Below are positions 1-64,000 of a stretch of 64,000 nucleotides of DNA, in pieces. The stretch is from Rhizophagus irregularis (taxonomy: Eukaryota > Glomeromycota > Glomeromycetes > Glomerales > Glomeraceae). The position numbers were made by a program, and so were the translations under genes. Location of the stretch: NCBI RefSeq assembly GCF_026210795.1, contig NC_089457.1:248001-312000 (forward strand), given 5' to 3'. A model generated the notes under the pieces. It saw nothing but the letters and a program-made list of their open reading frames with translations. It did no database searches and was not told where the DNA came from. How positions within the stretch are numbered: position 1 is the first letter of the stretch; the number at the start of each line of letters is the position of its first letter.

Positions 1-400
1 TTCTGTTATACTAATAAGCCTTTTATATATCTCTTTACAAACTTGTAAATTCTCATCTTCAGCAACTTCAAAAATTAATGCTGTTTGTAAATTATAAGAA
101 TTAGATCATTCAAAATCAATAATTTGAGAGGATATTGTATTAATAAAGGGATATTGATGATGATGATAAACTATATCAAAAAATAAAGTATCCACTATTC
201 CTTTTTGTTATATAAGATATTTACAAATTAAAAAATGGCTAGTAAGAAAAAATGGATATTTACAGAACTAATTATTGATGTTAATTAAATATAAGTCATT
301 ATTAAAAACTCGTAATGAAAGCTCCTTCCATTTCCTTTTGAATACCTTTTACCAATCAGCTTTCTCTTGATTTACAATAAAAATTTGATTAAATTTTCTT
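1..400 (-). pseudogene. Decayed coding remnant, family not recognised
   Basis: Reading the minus strand from about 400 down to the window edge gives long stretches of protein-like sequence that switch frame and carry in-frame stops. Recognisable pieces are VNQEKADW, KELSLRVFNNDLYLINI, QYPFINTISSQIIDF and then AEDENLQVCKEIYKRLISIT at the edge. Codon use and residue mix look like once-coding sequence rather than random AT-rich DNA, but I cannot name the family. The gene would continue to the left of the window. Nothing downstream clarifies its role; a MITE follows at 583. It is most likely the tail of a dead transposon-borne or multigene-family gene. Confidence 0.35.
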
Positions 401-582
401 TCATTATGTAAAATCATTTGCTTCGTTCATAATAATAAAGACAATTAAATTCAGGCATGAATAAAAGAATTTCATATGTGCCGATTTTTGGAATTAGTCT
501 AAATTAAGATTTTTATAAAAATTTAATATTTTAGTAAGATTAACATTACACAAATCTAAATTAAATATGTATTACATACAGT

Positions 583-826
583 TAAGGTTGCTTGTCTAAA
601 CCTCTTCAAAATCCTACGATTAGTTTCGTCAAAATTTTACTATAGATTTATTATAGTTTCAGCAGAATTTTGGCAGTTTCGGCATTTATAATAAGTTTCG
701 GCAGTTTCGCCTTTCTCCAAAGTTTCGCCAGTTTTTTAATATAACTTTAATATAGTTTCAGCAGAATTTCGCTTTTTGGCAAAACGCCATCTTGCCTAAA
801 CCCCTAAGTTTCGGCAAGCAACCTTA
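583..826. mobile_element. 244-bp hAT-type MITE, copy 1
   Basis: Ends are the inverted pair TAAGGTTGCTTG and CAAGCAACCTTA. It is flanked by an identical 8-bp direct repeat CATACAGT (575-582 and 827-834). An 8-bp duplication and a TIR beginning TAAGG (fits the hAT YARNG pattern) place it with hAT elements. The interior repeats variants of GTTTCGGCAG and has no coding capacity. Two further copies of exactly the same length lie at 977-1220 and 26574-26817. Confidence 0.9.
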
Positions 827-976
827 CATACAGTATTTACGTAACTCAGATTTAATAAAAAATAAAAAAAATTTTTTTAATCAATATTCAAAAATAACGG
901 TAATAACCACTTCTTTTTTCCCATCACTGCTCATCACTTTTCCATCATTTTTCTATTCACTTTTATTAAATATGAC

Positions 977-1220
977 TAAGGTTGCTTGTCTAAACCTCTT
1001 CAAAATCCTACGATTAGTTTCGTCAAAATTTTACTATAGATTTATTATGGTTTCGGCAAAGTTTTGGCAGTTTCAGCATTTATAATAAGTTTCAGCAGTT
1101 TCGCCTTTCTCCAAAGTTTCGCCAGTTTTTTAATATAACTTTAATATAGTTTTGGCAAAATTTCGCTTTTTGGCGAAACGCCATCTTGCCTAAACCCCTA
1201 GGTTTCAGCAAGCAACCTTA
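977..1220. mobile_element. 244-bp hAT-type MITE, copy 2
   Basis: Same TIRs and the same length as the copy at 583, flanked by a perfect 8-bp duplication AATATGAC (969-976 and 1221-1228). The two copies lie 150 bp apart in the same orientation but have different target duplications, so they are separate insertions and not a tandem duplication. Confidence 0.9.
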
Positions 1221-1659
1221 AATATGACAAAAAAGTTTATAAGCAAATATAGCAGTTATTTTTAAGTGGTAAGTAAAAGAAAAAACTTAATATTTTATAT
1301 ACCTATAAGACATATTTTTTCATAATTTTTAGCTTTAATTTATTGTTTTTTCTTTGTAAAAAATACATGCAAATAAAAAATAATTATGATATAAAATAGT
1401 TGTAAAATGAATAATAAGATATTTTTTTTTTCAAAATAACTAATTATATATTTGTTTTTTATCTTTTAAAATTATTTTATTAGATTTATTCTACTAAAAT
1501 CCTTAAATGGCAAATAAAATCTTTTAAATAAAGTAAAAGAATTTGGGATTCTCTTATAAAGCATTTTTTGGTAAAAAATAAAATTTTCAGATCGGACTTT
1601 ATGCAGGTGACAAAATCGTGCATTATTATTCCTGGAGATATGCTAACGTCATCATTTTA

Positions 1660-2245
1660 CATTCATTTGAAAGCTGAGAATTTGCTCTATCGTAAGAATC
1701 AAAGATCAGGAAAATTGGATCACTGGATGAGGCGTAATTAATGATCAAAGTCAAATCAAATTTAAAATTAAAATAAATATATTAGACGTAATTATTCACA
1801 ATTCAGTGATTCAATTCATTCGATTTTAGGCTTATTAGATAGACCTCAATTTTCTCTTTCAAATGAATATAATTTCATTCGTGTAGCTTGCATCTACAGG
1901 TATTTAATAATTTTTTTTATATCAGATTTTATCAAACTTATAAAATTTTATATTAATAATATAATTGATGATTCCTAAACATCTACATATATTAAACGAA
2001 TTATTTTAAATTTATTTTAAAGATAAAAGTTGGCATCACCTTAGGGAGCAAAGATCATTCAAATTGAATCACTACATGTGAAGTAATTAATAATCAAATT
2101 TAGATAAAATTCAATAAATATACTGAACGTGATTACTAAACAACTAGTGATTCAATTCACTTGATTTTAGATTCATTAGATAGATCTCGATTTTCTCTTT
2201 CAAATGAATGTAAATTTATTTGTATAGATTATTTCTACAAAGAAT
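1660..2245. repeat. Diverged direct duplication, unit about 360 bp
   Basis: The stretch at roughly 1690-1905 (GATCA, then TGGATCACTGGATGA, then a block ending TTTTCTCTTTCAAATGAATA) is repeated with many substitutions at about 2050-2235 (TTTTCTCTTTCAAATGAATG). No reading frame or terminal repeat is visible. It may be an old tandem duplication or two copies of an unrecognised repeat. Confidence 0.55.
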
Positions 2246-2880
2246 TATCAATGATTTTGTCATGAGAGTTATATTTGATCTTTTAAATTTTAATGATATC
2301 TTATATTAAAAAAAAATTAAAAATTATATAATTAATTAGTTTTTTTTGCATTATCTAGTATAAATTTATTATTCTTATATAAATGATAATTTATATTTAC
2401 TTTAATAAAATTATTTTTGTGTAAAAAAATTAGATTCCAAGGATTGGCCCATATGTGTATAAAAAATCATGATTTAGTACTTTCCAGTGAACTTTTATAA
2501 ATATATTAGTTTTTATAATTAAAAGTTTATTACTAGTACATGCTACCTGAAACTATAAAAACCACTAATCTGCATTATATTACATATTTAACAGATAAAC
2601 CAAATGCTGCTGACAAAAATCATAAATTTCTTTTATAGCTTCTTTTCAAATTTGATTTAATGAACAAAACTTCCTATTGGCAATTAGAATAAGTAGATGT
2701 TTATATAAATACTTATTTATTTTTTTTCCAAACTATAACATAGAATAGTATAATAATTTTTTTGGACAAGAAATTATTTTTTTTTTTTGATTAAATTAGA
2801 CCAAAATGAAGGATCAATAAAAAAGGATAATTTGTATGCTACCTCATCATTATAGTTAATTTATATTGGTTTTTTATTAT
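2246..2880. other. AT-rich stretch without recognisable content
   Basis: Long A and T runs with no supported coding frame, terminal repeat or tandem array. It ends at the MULE target duplication at 2881. Confidence 0.5.
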
Positions 2881-2889
2881 TTAATAGTT

Positions 2890-5800
2890 AGCGATTTTTA
2901 TTTGTACACATAGTGTATGGACATGTATCACGTGACTTAATATATTTATATCATGTGACTTTAAACTGCGGTCCATTTTTATTATATAAAATCAATTAAC
3001 CAATTACAATAAAATGCACCTAAATAAATGCGCCTAAATGTTAAATAACATTTTGACACATCTTCACGTAATACCCATACTGCTTACATTTACTGCACTT
3101 TTGACCTTTTGTATCATTTGTAAAGTCTTCTATAATATTTGAAGTATTGTTATCTTCTATTACATTACTATTGCTAACATCTTTTAGAACCCGTTTTTCT
3201 CTATTTAAAATCTTTTCAACGCTTGATATTAGCCTTTTCGGTGGTGACCCTTATGCTTGATAACAACGGGATTTATTTTCAAAACCTTTATTTATGATGT
3301 AAAAAGTGGACTGAAACTGGAAAACTTTACTGATGTTATTACATACTGGGATAAAAGGATATTGTTGTAGGAGATCGTTCGGTTCAACATCAGGATTTAT
3401 ATACCATCGATTCAAAATCATACATATGTGGAAGGTGGCGAATCTAGAGTAGGTACCAACACGGAAAAAGTGCTGACATACCAATCTCTTATTAATTAAA
3501 AGAAAACAAGTGCATAAATGCGTGCCTTCATTGAGTAGAATTACGTAATGTCTGATTCTCTGTGTGCTGGTCGCTCGTATGTTCCATACTTTGAGGATTG
3601 CTTCCATCGGTATAGTTGAAATCAACGATCACAAAATGATTTGTCTTGTATCTTGCTCTTGTTCTCTAATTCCTATACTTATTTCTTCATTATCAGTTTC
3701 TATCTATAATCATAGGAAACGTAGAAATCAATCAAAAACAATGAGATTAGTAGATCCAAATTTTGCGACTTGCCCTTTGCAAAGTTATATCCTATCTCGA
3801 ATAAATTTCGAAATGATTACCTCGCTCCATCGAAATGATGCCAATCGTGATCGCTAATATCGCAACCGCAGATTGATTCATTTGACTTCTTTGTTTCCTG
3901 AGCATTGTTGGAGTTAAAAATTCTTTGATAATAGCATTCACTTGACTGAAGAATCTGGTATTCAGCATCAGTATACCAACTGTTGGTAAGGCATCTCATT
4001 CAATTTTGAATTACTCAAAATGTTCGTCATTTTTAATGTGATTATTAATACTACTAACCAACAGATTGCATAATGATGTAGAACGATCTACTTTGCCATG
4101 CACATGACTATTTATAGATTCAATTCACTGCGTGCTTTAAGCATCGGCGGTAAATCTGTTACGAATCTAAGGTACCGCTCACGAATTCTTAGTACTATAC
4201 AGGGTATCAGTCAAATACTTAACCGCTACTGGATATTGTTCAACTAATTGTTTCCATCGAAATTCGAATAATTCTTCGCAAAGAGAATTCCGATATATAT
4301 AAAATTTACGACAAAATTCCTCAAACTGACTACCTAGCTTTCCTTTAAGCTTTTTCTGGAGGTTCAGATCTATATGAAATATGCACAGCAGATGCTGAGC
4401 ATTGGGATAAATATCCTTGATCGAACGAACCAAAGAAGGATCAGAATCAGAAAAAATGACTTCCAGAGAAACACCCATTTTGGTAGATATACTATCGAAT
4501 ATTCACCGATAAGTATTCAGTATTTCGTTCTCAATTATTGCGCACGCTACGATTCTGGTTTTGTAGTTATTATCGATTATAGTTACGATACAAAGGATCA
4601 TTTGAAATCAGTTTGTGTTATAGGTGCTATCAACTATAACGACATCATTGTGCTTACTATATAACTCTCTTTGTATAGGTAACATCCATAAAAGAGAAAT
4701 CAACCTCCTCAAGATTGGATCTAATCGAGTCTTTACAACCCAAAGCAGTTTCAAGTTCTTCCAGTCCATCAATCGTTAGAGCATCTGAGAGGCATCCTCA
4801 TCTTTCAGATTGTGTTTTTGTCAAAACTGATAAACCGCATTATACAAATTTTTTTTGTGAATAGGCTGATCTGGATAGTCATGCCTTAATAGGGGATATA
4901 TAGATACCGAATTCATTCGCCCTTTAATGACGTACTTCTCTATATCGGCCAATATTTCCTTTGTCAACTTCCGAAACTGCGGGGCTATTTCTTGAATCAA
5001 CAGGATAAGCGAATGATTATGTTCATTATTAAACGAGTTTACTTTTACAACTCCTGTTTTCAGATTAGTGACGTTAAGTTTTCAAGGGCATAGTGTTCGT
5101 TGGAAATGAGCATTGCGTTGTTTTGTCAGATTTGATGTAATTTGTGAATTATGAGACCCAGATTTTACGCATTCGTAAGTGACCCTTCGCATTACACCTT
5201 GAATAGTTTCGCTTATTCTGATCTTATAACTGAAACCCTTTTTTGACGCAAACCTATGTAACCAACTTTTAAAGTCTTTCCAGTCGGTAAAGATAAGCCC
5301 AGAGGTTAATTCTAAAGAATCAGATGGCTCATCTGGTCTATCAGACTCATCTGTTTCATCATCAATGAATGATTTCAGGTCCATATCATTATCAACGAAT
5401 AATTTTAGGTCCATTATTACATTATCAACAAATGAATTTGAGTTCGTTTCATTAAGCTGTTAGGCAGATTCTTTAATTAGATAATTGATGACAAATAATA
5501 AGATAGAAGAAATATATACAACAAAGATAGAGAAAACATATATAACGAAAGAAAGAGGGAACATATAACAGAAGATAGAGAAAACATAACGATATACAAC
5601 AGAAAAAAATTATGTACTAAGTTATCATTGAAAGCGAAGCATCATATTGTTCACCACAACTAACATTTTCTTGTTCTGTTTTATTCATCTTGATTATACC
5701 AAAAGGTTAGATAAAAAGCAAGAAAGAAGAACAATTTAATTTTAACAATAGGACCTTATGACTATGACGTAAATAATTCCATCGTATGACGTAAATAAAT

Positions 5801-5902
5801 GTATTGCTATTGGCGTATTGGTACAGCAGCTATATTTATCATGATGTGAACATATATCACGTGATACGTGTCCACACACTACGTGTACATTTATAAATTT
5901 TC
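2890..5902 (-). mobile_element. Complete MULE DNA transposon, inactive
   Basis: About 3.0 kb, flanked by the 9-bp direct repeat TTAATAGTT at 2881-2889 and 5903-5911; 9 bp is the expected duplication for Mutator-like elements. Both ends carry related inverted repeats of at least 50 bp. The best-conserved stretch begins TGTACAC at 2903 and, on the other strand, at 5889, and runs into TATCACGTGA; TIR divergence is modest. The interior holds a broken transposase on the minus strand. The pairing of duplication, TIRs and transposase remnant makes the boundaries secure. Confidence 0.9.
3060..5414 (-). pseudogene. MULE transposase pseudogene (FAR1-like domain, MULE domain, SWIM and zinc knuckle)
   Basis: Minus-strand gene broken by frameshifts and stops, domains in normal order. 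N-terminal part (5414-5082): an acidic leader, then a FAR1-type DNA-binding region with FTDWKDFKSWLHRFASKKGF. Middle (4478-4179): MULE core with EVIFSDSDPSLVRSIKDIYP followed by HLLCIFHIDLNLQKKLKGKL, including the second catalytic Asp and the conserved C-x2-H motif. C-terminal part (3625-3251): SWIM-like zinc finger CTC-x8-CQH. Tail (about 3250-3060): SVEKILNREKRVLKDV and a zinc knuckle CSKCKQYGYYVKMC, where the usual His is Tyr. The MULE TIRs at 2890 and 5902 enclose it. Family expectation is a cut-and-paste nuclear transposase binding the TIRs; this copy cannot encode one. Confidence 0.85.
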
Positions 5903-5989
5903 TTAATAGTTTTGCTTCTACTGACTTTTTAATATGCCAAAAATAGAGTTATACCTTTATGTTTTTTCAAATAAAATAAGTACTTTGCT

Positions 5990-6470
5990 GAAATCTTTAA
6001 ATTCACCACAATATTTTAATGATACATTTTCAACATCATCATGATAGCATCACGATTTTTTGACAATATAGTTATGATAATCTTAACGATACCTTTTCAA
6101 CATCTTCATGATATTAAATTACAAAATCAATATGATATCATTCTGATATCAAAATGTTACCGATTTTAATATCACGAAGATGTTGAAAAGGTATCGTTAA
6201 GATTATCATACTATATTGTCGTGATATCTTCAAAAAATCGTGATGCTATTATGATGATGTTAAGATGATGTTAAAAATGTATCAATATAATTATCAAACT
6301 GTACTGTTATGATATTATTTAAAAATCGTGATGTTATCAAGATGATGTTAAAAAAATGTATTGAAATAATTATCAAACCATACTGTTATGATATCATTTA
6401 AAAATATTATTAAGATATCGGGATGATATTTAAATAGTATTAAGATGATATTTGGCAAGAATTTTGAGGG
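5990..6470. repeat. Foldback of ATGATATC-rich repeats
   Basis: The left arm at about 6020-6117 (ending CTTTTCAACATCTTCATGAT) is matched in inverted orientation by about 6168-6285 (starting ATCACGAAGATGTTGAAAAG), with roughly 50 bp between. Further partial copies of the right arm run to 6470. It resembles a foldback MITE. No target duplication could be fixed. Confidence 0.75.
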
Positions 6471-6479
6471 TCATGAAAA

Positions 6480-7735
6480 AATTGTGAAATATAGGTAGTA
6501 CATTTAATAATTTTTATTAATTGATAATGCCAAATATACAATTATGATGATCAAAATAAAAAACAAAAACAACGTATCAATATCATTATTATTACAGCTT
6601 GAAGTAGTTACTGTATGTTCCGTCATTATTGATTCACAATTGTTAAATTGATAAGTATTGCGAAGTTTAATCGTACTTGGTAAATTATGTAGGTGCATCT
6701 CTTTCTAGTAACATAAAATAATATGACAATATCGGTATGACAATAATATTATAAATATTGAATTGATATAAGTTTCCTGATTACGACGCACCTGGTAAAT
6801 TACTTCTCTCTCTGACGGTTAATATAAGATACTAATATTATAACAAATATTGAATTAATAAGAGTTCATATTACATATAATGCAAGTTTCTGTGAAATTA
6901 AAGATAAGTACCTGGTAAATTAGACACATCTCTCTCTCCTGAATGGTTAATATAAACTAACGTGATGATATTATTATAACATAATGGAGTAGTTACGTAC
7001 AACATTATCAGATTTTATCACAAATATTAAATACTACTAGAATTTACCTGTTAACTATATTAGCAGTTAATATTTAAAACCTTTAATTATTTAAATTTTT
7101 TCTTGATGTTATTCTTGACATGCAACATATAATTATTCATGAGAAAATACAGGAGTTAAAGATATAAACCAACCTAATTTAATGATTGTACTTGAAAGTC
7201 ATTGCAAATGCTGGTTGTTAATCCTAAAAAAGATGCATAAATTAAAGTACTGCATTTATAAAAATTAAACAAAATTTTTTTTTTAAATAAAAATCAGTTT
7301 CAGAATACTTGGGTCACCAAGATTTTTAACCTTAAGAATCAAAAAATGCAATAAGTGGATTGAGCTCATCTGGCAGGGCCTACCAATTTAGAGTGTCCTT
7401 TAAGTTATTAACCATTAGCACCCAACTGCCTATAACCAATAATACATTACCACTACTTTCTGATACCACAAGATCCTAAGTATTACATAAAAGCATGGCA
7501 CTTTCGCTATGTGCATACCTTGCCTTTATGATACGGCGGCCTACTATATAGAGGTCTTAAAAATGGTACATTTCATCAGCAGCTAAAAAAAAAACTCTCA
7601 AATGATCCCCCAAGTACAGTATTATCTTTTATAAAAAAATTTCAGGTAATCTCTCTTTCTTTTCATTTCTTTATTTTCTCTTTTTTATTTTTTCACAATG
7701 GTTTTTTTCTTTTTTTTCTTCTTTCCCTTTATTCT
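6480..7735. other. AT-rich stretch; a somewhat GC-richer block near 7300-7570
   Basis: No coding frame is supported. At 7310-7570 composition becomes more balanced, with GAGCTCATCTGGCAGGGCC and TACGGCGGCCTACTATATAG. This could be an old insertion, perhaps a SINE body, but I see no tRNA-like head, terminal repeats or frame that would identify it. From 7640 the sequence is a pyrimidine-rich run. Confidence 0.4.
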
Positions 7736-7737
7736 TT

Positions 7738-8097
7738 CTTTACTAAAAATGGCCAATTTTTTGAAATGATTTTGTAATAATTTTAAAATACTACAAAAAT
7801 ACATTTAATACATCAAAATGTTTTTATTATATTTTTGTTATTATTTTATAATTATATTGTATCTTGGTCTATAAAAATAACTCAAAATAATATCACAATA
7901 ATTTTTTAATGTTTTTGTTATTATTTTATTATTATAATATAATTAACTTTGATATTATTTTAATATTTTAATTTCAAAAATATATCAAATATATCTTGAT
8001 ATATTTTAAAAATTTTACAAAATAATTGCATAATTGTTTTAAAAGCCATTTTTAGATCTATAAAAATATTTCAAAAAATTAGCCATTTTTAGTAAAG
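7738..8097. mobile_element. 360-bp MITE-like element
   Basis: Inverted ends CTTTACTAAAAATGG and CCATTTTTAGTAAAG, with the similarity extending about 14 bp further inward (CYAATTTTTTGAAAT). Flanks TATTCTTT and TTTTCTTT could be an 8-bp duplication with one mismatch, but the area is T-rich. No coding capacity; interior is A/T runs. Confidence 0.65.
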
Positions 8098-8861
8098 TTT
8101 TCTTTGGGTATTAATATGAAAAAAAACAATTATTAAAAAAAGGTAAAAACTATTAAAACTGAATGTGTAATTATTTTTGACACGTTATATAAATATTAAA
8201 GGTAGTTTAACATAATTCAGTAAGAGCAAAGACACGCATATACAGTGGTCTAACTGTAATTGTTAATATAAATATATTTTTTTGAATAAATAAAGTATAC
8301 TGTTGATAACAAAAACTGTCAAAATGTTTTTCAGTATTAAAAAAAAATTGAATAGAGAGATGTACTTTACAGAAACCTTGAAAATTTGAGCAATATTAAA
8401 TTGATATAAAAATACTAATATACAATTCATATCACACTGATATCGATTCTTATAATGATATTATTATAATATTGATTTGATATCATCACTGCATCATTAA
8501 AATTTATCATGAAGATATCATGACGATGTCTATTTAAAGGATTATCTGATTGACATCATTTTGACATCATTACAATGACGATAATCTTTTAAAAAATTAA
8601 AATTTATTTATGATATCAATTTGAGATCGTTACTGCATTTTCACAATTATTGTGAAGATATCACAACGATATCTATTTATAAGGATTATCCAATTGATAT
8701 TGTTTTAACATCATTACGATGATAATAATTTTATCTAAAAATTAAAGCTTATTTATGATATTGATTTGATATTGCTACTGCATTTCCACAATTATTGTAA
8801 AGATATCACAACGATATCTATTATCCAATTGACATTGTTTCAACATCATTACGATTATGAC

Positions 8862-10147
8862 AGGACCCCGAATAATACTAATATAACTCACAAATGATCA
8901 GCATGCATTTACTATTAACTCTACTCAACTTTTTTTTCATAGTAACGCTACGCAAATCCAAATCTTAGTTCAAAAAATTTTTGTTACTAATATAATTCAT
9001 TTCACATTTTTTCTATTAAAATATTAATAAAATCATGCAAAACTCACCATTTTATATTAAAATAGTGTGTTTCGCACTTTTTTCTATTAAAATATTAATA
9101 AAATGGTGCGAAAATCACCATTTATTTGTTAAAATGATGCGTTTTGCACTTTTTCTATTAAAATATTAATAAAATCATGCGAAACTCACCATTTATTTGT
9201 TAAAATGGTGCGTTTCGCACTTTTTCTATTAAAATATTAATAAAATCATGCGAAACTCACCATTTATTTGTTAAAATGGTGCGTTTCGCACTTTTTCTAT
9301 TAAAATATTAATAATATCATGCGAAACTCACCATTTATTTGTTAAAATAGTGCGTTTCGCACATTTATAATAAAATATTAATAAAATGGTGCGAAACGGC
9401 TCCCATTTATTTGTCGAAAATGGTGCGTTTAGCATTTTTTATATTAAAATATTAATAAAATGATGCGAAACTCTCCATTTATTTGTCAAAATGGTGCGTT
9501 TCGCACTTTTTTATATTAAAATATTAATAAAATGGTGCGAAACTCACAATTTTTTTGTTAAAATGGTGTGTTTCGCACTTTTCATTAAATTATTAATAAA
9601 ATGGTGCGTTCGCACTTTTTCTATTAAAATATTAATAAAATGGTACGTTTCCACTTTTTTATATTAAAATATTAATTAAATGTGTGAAACTTACGCCAAA
9701 TTATTTATTAAAATTGTGTGTTTCGCACTTTTTTCTATTAAAATGTTAATAAAATGGTGCGAAATTCACCATTTTTTGTTAAAGTAGTGCATTTCGCACT
9801 TTTTTTTTATTAAAAAATATTAAAATAATGCGAAATGCATTACTTTTTGTTACTATATACAATTAATTACCAAAATCCGTAATATTGCAAATTTAAAAAT
9901 AAATATATTACGGGACATCCTTATAATGGTTTTGTGGCTAACTTAATTTTTATTTCTACTATCGATATTATACGAATTGATCAATAATATAATGCAATAT
10001 ATTTATAAAGCTACACGCAAACGTGATATGTGAGTTATCCCAAAATTGACCGATCTACGCAAACTCAATTTATGGGTTTAAAAAGTAATTTTATATAAAC
10101 TCTACGCAAACCTGTTTGTGAGTTATATCAGTATTATTCGGGGTCCT
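8862..10147. mobile_element. 1.3-kb TIR element with an internal satellite
   Basis: Ends are inverted copies over more than 30 bp. The left end starts AGGACCCCGAATAATACTAA and the right end is its near-complement, finishing TTATTCGGGGTCCT. Flanks ATTATGAC (8854-8861) and ATCATGAC (10148-10155) look like an 8-bp duplication with one change, so hAT-type is the best guess. It interrupts the tandem repeat cleanly. No transposase is visible; most of the interior is a 71-bp satellite. A lone fragment resembling one end occurs at about 28305-28335. Confidence 0.8.
8985..9850. repeat. 71-bp satellite, about 12 units
   Basis: Regular 71-bp spacing is clear at 9201, 9272 and 9343. Each unit contains CTATTAAAATATTAATAAAA, then TGCGAAAC, a spacer, and GTTTCGCAC, so each unit carries an inverted pair able to form a hairpin. 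Later units are shortened and degenerate. It lies wholly inside the TIR element at 8862-10147. Confidence 0.9.
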
Positions 10148-10242
10148 ATCATGACAATAATTTATCTAAAAATTAAAGCTTATTTACGATATTGATTTGA
10201 CATCGTTACTGCATTTCCACAATTATTGTGAAGATATCACAA

Positions 10243-10395
10243 TTAGAGCTCCGAAAATGACTCGCATAAACTCGCATTTTTGACTCGCATAATTGTAAAT
10301 TTTCGTTTAATTATATTCTAACTTAATAAATAGTACTTTAAAATTAAGGTTTTTGACTCGTGACTTGACTCAACTCGACTCATTAGGAGCTCTAA
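10243..10395. mobile_element. 153-bp TIR element
   Basis: Inverted ends TTAGAGCTCC and GGAGCTCTAA. The interior repeats GACTCGCATAA and ACTCG motifs. Flanks TATCACAA and ATTCACAA match at the last six positions. Its insertion splits the sequence AAGATATCACAA that is intact in neighbouring tandem units, confirming it as an insertion. Confidence 0.75.
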
Positions 10396-10778
10396 ATTCA
10401 CAATGATGTTTGTTTGGATATCATTTTGATATCATATATCTTTATTAATAAAACAAATCAATTACAATAAAATAATATAAAAATAATTGCACAGTGAAAA
10501 GTCAAAACTAAAATTATTCTATTGACATGATGTAAAGTTTTATATTGACATCAGTATAGATCGATACAATTATTATTTATGCTGATACGTACTAATAAAG
10601 TTATTATAAAAAAAAACTAAACTAAATAAATAAATGAAATATTACATTAGTATAGTAATTCTAAACCTGTATGCCCTGATCTTGAACCTAAAAATAAAAC
10701 TCAGGACCAACTATCTGAATATTACATCCATAAAAAATTATCCTAAAAAATTAATTTCTAAGTTAAAAATGCAGATCT

Positions 10779-10862
10779 GGACTGTTTGATATCCAAGTGG
10801 TTAGCCCAATGACCATCATGTAAGACCGATGATTGAAGCCAAACTGGAGATACTTTGACCAT
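10779..10862 (+). other. Decayed tRNA-like sequence (possible SINE head)
   Basis: TATCCAAGTGGTTAGCCCA resembles the pol III A box and D-loop region, and about 40 bp later GATTGAAGCC resembles a B box. The spacing is tRNA-like, but the stems are not convincing and the B box lacks a base, so a functional tRNA gene is unlikely. Confidence 0.4.
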
Positions 10863-10959
10863 TACTTAAAATACAATTGTTTCTGAATAATTTTTATTTT
10901 AAAAAAAAAATTCTAAAGGAATTAATTAAAGAATTTTTTGCTCTCTAGTCGCTACTGGT

Positions 10960-11450
10960 TGAAATAGTCCAAATTGGCTAGAAATCAGATGTCCAATTTT
11001 AGGCTGAATTTGATAATAAAGATGGCTGAATTATCAATCCAAAAAAAGTTTTGATTGGTAGGTCGATCAATACCGATCAGAATGTCCGAATTGTATCTGG
11101 ATTGCTTAGTATTTTTAATCTGAATTATTTAAAAAAATATATTCATAAATTTACCTAATTTATTCTGAATTATGATAAATTTTGATAAATTGCGATAAAT
11201 TTTAATCTGAATTACAGTAAATTTTAATCTGAATTGCAGTAAATTTTATTCTGAATTGTGGTAAATTTAATCTGAATTGTAGTTAATTTTATTTTGAATT
11301 GTGTCTGAATTGCAATTAATTTTATTCTGAATTGCATTAAAATTGCAGTAAATTTTATTCTGAATTGTATTGCAAATTACAATAAATTTTATTCTGAAAT
11401 TTAAAATATTACATATACATATAAAATAATTTCACCCAAAAATCAATATT
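10960..11450. repeat. CACTA subterminal repeats, left end
   Basis: Short units such as CTGAATTGCAGTAAATTTTA recur about every 22-25 bp, the same motif family as at 43300-43900. CACTA elements typically carry such subterminal arrays as binding sites for their accessory protein; here that role is inferred from position. Confidence 0.75.
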
Positions 11451-11459
11451 CCAATTGCC

Positions 11460-14400
11460 TGAAAAAAAGAAAAAAACTTGAAAGGTGAAGTAGCCGTTTA
11501 AAATCACCTTACCGAATTTCCATATGTCTAAAAGAGCCCAGAATAACGTTAAAAATGTTTAATTACGTAAATAATAAAATACTTTTTTATAAAAGTTTTG
11601 AATTTTTTATTTTAAAACTAACCTGAAAATCTGATATACGTTAAATTCCTTAATTTCCATTCGTTTCTACAAATTGGAGATGATTTTCCTATAAAAAAAA
11701 AGAAAAAATGTTAAAATAACTTTGTTTTTTAAGTTTCGAGTTTTAAAAATCGAAACATTACCTGTAGGATGGCAAATTGAAGCTAATTTTTCTACAAAAT
11801 AAATAATAAAAATAAACATTTTTTATTAAGTTTCGTCAAAAAGTTTTAAAAATCGAAACTTTACTTGCGGGATTCTAGTATTCAAATTGGAGCTGATTTC
11901 CCTGCAAAAAAAATAATAATTAAAATAAACTTTTTTTATTAAGTTTTGAAAATATGAAACTTTACCTATAGGATTGGCTAAATCGGAGCCAATTTCCTAT
12001 AAAAAAATATAAAAAATGTTAAAATTAACATTTTTTTATTAAGTTTTAAAAATACGAAACTTTACCTGTAGATTTAGCCAAATCAGAGCCCTGCACTTTG
12101 GTGTTTTGGACCTACAAAGTGTTCTGAATCTACAAAATTAAGAACAAATGTTAGTTAACGTTCGTTAAAATAAAATAAACAAAAAAATTTTTTTCAAAGT
12201 TTCACTTTCAAAATACTGCCCGAAAAGCCAAAAACCTAAAAAAAAAGAAAATTGAAACGTTAATTAATGTTTCATTCAAATAAAAAAACAAAAAAAAATA
12301 CGGAATTTTGAAGAGATACCTTCAAAATTCCATCCAGATATACAGAAACTGGAAATTCGAAACCTAAAAAAGAGAGAAAATTGAAATGTTAGTTAACGTT
12401 TTGTTCAAATAAAAAAAGAAAAAAAAATCAGAATTTTGAAGAGATACCTTCAAAATTCTATTTAGACATCTGAAAAACCTAAAAAAAAGAGAGAAAATCA
12501 AAATGTTAGTCAACGTTTCATTCAAATAAAAAAAGAAAAAAAAATTAGAATTTCAAAGAAATACCTTTGAAATTCCATTCAAACATCCGAAAAACCTAAA
12601 AATAAGAAATAATCAAAATGTTAGTCAACGTTTTGTTCAAATAAAAAAATAAAAAAAAAATTCTAAATAAGAACAAACATTAGTAACGTTTGTTAGATAA
12701 ATTAATGAAATATTTTGAAGTATTACCTTCAAAATGTCATGTTGAAATCATCCTGAAACCTAATTGAGAAGATTTTGGCGTTCATCACATATCAGAGCCA
12801 ATTTCCTACAAAAAAAATAAAAAAACATTTAAAATAAATGTTTTTTATTAAGTTTTGAAAAAAAAACTTCAAAACTTTACTTGTAGAATTGGTATTCCAA
12901 ATCAGAGCTGATTCCTACAAAAAAAATATAAAAAACGTCAAAATAACATTTTTTTTTAAGTTTCGTAAAGTTAATTCAAAACTTACATGGAAATCTGGTA
13001 TCCAAATCTCGAAACTGATTTCCTACAAAAAAAATAAAAAAACATTTAAAATAAGTGTTTTTTATTAAGTTTCGAAAAAAAACTTCAAAACTTTACTTGT
13101 AAAATTGGTATCCCAAATCAGAGCTGATTCCTACAAAAAAAATACAAAAAACGTCAAAATAATGTTTTTTTTAACAACTAGTACGCATGTAATACCCTAA
13201 TTTTTGTTATTATGATTAATATAATAAAAATTGTGACACAGCTTACTTATTGAATATATAGTATATATATATTAAAATCGGTTAAATTAATTTTAATTGG
13301 TTAAAATTGATTATTTTTAAATTGTAATTCCGGCCAAAATTTTCTTAATTCTGGCCAAATCCATAATTCCGGCCTAAATTTAATTAAATTTAGAAAAATA
13401 CATGTCAAATGTAACATTATATTTATATAATATAACACTTTAATTTAAAAAGCAAAATAAACTTATTGATCATTTCTACAGATTTATCAAAAAAAAATTC
13501 ATTACTCAAACTGAGTTTTCAAGTTGGATCTTCATTTTAAATTAATGTTTTTTTATATTACAAATAAAAGAAAATAAAGTTTCGAAAATCTATACCATTA
13601 CGTAAAATATCAATAGCTTCACGAATATCAAACGAAAATTAACAAAATTCAATACACAATTATTTTCGATCCCACTGAACAATTCACACTTAATACACAA
13701 AGGCGATTCTCTTATAACCAAAATAACTAAATTACGCTCTGAATGTATTAAATGAATAGATAATAAATGAACGTTAATATTTCCATAAGTACTGATTAAA
13801 AACTTATGAAAATTGAAATACATATGGAATCGACCTCATTGAATAATTATCACTTAATACACAAAGGTGATTATCTTATGACCAAAGTGTCTAAATTACG
13901 TTCTGAAGTAACTGATTGTGTGCAAAAAATTGAAATTAATTGTGTTATGAATAACATCAGTAGCTTCATAAATATTGGCTAACATTTCGTATAAATTGAA
14001 ATTCAAGTAGTTTCGACCTCGCTGAACAATTTTCACTTAATAAACAAAGGCGATTTGCTTATGAATAAAATGCCTAAATATGCTCTAAAATTACTAAACA
14101 GAAAAAAAACAAATTTAAAGTTAGCATTGTTATAAAAATACAAATAACTTAACAAACTATTAAATGAAATTTAATGAAAATTGAGTTGCAAGTAGTTTTG
14201 ATATCGCTGAACAATTTTTACTTAATATATAAAGGTGATATGTTTATGTCAAAATTGCTAAAACTACTACTTTAAAAAAATTTGCGTACTTAAGAAATAA
14301 TATAAAATTTTGATTTTTTAAAGTTTATGCAAAATCTGTTTGAATAACCAATATTGGAAGCTTAGAAAAACTTTCTTTTCTCGCAAAATTACATATATTT

Positions 14401-15310
14401 CTGTTGTTAAAACTACATTTTTCTTCTTACCTTTAAAAGGATCTCAAAAAAAATGTGTTTTTTAAAATAAACTTCATGTATATGTAAAAAAAAATTATTA
14501 GTAAAACGAAAAACTAATTTAAGAAACTGATAGAGCACATGATAATCTATTAAATTACTTTATTTGGTATAGTGTTGTATATTATAATTGATGATTAATT
14601 GTTAAATGATGTAATTCAATTATAGTTACACAAAATTTTATTATTATAAAATTGATCTCTACGTTACACTGCGCGATAACTGTTAAGTTTGTAAAGTTAA
14701 TTCAAAACTTACATGGAAATCCAGTATCCAAATCTCGAAACCAATTTCCTACAAAAAAAAATATATAAAAAAATGTTTGAAATAAACGTTTTTTATTAAG
14801 TTTCGAAAAAAAAACTTCAAGACTTTACTTGTAGGATTGGTATCCAAATCGGAGCTGATTCCTACAAAAAAAAATATAAAAAATAATAAAAAACGTTAAA
14901 TTTAAACGTTTTTTATTAATTTTTTTCAAAAAGTTTCAAAAATCGAAACTTTACCTGCAGGATTCCGGTATCCAAATTGGAGTTGATTTTCCTGCAAAAA
15001 AATATAAAAAAATAATAACGTTAAATTTAAACATTTTTTATTAATTTTTTTCAAAAAGTTTTGAAAATCAAAACTTTACCTGCAGAATTCTGGTATCCAA
15101 TTTGGAGCTGATTTCCCTGCAAAAAAAAGTAATAAAAATAATAAAAAAATGTTATATTTAAACATTTTTTTATTAAGCTTTGTAAAGTTTTGAAAAACTT
15201 ACATGAGAATTCAGTATTCCAAAGTTCAAAGAAATTAATTAAAAAAAAAATACAAAGTTTTATAACTTTACGAAACTTACAATAAACCCATTCCTTCAAA
15301 AACAATATCT
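11460..15310 (-). other. Minus-strand short-exon array M1
   Basis: Read on the minus strand, about 15 units alternate a 31-45 nt exon-like block with an intron-like block of roughly 65-90 nt. Introns begin GTAAAG, GTATCT or GTATTT and end in a T-tract plus TTTTTAG or TTTTGCAG; a GTTAACTAAC-like branch motif is present in several. Exon-like blocks form families: one includes AATCAGCTCC and GGATACCAGAATTC (15.1-14.8 kb and 13.1-11.6 kb), another ends GAATTTTGAAG (12.6-12.3 kb). Donors at 12.30, 12.43 and 12.55 kb sit in perfect 11-bp inverted repeats. Exon lengths are not consistently divisible by three and several frames contain stops, so a present-day protein is uncertain. The array is interrupted by a TTAA-flanked element at 13175-14682. 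Confidence 0.6.
13175..14682. mobile_element. 1.5-kb TTAA-flanked element (piggyBac-like), non-coding
   Basis: Inserted at TTAA with TTAA on both sides (13171-13174 and 14683-14686). The undisturbed sequence is seen in the paralogous unit near 12960. Ends CAACTAGTACGCATG and, inverted, CAGTTATCGCGCAGTG are similar. TTAA duplication is the hallmark of piggyBac elements. Inside are about four degenerate copies of an 80-180 bp unit (CACTTAATACACAAAGG, then CTAAATTACGCTCTGAA) at about 13660, 13840, 14020 and 14200; a related single copy occurs near 25125-25200. No transposase is visible. Confidence 0.7.
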
Positions 15311-16152
15311 TGTCCGTTTGGCTTCAATTTGTTCAGAAGAAAGTGTAAAAAAAAAGATTATCTAAATCGAATAAAAATCTGCAAACTGCAGATTATATTA
15401 ATAGTTTCAGAAGGAATCTTAAGAAAATATTTAGTAAAATGTTTCCTAAAGAAAAAAAATAAAATTTTAAAGAAAAAACTTTGAAATCATAATTTTAAAT
15501 TGTATAAATTAAAAACTTGAAATATGCTTATTTAAACTTTAATAGTCGATTGTAATAAAATAAACTGCTAATATCAGAAATTTGAAAATAGATTTTGGGA
15601 AATAATAAGTCAAAATTAAGCCAATCAAAACTTGACATATTTTCAAATTGCCTAGTGTTATTTTTTTATGAATTTTGAATCAATCGGCATACTAGTGAAA
15701 TTTTTTTTTTTTTATGTTTCAAGTATAGCTGGTCAGATTTTTTTAAAATTTTTGATAAGTATTTTATACCAATCAGCTATAAATCAAATATGATGATTTT
15801 TGCTGAATTTTTATGGAATTTTAATAATGTGTTGATTTTTCACAAATCAGATGTGCTGATTTGCAGTATTGGTTGATTTTTAGTCTGATTTTTGGCCAAT
15901 TTTCAATATGACCAATTTTTTGATTTTGACCGGTAAAATTTTTATTGAATTGTCAATTTTCCATAAATCAGAAGTGCATATTTGAATATTGGACAAATTT
16001 TAGATTGATTTGCCATTTTGTCTAATTTTTTTTGATTTCAATCAGCGTCAATCAACCGTCAATCAAATATGATGATTTTTTGCTGAATTTTTATTGAATT
16101 TTTATTTAATTGTCAATTTTCTATAAATTTGAAGTATATATTTGAATATTGG
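15311..16152. other. Transition region and CACTA subterminal repeats
   Basis: 15311-15600 is AT-rich without recognisable content. From about 15600 to 16152 the sequence is diverged copies of the roughly 170-bp subterminal repeat (CAAATATGATGATTTTTGCT, ATTTGAATATTGG) that also makes up 22640-23198 and 34230-34910. The run is cut at 16153 by a nested element and resumes at 22641. Confidence 0.6.
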
Positions 16153-17447
16153 CATCGGGAAATGTTTTAAGATGCAGAACTGCAGAGATCTGTAAAATTA
16201 GCAGATCTTCGCATTTTTTATGTGAATTTATGCAGAAGTCTGCAATTTTGCAGATCTCTATTTTTTAATTTTTACAAAATTTTGCAATAATCAGATTTCA
16301 GCTTTTTTTTATGTGAATTTATGCAAAAGTCTGTGATTTTGCAGATTTCAGCTTTTTTTTATGTCAGAATATCAATTTGATTTGCGATTTTATCACACAA
16401 TTAACTTTTAACACTTAAACTTTAACTTTTAAACTTTGATTAAAACTTGATTTATTATCTAAATAATTTTTTTTATAACACTTTTTAAATTTTACAAGAC
16501 TTTAAAGAAAAAATAATTTTTCTACACTTTTTACTAAAGAAAAAACTTTACAAAATAATTTTTTCTACCACTCTTCAAAGAAAAAATTTTATGACTTTAA
16601 ATAAATAATTCTTTCCATAATACTTTTTAAAAAAATAATCTGTTAAAGATTCCAAAGAAAAAAATTTTGTTAAAATTTTTATTATTAAGCTTCGAAGTTT
16701 GTCAGAGAAATTTTTTTATTTAAAAAAAAAATTTATTTACAAGGTTTGGGCAAATTCATCCAATATTTGGCACATAATCTGCAACATGCATATTGGACTA
16801 AAAAGACATTGAACTTCATTATCTCCTACTTTCATAAAAAACATTTTACTTTGTAAGCAGAAATACTCCATTTCAAAGGTATTTATTTCTTCAAATTTTT
16901 TTTATTAATATTATTTAACAAACGTTAAACATTCATTTTATTAGTCCAGAACACCAAAGGTATATTCCAGACTCTCCATTTTTGATGGTAACCTTTGAAA
17001 TTTGTATTTTTCTTTTTGTTTCAAGTTCAGGACTCCCATTTCGAAAGTTACCTTCAAGAAAAATGTTATTCTTATTAATTTTAACGTTCATTTATTAAGT
17101 TCTGAATGCTGAAGTATAGCTCTGGATAGTGCTCTACACGAGCCAAGCTGGCTCATGAGCTGGCTCAAGCTTTTCAAGCTGAGCCAAGCCAAGCCATGAT
17201 TAAATTGGCTTGGTGGCTCACGAGCCAGCTTGGAAGAGCTCAAGCCAGTTATTAGGCTCAGCTTAAAAAGCTTGAGCCTGTAACAGACTTGGCTCAAAAA
17301 GCTCGAGCTGGCTCATGAGCCAAACGAGCTATATATAAAAAATGTTGCGAAACGTTTTTATATAATAATGCATGCATAAACGAAACGTTTTCGCAACTTT
17401 TTTTCATTGTTTATTAAAGAACGTTGCAAAAACGTTTATTTAAGTTT

Positions 17448-18770
17448 TTACATGTAAAATTGAAAAAAAAACGCCGAAACTAATGATTCTGGCGTTTTTA
17501 CATGTAAAATTGAAAAAAAATGCTGGAACCAGTGTTGTACATGGGACATGTCCCGCCAAAATTTTAATGTCCCGGACATTGTCCCGTCTCTGTCCCGTCC
17601 ACGTCCCGTCCAAAAATTGTCCAAGTTTACAATTTGTCTTATCAAGACAACACCTAATAATGGGCTATAATTTATAATTACGATCACGTGATTTTAATGT
17701 CCCAATGTCCCAGACATTGCTAAAATCTTTGGACGTGTCCCAGACTGTCCCGTCCTGTTCCATCTATGGACATGTCCCGTCCCTATGACAACACTGGCCG
17801 GAACTAATGATTCTGGCATTTTTACATGTAAAATTGAAAAAAAATGCCAGAACTAATGATTCCGGCGTTTTTACATGTAAAATTGAAAAAAAATGCCAGA
17901 ACTAATGATTCCAGCGTTTTTACATGTAAAATTGAAAAAAAAATGCCAGAACTAATAATTCCGGCGTTTTTACGTAAAATTGAAAAAAATGCCAGAACTG
18001 AATCATTCTCGGCGTTTTTACACGTAAAATTAAAAAGAAACTGCCGGAACTAATAACATTCTGGCGTTTTTACATAAAATCAAAAAAAAATGCCAAAACT
18101 ATCAGTTTCAGCGTTTTTACATGTAAAATCAAAAAGAAAAATGCTGGAACTAATGATTCCGGCGTTTTTATATGTAAAATCGAAAAAAAATGCTGAAACT
18201 AATAGTTTTGGCGTTTTTACATGTAAAATCAAAAAGAAAAATACTGGAACTAATTATTCCGGCATTTTTACATGTAAAATCGAAAAAAAATGCTGAAACT
18301 ATCCGTTTCGGCATTTTTACATGTAAAATTAAAAGAAATATGCCGAAACTATCAGTTTTGGCATTTTTACATGTAAAACCAAAAAGAAATACGCTGGAAC
18401 CAATTATTCCGGTGCTTTTACATGTAAAATCGAAAAAAATGCTGAAACTATCAGTTTCGGCATTTTTACATGTAAAACCAAAAGGAAATACGCCAGAACC
18501 AATTATTCTGGTGCTTTTACATGTAAAATCAAAAAAAAAATGCCGAAACTATCAGTTTTGGCGTTTTTATATGTAAAATTAAAAGAAAAACACTGAAACT
18601 ATCAGTTTCAGCATTTTTACATGTAAAACCAAAAGGAAATACGTCGGAACTAATTATTCTGGCGCTTTTACATGTAAAATCGAAAAAAAATGCCAAAACT
18701 ATCAGTTTCGGCGTTTTTACATGTAAAATCAAAAGGAAAAATGCCGAAACAAATAGTTTTGGCGTTTTAT
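17448..18770. repeat. About 59-bp minisatellite, roughly 18 units
   Basis: Units run TTTTTACATGTAAAATTGAA, then poly-A, then TGCCAGAACTAATGATTCCG and GCG. Each unit contains the palindrome-like TTTTACATGTAAAA and an imperfect inverted pair around the unit join. Variation among units is mainly CCGGAAC, CCAGAAC and CTGGAAC, consistent with CpG decay. Open frames here are by-products of the repeat. Confidence 0.9.
17530..17796. mobile_element. 267-bp hAT-type MITE inside the minisatellite
   Basis: Starts CAGTGTTGTACATGGGACAT and ends CCCTATGACAACACTG, inverted copies of one another, with 8-bp flanks GCTGGAAC and GCCGGAAC. The interior is rich in GTCCCG and contains ATCACGTGAT. It is the youngest of four nested layers at this spot. 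Confidence 0.88.
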
Positions 18771-20249
18771 ATAAATATAAAAGTAAAAAACGTTTTGCAA
18801 CGTTTTTTTTAATAATTTAAAGTAAAAACGTTGCGAAAACGTTTTTATGATAAAGCTTGAGCCAGCTCGAGCTCAGCTTGGCTCAAGCCAGGATTTTCAT
18901 GGCTCAGCTTGGCTCAAACTGAGCTGAGCCAAGATTTTTTGTGGCTCGGCTCATTTCAGGCTTGCTTGGTGCAGATCTTCAAGCCGAGCCAAGCCAGACT
19001 GTAGCTTGGCTCGAGCCGGCTCATGTAGAGCACTAGCTCTGGACTTTATTTTAATAGTTGAAGTTGAAACTTCGGTAAATATTTTTATTTTTTAAGTTTT
19101 GAACGCTGAAGTACAGCTCTGGACTTCATTTTCAAAGGTAAAAACCTTCAAAATTTTTTTTTATATTTAATTTTAATAAACGTAACTAACGTTCATTTTT
19201 CATGTTTTTAGGTCCTGAGCACTGAAGAACAGCTCTGAATGTTTATTTTGAATGTAAAGTTTACCTTTAAAATATTTTTTTAATTTTATTTTAACGAATG
19301 TTAATTAACATTTGTTTTTGCGTTTTATAGGTCCTGGACATCAAAGAATGGCTCTGGACTCTTATTTCAGAGGTAAAGGCCTTTGAATAACTTTATTTAT
19401 TTAACGAACGTTGCAAACGTTCATTTCTATTATTTTTTAGGTCCTGGACGCCAAAGTACGACTTTGGACATTTATTTCAAAAGTAAAGTTCACCTTCAAA
19501 ATATTTTTTTAATTTTATTTCAACAAATGTTAATTAACGTTTATTTTTACGTTTTATAGGTCTTAGACGCTAAAGAATGGCTCTGAACTCTTATTTCAAA
19601 GGTAAAACCTTTACTTTCAAATTTTTTTTTATATTTTTGTTTAATAAACGTTGCTAATATTCGTTTTTCATGTTTTTAGGTTCTGGATGCCGAAGAATAG
19701 CTCTGGACTTTTATTTCGTAGGTAAAAATCTTCAAAATATTTTTTTTATATTTTAACTTTAACGAACGTTAGTTACGTTTATTTTTGTATTTTATAGGTC
19801 CTGACGCCAAAAAATGGTTCCAGACTCTTATTTTGAAGATAAATCTTTGAAATTTTTTTTTATATTTATATTTTAGCGAACGTTACAAAATGTTCATTAT
19901 TTTTTTTTTAGGTCCAGAATGCTGAAGGTATATTCCAGACCCATTTGAAAGTTCTATTTGAAGGTAAAACTTTCAAATTATTTCTTTTAATTAATTTATT
20001 AGTGAAACGTTTATAGCATTTTGTTTCTTTTTTTTCAGGTAAAGGAAGCTGAAACAAGTTCTGAACTTTCATATCAAAGGTAAAATAAACTTTCGAAAAA
20101 TTAATTTTTTTTTTTAATTAATTTATTGACGAAACGTTTTTAACATTTCATCTCTTTTTTTTAGGCAAGGGAATTTGAAACAAAGGTAAAACCTTCAAAA
20201 AAAATTAATTTTTTTAATATTTTTATTTAGCGAAATGTTAATTAACGTT

Positions 20250-20505
20250 CACTGGTAAAAAAATGGTCTATCCTACACATATCCTACACATATCTTACAT
20301 ATATCGGGTACTCAAAATGTACATATCATACATATATCGGGTACTTATATATATAGTATACCTATCAGGTACCTGATATATGTATGATATATATATTAGT
20401 ACCCGATATGTGTATGATATGTGTATTATTTGTGTATAATTTTCTATATTTTAAGTACCCAATATGTGTAAGATATGTGTAGGATAAATCATTTTTTTAT
20501 CAGTG
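20250..20505. mobile_element. 256-bp CACTG-ended MITE
   Basis: Ends CACTGGTAAAAAAATGGTCT and, inverted, CACTGATAAAAAAATGATTT, with 3-bp duplication GTT (20247-20249, 20506-20508), as for CACTA-type elements. The interior alternates ATATGTGTA and GGGTACT motifs. It interrupts an intron-like block of array P1. Confidence 0.85.
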
Positions 20506-22640
20506 GTTTCATCCTTTTTTTTAGGCAAGGAATCTAAAACCGAGTTTCAAACTCCCATATCGAAGGTAAGACCTTTCGAAAAAATTAATTTTTTTTAATA
20601 TTTTTATTTAGCAAAACATTAACAAATGTTTTGTCTTTTTTTTAGCCAAGAAAATCCAAAACTGAGTTCTGGACTCCTATATCAAAATTAAAACCCTTAG
20701 AAAATTTTATTTTTTTTAATATTTTTATTAACAAACATTAACTAATATTCGTGTTTTTTTTTTTAGGCAAGAGAATCTGAAAATGAGTTCTGCACTCCCA
20801 TATCGAAGGTAAAACCTTCGAAATTTTTTTTCTTTTTTATTTATTGATGAATGTAACTAACGTTTATACTATTTCCTTTTTTTTAGATAAAATAAGCTGA
20901 AAACTTAAACTCCTATATGAAGGTTTTCCCATACGAAGGTAAAACCTTTGTAAAAAAAATTTTTTTTTATTTAATTTATTAACAAATGTTAATTAACGTT
21001 CGTATTACTTTTTTTTTAAGCAAAGGAATCCGAAAATGAATTCTGGGCTCCTATATCGAAGGTAAAACCTTCAAAATTTTTTTCTTTTTTATTTAAACAA
21101 ACGTTAACTAACGTTCGTATTTTATTTTTTTTTAGGTAAAGGAAGCCGAAAACAAGTTTGGTCTCCAATATCGAAGGTGAAACCTTTGAAAAAAAATTTT
21201 TTTAATAATTTTACTTAATAAAATGTTTTCTAACGTTCATTTTTGTATTTTGTAGGAATATGGCTCTCCAGACGCTCCTGAACAGAATTTTGAAGGTAAC
21301 CTTTAAAATTCTGTTTTTTTTTGTTTTATTTAAATGAAACATTAGCTAACATTTCATTTTTCTTTTTTTTATAGGTTTTGGTACTTCAAAGTTCCCGAAA
21401 TGGATAAATGGTAAGTTTCGCAACTCTCGTTGCGAAACTTTAAAATTTTTTTTTTTTAAAGAACATTTCTAACATTCTTTATCTATTTTTTTGTAGGTTT
21501 CAGTACTCAATATTCCCGAAACTTTAACATGATAAGTTTCACAAATGTTGCAATATCGCAAAACTTGAATTTGAATTTTTTGGTTTTTTTCGTTAAAAAC
21601 ATTATACTAACGTTTTTTAATATTTTTTTGCAGGTTCAGTATTCCAAAGGTTCTGAAAGGCTAAAGGGTAAGCTTCGCAATGTTTCATTGCGAAACTTAA
21701 TTTGATAACCAATTAATTCATTTTTGTTGCTTTTTTTTATTTTTATAAAAGAACGTTTTTAACGTTCTTTCTTCTTTATATAGGAACGCTGGGCTTTTTT
21801 AAACGAACTAGACTTGGAGATTTTTTCAGGATTTCAAAGGTATTTATCTTCGAAATTAATTTTTTTTAATGTTTAACAAAATGTTTACTAACGTTTCATT
21901 TGTCTTTTCTTTTCCTTTTTGCAGGTTTACGGCTTTTGAACAGAATTTCAAAGGTAAAATTCCTTTGAAATTCTTTCATGTTTTTTAATTTGCGAAATAT
22001 TTACTAACGTTTCAGTTGTTTTTTTCTGTAGGGTTTTTTTTCTGGCTCCTAGACAATAGAATTTGAAGGTATATCTTCAAAATTCTTTATAATTTTTTTT
22101 TATTCTTTTTTAACAAACGTTCTACTAACATTCATTTTTCTTTATTTTTCAGATCTTGAGATTTCATGTCAAACATTTCGAAAATAATAACTTTGAAATG
22201 ATTTTCTTATTTCTAACAAACATCTCCGATTTTCTATTTTATTTGTTGTTTATTAGAATCGAATCAACTGGAATAATGTCCAAACCATTAATAACATGTA
22301 AATTATAGTGGAACTTTAGCTATTAGTGCATTAATAAAATAGTGTAGTAAAGTGATAAATTTGTAATGCATTTAATTAATAAATTGATGTTGGATAATGC
22401 TAAAATAAATAACAATCAAAATTTGTACAATTTATTATTCTGATAATTTTCACAGATTTTTATTTTGTAAAATATGCGCAGAATTTAATAATAAAAATCT
22501 GCGCAGAACTTTATTATTTATAAATTTGCGCAGTTTTTTATTGGATTTTTCCTCTGATGTTTTGCGCCAGGGTATAAGATCTGTGCAGAAATAATTTCTG
22601 AAAATCTGCGCAGATCTGGTCCCTAAAAAATTTTCTGATG

Positions 22641-23198
22641 GGGTAAATTTTAGGTTGATTTGCCATTTTGTCTGATTTTTTTTTGATTTCAACCAGCATC
22701 AATCAGCCATCAATCAAATATAATGATTTTTTGCCAAATTTCTATTGAATTTCTATTGATTTTTATTGAATTGTCAATTTTCCATAAATTGGAAGTATAT
22801 ATTTGAATATTAAGCAAATTTTAGGTTGATTTGCCATTTTGTCTGATTTTTTTTTTGATTTCAACCAGCGTCAATCAGTCGTCAATAAAATATGATGATT
22901 TTTTGCTGAATTTTTATTAAATTTTTATTGAATTTTTATTGAATTGTTAATTTTCCATAAATTGGAAGTGCATATTTGAATATTGGGCAAATTTTAGGTT
23001 GATTTGCCATTTGTCTGATTTTTTTTGATTTCAACTAGCATCAATCAGCCATCAATCATATATGATGATTTTTTGCTGGATTTTTATTAAATTGTCCAAT
23101 TGGCATCAATCAGATGTGCTGATTTGTAATGTCAGTCAATTTTGGTCTGATTTTTAGCTGATTTTCCATATGTCTGATTTTTTTGATTTTGACTAGTA
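22641..23198. repeat. CACTA subterminal repeats, right end
   Basis: Three to four tandem copies of a roughly 170-bp unit containing TTTTAGGTTGATTTGCCATT, TTGATTTCAACCAGC and ATTTGAATATT, ending at the decayed terminus GACTAGTA. They match 34230-34910 in inverted orientation. Confidence 0.75.
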
Positions 23199-23657
23199 TT
23201 TGATAACATAATTTTTAAATAGTCAGATATAATTATGTGTAGCAAAGTATTAAATTATTAATAGTCAAATATATATTTGCGTAGTAGGATAGATTTTTTT
23301 AATATATATATATAATATAATATATATTTACATTTTTCACATTAAAAAAATTTAATAAAATATGTAAACAAAGTTATAAATATGTTTGTGTAAAAAAAAT
23401 TTACTATTTTTAATACAAAGAATAAGTTAATTGTATACGTAATACAGAAAACATTTTTAGACGTAATTGTATAATGTGTTTTGATAAAATAACTATGCGT
23501 CTGCATAACATTAAAATTATAAATCATATACGCATCCGTATAACAGTAAAAAAATATATATTGAAAATAAGAGCAATGGGTTAATAAGTGTTTTTCTGTT
23601 TTTTTATAATTTTACACTATAATTTTTGTAATAATCAATAAAAGTTATTTTATTTTT
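23199..23657. other. AT-rich stretch, nothing recognised
   Basis: Simple AT-rich sequence with TATATA runs near 23310. No coding frame or repeat could be supported. Confidence 0.4.
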
Positions 23658-23939
23658 GGATCATTTTAATGCTCACCAGAGGTGAAATTCATCATATCAC
23701 GTGATATTTATTATTATATTAAAATTTAGTAAAATTCGCATCAAATTTTTTTTGTTTGAATAAACATGTAAAAAAAAGTTTTTTCTATTGACCATTTAAG
23801 CATAAATTTTTAAAGTTTTATTGACAAAAAGTTTCTTTTTAAATTAATATAACTTCAATTAAACTATTACACTCATCCACTAACCATTTAATCCAGATTT
23901 TTCATTAATTTAAAATCTATAGTAATGCATAATATATAA

Positions 23940-24550
23940 TCCTTTATAATAATGAAAAATGAAATGAAAGTGAAATAGGTTGATGAAAACAGAAATGGGA
24001 TGATGTAAAACAAAATGAAACAATACAAAGTGAATTGAGATGATGAAAAATAAAGTGGAATGTTGCAAAACGAAATGGAGTGATGAAAACTAATATGAAA
24101 CAATATGAAATGATATGGATTAATGAAAATGATATGAAGTAATATGGAGTGATGAAAAACAATATGAAGCAATATAGAGTGATGAAAAACGATATATAGC
24201 AATATGGAATGATGAAAAATGATATGAAACGATATGGAGTGATGAAAAATGATATGGAGCGATATGGAATGATAAAAAATGATATGGAGCAATATGGAGT
24301 GATGAAAAGCGATATGGAGCAATATGGAGTGATGAAAAGCGATATAAAGTGATATGGAGTGATGAAAAGCAATATAAAGCAATATGGAATGATGAAACCG
24401 ATATTGAGCGATATAGAGGGATGAAAATGATATGGAGCAATATGGAATAATATGGAATAATATAAAGTGATGAAAGCGATATGGAGTGATGAAAAACAAT
24501 ATGAAGCAATATGGAGTGATGAAAAATGATATAGGAGTGAAAGGGACAAT
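23940..24550. repeat. GATATGGAGTGATGAAAA minisatellite
   Basis: Degenerate repeats built from AATATGGAGTGATGAAAAAC-type words, about 30 bp period with variants. Overlapping minus-strand open frames rich in Ile, Ser, His and Phe are produced by the repeat itself; I do not call them genes. Confidence 0.85.
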
Positions 24551-24637
24551 AATAAATGACAAGGATAATTAAAAATAAAGTGGAAGCAAAAGGAATGGTA
24601 GAAAAATAAAAATACTAGCAATAAAAGTGAGTCTTAC

Positions 24638-24795
24638 CTTAACTTCTTGAAGTTATTTGAAATTGTTATTTTCTGAAAAATAAGTTAACAAGTTAGCATA
24701 AGAAAAAAAGAACATTAAACTAGCGAAGTAATAAGAAAATAAAAAAATCTTACCTTAAAAAGTTCCAGTAAAAGCTGGTCATTTTGAAAATAATA
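24638..24795 (-). other. Two minus-strand short exons
   Basis: Block 24795-24754 is exactly 42 nt, preceded by TTTCTTGTAG and followed by donor GTAAGATTTT. Block 24672-24638 is 35 nt, preceded by a branch-like TATGCTAAC and TTATTTTTCAG and followed by GTAAGACTC. The 42-nt size equals the modal block in array P1, though the sequence differs. Confidence 0.5.
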
Positions 24796-25099
24796 CTACA
24801 AGAAAGCAAAAAACAAAATAAGCATTACGCGTTTGTGTAATATGAAATCATCTAGTGAATTTTACTGAGGTAAATTTAAAATTTTAATAATTTTAATGCA
24901 TTGCAGATCAAGGTGAAATTTATCCTGGTAAAATTCACTGGAGGTGAATGTAAAATTAATCCTTCATTTTTACTTAGAAAATTTTTTAAAAATATTTTTT
25001 TTGACAAATTTTACAGTAAATTATAAAAATAAAAATTCCGTGTATTGGTGGCATTACAAAAAACATGAATAAATCTATAAATATCTATTCAATCATGAT

Positions 25100-25340
25100 A
25101 AAATATATATATAAGTATATTCGAACCTGCTGAACAACTTTACTTAAGAAGGTTTTAGATGTTTCCTTTGACTGAAGTGCCTAAATTACGCTCTGAAGAC
25201 ACAGAACGGATATACAAAATATTAATACATTTATAAGTTGTAATATTACAAAAAAATAATAATAGCTTTATCCATACATTATTTCAAAAATTTTTGTTTT
25301 TTTAGTTTTTTTATATACACTAGTATTCACCTGTTAACTA
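25100..25340. repeat. Fragment related to the TTAA-flanked element
   Basis: 25125-25200 (TTTACTTAAGAAGG, then CTAAATTACGCTCTGAAG) resembles the internal unit of the element at 13175-14682. At 25320-25350 CACCTGTTAACTATGTTAAC resembles 7035-7060. Probably a remnant of the same family. Confidence 0.45.
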
Positions 25341-25694
25341 TGTTAACAGTTAGGAATAAATCTGCTTACAGTCTGTATAACAATTCTGTATATTTATAGT
25401 AATTATACTTATTAGCGAAATTGAATTTTAGAATTATGACAGATGTAATTAAAATGCTCTAATTCGCCGCAATTATATGTTTTATTAGTAAACATTTGTA
25501 CTGATGTAATTGTTTTTAGCTATGCCATAATATTTTGACATTGACTTTTTAATTCTACTGAGAAGTATAATAGTAATACACACTTTTCAATTTTATTAAA
25601 AATTTAAAAAATAAATTATTTTTTATTTATTCTTTGAGTTTTGTTAAAGATCACCAGTGGTAACTTCAAACTAATTTTGTTATGCTCTTTTATT

Positions 25695-26020
25695 TTTTGC
25701 CTAAGAACATAAAGATCAATAAAAACGTGAAAATCAAGGATAAGATTAAAGGATTAAAGGGTAATTACATCCCAAAGCTAAAGAACACAAAGATCAATAA
25801 AAAATGTGAAAATCAAGGATAAGATCAATAGGAAATCACATCCCAAAGATAAGGAACACAAAAATCAATAAAAAACACAAAAATCAAGGATAAGATCAAA
25901 GGGAAATCACATCTCAAAGATAAAGAAAACAAAGATCAATAAAAAACGTAAAAATCAAGGATAAGATCAAAGGTAATCACATCCCAAAGATAAAATAAAA
26001 ATGCAAAAATCAAAGATCAG
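25695..26020. repeat. 72-bp tandem repeat, about 4.5 units
   Basis: Units AAAGATCAATAAAAAACG, then AAAATCAAGGATAAGATCAA and CACATCCCAAAGATAA recur at about 25710, 25792, 25863 and 25935. It adjoins the minus-strand short-exon array M2 and could be its downstream part. Confidence 0.8.
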
Positions 26021-26535
26021 ATCAAAAATGTTAGTAGTATTCTCAAATCAAAAAAAAACAAAAAAGAAACAAAAAAACAAATGCAAATACTCACTTCAAA
26101 GCCAAAATCTGGAGTCCAAGTCCGTCCGTCCCTAAAGAAAAAGAAAGAAAAGGAACCTTAGTAGTGTTCCAAATAAAAAAAGAAAAAAAGAAACAATAAA
26201 CAACACAAATACTCACTCCAAAACTGAAATCTTGAGTCTAGTAATATCTGAGTTCATTCCTAAAGAAAAAGAAAGAAAAGGAACGTTAGTAGCATTCTTA
26301 AATCAAAAAAAAAATCAAAAAGAAACAAAAAAACAAATGTGAATACTCACTTCAAAGCCAAAATCTGGAGTCCAAGTCCGTCTCTAAAGAAAAAGAAACA
26401 AAAACAACTCCAAAACTGAAATCTAAAGAAAAAGAAAGGAAAAGAAACGTTAATAGCGTTCCTAAATCAAAAAAAAAGAAATAAAAAATAGTGCGAATAC
26501 TTACTTTAAAGCTGAAAGCTGAAGTCTATATTCTT
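26020..26535 (-). other. Minus-strand short-exon array M2
   Basis: On the minus strand, blocks 26383-26351 (33 nt), 26259-26217 (43 nt) and 26131-26095 (37 nt) are each followed by donor GTGAGTATT and preceded by TTTCTTTAG. The introns contain branch motifs CTACTAAC (near 26025, 26155, 26290), the strongest fungal branch consensus in the window. The first and third blocks share GACTTGGACTCCAGATTTTG. Reading frame is not maintained across blocks in an obvious way. Confidence 0.6.
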
Positions 26536-26573
26536 TTATTCCTCATTTTTTTAAAATTTTCTTAAATTATACC

Positions 26574-26817
26574 TAAGGTTGCTTGTCTAAACCTCTTCAA
26601 AATCCTACGATTAGTTTCGTAAAAATTTTACTATAGATTTATTATAATTTTGGCAGAGTTTCGGCAGTTTTAGCATTTATAATAAGTTTTGGCAGTTTTA
26701 CATTTCTCCAAAGTTTTGCCAGTTTTTTAATATAACTTTAATATAGTTTCGGCAGAATTTCGCTTTTCGGCAAAACGCTATCTTGCCTAAACCCCTAGGT
26801 TTCAGCAAGCAAATTTA
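26574..26817. mobile_element. 244-bp hAT-type MITE, copy 3
   Basis: Same length and order as the copies at 583 and 977. The left TIR is intact; the right TIR has decayed to CAAGCAAATTTA. Flanks ATTATACC and ATTATTTC are a decayed 8-bp duplication. It lies between the diverging arrays M2 and P2. Confidence 0.85.
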
Positions 26818-26849
26818 ATTATTTCCCTCTTTTTTTAATTTTTTTTCTT

Positions 26850-27960
26850 TTTGTCAGTTAGAACCCCCTTTTTTGTAGAACGTTTCAGGATTCTTTTTCT
26901 TTTTTTGGTAGATTAGTACTTTCTTGCAGGATGACGCTTTGGGATTTTCTTTCTTGTACTAGAATGACACCTTCAGGATTCTTTTTCTTTTTTTGTGCAG
27001 GCCTTTAGTTTAATAGATACAGGCAGATCTATCAAATCTGAATGGATATTTTCATCTGTTTTTGATTGAATGTGTTAACTTTCAGCAGAAAAATGTTTGG
27101 AAGTTCTCTTTTAAAGACGAATAATGTCGATTTAAGCGTCTCAATTTTTGGGTTAACATTTCTTTTAGTTTCAAGCTTAACAGCTATCAGCTTCGTACAA
27201 TTAGAGAAACTGTTTAGTGTTCTTTTTTTGCTCTGAGATTCTTTATTTTTTTTATAGGTCGGTATTCAGCATTCTTCTATAGAGTTCTTTTTTTTCTTGT
27301 AAGATGACGCTTTGGGATTCACTTTTTTATAGGATGACGCCTTCAGGATTCTTTTTCTTTTTTTGTAGGTCAGTATTCAGTATTCTTTATCAGGTTCTTT
27401 TCTTTTTTGTATGTAGATCAGTTCGGTATTCTCTTTTTGTAGATCGGTATTTGATATTCTTCTATCGGGTTCGTATTTTCTCTTTCTTTCAATTTCCTTT
27501 TCGTTAGAAGTTTCTAACCTCTCTCTTTTTATTTTCTTTAGCTTGGTCCTCTTTTCAGCATCAGATTCTGGGTAGGTAAAGCAGTTGCTAACCTTTTCTT
27601 TTTTTTTCTTTAGGTCAGTTCTCTTTTTAATGCGAGATTCCAGATAAGTCTTTCTTTGTTTTCGCTTGTTTCACTTTGTTTTGTTTTATTTCATTTTTTG
27701 TTCGTTCTAACCTTTCCCTCTCCATTTAGGTTTCAGTTCTTTTAGCTTTTTGACCTTAAGATGCATTTTTTGTTTAGTATTATTTGTATTATTTGTTTTG
27801 TTTCACTTTTCGCTCATTCTTACCTTTACTCTCTCCATTTTAAGTCCAGCTCTTTCAGCTTTAAGGTGCGACTTATTTTCATTTTTTGTTTATTTTGTTT
27901 GTTTTGTTTCATTTTTCGTTCATTTCAACCTCTACTCTCTTTCCATTTAGGTACGCGCAG
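26850..27960 (+). other. Plus-strand short-exon-like array P2
   Basis: Repeated blocks such as GGTCGGTATTCAGCATTCTT and GGATGACGCCTTCAGGATTC follow TTTTTGTAG or TTTTATAG. Later blocks follow CTCCATTTAG with upstream TTCTAACCTTTCC-type branch motifs (about 27590, 27710, 27920). Units are more degenerate than in P1. Open frames here are Phe-rich by composition and not convincing proteins. Confidence 0.45.
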
Positions 27961-28340
27961 TGAGTTCTTTTTTATTTGCTTCTCTTTTTTCGTTGTTGAA
28001 GAAAGGAAAAGGAAATAAAAAAGTAAAAAGATGCGTAACTGCCTGTAACATATTTTTATTGTTATTGCATCATATGTGTTATGCACTGCGGTTGCATAAT
28101 TTGTAAATAGTTATTTATATGGGTAGTCGTAGTATTTTTTAAATATTAGATATTTTATAAAAAAAATTATATATAAATATATATATATCATAAAATAAAT
28201 TGCTTAGCAGTGTAAAAAATTTATGAGTTAGATAAAAGTTTGCTTAGCAGATATGAAAAATATTTGCTTATTGACCTTAGTAAATTTTGAATTTTTTATC
28301 TGACCTATATATACTGTATATTATTTGGGGTCCTAGTATG
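27960..28340. other. AT-rich gap with a TIR-end fragment
   Basis: AT-rich, with TTATTTGGGGTCCTAGTATG near 28312 resembling the right terminus of the element ending at 10147. The matching left end was not found. Confidence 0.4.
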
Positions 28341-29876
28341 ATGTTAGTGAAAGGATAATTTGTGATATTCTAAAGACAAAAGACTGTTGGCTTGCTGTAG
28401 ATCTTTATTCATATCAAGCTAATTTGAAATAAGAAAGAAAATTCACTTTTATTGTTATTAAAAAAACTTTAGCTCTTTGGGTGGAAAATGCACTTTAGGC
28501 TGGTCTTATTATCAGTGATGATATTCTTTTATGAAGAAAATTCAAGGGATCAGATGGATGGATCAACAAATTTAAAAAATAGCATAATCTTAAACAATAT
28601 AATATGCATGAAGAATTGGCAAGTGCACTACTTGCAAAACTTGACATAATGTATGAAAATCTTTACCAAATTCTAAAAAATTATGATTCTAATGATATTT
28701 TTAATTGTAATGAAACAGGTTTTTTTTGGAAAATACAATCTAATCATACCATATCTAATGGTCTTGTGGCTGAAATGAAATAATCTAAGAATTATATAAT
28801 GGTTTTATTTACTTGTAATGCAACTGGAACTGAAAAGTTGCGCTTTTTATTCATACACAAATATGAAAATCCCTGGGCTCTAAAAAATATTAGCAAAACT
28901 ACTATTCCAGTAAATTATTATTGGAATTCAAAAAGTTGGAAGCAAGTATTGATCTGAAATGCATATATTAAAAGGCTTGATGCTCAAATGAGAGCACAGA
29001 ACTGAAATATCATTTTTCTTGTTGATAATGCATCAACTCATTTTCTCAATAAAAATACAAAATTAACTAATATTAAAATTGAATTTCTTCTTCCAAATAC
29101 TATTTAACACCTTCAGCCATATGATCAAGAGATCATTAACAGTTTCAAAGTAGTTGAATTCATACTTTAACTTCAAATCTATACCTTATATTTTAGTAAT
29201 TTCAAATCCTTTTATTAACTATAAAAAATTTTATTTTATTTTAGGCATAATACTGAAAATTATTATTGTGAAATCGTGTTAAAGCCTTTGATAATTATAA
29301 TGAATTTGGCATTAACTCTGTTGAAATTAATATTAAAAAGTGTATCAAATATATCACATGCATATAGGATAATGTTATTCAATCTACTATTAAAAATTGC
29401 TGGTTAAAAGCAGATATTTTACCTAAAAATAATGAAAGTGAATTGATATGGATTTCTGTGCTGAAATACAAGTTCTTTTAACACATACAATGAGCTGAAA
29501 GAAGTTCAAAATTTAATTGATAAACTTAATCTTGAAAATCTTTTAACTGCTTATGAATTTATTCAATGTGATGAATTTGAACTTACAGCAGAAATGATAT
29601 CTAATGAAGAAATTTTAAAAGTAGTTCTTCCCAATAATCATGAACAAGAGGTAGAAGAACTAAATTCTGATCCTTTACCATTCATTACTCATAGTGAGAT
29701 CATTGAACATTATGATAAGGTGATTTTATATTTAAAGCAACAAGAGGATATGATAAATTTGATATGAAAAAAGAAGAAATAAAATGCATTAAAAAACTTA
29801 GAAAGGAAGCATTAAAACAATGTTTTATTTATGCAAGACAAACGAATCTTAATGATTTTATTAACATCTCTTAATT
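28341..29876 (+). pseudogene. Tigger/pogo-like DDE transposase pseudogene
   Basis: One reading order shows the whole family layout with many stops. N-terminal CENP-B/Tc5-type helix-turn-helix region: LALWVENAL, GLIISDDIL, GSDGWINKFKK. Catalytic region: DIFNCNETGFFWKI (first Asp replaced by Asn in the NETG context), NATGTEKLRFLFI, IIFLVDNASTHF (second Asp) and LLPNTI then LQPYDQEIINSF (third Asp). A probable intron lies near 29150-29245 (ends ATTTTAG). The tail holds CWLKADILPKN and an acidic segment to about 29876. Known role of the family: cut-and-paste transposition into TA. This copy is dead, but a relative could mobilise the TA-flanked elements in this window. Confidence 0.85.
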
Positions 29877-31650
29877 TTATTAATGTTTACAATATATAAT
29901 ATAATAATTGTATTACATTTAATAATATATACTTATTGTATAGGTCTTTAAGAGGACCTAAAAAATACATATGAAGGTCATAAATGATCAGCAAGATTTT
30001 GGCCTAAAATAAGTAACTTTTCAGAGCTGAAATTATGATAATGCTGGCCAGTATTAAAATGGACAATAAAATTTAAGCTGGCACTAAAGCTGCCATCTGA
30101 AATTAGAGAATTTTACCATTTGCTGAAACTGAAATAGTAAAATTAAAGGTATAGTGTATATTGATCATTTTTCATAAGCGCGCATTGGCAAATAATTTTG
30201 ATCACATGAGGTTCCAAAAACTCAGTACACTGATTTAAATCAGTTTTAAACTTTCGCTTTCACGACATATAATAATATGACACGTACTCAATAATTATAT
30301 TACTATTGTAAAAAAAACTTCAATCTAAAAAAAAATAAGTCTGTTCTTTTAATATTTAAAGATAATATTATTTCAAATAAATAAATAAAAAATAGCAATT
30401 TATTGATTATATAAGCATAATATAAAATTACTTAATTACACTTATTGCTAAAAAATTCCCACCTGTTCTTTTAAAACCATAAAAAAAAGCTTAAATAACC
30501 TGAAGTCAAAGAAGTATTTCTTAATTTAGTAAAAAATATGGAAACTGGGAAGTAATAATGAAATTTTTTTACAAAAAAAAGGTAAGAAATAAAGTTAAAT
30601 GAATCTTAATAAAAATATGAAGAATGATTCTAATTGAACTTTTTAATAAAAAAGAGGAAGGGAATAAAGCCAGATAAAATTTAGTAATATAAAATACGCG
30701 TATAAGTGAGAATCAACAAAATTTTTAATAATGAAATTTAACAAAAAAATCTGATTCAGACTGAAATTTTTTGACGAAAAGAGAAAGAAAGCAAAATTGG
30801 ATACAAAATACGCATGAAAGTGAAAGTTCAATGAGGTAAAAAATGATATTAAATAAAATTTAACAAAATATGTATAAAATTATTTTAATTAAAATTTTTT
30901 AATGGAAAAGAAGAAAGGACGCAAGTTGAAAGTGAAAATCAATGAAATTTTTGAAGAAATGAGATAAGAAATCAACTCAAACCCACTGATCTATAAATAT
31001 ATATAGGTTAGCAGTAAGTGTTTTAATATATTTTCTCTTTTTTTTTTGTATATAACAAATTTGATACAGGTAGGATGTGATGGTAACAAAGCCAGAAACA
31101 TGATATTTTATTTAATAAAGGAAGACTTAAGAATAAAATTCAGAGTTTTGGCTAAAAATCGGCGTAAGTTGTTTAAATAAATTTTTCAAATTCTATATCA
31201 GCAAGTTTAAAACAAGTTATATAAAAAAATTATTTATTTATTTGAATAAAGAATAGTAAAGATCTTATTAATTGTATATTTTAAATACCAATTGTTTAAC
31301 GTTTAAAATACAACTGATCAAGAATGTAAACGAAAATATTACATACCTTACTGTGACTAACTATATAGAGCAAAAAATCTTTACTATTTTCCATCAAATG
31401 TCTGAACCTTATCAATGAGTATCTTTACAATAAGACTTGAAGAAGGAGAAAGGAAAGAGATTATTAGACACGTATAAAGTAAAATGTTTATATAATACTA
31501 AATATTAATAATTTTATACAATAAATATAGTAATTATTCTTTTAAAATATTTTAACTTTTATTTAAAACTAAATACTTACAAATAAATTTCAAAATTGTA
31601 CCGCTTTTAATAAAAAAAACTAAGCTATTACATGTTCTTTTAATGAGTCG
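29877..31650. other. Long AT-rich stretch without recognisable genes
   Basis: No coding frame, TIR pair or clear array could be supported across about 1.8 kb. Parts of 30540-30960 repeat the pattern AAATTTTTTA then GAAAAGAGAAAG then AAAATACGC loosely three times, possibly an old tandem array. 30000-30150 resembles neither neighbour. Confidence 0.4.
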
Positions 31651-31651
31651 A

Positions 31652-31808
31652 TGCCAGTAACTGGGGGAGCAAATAAAATTTCTATTTGCCCATTCGCAAA
31701 AAAAAAGCCTATTCGCAACTTCATACGAAGGTTTTTAAAAAAGGTCATTAAATAATAATAACTTTTAAATCAAAATAACATTCCCCCAGTTCATGGCTTT
31801 CTAATCAT
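31652..31808. mobile_element. About 157-bp MITE-like element
   Basis: The left end GCCAGTAACTGGGGGA is matched by inverted right end GCCATGAACTGGGGGA. The interior has CTATTTGCCCATTCGC words. No target duplication could be fixed. Confidence 0.55.
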
Positions 31809-32480
31809 GTAAGTTTTATCCTTTTATGTTTAGTATTACAAAAGTTTATATTACACAGAAAATTAGAGTTACGATTTGCCATATGATTGATTTATAATAA
31901 ATTATCACATGATTTTCTATACCTTTAATTTAGGAAAAATACTTAATTCTAAAATGCCGAAACTATTCTGAAATTCTGATTAGCTGTTATAATATCATGT
32001 GACCAAAATTAAAATTTTTACCAAAATTATAACTGTATTCTAATACCATAATTCTGGCTCTGTAGCGATCTTCTTGATACGTGTAGCTTTGATTTAAGTC
32101 TATGTTCACTTTGTGTAATATATATACTATATAGGGGGGACGTTTAAAGTAAAGCAGAGTCACATGATATACCATGTATTTGCACTGCCACATGGCTGTT
32201 TATTTATTTATTTTTTTTAAAAAAAAAATTTTTTTCAAGCTCTTTCTTTCTTTCAAGCCTTAGGATTTACAAATCATGTAAACCTTTTTCTTCGTCTTTT
32301 TGTTCATTTTATGAATAGCATCATACTATTTTCATATTAAGTTCATGTATTTCAAAAAAAATATTGTAAATATTTTTTTTTTGTTTTTTTTTGTAAAAGA
32401 TTTTTTTATTTAGTCCTTTTTCTTTTTACTAATATTAAACTTATAAATTAATAATTAAGTTAAAACATTTTTTCTGTCTT
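31809..32480. other. AT-rich stretch without recognisable content
   Basis: Simple sequence with TCATGTGA and CACATGAT words near 31995 and 32160. No gene or element boundary could be supported. Confidence 0.4.
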
Positions 32481-32502
32481 TTTTGTTATCATATCTGTCT
32501 TT

Positions 32503-33012
32503 TTGGTTAATACTTCCGCTACCACTTTAGTTGCCACGCAAATGATAAATATCACTTCAGAAGAAAAGTTAAATTTCCTTTTTGATGTAAATTGCTCTTT
32601 AGAAGTTCAAATGGAAGATTTCGATGAAAATTGGTGGCCATTAGTTTCAAATATATGGACACAATGGATTTCATATAAACAAGTAAATGGAAACTTTTAA
32701 AAGATTTTTACCTGCCATTTTACAAAGCATCGAGACTCTAGTATATGACAAAAAAAAAATATTTCTAATGAAAAATGCTGAATAATGAATACAAGACCAT
32801 CTGGATTATGTCATGCCAAAATTAAAGTTAAATGGTTAGTCTCATTGAAAATAGTTAAAGTTAGACGTTATAAAGACTCTTCCAACCATACATACTTATT
32901 GTTAGATGTCGATAAACTTAAACGTCCTCAAGTTATTCGAACTTTAGTGGAAAAAAAAGCAGTCAAAAATTATTTGCCTTTAGCAATTACTGTTACCGTT
33001 AGGTTCCAATTG
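32503..33012 (+). pseudogene. Broken gene remnant, possibly transposon-related
   Basis: Two collinear coding pieces: 32503-32700 with EDFDENWWPLVSNIWTQWIS and 32785-33012 with CHAKIKVKWLVSLKIVKV, LLDVDKLKRPQVIRTLVEKK and AVKNY. A frameshift and stops separate them and the second piece ends abruptly at about 33012, where unrelated sequence begins. The Trp-rich start followed by a Lys/Arg-rich region looks like an N-terminal DNA-binding part of a transposase-like protein, but I cannot assign a family. It is not obviously connected to the hAT remnant that follows on the other strand. Confidence 0.4.
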
Positions 33013-33336
33013 GAACGGTTCAGTTTCAGTTTGAGTCATACAATTGAATTTTGGTATCAGTAATCGGTAATTTACCAAATTTTCAATATCGGTAAACTGT
33101 ATAACCAAAACTGGTCAGTAATTACTGATTACTGATGCCATTTACTGAAATTTACTATTTATGTTTATTTTATTACAAAAACTATAAAAACTATATATAT
33201 ATATACCATATATCACCTTTAATAATAAACCTATGTAAATTTTATTATAAAATCTTAATTCTTTAATACATATTAACATATATAATTTTTTTTAAAAAGA
33301 TTCTCCTATAAACCTATACTATTAATTTAAAATACC

Positions 33337-33600
33337 TGAACGATATCAATGTTTTAAACATATAATAGCACGTATTATTTCTGGAGCAAGATGTGCTCTA
33401 TCTGATGTTACTACATCTGCAGCACTTGAAAATACTCTTTCCGAAAGTACACTTGTGGCTAAAATATAAAGAAAAATTAATTAAAAATAATACTTAATGA
33501 TAATAAAATAGAACAGAAAGATATACCTGGGATTCCTAAATAATCCTTTACCATATTTGCTAGGTTTGGAAACTCTTCTTTGTGTCACTATTAAATATTA
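33337..33600 (-). pseudogene. hAT transposase, C-terminal dimerisation region (last two exons)
   Basis: The minus strand encodes EFPNLANMVKDYLGIPG (about 33590-33526), a short intron (donor GTATATC, acceptor ATATTTTAG), then SVLSERVFSSAADVVTSDRA and EIIRAIICLKH followed by a stop at about 33350. This is the hAT C-terminal dimerisation motif (family signature: SxxSERxFS). It is the tail of the hAT gene whose remaining exons lie at 56331-60000; a 22.7-kb insertion in the intervening intron separates them. Confidence 0.88.
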
Positions 33601-33699
33601 ATAAAATTAAAATATAATAATATTCTAATTTTAAATAAACAAATACAGTCAACTCTCTTTATAGTCACACATTTGGGACAGTCCATATTTGGTGATTAT

Positions 33700-34219
33700 T
33701 TTACAAGTGTATTGTACGTTTAGTGGCCACTACTTTCCGCACCCTCTATTGAAGGTTATGGAGGTAGGACGTTCGTATCCTCACCATCATTGAACCACCA
33801 GATGTCATCAAGGCCACCTTTTAACCAAGACAACTTATCCAGCACGTCCATCAATCAGGCATACCCCAGGGATCCGAAGGCCTTTGGATCGGAAGAACAC
33901 CACCCTACTCGATCGTCCTTTAATCCGTTGCATGATACTGTAATGGCTACTATTATAAACCCCTCACCACTACTACTGTCACGGAGGACTTTCGTCAGAT
34001 AACCTTCAAACATCTAGACCCCTTCCATACCACCATATTAGATAACAGGTCTCACTCAAAGGCCACTACAGCCCGCGATTACCCACCACCGATAGTACAG
34101 TTGTAATCCCCAAGTGGTATACTTTGTAGTGACCACCTGGACAGTAAGCTTGTAGGTGTTACCCAGGATCATCCCTTATGGTGGGTATCAACCACCAGGA
34201 ATCACCAACTAGGGCCCAT
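33700..34219 (-). mobile_element. SINE-A copy 1, 3-prime half
   Basis: Flanked on its outer side by ATATTTGGTGATTAT (33685-33699), which recurs at 44580-44594. The sequence matches the corresponding part of the complete SINE-A copy at 44595-45117 almost base for base. It is cut at 34219 by the CACTA element; the other half begins at 44096. Confidence 0.85.
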
Positions 34220-34229
34220 CACTGGTCGA

Positions 34230-34910
34230 AATAAAAAAAATCGGACATATGGAAAATCAGCTAAAAATCAGATCAAAATCGACTGACATTACAAATCGGC
34301 ACATCTGATTGATGCCAATCGGACAATTTAATGAAAATCCAGAAAAAAATCATCATATTTGATTGACGGCTGATTGATGCTAGTTGAAATCAAAAAAAAA
34401 ATCAGACAAATGGCAAATCAACCTAAAATTTGCCCAATATTCAAATATGCACTTCCAATTTATGGAAAATTGACAATTCAATAAAAATTCAATAAAAATT
34501 CGATAAAAATTCGGCAAAAAATCATTATATTTGATTGACGGCTGATTGATGCTGGTTGAAATCAAAAAAAAAATCAGACAAATGGCAAATCAACCTAAAA
34601 TTTGCCCAATATTCAAATATGTACTTCCAATTTATGGAAAATTGACAATTCAATAAAAATTCAATAAAAATTCGATAAAAATTCGGCAAAAAATCATTAT
34701 ATTTGATTGACGGCTGATTGATGCTGGTTGAAATCAAAAAAAAAATCAGACAAAATGACAAATCAACCTAAAATTTGCCCAATATTCAAATATGTACTTC
34801 CAATTTATGGAAAATTCGACAATTCAATAAAAATTCAATAAAAATTCGATAAAAATTCGGCAAAAAATCATTATATTTGATTGACGGCTGATTGATACAA
34901 AAAAAGTCAT
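34230..34910. repeat. Subterminal repeats, left end of the CACTA element
   Basis: About 3.5 copies of a 171-172 bp unit (starts at 34378, 34549 and 34720 with TGCTGGTTGAAATC). Each contains AATCAACCTAAAATTTGCCC and AATTCAATAAAAATTC. In En/Spm such arrays bind the accessory protein TnpA; the same role here is inferred. Confidence 0.88.
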
Positions 34911-35086
34911 CAAAATTAACTTTTGAAAAACATGATTTGTCATTAAAATTCAGAAATTCGGAAAAATCAACACCAAATTTATAGTCAATTACTCAATTTA
35001 TTATAAATTTATGTCTAAAACTTATAAGTTTATAATTGGTATTTTCTACTAATTGGATTTACGGCTAAATACTCTCTTGCATTTTG

Positions 35087-38000
35087 TCAGTTTGAGATTT
35101 GGTAACTTACTGGTACAAATCTACCTAAAATATGATGCACAGGTATTATACAATCACGACTTATTGGATAAAATTCGGTATTCCACAACTCAACATTACA
35201 AATTTCATCACTGCTGAAATAGTATCGAATATTGGTTGAATTTGCGTGTTTATACCAACGAACGTATGCTAGAAAATGTTCGACGGGACCATCCGGAAAG
35301 TCTACTACGTGAGTAAAATAATACTGAATTTGACCTGGGTAGGTGTCGACATCTTCATCATCCGTAATAAATTTCGCTAAGACGTACGAACTTTTTACAT
35401 GTCTTAACGATAATGACGATCCAAAGACTTCTGAACCAATCCGACACCTTCCGAATTGGTTAATTTTGACCCTAATTATTATATCGTTATCTAAACCTTC
35501 TACAAGAGGCCTCCGAAATCCAAATGATTCGTAAGTCGCATTGTAATATTCGACCATTAAATTTAACATTTCACTTGAAAGTAGTATATTATGAGATACC
35601 GGCTTAAGAAATTCACCTGGGAAGCCTTCTTGCCAGAAATCTGTGAATCTTTAATATTTTGTGAATTCAGCCAAAATCGATGCATCTCATCTGACGAAAA
35701 TTCATCAGTAACTGAAAGGGACCCGATAGTACGCTGACTGTTTAGCAATTCAAGACCTTTTACTTCGATACCTGAACTTATGATATTTTCGATTTGTTTA
35801 TCGAAACATTAATCGACGCATAAGTTCAGACTCAATTTTCCTGTTGCTGTTTGGTAACGAACCTAAAAGTGCGAAATCAATAAATTATAAGCTAATATTG
35901 AAATCGTTAAAATCGTTAAAAAATCGTTAACGGATATTTACCTAAAATACCGTTCATACGTTCGAAAGAGAAACACCAGAACGCATATAATGGTCCATAA
36001 TCAGATGAGCAATTACGCAAATGCAGAGAAAGATGAAGATTCGGTGTGATCTTATCTCTGCCGTGGTGATTCTCAATGAGCTTGACTATTTCGATAAGAC
36101 TTCTATGGGCTTCATCCACCAAATTAGATTCTAGAATCCGATTTACCAAAATCGAACAAACCCTAACAAAATGATTCAGGATTCTTCTATCTACGTCTGA
36201 AAGGTGTTCCCAAAGTGATACAGTTGAATAAATTGTAAAGAATATTCGCCACTGATCGGCCGTAAAATTGGTGAATCCCTCTCCACTATGAATTTTTCCT
36301 GGAATTCGACCTAAATCGGATGGTATCTGAAACTCGTCCATCTTTTTCTGAATTTTGTTCAAAGAATTTGGTGTCAAAATACCCCCATCGATCCAAATTC
36401 GTTTTACTATCCACTTCGCAATGCCCAGAAATAAGCAATGCATTGGATCGACTGTAAGAAATCTAATAGGGTCAAAATATGATAGACGCAACAATTCAGA
36501 CCATCTAATGCCAGTTTCTTTGACGAAGCGCTTTCTAGCAGCGTCTGAGTTGCATCTTCGCCAACCTAATGCGTTTTGCCAGTGCTCATTCGAATCTCGA
36601 GCAGAATACCCTACATCATCCATTCCAGCAAAATTATGCTGCCCATTTTCATAATTTGCTTTTTTCTCACACCTGTGACATGAAACTAAGGCAGAAACAT
36701 GACCGCAAATTTTTCTTGCGGCGGGAATGTCACATGATACTAAGATTAAAGTGCCACGAACTCTCTTTCCATTTTCGCATTCATAAGTATGATTTAGTGT
36801 TAACCCAGCCCAGAGTGTTTCCAATTCGTTAACTATTGGTGCTAAATAGTGGTTCACTTTATGTAGGCTGACCTCCTTTGGCCCAGGTAAAATGCCGAGA
36901 GTCAATAAATTTTCACGTCTAAATCGGATATCGCGTGGCAAATTGCATATAGCGGCGTATATGACACCGATACTATAAATGGTACTATCATATGGCTGAA
37001 ACCAATCAAGATTCAGCATCAAGCCAAGATGAGAATCGGCCACTTCGCTTCTGAAAAAATTTGGCGAATCTTCATTGTCCAATTCTTTAAAATTCTTCCA
37101 CACTTGCCCATCATATATATCGGTCAAAATATTATCAAAATTCGACCGATTAGCCCAATGTCGGAGAGAATTTTCAAACCCAGGCTGACAAAACATAGTG
37201 GCAAGTTGTTGATTGATTCCAGCAAACGGATACATTAAATTAGGTCGTATTATTGTTCGATTTGTCGATGCGCTAATTTTTTCAGACAATGCCGTATTGC
37301 AAAGACGTGATCTGTGAACTGAAGAATTGGGAAATTCTATGTGTTGACATTTCATTATAGCAGGATTGTCCTCTTGTTTGAAATCTACCACTTCCTCTTT
37401 TTTATACAATTTGTGACATTTCGGACGACGTACAAAACTATGAAATTGGTCATTTAATCCAAGCGGCTTCTTTCTTTTGTTAAGTAAAAGCGAATCTGGG
37501 AAATCATTAAAATCATCACTACTGAACTCGCACAGGGCCAATTTCATAAATTTTATTAGAGTCTCAGTAGCTGTCTCTGCGATATTGAATCTTGTTCGAA
37601 AGTTCATTATCCAAAGTAAAATCCATAAAAATCGATCATAATTCAATTCTAAATATGGTGGGTTTTGAAATGGTTCATAACTAGGTGGTGAATAGTCTTC
37701 AAAAATTTCAGAAATTCCAGAAATTGGATCATTATCTGATTCACTGCCTATAGACAATGTATCACTGTAGATATCTTCCTCTGTAGTATATTCAGATGAT
37801 GATGAATCTTCTGGATCTTCTGAAATTTCCGGACGATTTGTATACTTTCTTGCACGTTGTCGAGGTAAGAAGTTAAATTCGACATCTTGATGTTCATCAT
37901 CAACATCATCTTGATTACTGTTATCTGATTTTTCTGATTCTTGTCTAATAGATTCGTCAATCATTCGTCCAGCTGAAGCGGGTATTGATGTTTCACCTAT

Positions 38001-38292
38001 TTCAAGTTGACGAATTTGAGACGAAATTGTACTTCTGCGAATCTTGGTATTCTTGATGTCTAGAATCGTGAATTTCTTTTGTGCGAGAATCCACCAAATT
38101 GCCATCACAATCGGGACAATTACAAACTACTAGTTTTCTTTTATTACTTGTTGGTCTAGCGAAGATACTATTTCTTCATTTATTATACCAGAAATTGATC
38201 TATTTCTACGAGTAGAAGATGGCTGATTTGAAGGTGATTCTTCATCATCAAGATCGTCAAGTATACTAGAGACTGACCTTTTTCTGCTCATT
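35087..38292 (-). pseudogene. Tnp2-type CACTA transposase, spliced and frameshifted
   Basis: The apparent start is ATG at 38292 (MSRKRSVSSILDDL), followed by an acidic leader and a CxCxxC segment (VVCNCPDCDGNLVDSRTK) reachable only across frame changes at about 38150 and 38050. The main frame, 38108-35916, carries the Transposase_21/Tnp2 landmarks: LMLNLDWFQPYDSTIYSIGV, GILPGPKEVS, SCDIPAARKICGHVSALVSC, CHRCEKKANY, FDPIRFLTVDPMHCLFLGIA and SFERMNGILG. An intron starts at about 35937 (GGTAAATATCC) and ends TTTTAG near 35850. Later parts continue SLPNSNRKIESELMRRLMF, then 35748-35563, and finally 35569-35087 with GRCRIGSEVFGSSLSLRHVK and PISRDCIIPVHHILGRF, a C-terminal accessory domain I cannot name. 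Predicted role: nuclear DDE-type transposase acting on the CACTG ends. Frame changes indicate inactivity. Confidence 0.85.
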
Positions 38293-38859
38293 TGTTTAGT
38301 ATTTGAATAAGTTTAATAAGTTTGGCAAAATCCAAATTTGTAAAAAGGCCGATTTTTATAAAATTTGGAATAACACAAAATTTGTATAATTTGTATGTAT
38401 AATTAATGTAATCCTGGCTTCTATGATTATTTCAATAATTTTTTAGGATTTAATATTTTTTTTCGCAAATTTGGCAATTTTATATAATAAATTTGCGAAT
38501 TTTCTAATTAATATACTTTTAAAAATTGCAATATGATTTAAGCTTATTTTACAATAAAAAGCTTATTTTTAAAATAAAAAGCTTATTTTTAATAAAAAGC
38601 TTATTTTTAAAATAAAAAGCTTATTTTTAAAATAAAAAGCTTATTTTATTTTAAAATAACTTTTATTTACAAGATAATCACTTTATCATCCCTTTATCAT
38701 TTTCGGATGCCAAACAAACCTTATCAAAAGAAACTGTAAATTTTAGCGAAAGTTGAAAAGTAACAATTTTGTATTAATCGAAGTGGTATTGCTATAATAA
38801 CAATATATTTTCGATTTTACTGCAAATTTCGACAAAGTATAACTTGCCGCATTAAAGTA

Positions 38860-40690
38860 TATCAAATTTTAACGCAGTAGAACGCTAACAATTTTCGTAA
38901 TTTTAATTTATTTGTCTTTTTAATTATGATTTATAATTGATTTTTCAATCGGGAAATCAACACAGGACGCTAACGATTTTCTTATTAATTAATTGATTTG
39001 TCTTTTTAATTATGATTTATAGTTGATTTTTCAATCAGAAATCAACGCAATAGGACGCTAACGATTTTCTTATTAATTAATTTATTTGATTTTTTAATTA
39101 TGATTTATAGTTGATTTTCTCGAGAAATCAACGCAGTAGAAACGCTAACGATTTTCTTATTAATTAATTGATTTGTCTTTTTTAATTATGATTTATAATT
39201 GATTTTTCAATCGAGAAATCAACGCAGTAGAACGCTAACGATTTTCGTAATTTTAATTGATTTGTCTTTTTTAATTATGATTTATAATTGATTTTTCAAT
39301 CGAGAAATCAACGCAGGACGCTAACGATTTTCTTATTAATTAATTGATTTGTCTTTTTAATTATGATTTATAGTTGATTTTTCAATCAAGAAATCAACGC
39401 AGTAGAACGCTAACGATTTTCGTAATTTTAATTTATTTGTCTTTTTTAATTATGATTTATAGTTGATTTGTCAATTGAGAAATCAACGCAGTAGGACGCT
39501 AACGATTTTCTTAATTTTAATTAATTGATTTGTTTTTTTTAATTATGATTTATAGTTGATTTTCCAATCAAGAATTCAACGCAGTAGAACGCTAACGATT
39601 TTCTTAATTTTAATTAATTGATTTGATTTTTTAATTATGATTTATAGTTGATTTTCCAATTGAGAATTCAACGCAGTAGGACGCTAACGATTTTCTTATT
39701 AATTAATTTATTTGATTTTTTAATTATGATTTATAGTTGATTTTTCAATCGAGAAATCAACGCAATAGGACGCTAACGATTTTCTTATTAATTAATTTAT
39801 TTGATTTTTTAATTATGATTTATAGTTGATTTTTCTCGAGAAATCAATGCAGTAGAACGCTAACGATTTTCTTAATTTTAATTAATTGATTTGATTTTTT
39901 AATTATGATTTATAGTTGATTTTCCAATTGAGAATTCAACGCAAAGTAGGACGCTAACGATTTTCTTATTAATTAATTTATTTGATTTTTTAATTATGAT
40001 TTATAGTTGATTTTTCAATCGAGAAATCAACGCAGTAGAACGCTAACGATTTTCTTATTAATTAATTGATTTGTCTTTTTTAATTATGATTTATAGTTGA
40101 TTTTTCAATCGAGAAATCAACGCAGTAGAACGCTAACGATTTTTGTAATTTTAATTTATTTGTCTTTTTTAATTATGATTTATAGTTGATTTTCCTCGAG
40201 AAATCAACACAGTAGAACGCTAACGATTTTCTTATTAATTAATTTATTTGTCTTTTTTAATTATGATTTATAGTTGATTTTTCAATCGAGAAATCAACGC
40301 AGTAGAACGCTAATGATTTTTGTAATTTTAATTTATTTGTCTTTTTTAATTATGATTTATAGTTGATTTGTCAATTGAGAAATCAACGCAGTAGGACGCT
40401 AACGATTTTCTTAATTTTAATTAATTGATTTGTTTTTTTTAATTATGATTTATAGTTGATTTTCCAATCAAGAATTCAACGCAGTAGGACGCTAACGATT
40501 TTCTTAATTTTAATTAATTTATTTGTCTTTTTTAATTATGATTTATAATTGATTTTTCAATCGAGAAATCAACGCAGGACGCTAACGATTTTCTTATTAA
40601 TTAATTGATTTGTCTTTTTTAATTATGATTTATAGTTGATTTTTCAATCGAGAAATCAACGCAGTAGAACGCTAACGATTTTCTTATTAA
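38860..40690. repeat. About 90-bp minisatellite between the two CACTA genes, roughly 20 units
   Basis: Units contain CAACGCAGTAGAACGCTAAC, GATTTTCTTATTAATTAATT and AATTATGATTTATAGTTGAT, then TTTCAATCGAGAAATCAA with an inverted GATTTcTC/GAgAAATC pair. It occupies the shared upstream region of the diverging transposase (minus) and accessory gene (plus), so it may influence both promoters. A smaller AAAATAAAAAGCTTATTTTT repeat precedes it at 38540-38650. Confidence 0.9.
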
Positions 40691-40708
40691 TTAATTGATG
40701 ATTTTTAA

Positions 40709-40722
40709 ATTTATAAATAGGA
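40709..40722 (+). promoter_or_regulatory. TATA-like box of the CACTA accessory gene
   Basis: ATTTATAAATAGG lies about 65 bp before the ATG at 40781, immediately after the minisatellite ends. It is the only TATA-like match in a sensible place here. Function is inferred from position. Confidence 0.45.
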
Positions 40723-40780
40723 CGATATGACGATATTGAACCCGCTTCGATTTTTTAAACGAATATTGAGTGAATATAAA

Positions 40781-43177
40781 ATGTCAAATAATAGCAATAA
40801 TAAAAAAAACAATAAAAAAAATAACAAATAAAAGCAACAGAGGTTTCAAGAAGAAACACCTGACGAAGGATCTAATCGTCAACGGGGAAGAACGGAAGAA
40901 GAAAGTAATCCGAATGAGACGAGTGACAAGACCAATAAGTTGACTAGCAAATCGTCACCCACCAAGTCAAACAAACAAAAGCAGCAAAGGTTTCAAGAAG
41001 AAACACCTGACGAAGGATCTAATCGTCAACGGGAAGAACGGAAGAAGAAAGTAATCCGAATGAGACGAGTGACAAAACCAATAAGTCGACTAGCAAATCG
41101 TCACCCACCAAGTCAAACAAACAAAAGCAGCAAAGGTTTCAAGAAGAAACACCGAGCGAAGAATCTAATCGTCAACGGGGAAGAGCGGAAGAAGAAAGTG
41201 ATCCGAATGAGACGAGTGACAAAACCAATAAGTCGACTAGCAAATCGTCACTCACCAAGTCAAACAAACAAAAGCAGCAAAGGTTTCAAGAAGAAACACC
41301 TGACGAAGGATCTAATCGTCAACGGGGAAGAACAGAAGAAGAAAGTAATCCGAATGAGACGATTGACAAAACCAATAAGTCGACTAGCAAATCGTCACCC
41401 ATCAAGTCGATCCTCAAATCTGCAAAGTCGACTAAGCCCGACTCAAGAAGAGTCTGATGATGCAGGTTATAGAAATTGAACCGCCAAATATTCCTAAAGG
41501 TAATTGAATTTTGGAAAATTGCTGATTGACATGTACGATAATTAATAATTTTTATAGATCAACAAGAGATGTTATCGGAAATGAAAAAACGATATGGGAA
41601 TATTCGAATTCCACAAAAATTCGTATTAGTGGTTAAAGACGATCAAGGTAATGAAAGGATGATCGATGACGACGATACTGATTTAGAAGCAGGTACGATT
41701 TTGACTTCATTCGTATAAATTCAGAATTATTCGTAAAAAAATATTACTATTAATAAAATTCTTTATTTAGAAAATCTAAAATTAAAGAAACAAATTGAAG
41801 AAGTACAAGTAGAGAATGCAAAGCTTCAACGCGAAAATAACCGATTATTCGACGAAAATCGTTTTTTGACTCGAATAAACGAGGCCTTTGCAGACGAGAA
41901 TGATGATCTATGCGAAAGCTTAAACAGGTATTTGAGAATCCGTCTGCCTAAAGCCATTCATAGGCAGACGGATCTCAAACAGCCGGCAAAACGTCAAAAA
42001 AGAATTAAGACAAAAAAGTCTGAGCGATACGAAGAAGAATCGGAGGAAGAACGGTCTGGTTCTAACAATAATGATGAGTACGACGAAAAAGAAGCTAGGG
42101 TATATTAATTTTATTTGTCTGATTCAGTTATTTAAAATTGCAGTATTGAGTAATTAAGTACCGGTTATCATTATTTGATTGTTATATTTAGGCTGAAATG
42201 AAGTCTATTTTGAAAACCATCGATGAAACTCGAGGACTAGATTACAATGAAACGTTCAATAGCGCGAAAAATCTCAAGATTCGTCGTAAGCTAGTCCCTG
42301 AATTACGTTCAGCCCTTGCTCCGTGTTTTCCCGCTTCGAATAAGCAACTTACAAAATGGTTGGGTTATCTCCACAAGTCTCGTCGTTCTCATCAAAGATT
42401 AATGGATAGGGGAAAAGCCGATGAAAATAAACACCGGGTGCACTCAAACAATCGAGTACACGACGTTAGTAATGATTTATAATTATTATGCTGAATTTTA
42501 TTCCGATTATGTATTGAATTTTATTCAAATTATAACGTATTTTAGAAGAAAATCCGCTGAATTAAGGCGGCAAAGAGATTATATAGTTTTGACAATGAAC
42601 GGATAACAAAATATGATAAGCGTAGATTACTAAAGATGTTATCCAATCGCTTATTTCATTCTCCAGAAATAAGCGAGACAGACGAAGACCAACAAAGTCC
42701 ATAATCGCTATTTACGACTATTCGTGGAGATCTGATGAGGTTAGAACTTCTGAATCTTGATTTTTCAGACGAATCGCTGGATTTAATTTTTATATTTTAT
42801 TGTTTCTTCAGCTTAAAAATTTGCTACGAAATGTACTCGATGTACACTCGTCAAATAAGTCAAAATTAATACGCGAACGTAGATATGACGACGAGGTACA
42901 AAAATACGACCGACCACATCCGTCGAATGCTCCCGAATGGTCTTATATCGTACAACAACAAGATTTAATATTCGATACTGATATCGATCAGGGTTTAATC
43001 ACTGAATATGATGAAGAAGAAGAAGAAGTTAGTAGAGGGACAACACCAGCAACTGGCAACACCACCGAAAATGATGAAGACCATAACAAGGAAGGAGAAG
43101 AAAAACCATCAAAATCAACGGTCGGCGACAATCATAATAATTCAGATTCTGATTTACATATAGATGACGCGCAATGA
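40781..43177 (+). pseudogene. CACTA accessory (TnpA-like) gene, multi-exon, disrupted
   Basis: ATG at 40781 opens MSNNSNNKKNN but meets TAA after 16 codons, where sister repeats have CAA. Then come four copies of a 147-bp (49-codon) repeat (accession points 40961, 41107, 41254) reading FQEETPDEGSNRQRGRTEEE in the conserved frame; one unit lacks a base and shifts frame. Downstream exons show IEIEPPNIPK, EMLSEMKKRYGNIRIPQKFV, a coiled coil ENLKLKKQIEEVQVENAKLQ (41770-41930), a basic then acidic tail, MKSILKTIDETRGLDYNETF (42198) and a final exon LKNLLRNVLDVHSSNKSKLI (42812) ending in a DE-rich tail at 43177. Introns are about 60-95 nt. Position beside Tnp2, the coiled coil and charged repeats suggest the DNA-binding TnpA role, an inference only. 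Confidence 0.65.
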
Positions 43178-43299
43178 ACGAATCTGAATTAATTTGGTAG
43201 AAAACTTTCTTTTTTTCGTCAAAAATCTATATATATATGTAATTAATATTCTAAATTATTAGTATTAGAATTTTCCATAATTCAAAATAAATTTGTCTT

Positions 43300-43900
43300 A
43301 ATTCAGAAAAAAATTAATTACAATTCGAAATAAATTTACTGCAAATTTACCGCAATTCAGAATAAAATTTACTGCAAATATACCATAATTCAGAATAAAA
43401 TTTACTGCAATTCAGACGCAATTCAGAATAAAATTAACCGCAATTCATTAAATTTTTACCGCAATTCAGAATAAATTAACCGCAATTCATTAAATTTTTA
43501 CCGCAATTCAGAATAAATTTACCGCAATTCAGAATAAAATTTACCGCAATTCAGAATAGAAAATTTACTGCAATTCAGATTAAAATTTACTGCAATTCAG
43601 ATTAAAATTTACCGCAATTCAGAATAAAATTTACCGCAATTCAGAATAAAATTTACCGCAATTCAAAATAAATTTACCGCAATTCAGAATAGAAAATTTA
43701 CCGCAATTCAGAATAAAATTTACCGCAATTCAGAATAAAATTTACTGCAATTCAGATTAAAATTTACTGCAATTCAGATTAAAATATACTGCAATTCAGA
43801 TTAAAATTTACTGCAATTCAGATTAAAATTTATCGCAATTTATCAAAATTTATCATAATTCAGAATAAATTCACTGCAATTCGGTAAATTTATGAATATA
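43300..43900. repeat. Subterminal repeats, right end of the CACTA element
   Basis: About 25 copies of a roughly 22-bp word ACCGCAATTCAGAATAAAAT with ACTGCAATTCAGATTAAAAT variants. The same words occur, more decayed, at 10960-11450. Confidence 0.9.
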
Positions 43901-44095
43901 TTTTTTTAAACAATTCGGATCAAAAATACTAAGCAATTCAGATACAATTTGGATATTCTGATCGGCGTCGATCGGCCTGCCAATCGGAACTTTGCCTAAA
44001 TTAATAAATCGGCCATCTTTATCACCAAATTCGGCCTAAAATCGGACATCCGATTTCTAGCCAATTTGGACTATTTCGACCAGTGCATCAGAGAA

Positions 44096-44579
44096 GGGAA
44101 TCGAACCCAATCACCAAGCTATCTGTACGTCATGAACACGCGGGTGATCATGGCTGGCAACAAAAGGTCAAACTACCGCTAAGACATTGCACCTCCAGCT
44201 TTACCATCTAGGACGACCATCTAGCCATTACTGACCCCCAAGCGGTATCGTAGAGCGACCACCCGGACAGGAAGTCCCCCCCACCCCCCGGTATAGTAGT
44301 GACTCGATGACAGGGACTGCGCACGTACCAATGGCCGGCCCCATGGGGAACGTTAAGGACACCACGACCCTTAGTTGAAATGTGCGGCCTAACTGTACAC
44401 ACTAATTCACCATAGCAGTCCAACTACACTAATCCCTGTACCTTCACGCTATTGGTTGTAGCGTCCGCAGTAAAATTCTTTTTATTTCCGTGGTCATGGG
44501 AATCGAACCTGCGACCTCACCATACTCAGGCTTAATGAGGGTCTCAGTGACTAACCACTAAGATAGGGTGACCAACCCT
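44096..44579 (-). mobile_element. SINE-A copy 1, 5-prime half with two tRNA-like modules
   Basis: On the minus strand it starts at 44579 with GGGTTGGTCACCCTATCTTA, continues with A-box-like TTAGTGGTTAGTCACTGAG and B-box GGTTCGATTCCC (about 44500). About 290 bp later it has a second pair, GTCTTAGCGGTAG (about 44190) and GGGTTCGATTCCC (about 44105). It is joined in evolution to 33700-34219; the CACTA insertion separates them. Confidence 0.85.
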
Positions 44580-44594
44580 ATATTTGGTGATTAT

Positions 44595-45520
44595 TTTACA
44601 AGTGTATTGTACGTTTAGTGGCCACTACTTTCCGCACTCTCTATTGAAGGTTATGGAGGTAAGTCGTTCGTATCCTCGCCATCCTTGAACCACCAGATGT
44701 CATCAAGGCCACCTTTTTAACCAAGACAACTTATCCAGCACGTTCATTAATCAGGCATACCCCAGGGACCCGAAGGCCTTTGGATCAGAAGAACACCACC
44801 CTACTCGTCCTTTAATCTGTTGCATGATACTGTAATGGCTACTATTATAAACCCCTCACCACTACTACTGTCACGGAGGACTTTCGTCAGATAACCTTCA
44901 AACATCTAGACCCCTTCCATACCACCATATTAGGTACTAGTGCCTCACTCAAAGGCCATTACAGCCCGCGATTAACCACCACCGATAGTACAGTTGTAAT
45001 CCCCAAGTGGTATACTTTGTAGTAAGACCACCTGGACAGCTAAGCTTGTTAGTGTTACGGGATCATCCCTACGTGCGTATCAACCACCAGAATCACCAAC
45101 CAGCAGGGGCCTATCAGAGAAGGGAATCGAACCCAATCACCAAGCTATCTGTCGTGCACGAACACCTTGGTTGGTCTAAGACCTAACAGAAGGTCAAACT
45201 ACCACTAAGACATTGCACCTTCAGCTTTACCATCCCCAGAATGACCATCTAGCCATTACTGGCCCCAAGTGGTATCGTGGAGTGACCACCCGGACAGGAA
45301 GTACCCCCCCAAGGTATAGTAGTGACCTCAAGGACAGGGACTGCGCACATACCAATGGCCTCATAGGGAACGTTAGAAGGACACCATGACCCTTAGTTGA
45401 AATGTGCGGCCTAACTGTGCACATTAATTACCGTGATGCAGTCCATGCATAATCCCTGTACCTTCACGCTATTGGTTGTAGCGTCCGCAGTAAAATTCTT
45501 TTTATTTCCGTGGTCATGGG
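44595..45520 (-). mobile_element. SINE-A copy 2, 5-prime truncated
   Basis: Flanked by ATATTTGGTGATTAT at 44580-44594 and 45521-45535. Compared with copy 1 it lacks the first tRNA-like A box, starting inside the first B-box region (CCCATGACCACGG on the minus strand), but keeps the second tRNA-like module (B box near 45125) and the full body. It directly abuts copy 1 and shares its target duplication. Short open frames inside are not genes. Confidence 0.85.
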
Positions 45521-45659
45521 ATATTTGGTGATTATAAAGAGATGTGACTATATAAAAAATTTCTTATATTTGTATATCATAATTCTGGCCAAAAATTAAC
45601 ATAATTTTAGCCAGAATTATACTTAAAATTTATTGTATCGTAACTTCGCCAATATTAAT

Positions 45660-46144
45660 CGTAGAGAGATGATCTTACCGCCATTCGATTCGTCTTAATG
45701 AGACGGTTCTAATGGTATAAAATACGTCGAAATCCAATCACTAGATTAATTTCCGAAATTAAAAAAATATTAATGGTTTTGTGTAATAACTCTGTCAATA
45801 TTGATCCTAGAAAGACGATCTTACTACCATTCGATTCGTCTTGATGAGACGAATCTAATGGTATAAGATACATCGAAATCCAATCACTAGATCAATTTTC
45901 GAAATTAAAAAATATTAAATGGTTTTTAAGTAATAACTCCATCAATATTGATCACAGAGAGATGAGCTTACCACCATTCGATTCGTCTCGATGAGGCGAT
46001 TCCAACGAGCTATAAATCGTCTTTTTACAATCACTAGGTACCGAGAAATCTAGCAAAATGTTAAATGGCGCAGTAAACGTAAATCAAGAAATATTATAAT
46101 GCCGATGTTTAACATTTTGTTGAATAACTCGTCAGCCAGTAATC
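45660..46144. repeat. 147-bp tandem repeat with a 35-nt near-perfect palindrome per unit
   Basis: Units start at 45681, 45827 and 45974, and a fourth is split by the SINE/LINE insertions and resumes at 56027. Each includes the palindrome CCATTCGATTCGTCT, three bases, then its complement (best in 45827-45861), followed by ATCCAATCACTAGAT. The repeat belongs to the pogo-type element; its last unit is also present in the inverted copy at 60850-60940. Confidence 0.85.
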
Positions 46145-46161
46145 GGAAAAGAATAAAACTA

Positions 46162-47144
46162 GGGTTGGTCACCCTATCTCAGTGGTTAGTCACTGAGACC
46201 CTCATTAAGCCTGAGTATGGTGAGGTCGCAGGTTCGATTCCCATGACCACGGAAATAAAAAGAATTTTACTGCGGACGCTACAACCAATAGCATGAAGGT
46301 ACAGGGATTAGTGTAGTTGGACTGCATCATGGTGAATTAGTGTGTACGGTTAGGCCGCACATTTCAACTAAGGGTCATGGTGTCCTTCTAACGTTCCCTA
46401 TGAGGCCATTGCACGCGCTGCAGTCCCGTCCTTTCGGGCGGTCCACTACTATACTCGGACTTCCTCCCGTCCGGGTGGTCACTCTACGATACCGCTTGGG
46501 GTCAGTAATGGCTAGATGGTTGTTCTAGATGGTAAAGCTGAGGGTGCAATGTCTTAGTGGTAGTTAGACCTTCTGTTAGGTCTTAGATCAATCCAAGCGT
46601 GTTCGTGCACGAACAGGTAGTACTGCCATGCAGTCGATTCCCTACTCCTCGGCCCTGGCTTGGTGATCCCTGGTGGTTGATACCCACCATAATGGGGTGA
46701 TCCTGGACAGATGCCTGCTACTTCCTGTCCGAGTGGTCACTACAAAGTATACCACTTGGGGTAAACAACTGTACTATCGGTGCTGGGTAATCGCGGGCTG
46801 TAGTGGCGCTTTGAGTGAGACTTAGTACTTCAAATGGTGGTATGGAAGGGTACTAGATGGTTGATGTTACCTGTCAAAAGTCCTCCATGAAAGTAGATGC
46901 TCTCTAAAGGTCGTAAAATAAATTGAGTATCAGTATCATGCAATGGGTATAGGATGAGTAGGCGGCGTGTACCTAGCTTCAGATCAGCCTAAAATGGCCC
47001 GATGGGGGATGTCTTCTATAGTGGTGCTGTTACCTGAGGAATTAAGTACTCGGTTTAATGGTTGCCCATTGAAGATGATAGGACACAGACCCGAGATTAG
47101 TCTCATAAGAGGCAATGGGTGGTCTGGCCGTAAACACTTGCAAA
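46162..47144 (+). mobile_element. SINE-B copy 1
   Basis: 983 bp flanked by GGAAAAGAATAAAACTA at 46145-46161 and 47145-47161. It begins GGGTTGGTCACCCTATCTCA, with A box-like CAGTGGTTAGTCACTGAG and B box GGTTCGATTCCC at about 46230. A second tRNA-like module lies at about 46545-46650 (GTCTTAGTGGTAG; B box decayed to CAGTCGATTCCC). Two similar bodies, each containing GTGGTCACT and CTTGGGGT, follow the two modules, so the element is dimeric. The 3-prime half differs from SINE-A. Pol III transcription is expected from the boxes; no protein is encoded. Confidence 0.82.
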
Positions 47145-47161
47145 GGAAAAGAATAAAACTA

Positions 47162-48152
47162 GGGGTTGGTCACCCTATCTCAGTGGTTAGTCACTGAGAC
47201 CCTCATTAAGCCTGAGTATGGTGAGGTCGCAGGTTCGATTCCCATGACCACGGAAATAAAAGAATTTTACTGCGGACGCTACAACCAATAGCGCGAAGGT
47301 ACAGGGATTAGTGTAGTGGACTGCATCACAAGTGGAATTAGGCGTGTACCTGCTAGGGCCGCACATTTCAACTAAGGTCATAATGGTCCTTCTAACGTTC
47401 CCATGAGCCATTGGCAATGGCGTCAGCAAAGTTCTCGCTCCTTGAAGTCACTACTACACCTTATGGGGACTTCCTCACAAGGTCTGGGTGGTCACTCTAC
47501 GATACCGCTTGGGGCCAGTAATCGGCTAGATGGTCATCCTAGATGGTAAAGCTGGAGGCAGCAATGTCTTAGCTGGTAGCTTAAGGGGACCTTCTTGTTA
47601 GTGCCAGACCAACCAAGGCGTTCGTTCGCACAGTAACAGGTGAGCACGGCTATTCTTCGATTCCCTACTCCTTGGGTCCTTGGCTTGGTGATCCCTGGTG
47701 GTTCCGATACCCACCATAAAATGGTGATCCCTGGACAGATGCTCACATTTCCTGTCTGAGTTGGTCACTTACAAGATACCACGGTGTAAACAACTGCATT
47801 AATGGCGTTGCAGGAATCGCGCTGTAAGTGGGCTTTGAGTGAGACTAGTACCTAAAATTATAATGGAAGGGTACTAGATGGTTGACGTTAATTTGCCGAA
47901 AGTCCTCCATGAAAGTAGATGTTCTCTAAAGGCTGCAGAATAAATTTGGAGATCAGTATCACGCAATGGATATGCACAGAGGCGCGTACCTAGCTTCAGA
48001 TCAGCCTAAAAATGGCCCGATGGGGGATGTCTTCATAGTGGTGCTGTTGCGACCGTGCTCGGTATAATGGTTGCCCATTGAAGATGATAGGACACGCACC
48101 CGAGATTAGTTTCCCAGAGGCAATGGGTGGTCTGGCCGTAAACACTTGCAAA
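47162..48152 (+). mobile_element. SINE-B copy 2
   Basis: Begins GGGGTTGGTCACCC directly after the shared flank at 47145-47161 and ends at another copy of the flank (48153-48169). Same dimeric layout as copy 1 but with many small indels, suggesting it is older or less constrained. Head to tail with copy 1. Confidence 0.82.
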
Positions 48153-48316
48153 GGAAAAGAATAAAACTAAAAAAGGATAAAACTAAACTCTCTCCTGTTG
48201 CCTTCACGACAATATTGCGACAAAAAATAAAAAAGATTTTTTCGAAGTATTTTTATTATTTACTTCGCGTTACTATTAACTATTACATATTTTAGTTCTC
48301 CCTTCTACTTTTAGCT

Positions 48317-50317
48317 ATGACTAACAAACGAAATAATAAAGCTTCTGGTACTTCTGCTCCAAAACGTCCTGCCCAGAGCCCTCCTTCTGGCAACGTTCAA
48401 GGTCAAGGTTCTTCTGCTTCTGCTCCTAGTCCTACTTCGCAACCTTCGACTGACAACTCTGCAAAACGCACACGGGTTTCTTCTGAACCCGTTATGGACC
48501 AAGACAATATTTTGACTCCTCCTGCTCCTCAGGACAATACTTCAACTTCTTCCCCCCCTCCCGTTGATACCAACGCGTCCCCTTCAGTTCCTGATTCTGG
48601 TACCTCCCTTGATGACTCCCAACACTCCCCTTCTAACTCTGCAGACAAAGGAAAATCTGTAGAAATTTTGCCTCCAGAACCTGAACACACCGCGTCTCCT
48701 GACGCGTCTACTGCTGCTATACAATCTTCCCCCCTTCGCTTTTACGCTGCGGCTGCGCCCTCTACTATCGAAAACTTTTGGACTCACTTCAAAACCAATT
48801 GCGAAGCTTGTGACACGACTGACCGAGAATTCTCCTCCTTTTCCTTTTATGGTAGTAAAGTTACCACTCAAGGATCAGGCGATAATAAACTTATCGTTAT
48901 CTACTTTCGTTCCAAACCCGATATGGAAAAAGCTATCGCTGCACCTATCGCCTCCCTGCATGATCTACAGTTTCACAAACATGACCCATCTGCTAAAAAG
49001 GCAGATGAACAGCTTCGTACCCCTGGTAGTTACCGACATCCCTTTCTCCACCGATGCACAATTAGGGTCGGTCACTTTCTCTGTTATGGTATTGTTACCC
49101 ACTGCCGCACGCGTCTTTCAAAACTTTATCGCACTGCGTATATAGTTTTCGACTCAGCCACCTCCCTGGACCAATTCGATACCACGTGGGCCATTCTTTG
49201 TACTGGACATTATTTACGCGTTTGCCCAGCCTCTCATTCACCTGACCAACGCGCTATTAGGCGTGCTCATGTTGCACTTCTTGCCGGCCTCCCTCGCGGT
49301 TCTGTTGCCGCTGACCTTTCCGAAATCGCCGATGAAGTTTCCGCTAAAAGCGTCAACATCCCTTTCTCTTACAATTCCTACAATCCTAAACCTTACGCTT
49401 ATGTACACTTTTCCTCTGCTGCTACTAAAGAATCGGCCATGGGAATTACTTGTGCTCTCAAATCAATTGGCCTTACTTGGCATGAACCTACCGATGTCTC
49501 CTCTCTTTGTCATCGTTGTGGTCACCCTGGTTGTAATCCGGACAGATGTGATTCGTCACGTGCTCTGCAACGTCCTTCTCGCCCATGGTCTAGCAATGAT
49601 AAATTACGTGAATTATATAATAAACACTTACCTCCTTCCCATCCTGCTAAACGTCATAACCGTTTTGCGCGTCCTGCTAACTCTGAACATAGATCTTATG
49701 CTGATGTCGCTGGTAGGAAAGTTCCTTCCCGATCTCAATCTCGCCCTAGATCTTCACGTTCACGTTCTCGTCCCAGTAATCGTCGTCATCCTCATCGTCC
49801 TTCTCAATCTGAATTGGATCACGACATTGCTGCAATGGATGTCCCGCCTTTGATGGATTGGCAACGTATTACTGAACAAATTACTATTATACTCGAAGAA
49901 ATTACTTACCTTACCACGGAATTTGCCCAACTTCAAAATCGAGTTAAATGGCTAGAAGACCACTATTCTTCTCCTTCTATTTCAAGGACCCAACAACCTC
50001 CAGCTCCTCCTATTCCCGATATTGAATCGATGAACCAAGGATGGGATAATATTGAACCCTCTGATCCTCGACATCTTAGTGACAATCTCATGGACTTTAG
50101 TTCTTCTGTTTCACCATCGAATGATCCAAGTTTTACTGCTCATTCACATATTCCTCTCCCTCCCCGTATGAGTTTGATCCCTGGTCCTGCCTCATCACCA
50201 CAAGATCGCCTTTCCTCTCTTACTGCTACAGTTACTGAACTCACTAAAACCGTTCAACAAGGCATGGCTCAACAAAAGCAATTCTTGGCTGCTCGCGATA
50301 ACGCGAACTCCTATTAA
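48317..50317 (+). CDS. LINE-A ORF1 protein, 666 residues, intact
   Basis: Begins MTNKRNNKASGTSAPKRPAQ about 130 bp into the element, with a Ser/Pro-rich low-complexity leader to about residue 150. A central globular part of about 150-390 contains RTAYIVFDSATSLDQFDTTW and PYAYVHFSSAATKESAM, which look like RRM-style strands. A Cys/His cluster at about 397-411 (CHRCGHPGCNPDRC) could bind zinc. An Arg/Ser-rich basic stretch (about 465-500) and a coiled-coil candidate (about 513-550) follow. Family role: nucleic-acid binding and RNP assembly with the element RNA. The stop is 56 nt before ORF2. Codon use is C- and T-rich compared with the AT-rich surroundings. No lesion is seen. Confidence 0.88.
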   Translation: MTNKRNNKASGTSAPKRPAQSPPSGNVQGQGSSASAPSPTSQPSTDNSAKRTRVSSEPVMDQDNILTPPAPQDNTSTSSPPPVDTNASPSVPDSGTSLDDSQHSPSNSADKGKSVEILPPEPEHTASPDASTAAIQSSPLRFYAAAAPSTIENFWTHFKTNCEACDTTDREFSSFSFYGSKVTTQGSGDNKLIVIYFRSKPDMEKAIAAPIASLHDLQFHKHDPSAKKADEQLRTPGSYRHPFLHRCTIRVGHFLCYGIVTHCRTRLSKLYRTAYIVFDSATSLDQFDTTWAILCTGHYLRVCPASHSPDQRAIRRAHVALLAGLPRGSVAADLSEIADEVSAKSVNIPFSYNSYNPKPYAYVHFSSAATKESAMGITCALKSIGLTWHEPTDVSSLCHRCGHPGCNPDRCDSSRALQRPSRPWSSNDKLRELYNKHLPPSHPAKRHNRFARPANSEHRSYADVAGRKVPSRSQSRPRSSRSRSRPSNRRHPHRPSQSELDHDIAAMDVPPLMDWQRITEQITIILEEITYLTTEFAQLQNRVKWLEDHYSSPSISRTQQPPAPPIPDIESMNQGWDNIEPSDPRHLSDNLMDFSSSVSPSNDPSFTAHSHIPLPPRMSLIPGPASSPQDRLSSLTATVTELTKTVQQGMAQQKQFLAARDNANSY

Positions 50318-50373
50318 TCTTTGATTACTATTTATCCTCCTTTACTACTTACGCTCCTTATCATAGTGTAGTA

Positions 50374-51294
50374 ATGATGGACAACAATAATCATAATTTT
50401 TCTCCCCACCCTTCTCCCCTTATTAAATTTGGTCAAATTAATGTTAATGGTTTATGTTCTCCGGTCCGACAACAACATTTGCTTAATTTCTTTCTCCACT
50501 CTTCTTTCGGTGCTTTATCTTTGAATGATACTCGCCTTTCCCCTTCAAACGCTAAATTTGTTTTCAATAATAAACATTCCCAACATCATTTTAGGTCCTA
50601 TTGGGCCTGTTCGACTTTTTCTCATCCCCATGATGGTGTTGGCATTTTACTTCGTAATCCTCTTTATAAACATGTTCAAACTATTGATTCTTGGAATGGT
50701 CGCCTTCTTAAATTAGACCTTTTTTTTCATCAAACTAAAATTTCTATCATTTCTTTATATTATCTTCCTTCTGGTTCCATTCATCAATCTATTTGTAATG
50801 ATTTTATTGCCAAACTTTTTTCTTGGCTCGATCATGCCCGTGCTAATAATTATTTTGTAGTTATCCTTGGCGACTTCAATATTGATGAAGTCGCTCATTC
50901 CAACTATTCATCCAATCATTTCAAAGTTCTCCGTTTACTTTCCTCTCGGGTTTTCACCGATCATCAAGCTCATTCTTCTTCCGATGGTCCTGATCCCACC
51001 TTTTATCATACCAATGGATCTTCTAGACTAGATTATATCTGGTCTTCACTTGGTTTTCCTGCTCCTGGTCTTTTTTCGCAAGTGGTTGATTGTCCTTATC
51101 TTCTGGATCGTCCTTTCACGGATCACAAAGCTCTCATAACTCTTTTTGACTTCAGTTCTTGTTTTGCCATTTTGGCTAAATCTCGACTTAAACAAAAAAA
51201 GAAATGCGTACTATTTTCTCTTATACTTCCACTTCAACTGATCAATGGAATAATTTTACTGCTGAAGTGGATGATTCTCTTGGAGTATATCTAG
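50374..51294 (+). CDS. LINE-A ORF2, APE-type endonuclease segment
   Basis: Starts MMDNNNHNFSPHPSPLIKFG. Endonuclease landmarks in order: QINVNGL (about residue 22), SLNDTRL (metal-site Glu position occupied by Asn-Asp), GVGILLRN, LYYLPSG, VILGDFNID (about 165), SRLDYIW (about 216) and FTDHKALI (about 249). The frame then runs out at 51294, overlapping the reverse transcriptase frame from 51204. An A-rich run near 51192-51200 is the likely site of a one-base indel that separates parts normally joined in one ORF2, although programmed frameshifting is not excluded. Expected role: nicking target DNA for target-primed reverse transcription. Confidence 0.85.
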   Translation: MMDNNNHNFSPHPSPLIKFGQINVNGLCSPVRQQHLLNFFLHSSFGALSLNDTRLSPSNAKFVFNNKHSQHHFRSYWACSTFSHPHDGVGILLRNPLYKHVQTIDSWNGRLLKLDLFFHQTKISIISLYYLPSGSIHQSICNDFIAKLFSWLDHARANNYFVVILGDFNIDEVAHSNYSSNHFKVLRLLSSRVFTDHQAHSSSDGPDPTFYHTNGSSRLDYIWSSLGFPAPGLFSQVVDCPYLLDRPFTDHKALITLFDFSSCFAILAKSRLKQKKKCVLFSLILPLQLINGIILLLKWMILLEYI

Positions 51295-54200
51295 ATAGAC
51301 AATATAACACTCGTCTTGATTTTTCTTCTCTTTCTCTTGATCGTATGTGGCATGCTTTGAAAGCTGCCATACTTAGTGCTGCAATTGAAACCTTACCCTT
51401 TCAAAAAGTCTCTAACACGCACCGACATTCATACTCTCCTGAATTAACTAAACTTATTGCTATTAACAAGTTTTTAGATCGATTTTTATACCGTCTTACC
51501 ACTCGTCGTTCTAATCGGCCTATTCAAATTGCACAAATGACTGCTGCTTTACCCTTCCATCTTGAGAATCTTGCATCCTTGCTTCCTGATTATTTAGTTC
51601 CTACATATTCCACAACTCCTGTATCTGTATTTAAATCATTTTTACGGTCACAGAAGAATTTAGTTTCTGCCTTTTTATCTACTAAATTCGCCCAACATCT
51701 TACGGACTCTGTGGAATACTATACCACATTACGTGACGAACACTTTACGAATTCGCTTGGCACCTTTATAGGCTCTGCCCCATCGGTTGAAAAACGTTCG
51801 ATTGTTCTTGACCGCGTCCTGGTTATCCTAGACTCTACCCCTACTCTTCTAACGGATCCTTCAGATATTAAACAAGCTGCTATTACTCATTTTCAATCAA
51901 TTGTTTCTCCTCCGTTGGTCTGTCATTCTTCCATTGCTTCATTTCCTGCTCGGTGGCAACAAGCTTACACCCCTCTTCCTGGTGTATCCGCTTCTTTGTA
52001 TGATCCTGTTTTGGCGCCTATTTCTCTACAAGAATGGTCTGCTGTGATCTCCTCCATGCCTAATAACAAAGCTTCTGGCCCTTCAAAAATCTCTTATGAG
52101 ATGATTAAACATTTGTCCGGTGAAGCCTTGGATTTCTCTCTTTTACTTGCCAATACTTGCCTTTCTCGCGGTGATATTCCTGCCGACTGGCGTAAAGCCG
52201 TGGTTTATCCCATTCCTAAGCCTCATGACTTTGATGCTCAGCTCAAGAACACTCGACCTATTACTCTTTTGGAAATGATTCGGAAATGTGTAGTCAAGGT
52301 CGTCACTAATCGTCTTTCTAATATCCTTGCTGATGGTAAAATTCTTCAAGGAGGTAACTTTGCAGGTCTACCTGGTGGTTCTACTGATGTCCCTATCAAA
52401 ATGCTTGATGCGATTATCCATCAACAAAAACATGACTCTTCTGATAATCAAGAATTATGGATCGTTTCTCAAGATATCTCTAAAGCTTTTGATTCTATGG
52501 ATTTGAATATGCTTAAATTAGCTTTAGTTAGATTACATATTCCCGCACTTTTAGTGCAATTTATTTTGAATCTTTTTACACGACGGAAAAACAAAATTAT
52601 AACTTGTCATGGCGATACAGCTGCTTATCGAGTACGTGTTGGTATCGATCAAGGAGAGATTATTTCCCCTTTACTCTGGGTTATTTACTTAGATCCCTTA
52701 CTTACTGCTTTGAATCAAGATGCACGTGATCCCTTTGTCCTGAAATCTTCAGCTCTTTTAGAATATTCTCCACTTGAATTTGAACAACATTCTTTGCCAA
52801 TTTCGCATTTGACTTTCATGGATGATTCTACACTTGTAGCCTCTTCGAAATCTGGAATTGAAGATCGTCTTTCTATAACTGCTGAATTTTATACTTTGAA
52901 TAATGTTCAAGCTAATTCTGCAAAATATGTTCTTCTTTCATCGTCTTCCCCTTCTTCGAAGATTGTTTTTGAACTTTCACCTTCTTCCTTAGTTTCCAAT
53001 TTGTCTCTTTCCCTTTCCTCTTTGCCTTTGAACACTTCGTTTCGTTTTTTAGGTGTTTGGTTTTCTTTATCCGCCTCCTCCCAATTTGTGCTTAAACAAG
53101 CGCGCTCTATGGTTAAAGATATGGCTGCTCTCCTTGGTCCAAAGAAATTATTGGCGCCACATGTGGCCTATCTATACAATGCTGTCCTTCTTCCGAGATT
53201 GGAATTTCGTCTTCAAACTACTCTCTTTTCAGAAAACATTGTTCAATCAATTGTTACACCTATGTTTTCAGTCCTTAGAAGAAAAGCTGGCCTTGCCGCT
53301 ACTACTCCACTGGCTTTACTCTTCTTAAAACTTCCTTTCTCTATTCAGAATGCCTTCTACCGATTTCTCTCTTCTCATGTGGCTTTTTGGCAAAAAATTT
53401 TTACGCATCCAGATTTTAAAGACTTTGCCAGTTATGCTATTTCATACCTTCAAGGCTTTTTGGGCGCGGAGAGTTGCCCATCTGCCATTAATCTAGAACC
53501 ATGGTCACAAATTGTCTCCTTACGGACGCATACTTTGTTTAACACCCTTTTGTTTTCTTCACGACAAAATATCACATGGTCTCTCTTTTTTCGACCTCCG
53601 AGGCGTGATCTACAACCGGCGATGCCGCTCCGATCCATTTTACCACATTCTAATTTTCAATCAAGTTGGAAACTTTGGAAAAATTTGAATATATTTGTGC
53701 TTGCTCAATTGGTTTCTCCTTGTGGACGTTATCTTATGAATTGGTCTGATCTTCGGTACCTTGGTATCGTTGGTCGTAAAGGACGAATTCCTACTTGGTT
53801 TAAATTTATAATTAATAATTTTCTTTCTTCTTCTTCTTCTTCTTTACTTTTACCTTTGTATTTTATTAATCCTTCTTTTACTTTAGCTTCTCCTTGTTTA
53901 TTAGATCATACTGTTAAAGATTATCATTTTTATCCTCAATGGGCTATTAATTTTGATTCTGCTACCCAAACCTTATCTGTTGGCCGTGTGTGTATCACCT
54001 ACAAGAAACAAAACTCAGCTATTATGTCTCATTGGCTTCCTGTATCTACCTCAGCCGATGAACGAACTTATAACCCTTGCCCTGGCTGTGCTCTTAATAT
54101 TCCAGCATTATCCAAGAAATCTGCCATTAAACAACGCTGTAACAGCGAGAAGTGCTTTTTTAATGTAATCCTATCGGATACTGTGGGTTATCCTACCAGA

Positions 54201-54806
54201 AATGCCAAAGTGTTTGCGGCTTATCTTCCCATTACTTTATCTACTTCATGGAGTTACGCCACTTCTTTGGCCCTCGTTCATCTGACGAACTTGCCCTCAA
54301 CCGCTTCTTCCACCTTTCCTCCTCCTGTTAAGGACAGGATAGAAGATGATGTCTTGCCGCCTTCTGTGCAATCCTTGTATACCGATGGCTCTTTGTGTCC
54401 TGCCAACGATTCTTTATCTTCTTCCATGGCTTCTGCTTGGATTGCTTTTGATGATGATGGATTTATCCTTGAATCTTCATCCATGCATCTTCCTTCTTGT
54501 TTCCCTTCAGCTTTACGTTCTGAAATCTATGCTGTTTTATTAGGATTGAATGCCCTTTCTTGTGACTCTTCAATCTCTATTTATACTGATTGTAGTCAAT
54601 TAATTTCACTATGGACACGTTTTGTTGATTCTCCCTTTTCACCGAAGTTGCTTCACGAACCTAATCATCTTCTTTGGCTTTCTATTCGACATCTTATCAT
54701 GGATTGTAATCTTAAAGTCGTTTTGATTAAAGTTCCTGCTCATGGCGATGACTTCCACAATATACAAGCGGATTCTCTGGCAAAAGATGCTCATTTATCT
54801 TTATAA
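51204..54806 (+). CDS. LINE-A ORF2, reverse transcriptase and RNase H segment, 1200 residues
   Basis: RT motifs in order: NNKASGPSKISYEMIKHL (about 286), NTRPITLLEMIRKCVVKVV, SQDISKAFDSMDLNML (about 421, first catalytic Asp), GIDQGEIISPLLWVIYLDPL, LTFMDDSTLVASS (about 535, catalytic FMDD) and FRFLGVWFS. RNase H motifs: SLYTDGS (about 1058), SALRSEIYAVLLGL (about 1101), SIYTDCSQL (about 1126) and HNIQADSLAKDAH (about 1185), so the D-E-D-D set is present. The frame ends at TAA after DAHLSL, where the sister copy at 62-64 kb has a Gln codon, so the stop is a mutation and the protein should continue into 54816-55697. Expected role: copies element RNA at the nicked target. Confidence 0.92.
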   Translation: MRTIFSYTSTSTDQWNNFTAEVDDSLGVYLDRQYNTRLDFSSLSLDRMWHALKAAILSAAIETLPFQKVSNTHRHSYSPELTKLIAINKFLDRFLYRLTTRRSNRPIQIAQMTAALPFHLENLASLLPDYLVPTYSTTPVSVFKSFLRSQKNLVSAFLSTKFAQHLTDSVEYYTTLRDEHFTNSLGTFIGSAPSVEKRSIVLDRVLVILDSTPTLLTDPSDIKQAAITHFQSIVSPPLVCHSSIASFPARWQQAYTPLPGVSASLYDPVLAPISLQEWSAVISSMPNNKASGPSKISYEMIKHLSGEALDFSLLLANTCLSRGDIPADWRKAVVYPIPKPHDFDAQLKNTRPITLLEMIRKCVVKVVTNRLSNILADGKILQGGNFAGLPGGSTDVPIKMLDAIIHQQKHDSSDNQELWIVSQDISKAFDSMDLNMLKLALVRLHIPALLVQFILNLFTRRKNKIITCHGDTAAYRVRVGIDQGEIISPLLWVIYLDPLLTALNQDARDPFVLKSSALLEYSPLEFEQHSLPISHLTFMDDSTLVASSKSGIEDRLSITAEFYTLNNVQANSAKYVLLSSSSPSSKIVFELSPSSLVSNLSLSLSSLPLNTSFRFLGVWFSLSASSQFVLKQARSMVKDMAALLGPKKLLAPHVAYLYNAVLLPRLEFRLQTTLFSENIVQSIVTPMFSVLRRKAGLAATTPLALLFLKLPFSIQNAFYRFLSSHVAFWQKIFTHPDFKDFASYAISYLQGFLGAESCPSAINLEPWSQIVSLRTHTLFNTLLFSSRQNITWSLFFRPPRRDLQPAMPLRSILPHSNFQSSWKLWKNLNIFVLAQLVSPCGRYLMNWSDLRYLGIVGRKGRIPTWFKFIINNFLSSSSSSLLLPLYFINPSFTLASPCLLDHTVKDYHFYPQWAINFDSATQTLSVGRVCITYKKQNSAIMSHWLPVSTSADERTYNPCPGCALNIPALSKKSAIKQRCNSEKCFFNVILSDTVGYPTRNAKVFAAYLPITLSTSWSYATSLALVHLTNLPSTASSTFPPPVKDRIEDDVLPPSVQSLYTDGSLCPANDSLSSSMASAWIAFDDDGFILESSSMHLPSCFPSALRSEIYAVLLGLNALSCDSSISIYTDCSQLISLWTRFVDSPFSPKLLHEPNHLLWLSIRHLIMDCNLKVVLIKVPAHGDDFHNIQADSLAKDAHLSL

Positions 54807-54815
54807 CCTACCGTT

Positions 54816-55697
54816 TTGCCGTTGGCATTTTGTTATGCTCCATGCTTGTTAACTTTCAACTCTTTGCCTATCGACATGAATATCCGTCAATTTTTCCGCT
54901 CTATAGCAGATGCCCGTGCCCTTCTATTCTTTTGTTCATTGGCACGTTTTACTGCTCTTGGTTCTCCATTACTTTTTGATTGGGCTGGTATATACTTTTG
55001 CCTTTCACAAATTAAAGGCTTTGCTTTGCATAAGAATGGTCGTCCTGAATTCTGGATCTTCCGTATCAAACTCCTTTTGGATATGTTGCCTACTTTAACT
55101 ACCCTTCAACAACGCAAACCTTATCTGTATTCTTCCGATTGGCTTTGTCCTCAATGCAACTTAGCTCCTGAAGATTTGAATCATCTTTGGACTTGTCCTT
55201 ACATTCTTCCGGATTTAAATCCGTGTTTAACACATCGTTCTGAAATTATTAAATTCAGAGATTCTTGTTTATCTTCGTTTTTATCTTTGAAGCCTTTGGA
55301 CAATACCTTCCAAACTGGATTCTCTGCTTTAGATTGTTGGGATTATGAATCTCCTTCGCCGTCCTGTCTTTGGCTTACCAGAGGACTATTACCTGCGCAT
55401 TTAACAGCATTTTTGAAACAGCACTTTCCTCTCTCTGTTATATATAAATCCATTTCCCCTCTTCTCAACGACTTTCAAGTCGCTCTTTATGGTGAAATCT
55501 GGTTGTGTCAGAACGTTCTTTTCCATGCTTGGGAAGAGTCGCAGGGTATCTCGGCTGCTTTCAAATTACGTGGCCCATCTCTAAATTCTCCTTCTATTGC
55601 TACTTCTTCACAAAATCACAACTCTTCTTTGGCGACAGTTTCTCAGGACTCCTGGATTTCTTGGATATCCTCTTTTATAATTCAGGGTGGATCATAG
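54816..55697 (+). CDS. LINE-A ORF2, C-terminal segment with CCHC-like finger
   Basis: In the same frame as the RT segment after one stop codon. It contains FWIFRIKLLLDMLPTLTTLQ and the finger CPQCNLAPEDLNHLWTCP (C-x2-C-x8-H-x4-C), usual near the end of ORF2 in several LINE clades and thought to bind nucleic acid. It ends at TAG after IIQGGS; the sister copy has Trp there and continues about 21 more residues. Taken with the upstream stop, LINE-A ORF2 is triply interrupted. Confidence 0.85.
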   Translation: MPLAFCYAPCLLTFNSLPIDMNIRQFFRSIADARALLFFCSLARFTALGSPLLFDWAGIYFCLSQIKGFALHKNGRPEFWIFRIKLLLDMLPTLTTLQQRKPYLYSSDWLCPQCNLAPEDLNHLWTCPYILPDLNPCLTHRSEIIKFRDSCLSSFLSLKPLDNTFQTGFSALDCWDYESPSPSCLWLTRGLLPAHLTAFLKQHFPLSVIYKSISPLLNDFQVALYGEIWLCQNVLFHAWEESQGISAAFKLRGPSLNSPSIATSSQNHNSSLATVSQDSWISWISSFIIQGGS

Positions 55698-55699
55698 AT

Positions 55700-56009
55700 C
55701 TCGCACTTGGATTTTCTGCGCCGCTTAACAGTTCAACCTCTTAGGATTTCTTTCTGGTAACGGACTGGATTTTTGGATGTTGGATAGTTGACTCACACTG
55801 GCCTTCGGGTAAAGTTGGGGTATGCGATTCTGTAATAGTTTAGTTTTTCTTTTCTTTAATTTTATTTTAGTTTAGATTTCTTTACTTGTATGAGTCGTGA
55901 AGCTACTCTTTTTATTTTTTAGTATATTTTCTTATTTTTGTAATATTGTTCGATCATATTTTCGAATCTTAAATATAAATAAAAGATAAAGTCATAAGAC
56001 TGTTTGCAC
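55700..56009 (+). other. LINE-A 3-prime untranslated region
   Basis: After the end of ORF2 the element has about 250-300 bp of T-rich sequence ending AAAAGATAAAGTCATAAGAC and TGTTTGCAC. The same sequence is found inverted at 61950-62199. It lacks a poly-A tail, so a structured or sequence-specific 3-prime end is likely. Confidence 0.75.
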
Positions 56010-57126
56010 GGAAAATAATAAAACTACCACTATTCGATTCATCTCAGTGAGACGATTCTAACAAGCTATGATACATCTTTGTACGATTATTAGATGCCAA
56101 GTTATTTAATATATTCTTTATATAACTGTGATTATAAACGGTTCTTTTTAATATAAGATTTTTGAGGATAGGTGTGATAGTGACTATAGATAGATTGTGA
56201 CTATATAGGATAGATTTTAATAATAAAGTGTTTTGAACATTCAACTGGTGTGACTATATAGTAGAATGTGACTATAACGGGAGTGACTATAGAGGGAGTT
56301 GACTGTAATAGTGTTTAAAATATTTTTTACCTTCCACCAATTTAATGTATCACTAAGAGCTGATGCACGATCATCTTTGATAAATGTTTCAAATTTATTT
56401 GATTTTTCAACACGTCGTTGTTTGGAAATATGCGTAATAAGATCCTCATCAAATGAATCATATTCATTGTTAATGTTGTTAATTTCTATTGGTGCATATT
56501 TTCCCTTATAAATTTTAAGCACCTATTGAAATAAAAAGTATAATGAAAATAAAATAAAATTTAAAATACAAAAAAAAAATTAAATTAATACTTTTTTCCT
56601 TACTGATTCAATCCATTGCTTATCCCATTTTTAATCTTTCATGTATTGAATTTTAAGTCGTAAATCTAGAACTATTAAAAATGAAAATATTATAATTTTA
56701 AAATTAAATTCATACTTAAATAATTTACAATTAACAACTTACCTAAGGAAATAGCCCTATAAAAAGTATTTATATTTAAAATATAATTAAAAACTTTTTA
56801 AAATATATTTAAAATATACTTAAAATATATTTAATTTAAAAAATTGCGAAATACTTATAATATACTTAAAATGTATTTAAAATTATCTTAAAATATATTT
56901 CTAATATATTTAATTTTTGTTCAAATACTTAAAATATACTTAAATTATATTTAAATTAAAATTTAAGTATATTATAGATATATTTTTTACATACTTAAAA
57001 TATACTTATAATATATTTCATAATATATTTTAAGTATATTTTAAGTATGTAAAAAATATACTTATAATAATCTTATAATATACTTAAATTTTAATTTAAA
57101 TATAATTTAAATATATTTTAAGTATA

Positions 57127-57415
57127 GGAGTTTGCTATTTATCACCGGCGGTGATTATCACCGGTGTCACGTGATTTTATAAAATTTGGCCGGAATTAAG
57201 GAATTGATATATAAATTTCCTTTCATGGAGTTTGAGTAACATTACACAATCCAAAAAGGTAATTTGCTTTCATCAAAAATGAGAAAATGCATTACACACG
57301 ATTCCAAAAAAGGAAATTTTTATGTAGATCACCTAGTTCTGGCCAAAATTTTAAAAATCACGTGACACTGGTGATGATCACCGCCGGTGATTTGTAGCAA
57401 TTTTATTAAGTATAT
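57127..57415. mobile_element. 289-bp MITE with CACCGGCGGTGA ends
   Basis: Long inverted ends share TTGCTA, ATCACCGGCGGTGAT and GTCACGTGATTTT in the same order. Possible 9-bp duplication TTAAGTATA on both sides, but the surrounding repeat is made of that word, so it may be fortuitous. Interior includes GGAAATTTTTATG and other AT-rich sequence. Confidence 0.75.
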
Positions 57416-57422
57416 GGGCAAA

Positions 57423-57596
57423 AATTAAATATGAGCTGCTGATGGCAAAGCAAAGGGGATAGGATCTAAAAATTTTTTTTGAGATTTCATTACAACTGTA
57501 ATTTTTGGATAAATTGGAGCATAATTATCATATAAACTTAAGAAATTTTTTTTTGAGGCTATCCCCTTGTTTTGCTGTGCTTATCCCCATATATTA
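57423..57596. mobile_element. About 174-bp MITE-like element
   Basis: ATATGGGC then GGCAAAGCAAAGGGGATAG on the left pairs with inverted GGGGATAAGCACAGCAAAAC and AAGGGGATAG on the right. It lies next to the preceding MITE inside the foldback. No duplication is clear. Confidence 0.55.
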
Positions 57597-57826
57597 AACA
57601 TATATTTTAAGATAATTTTAAGTATATTTTAGATATATTAAAAATATATTATAAGTATTTTGCAATTTTTAAATTAAGTATATTTTAAATATATTTTAAG
57701 TATATTTTAAGTATAATACTTTTAATAGGATAGTATATATAGATGTATCAGTTTTATCATGATAGTCTAGCAATTTTCTAATTGCATTGCTTGCTGCTTC
57801 CTATATATATAAAAATATAATTAATA

Positions 57827-58254
57827 CAGTTGACTCTGGTTATAACAAACCTGTTTATACCAAAACCTTGCTATACCGAATCATAATTTCCAGAACTGAT
57901 TTTTTATAAATAATTTCACTAGATATAACGAACTTTTATAATAAAACACTATATAACGCATCTGAACTAAACTTAACCAGCCCCTATATATCAGCTATAT
58001 AATAACTTTATATTTTCTATAACAAACGATCATGTGACTATATAGTAGTCCAGGCCAATTTTATAGTGCTGGCCAGAATTACTAGTAATTTTTTTGAAAA
58101 TTTATGTTAAAAGAAATTATAATTTTGGCCAGCATTACAAATTTGGCCTAAATTACCTATAAAGAAAACTAGTTTGGTATATTATATAACGAATTCACTA
58201 TATACTGAACTAAACCTTCTAGAACAGAGGGTTCGTTATATCCAGAGTTAACTG
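57827..58254. mobile_element. 428-bp pogo/Tigger-type MITE
   Basis: Ends CAGTTGACTCTGGTTATAAC and (inverted) CAGTTAACTCTGGATATAAC, flanked by TA (57825-57826, 58255-58256), as for Tc1/mariner-pogo elements. The interior repeats TATAACGAA-like words near both ends and GGCCAGAATTAC in the middle. It lies in an intron of the hAT pseudogene. The TIR resembles but is distinct from that of the 33646/56305 element. Confidence 0.9.
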
Positions 58255-59287
58255 TATAAGAATTTAAAAATCAAATATAATCTCAAGTTTAAACTCACTT
58301 TTTTCTCTTTGTAATGTCAAGGTGAATCCCAAAAATCTTCTAATCTACTTAACAAAATATTATAATATGGTATTACATAAGCTATTGTTGGATAAGTTTC
58401 AGACTTTCAGCACATATTTGCTTTGTTGCTTTAGAAAAACCCTAATTATAAGTTATAAATTATAAATAAATGTTATATTAAAAATACCTTCAGTTTTTTA
58501 AATTTATAAATTATAATTTACTTTTAACATTAGTTCAATTTCTGCAAGGCATTTCCATTCTTTTTCGTTAAGTGTAAAAGAACGAAGATTTATATCACTA
58601 TTACTTAATGTATTTAATGGCTACGGTAATAATTAATAAATTAATTTAATTCTTGTTTTTATTATAATAAATAAAAATTTGAGTACAATAATGAATATTC
58701 TTACTTCTTTTAATTCTCTTGCTCTAACCAACATATCAAAAGTAGAATTCAACCAAGTCCTTACATCTAATATGACCATTTTATCAGGAATATCTGCAAC
58801 TTTACATTAAGCACTAAATTTTTCTCTTTGTTGTGAAGAAGCTCTTATTTTATTTACAAATAAGAGTACGAAGCTATATTTATAATTTATTTAAATATTA
58901 TTAAATATTATTAATTAAGTTATCAAATAATATTAAAAAATTATTTACCTTGCATAAAATACTTCCAACCACTCCAACTTGATTATTATTATTTTGAATA
59001 TTTTCATGTTGGTTCAAAAATTCATCCTCACTTGTATTTACAGTTGCTTTAAGTGATTTAAGTGCTTCTTGAGCGGCAAGATTGATGATATGGGCCAAAT
59101 AACAGACATGTTGGTTAACATTATCAAATTCTATATTTTTTTCTACAAGTTTATTTGAAACTTCTTCAAGAAAGGTATTATTGTTACTGGCATTATCAGT
59201 TGTAATACCAAGTATCTATAAAAAAGTATTTATTTAATTATTCTGTTATAACTTTATAAAATGATTTAAATTAAAGATAAATCTAAT

Positions 59288-59518
59288 TGTAACAGCCTGT
59301 TATGCATCTTATTTGTAACAACCCCAATTTTTATCCAATTAAAATTTAAGATTGGGCATAATGTAAACAAAAACAAAAGATCCGTTGTGTAACTAAGACA
59401 AAAGAACCAAATTAAATTTTGCATATAAAAATTTTATTTGTGAAACACATATTAAATTTATTATTAAAAAAAAATAAAAAAAGGATGTTACAAATAAGAT
59501 ATATAACAGGCTGTTACA
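59288..59518. mobile_element. 231-bp TIR element in a hAT intron
   Basis: The first about 31 bp (TGTAACAGCCTGTTATGCAT, then CTTATTTGTAACA) are matched by the inverted last 31 bp. It is flanked by a 3-bp duplication AAT (59285-59287, 59519-59521). Superfamily uncertain; a 3-bp duplication would suit CACTA or Harbinger-type elements. Confidence 0.8.
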
Positions 59519-60000
59519 AATACATTTTTTCTTAAATTAATTATTTATAAAAACTAACCTTAGTCATAATTCCAAAATCTTTAAGACTTTTGAGAAAAAA
59601 TTCTTTAATATTCTTTCCTGAATATGACCCTTCAAGTTTAACAAAATCTAACAAAATATTTTTTAATTCCCATTCATCTGAAATCCAATAGGCAGTAATA
59701 CCTAGAAAAGATATTGAATTTGATGATATCCAAGCATCAATTGTAAAAGATATCTTACCATTTACTTCCTATAAAAATTAATTTTCTATTTTAATTATTT
59801 ATAAAAATTTATAAAAATAAAAATAAAAAAACCCATTTATATACCTGCAAAACCTTACGAATTTCTTTTATACCATTATTAAAAGTATTTATAATTTCCT
59901 TTTGATAATATCTGCTAATGGGATTGATGCATCCTTTTGTAAAAGATGAATTAAGTTGTAAAAATCTTTAGATTCAATACTAAGAAAAGAATGATCCCAA

Positions 60001-60398
60001 TACTACATAACGTATAAGTAATTTTTGGAAATTATCTTCATTATATAGCTAAATAATTAAATAAATCAAATATTAATTTATTATAGCTATTTTCTAAATT
60101 ATTGACCCCTCCTATTATTTTTAAAAAATTTTTCAGACACAGTCAGACGCAATCAATTGCAGTCAGACGCAGTCAAACACAGTAATTTGGGCTGACTTAT
60201 AGTGCCGGCCGGAATTATGAGTCATGTGGTTATACAAATTCCAAAAAAGGAAATTTTTAAATTTGCAAAAATCAAAATCACAAAAAATATTTTTTTTGTG
60301 GAATGGGTATCGTCCAAAAAGGGGTCGTCTAAAGCTGTGTTCGATCATGTGACTTGACATTTTATAAATAAGCCATTTTTTTATGAACTAAGATTAAT
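60001..60398. other. Unassigned stretch between hAT exon and foldback
   Basis: 60130-60180 contains several CAGTCAGACGCA words. 60190-60360 has GTGCCGGCCGGAATTATGAG and ATCATGTGACTTGAC. The N-terminal hAT exon should be near here but was not recognised. Confidence 0.4.
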
Positions 60399-60650
60399 GT
60401 AAGTATGAAAGTTATAGAATAAGTGTATTTTAGCCTGCTTTACAAGTTTACTTAGTGAAAAAAAGCTGGTTTTAAACACTGTTTTTGACTTTACATATGA
60501 ATGAATAATCTTTGCTGATCATATCCAAAAATGGATGCTAAAAATGAAAAATTCAAATAAGTCAAAAACGGTGTTCAAAACCCCATGTTGCGCACTAAGT
60601 AAATTTGCACAGCAGGCTAAAATACACATATTATGTGTAACTTGAAAGTT
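60399..60650. repeat. Inverted-repeat element, arms about 85 bp
   Basis: The left arm (GTGTATTTTAGCCTGC, TTTACTTAGTG) is matched inverted by 60545-60650. The loop contains a short unrelated sequence. It is immediately followed by the second pogo-type copy at 60658. Likely a MITE; no duplication could be fixed. Confidence 0.65.
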
Positions 60651-60954
60651 TTATATACAGTCAACTCCTTCTATAGTCACTCCCATTATAGTCACATTCT
60701 ACTATATAGTCATATCAGTTGAATGTTCAAAACACTTTATTATTAAAATCTATCCTATATAGTCACAATCTATCTATAGTTACTATCACACCTATCCTCA
60801 AAAAATCTTATATTAAAAAAAACTGTTTATAATCACAGTTATATAAAGAATATATTAAATAACTTGGCATCTAATAATCGTACAAAGATGTATCATAGCT
60901 TGTTAGAATCGTCTCACTGAGACGAATCGAATGGTAGTAGTTTTATCCTTTTCC

Positions 60955-61932
60955 TTTTGCAAGTGTTTACGGCCAGACCACCCATTGCCTCTTATGAGAC
61001 TAATCTCAGGTCTGTGTCCTATCATCTTCAATGGGCAACTATTATACCGAGTACTTAATTCCTCAGGTAACAGCACCACTATAGAAGACATCCCCCATCG
61101 GGCCATTTTAGGCTGATCTGAAGCTAGGTACACGCCGCCTACTCATCCTATACCCATTGCATGATACTGATACTCAATTTATTTAACGACCTTTAGAGAG
61201 CATCTACTTTCATGGAGGACTTTCGACAGGTAACATCAACCATCTAGTACCCTTCCATACTACCATTTTAGGTACTAAGTCTCACTCAAAGGCCACTACA
61301 GCCCGCGATTACCTAGCACCGATAGTACAGTTGTTTACCCCAGTGGTATACTTTGTAGTGACCACTCAGACAGGAAGTAGCAGGCATCTGTCCAGGATCA
61401 CCCCTTATGGTGGGTATCAACCACCAGGGATCACCAACCAGGACCCAAGGAGTAGGGAATCGAACCCCATAGCCATGCTACCTGTTCTGTGCACGAACAC
61501 CTTGGTTGGTCTAAGACCTAACAGAAGGTCTAACTACCACTAAGACATTGCACCCTCAGCTTTACCATCTAGGACGACCATCTAGCCATTACTGACCCCA
61601 AGCGGTATCGTAGAGTGACCATCCGGACAGGAAGTCCCCCCAAGGTATAGTAGTGACCTCAAGGACAGGACTGCGCACATGCCAATGGCCTCATAGGGAA
61701 CGTTAGAAGGACACCATGACCCTTAGTTGAAATGTGCGGCCTAACCGTACACACTAATTCACCATGATGCAGTCCAACTACACTAATCCCTGTACCTTCA
61801 CGCTATTGGTTGTAGCGTCCGCAGTAAAATTCTTTTTATTTCCGTGGTCATGGGAATCGAACCTGCGACCTCACCATACTCAGGCTTAATGAGGGTCTCA
61901 GTGACTAACCACCAAGATAGGGTGACCAACCC
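60955..61932 (-). mobile_element. SINE-B copy 3
   Basis: 978 bp, flanked by copies of the 17-bp sequence (60938-60954 and 61933-61949, reading GGAAAAGGATAAAACTA on the minus strand). Both tRNA-like modules are preserved: first B box at about 61855, second at about 61455 (GGGAATCGAACCCC on the plus strand). It is the cleanest SINE-B copy here. It lies directly downstream of LINE-B, whereas in the other pogo copy two SINE-Bs lie upstream of LINE-A. Confidence 0.85.
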
Positions 61933-61949
61933 TAGTTTTATCCTTTTCC

Positions 61950-64000
61950 TGTGCAAACAGTCTTATGACTTTATCTTTTATTTATATTTAACTTCGAAAT
62001 GATGATCGAACAATATTACAGAAATAAGAAAAGAACTAATAAAAAATAAAAAGAGTAGCTTCACGACTTATACAAGTAAAGAAATCTAAACTAAAATAAA
62101 ATTAAAGCAAAGAAAACCGAACTATTACAGAATCGCATACCCCAACTTTACCCGAAGGCCAGTGTGAGTCAACTATCCAACATCCAAAAATCCAGTCCGT
62201 TACCAGAAAGAGATCCTAAGAGGTTGAACTGTTAAGCGGCGCAGAAAATCCAAGTGCGAGATCCAAGATCCACCCCGAATTATAGAAGAGGATATCCAAG
62301 AAATCCAGGAATCCTGAGAGACTGACGCCAAAGAAGAGTTGTGGTGTTGTGGAGAAATAGTAGTAGGAGAAGAATTTGTAGATGGGCCACGTAATTTAGA
62401 AGCAGCCGAGATACCCTGCGACTCTTCCCAAGCGTGAAAAAGAACATTTCGACACAGCCAAATTTCACCATATAATTCGACTTGGAAGTCATTAAGAAGG
62501 GGAGAAATAATCTTGTAAATAACAGAGAGAGGAAAGTGTTGATTCAAAAATGCCGTTAAATGCGCAGGCAACAATCCTCGAGTAAGCCAAAGACAGGATG
62601 GAGAAGGAGTTTCATAATTCCAGCAATCCAAAGCAAAGAATTCGGTATGAAAGGAATTATCCAAAGATTTCAAGGACAGGAAAGAAGATAAACAAGAATC
62701 TCTAAATTTAATGACTTCAGATCGGTGTGTTAGACAGGGATTTAAATCCGGTAAAATATAAGGACAAGTCCAAAGATGATTCAAATCTTCAGGAGCAGAA
62801 TTACACTGCGGACAGAGCCAGTCAGGAGAATATAAGTAAGGTTTACGTTGTTGGAGAGTAGTCAAGGTAGGCAACATATCCAAAAGAAGTTTAATGCGGA
62901 AGATCCAAAATTCAGGACGACCATTCCTATGTGAAACGAAACCTTTAATTTGTGAAAGGCAAAAATATATACCAGCCCAATCAAAAAGTGAAGGAGAACC
63001 AAGAGCAGTAAAACGCGCTAGTGAACAAAAAGATAAAAGAGCACGAGCATCTGCAATAGAGCGGAGAAAATGTCGAATATTCACGTCAATAGGCAAGGAG
63101 TTAAAAGTCAACAAGCATGGAGCATAACAAAATGTTGAAAGTAGAGTAGTGGGTTGTAAAGACGAATGAGCATCTTTTGCCAAAGAATCCGCTTGTATAT
63201 TGTAGATATCGTCGCAATGAGCAGGGACTTTAATCAATTCGACATTAAGATTACGATCCATGATAAGTTGTTGAATAGAAAGCCAAAGAAGATGATTAGG
63301 TTCTCGGAGCAACTTCGGTGAGAAAGGAGCATCAACAAACCGTGTCCATAGTGAAATTAACTGACTACAGTCAGTATGAATAGAGATTGACGAATCACGG
63401 GAGAGGGCGTTCAATCCTAATAGAACAGCAGAAATTTCGGAACGCAAAGCGGAAGGAAAGTAAGAAGGGAGATGCATGGAAGAAGATTCCAGAACAAGTC
63501 CAACATCATCAAGAGCAATCCAAGCAGAAGTCATGGAAGAAGGCAAAGAATCATTGGCAGGATGGAACGAACCATCTGTGTACAAAGATTGCACAGAAAG
63601 TGGTAAGATAGTGTCTTCAATTCTATCGATTCTATCCTTAAAGAGAGGAGAAAGAGCAGGAGACGTGTTTGAAAAATGAACAAGAGCCAAGGAAGTCGCA
63701 TAACTCCATGAAGTAGATAGAGTAATGGGAAGGTAAGCCGCGAAAACTTTGGCATTTCTGGTAGGATAGCCCATAGTATCCGATAGGATTACATTGAAAA
63801 AACACTTCTCGCTATTACAGCGTTGTTTAATGGCAGATTTCTTGGATAGTGCTGGAATATTAAGAGCACAACCGGGACAAGGGTCATAGGATCGTTCATC
63901 AGCCGAGGTAGATACAGGAAGCCAATGAGACATAATAGCCGAGTTTTGTTTCTTATAAGTGATACACACACGACCAACAGATAAAGTTTGAGTAGCAGAG
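61950..64000 (-). mobile_element. LINE-B, partial at window edge
   Basis: Same family as LINE-A, in opposite orientation. On the minus strand it ends CATAAGACTGTTTGCACA just before the 17-bp flank. Only the RNase H and C-terminal part of ORF2 and the 3-prime UTR (61950-62199) are within the window. Confidence 0.92.
62200..64000 (-). CDS. LINE-B ORF2, RNase H and C-terminal region, partial
   Basis: The frame is open to the window edge (upstream codons SATQTLSVGRV match LINE-A), so the real start lies outside. RNase H landmarks: SLYTDGSFHP, SALRSEISAVLLGLNAL, SIHTDCSQL and NIQADSLAKDAHSSL. The last runs straight on where LINE-A has a stop, and the CCHC-like finger CPQCNSAPEDLNHLWTCP follows. 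It ends QPLRISFW then stop at 62200, past the point where LINE-A has its second nonsense change. This copy therefore defines the intact C-terminus and may be younger. Confidence 0.92.
   Translation of the reverse strand, partial: SATQTLSVGRVCITYKKQNSAIMSHWLPVSTSADERSYDPCPGCALNIPALSKKSAIKQRCNSEKCFFNVILSDTMGYPTRNAKVFAAYLPITLSTSWSYATSLALVHFSNTSPALSPLFKDRIDRIEDTILPLSVQSLYTDGSFHPANDSLPSSMTSAWIALDDVGLVLESSSMHLPSYFPSALRSEISAVLLGLNALSRDSSISIHTDCSQLISLWTRFVDAPFSPKLLREPNHLLWLSIQQLIMDRNLNVELIKVPAHCDDIYNIQADSLAKDAHSSLQPTTLLSTFCYAPCLLTFNSLPIDVNIRHFLRSIADARALLSFCSLARFTALGSPSLFDWAGIYFCLSQIKGFVSHRNGRPEFWIFRIKLLLDMLPTLTTLQQRKPYLYSPDWLCPQCNSAPEDLNHLWTCPYILPDLNPCLTHRSEVIKFRDSCLSSFLSLKSLDNSFHTEFFALDCWNYETPSPSCLWLTRGLLPAHLTAFLNQHFPLSVIYKIISPLLNDFQVELYGEIWLCRNVLFHAWEESQGISAASKLRGPSTNSSPTTISPQHHNSSLASVSQDSWISWISSSIIRGGSWISHLDFLRRLTVQPLRISFW

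What the first reader, a model, noticed from the sequence alone, without database searches (positions are those of the whole stretch)
11460..27960. Five arrays of 33-45 nt exon-like blocks with full splice signals, on both strands
Across 17 kb, more than 45 short blocks (many 41-42 nt) are separated by introns of about 65-90 nt. Each intron has a GT donor, usually a CTAAC or TACTAAC branch-like motif about 20-25 nt before the acceptor, a T-tract and an AG. Arrays: M1 (11.5-15.3 kb, minus), P1 (16.9-22.2 kb, plus), a pair at 24.6-24.8 kb (minus), M2 (26.0-26.5 kb, minus), P2 (26.9-28.0 kb, plus). Block and intron sequences differ among arrays (GTAAAA, GTATCT, GTGAGT donors) while the architecture is kept. 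Micro-exon genes are known from schistosomes, and aphid bicycle genes have many small exons; I know of none described in fungi or carried by DNA transposons. Stops and 41-nt blocks mean coding function is unproven.
Basis: partly seen in the sequence, partly recalled or inferred. Interest (0 to 1): 0.92.

Follow-up and report, generated by a model that had tools for sequence, protein, structure and literature searches.

The report
Transposons packed with micro-exon arrays
In a root-symbiont fungus, several families of jumping DNA carry long tandem rows of tiny exon-like blocks of about 30-50 letters, each followed by a complete-looking intron of mostly 65-90 letters; whether the cell really splices them still has to be shown with RNA.

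Summary
In the window, chains of three or more consecutive GT...branch...AG introns with 20-60 nt exons occur only at P1 and M1 (six chains, 26 introns). Thirty shuffles gave none, and ten other tandem arrays of the window gave at most a single intron. Better copies elsewhere have 10 + 12 consecutive introns. The genome is Rhizophagus irregularis. The arrays are the interior of transposons: M1 in a non-autonomous CACTA-type element with a tnp2-encoding relative in the same window (34220-44085); P1 in a second TIR element inserted into the M1 element; M2 and P2 together in a repeat with two divergent arrays. Published annotations already hold "uncharacterized proteins" that are chains of these blocks; four of them map exactly, with 8-19 introns. 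The models use all three frames, most other P1 exons are not multiples of three and no codon bias was found, so a conserved protein is unlikely. P1 and M1 units are hairpin-rich; in P1 donor and branch point sit at or beside compensating hairpin loops. Hairpins and splice signals also occur apart, so neither simply explains the other. Splicing itself is inferred: no RNA was available and no exon-joined genomic copy was seen.

The parts
10954..23197 (-). Degenerate non-autonomous CACTA-type copy that holds array M1; its subterminal repeats (22638-23197 and about 15775-16152) are split by the P1 element
   Evidence: blastn of the L051 element against the window: element 3102-3656 on 11454-10954, array parts on 15197-11627, element 2-566 on 23197-22638; both ends decayed, no target duplication recognisable
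11528..15197 (-). Array M1: exon-like blocks of about 30-49 nt, introns of 64-93 nt (one 112); interrupted by unrelated DNA at about 13.2-14.68 kb
   Evidence: chains of 5, 5 and 4 introns; a chain of two at 14862-15079
16153..22640 (+). P1 element with TIR-like ends CATCGGGAAA.../...TTTCTGATG, flanked by GG on both sides
   Evidence: ends shared with L054 and L056; P1-type matches at 39 places including this one by hand count (40 of 183 candidates scored)
19096..19903 (+). Array P1, run of 42-nt blocks
   Evidence: nhmmer unit hits; chain of 5 introns with four 42-nt exons at 19138-19679
19912..22152 (+). Array P1, second part with unlike blocks of 29-56 nt
   Evidence: alignment of 10 other copies: 13 introns, all GT..AG in the consensus; chains of 4 and 3 here
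17127..19037 (.). Younger repeat inserted in P1, holding a 49-nt hairpin array without splice chains
   Evidence: many genome matches start at about 17127; longest splice chain 0; hairpin z -4.4; right end read by eye
20257..20505 (.). Palindromic repeat inserted in P1 (limits approximate)
   Evidence: read from sequence; tandem-repeat rows at 20269-20437
24616..24805 (-). Two exon-like blocks with GTAAGA donors
   Evidence: read from sequence; matches of 78-96% at 36 other places
26030..26540 (-). Array M2, GTGAGT donors, TACTAAC branch motif
   Evidence: read from sequence; ten larger matches of 79-91% elsewhere
26880..27950 (+). Array P2, divergent from M2; introns without hairpins in the copy tested
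   Evidence: M2 and P2 matches lie side by side on opposite strands at 11 other places; folding z +0.5 for 6 introns of L064
34220..44085 (.). CACTA element with the same ends as the M1-type element and a CAT target duplication; candidate source of transposase
   Evidence: TIR positions, flanks; left 694-nt alignment 92.5% and right 517-nt alignment 83% identical to the M1-type element of L051
35916..38126 (-). tnp2 transposase reading frame (stop to stop) of that CACTA element
   Evidence: Pfam PF02992 Transposase_21, E=4e-11, 42.9 bits against a cut-off of 28.6

Best explanation
These are DNA transposons of Rhizophagus irregularis, without a transposase in the copies read, whose interior is a tandem array of exon-intron units of about 110-130 nt: a micro-exon plus a complete-looking major-type (U2) intron. 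Likely working: the element is transcribed along the array, the host spliceosome removes the short introns one after another, and a short RNA of joined 30-55 nt blocks remains. What is maintained is spliceability, not a conserved protein. In the P1 family the 5' splice site lies at or near the apex of a hairpin between exon end and intron start, and the branch point lies beside the loop of a second hairpin; I take this to steer or space recognition of neighbouring splice sites. Shown: the architecture, the mobile carriers, many copies, intact signals across consensus units, compensating hairpins in P1, published gene models built from these blocks. Inferred: transcription, splicing, the role of the hairpins, and any benefit to the element (for example removing itself piecemeal from host transcripts).
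For: Chains of introns beyond shuffles and ten control arrays; 10+12 in L056, 9+12 in L054. In 14 of 14 P1 consensus units: G at -1, GT and AG; a TNAY motif with its A 21-26 nt from the intron end in 13 of 14 (one at 34), exactly CTAAC in 10 of 14; no AG in the last 25 nt in 13 of 14. In 114 of 304 unit hits (the near-full ones) the donor GTAAA has 0 changes in 570 cells, while six other non-CpG G columns inside the exon (6, 7, 16, 21, 27, 42) change in 3-10%. Own hairpin arms fit better than arms swapped between the 14 units: donor 22.9 against 19.3 (0 of 20,000 permutations as good), branch 20.7 against 18.1 (p=0.00015). P2 introns of one copy have no hairpins and the 49-nt control array has hairpins without splice chains. 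P1 introns of 75-87 nt resemble two of three introns of an actin-family gene of the same genome (78, 83 and 126 nt). Four published protein models map on the genome over their whole length.
Against: No RNA evidence. My mapping of the models demanded GT or GC..AG introns, so it does not test the dinucleotides; only 35 of 48 introns are 70-90 nt long, the rest mostly skip units or use other sites; models also keep intron pieces and change frame, as ab initio prediction would. No exon-joined copy among listed matches for P1 or M1. Eleven other A or T columns of the unit also show no change, so part of the donor's invariance is low A/T mutability. Consensus introns are still 82% alike (shuffled 62%), exons 68% (shuffled 57%). 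In the young M1 element three units carry GC and one AT in place of the GT donor (by eye). Decay between copies spares splice sites only slightly. The donor G is paired in the predicted fold of 12 of 14 P1 units, which could hinder U1, and in unit J the donor is not in the hairpin.
Confidence: 0.55

Rival explanations
1. Satellite-like arrays inside transposons. One exon-intron piece was captured long ago and amplified in tandem; the signals are inherited from it and the arrays are silent or unspliced today.
For: Units are tandem duplicates and introns are still 82% alike; CpG positions differ in 11-41% of P1 units, as expected of methylated silent repeats; splice dinucleotides decay almost like the rest between copies; GC donors were amplified in M1; no exon-joined copies seen.
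Against: P1 consensus units differ in exon sequence and length (29-56 nt) yet 14 of 14 keep GT and AG and 13 of 14 a branch motif at 21-26 nt; arrays of different sequence share the design; hairpin arms compensate.
Confidence: 0.3
2. True protein-coding micro-exon genes carried by transposons, making repeat proteins (for example of 14-residue repeats).
For: 102 of 114 near-full P1 units have exactly 42-nt exons; annotated models of 100-365 aa exist in several R. irregularis annotation sets; one frame is open through ten L056 exons.
Against: Other P1 exons are 52,41,41,42,42,52,42,41,40,36,56,29,38 nt, 4 of 13 multiples of three, and stops lie in all frames of the spliced consensus; no codon-position bias; models use all three frames.
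Confidence: 0.1
3. Hairpin-rich DNA arrays in which splice-like motifs arise as a by-product of palindromes and T-rich sequence.
For: P1 and M1 units fold far better than shuffles (mean z -5.4 and -4.9), as does a 49-nt array without splice chains (-4.4).
Against: P2 introns have no hairpins in the copy tested but give chains of three at two places; the 49-nt hairpin array has no chain; donor-side GTAAA is invariant while its pairing partners vary.
Confidence: 0.05

Closest known systems
En/Spm (CACTA) DNA transposons, tnp2 group
   Same: The M1-type carrier has CACTGG termini, 3-bp target duplications (TTG, ATC, TGA in three copies; CAT in the window relative) and ends and subterminal repeats shared with a tnp2-encoding element
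   Different: The 3.66 kb element is filled by subterminal repeats and a micro-exon array; I see no room for a transposase, though I ran no family search on it
Micro-exon genes (MEGs) of schistosomes
   Same: Rows of very short exons
   Different: Abstract start of PMC10526429 in a search listing: exons 3-81 bp, introns up to 5 kb, secreted proteins. Here introns are mostly 65-90 nt, exons are tandem copies, no conserved frame was found and the carrier is mobile
Bicycle genes of aphids
   Different: Recalled: protein-coding genes, not transposon arrays; not compared by sequence here
SP7-like effectors of the same fungus
   Same: Same organism, internal repeats, a conserved intron as family mark (passages of PMC11333574)
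   Different: The shared intron precedes the first repeat; the passages seen describe no micro-exon array; sequences not compared
Transposons spliced like introns (maize dSpm, Ds) and introner elements
   Same: Recalled: mobile DNA that carries splice sites
   Different: Recalled: one intron per element; here 20 or more consecutive intron-like units per element

Membership tests
CACTA (En/Spm) transposon, for the M1-type carrier | Terminal inverted repeats starting CACT[A/G] | tested here: met
   CACTGGTCGAAAT...ATTTCGACCAGTG in L049, L051 and window 34220-44085; L050 differs in one base of the left motif. The decayed window copy has TACTAG/TACTGG
CACTA (En/Spm) transposon, for the M1-type carrier | 3-bp target-site duplication | tested here: met
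   TTG, ATC, TGA in L049, L050, L051 and CAT in the window element; not recognisable in the decayed window copy 10954-23197
CACTA (En/Spm) transposon, for the M1-type carrier | tnp2-type transposase in an element with the same ends | tested here: met
   PF02992 E=4e-11 in 35916-38126
CACTA transposon, for the P1 carrier | CACT[A/G] termini and 3-bp duplication | tested here: not met
   Ends are CATCGGG; flanks suggest 2-bp duplications GG and TT, a third copy has TA/AA; superfamily left open
Micro-exon genes (MEG) | Short exons in a row | tested here: met
   exon-like blocks of 20-60 nt in chains and in published models; splicing itself not shown
Micro-exon genes (MEG) | Symmetric exons (multiples of three; recalled) and one conserved reading frame | tested here: not met
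   4 of 13 exons of the second half of P1; all three frames used; no codon bias
Micro-exon genes (MEG) | Secreted products | not tested
   no signal-peptide prediction run
Major (U2-type) spliceosomal introns | GT..AG ends, branch motif near the 3' end, no intervening AG | tested here: met
   14 of 14 P1 consensus units for GT and AG; branch A at 21-26 nt in 13 of 14; no AG in the last 25 nt in 13 of 14
Major (U2-type) spliceosomal introns | Removed from RNA | not testable with these tools
   no RNA reads in the toolset
Minor (U12-type) introns, reported as numerous in this fungus (PMC10639083 section 34) | RTATCC donor (recalled consensus) | tested here: not met
   12 of 14 P1 consensus introns start GTRA and two GTAT followed by T or A; none is GTATCC. 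Other arrays not tested for this

The most novel reading that the evidence does not exclude
A class of DNA transposons whose main cargo is an array of spliceosomal introns: twenty or more consecutive short introns per element, 5' splice site and branch point presented by compensating hairpins in one family, spliced into a non-coding or frame-free string of micro-exons. This would be mobile DNA selected for being spliceable, found in several unlike element families of one fungus.
Probability: 0.33. Interest if true: 0.92.

Novelty: new variant of a known kind. Interest (0 to 1): 0.75.

Why it matters
If spliced, these elements are a natural system of exons near the lower size limit in long tandem rows, with structured splice sites that vary in sequence but keep pairing. 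That makes two questions testable: how exons of about 40 nt with 80-nt introns are defined, and whether transposons use splicing to soften their effect on host transcripts. If not spliced, it still matters: R. irregularis gene models under at least four kinds of locus tag (OCT59, GLOIN_2v, RIR_jg, Rhiir) turn transposon repeats into multi-exon "uncharacterized proteins", which would inflate lineage-specific gene counts.

Tried and rejected
Exon-joined (retro-processed) genomic copies as direct proof of splicing: searched with joined P1 exons (378 matches, about 150 listed) and joined M1-type exons (158 matches, about 150 listed). Listed matches are single exons with short overhangs. The two longer ones for P1 (164 and 172 nt at 72%) were read and contain the intron. 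The lists were cut off, so this is no proof of absence. A conserved protein: tested by frame, stops and codon position and rejected as the main explanation. In one search frame 0 had fewer stops than column shuffles (15 of 105 units against 22.3); I put this down to CpG loss on one side excluding loss on the other, which I did not test. Hairpins as the cause of the splice look: made unlikely. U12 introns: considered, rejected for P1 on donor sequence. SP7 effectors: considered, no such architecture in the passages seen. Host intron benchmark: one actin-family gene only (Arp2-like by eye), three introns folded. The pattern found no M2 introns, so M2 folding is untested. The third protein search (for M2/P2) was not used.
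Full report
WHAT IS THERE. The window is position 248001-312000 of contig 29 of a 146.7 Mb, 32-contig genome. The organism is Rhizophagus irregularis: annotated R. irregularis proteins match fetched loci residue for residue, and contig 22 has the same length, 3,735,046, as the contig that bears OCT59_014606. A scan with fixed splice rules finds chains of three or more introns only in arrays P1 and M1 (six chains, 26 introns). Thirty approximate dinucleotide shuffles gave 40 chains of two and none longer, and ten other tandem arrays of the window gave chains of 0 or 1. Copies elsewhere are cleaner: L056 has chains of 10 and 12 introns, L054 of 9 and 12, L018 of 4, 7 and 4, and the M1-type loci L049 and L051 of 5 each. 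L049 has a further chain of 7 introns with mostly 34-nt exons outside the shared element. M2 and P2 fail the rule in the window; elsewhere P2 gives chains of three at two places and M2 at one.

THE CARRIERS. M1-type arrays fill a 3.66 kb element with ends CACTGGTCGAAAT / ATTTCGACCAGTG and 3-bp target duplications in three of three copies read. L049 and L051 are 99.0% identical over 3,665 bp, so it moved recently. The window holds a relative at 34220-44085 with the same ends, a CAT duplication and a tnp2 transposase (PF02992, E=4e-11); its left and right ends align to the M1-type element at 92.5% (694 nt) and 83% (517 nt). M1-type DNA gave 323 matches and P1-type DNA 117. Only 40 of 175 and 40 of 183 candidates were scored, so these are lower bounds; the P1 matches fall in 39 places by hand count. 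The P1 carrier has other ends (CATCGGGAAATTTTTT) and may make 2-bp duplications (GG, TT; a third copy has TA/AA); I leave its superfamily open. In the window it is inserted in the subterminal repeats of the decayed M1 carrier, which explains two opposite arrays side by side. M2 and P2 lie next to each other on opposite strands, divergent, at 11 further places, so I take them as one element; its ends were not determined. The pair at 24.6 kb matches 36 other places at 78-96%.

THE UNIT. In the P1 run the exon is 42 nt in 102 of 114 near-full units (the others 40, 41, 44, 52, 53), the intron 65-83 nt. These 114 are those of 304 unit hits in the window and 15 loci that reach both unit ends. The second half of the element, aligned over 10 copies, has 13 unlike exons (52,41,41,42,42,52,42,41,40,36,56,29,38 nt; the first counted with one base that the alignment leaves out) and introns of 75-87 nt. 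Thirteen loci were tried: L020 could not be placed, L052 and L053 were left out because of inserts, as was the window copy; L027 and L028 were not tried. Across these 13 and the 42-nt unit, G at -1, GT and AG are kept in 14 of 14. A TNAY motif has its A 21-26 nt before the intron end in 13 of 14 (10 of 14 are exactly CTAAC, one of them at 34), and no AG lies in the last 25 nt in 13 of 14. TNAY alone is loose: most introns hold several.

SELECTION. In the 114 units the donor bases GTAAA show no change in 570 cells, while six other non-CpG G columns inside the exon change in 3-10% and CpG columns in 11-41%; but eleven other A or T columns also show no change. Units are related by duplication, so this is not a probability, and since hits had to reach the unit ends, acceptor conservation there is biased. 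Between copies of the second half the signal is weak: donor G 3, donor T 0, acceptor A 1 and acceptor G 6 changes in 124 cells each, against about 18.5 in all expected from non-CpG exon rates (G 63/1063, T 36/1370, A 8/1711). Old insertions decay nearly freely. The stricter conservation is between the units of the consensus element, whose exons are 68% and introns 82% alike (shuffled 57% and 62%).

HAIRPINS. In 13 of 14 P1 consensus units the exon end is predicted to pair with the intron start, with the donor at or near the apex; unit J is the exception. The donor G itself is paired in 12 of 14. The branch motif sits beside the loop of a second palindrome; for unit A the script took another motif. 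Arm sequences differ between units and compensate: own arms score 22.9 against 19.3 swapped for the donor (0 of 20,000 permutations as good) and 20.7 against 18.1 for the branch (p=0.00015). Mean folding z-scores: P1 units -5.4 (8, from L056), M1 units -4.9 (10, from L051), P2 introns +0.5 (6, from L064), three actin-family introns -0.7, the 49-nt control array -4.4 (5), the 89-nt control array -0.6 (5). Hairpins and splice signals therefore occur together and apart.

CODING. Gene finders accept these exons. P0001 (OCT59_011240) maps with 232 of 232 residues and 19 introns on L019; P0002, P0003 and P0004 map over their whole length on L026, L016 and L018 with 12, 8 and 9 introns. The mapping allowed only GT or GC..AG introns and took the path with fewest; 35 of 48 introns are 70-90 nt long. 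The protein searches returned 19 proteins for P1 and 17 for M1 at E up to 10, of which 13 and 12 have E of 0.001 or less; all rows are named as R. irregularis. The models use three frames, skip units and keep pieces of introns. With no codon-position bias and stops in all frames of the spliced consensus, I take them as annotation of transposon arrays, not as evidence of function. I saw only passages of PMC10234402: its annotation used BRAKER2 with Illumina reads, refined with Nanopore reads; the tag OCT59 does not occur in the text searched, so I cannot say that these models come from it.

LITERATURE. Searches for microexon with Rhizophagus irregularis (1 paper), for short exons or introns with R. 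irregularis (15 of 266 listed), for microexon with transposable element and fungi (12 of 13 listed), for micro-exon genes with transposon (7 of 7) and for tandem exon-intron arrays with CACTA transposon (10 of 31 listed) showed no title or abstract start that describes such elements (listings only, open-licence papers only). [quoted passage not shown] PMC10639083, section 34 (read whole), predicts 205 minor introns among 75,377 annotated introns of this fungus.

VERDICT. A real and unusual architecture on mobile DNA. Splicing is more likely than not but not shown; a conserved protein is unlikely.

Noticed in passing
L049:5796-6499: Another chain of seven introns with mostly 34-nt exons lies beside an M1-type element, probably a further family.
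   Followed up: no
window 17797-18768: 49-nt tandem array of strong hairpins (GCCGGAA...TTCCGGC, TTTTACATGTAAAA) without splice signals, inside a repeat with at least 20 genome matches.
   Followed up: partly
window 38871-40699: 89-nt tandem array inside the tnp2 CACTA element, with a short palindromic block (TTGATTTTTCAATCGAGAAATCAA) but no conserved GT donor.
   Followed up: partly
window 48296-55697: Long open frames that read by eye like a non-LTR retrotransposon (endonuclease-, reverse-transcriptase- and RNase H-like stretches).
   Followed up: no
window 28300-29900: Decayed stretch resembling a Tc5/pogo-type transposase, read by eye only.
   Followed up: no
L054 (reverse strand) about 2220-2310 and L056 about 1800-1880: Upstream of the P1 array an ATG-started frame of 25 codons ends at a GAAG|GTACTC donor, a possible first exon.
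   Followed up: no
annotated proteins P0010, P0011, P0015, P0017, P0018: Models that join a further repeat (MEPIKDIGIRRF...) with P1-like blocks, which suggests mixed elements.
   Followed up: no
window 9000-9835: 71-nt tandem array with inverted halves around GTGCGAAA/TTTCGCAC, no splice chain.
   Followed up: partly
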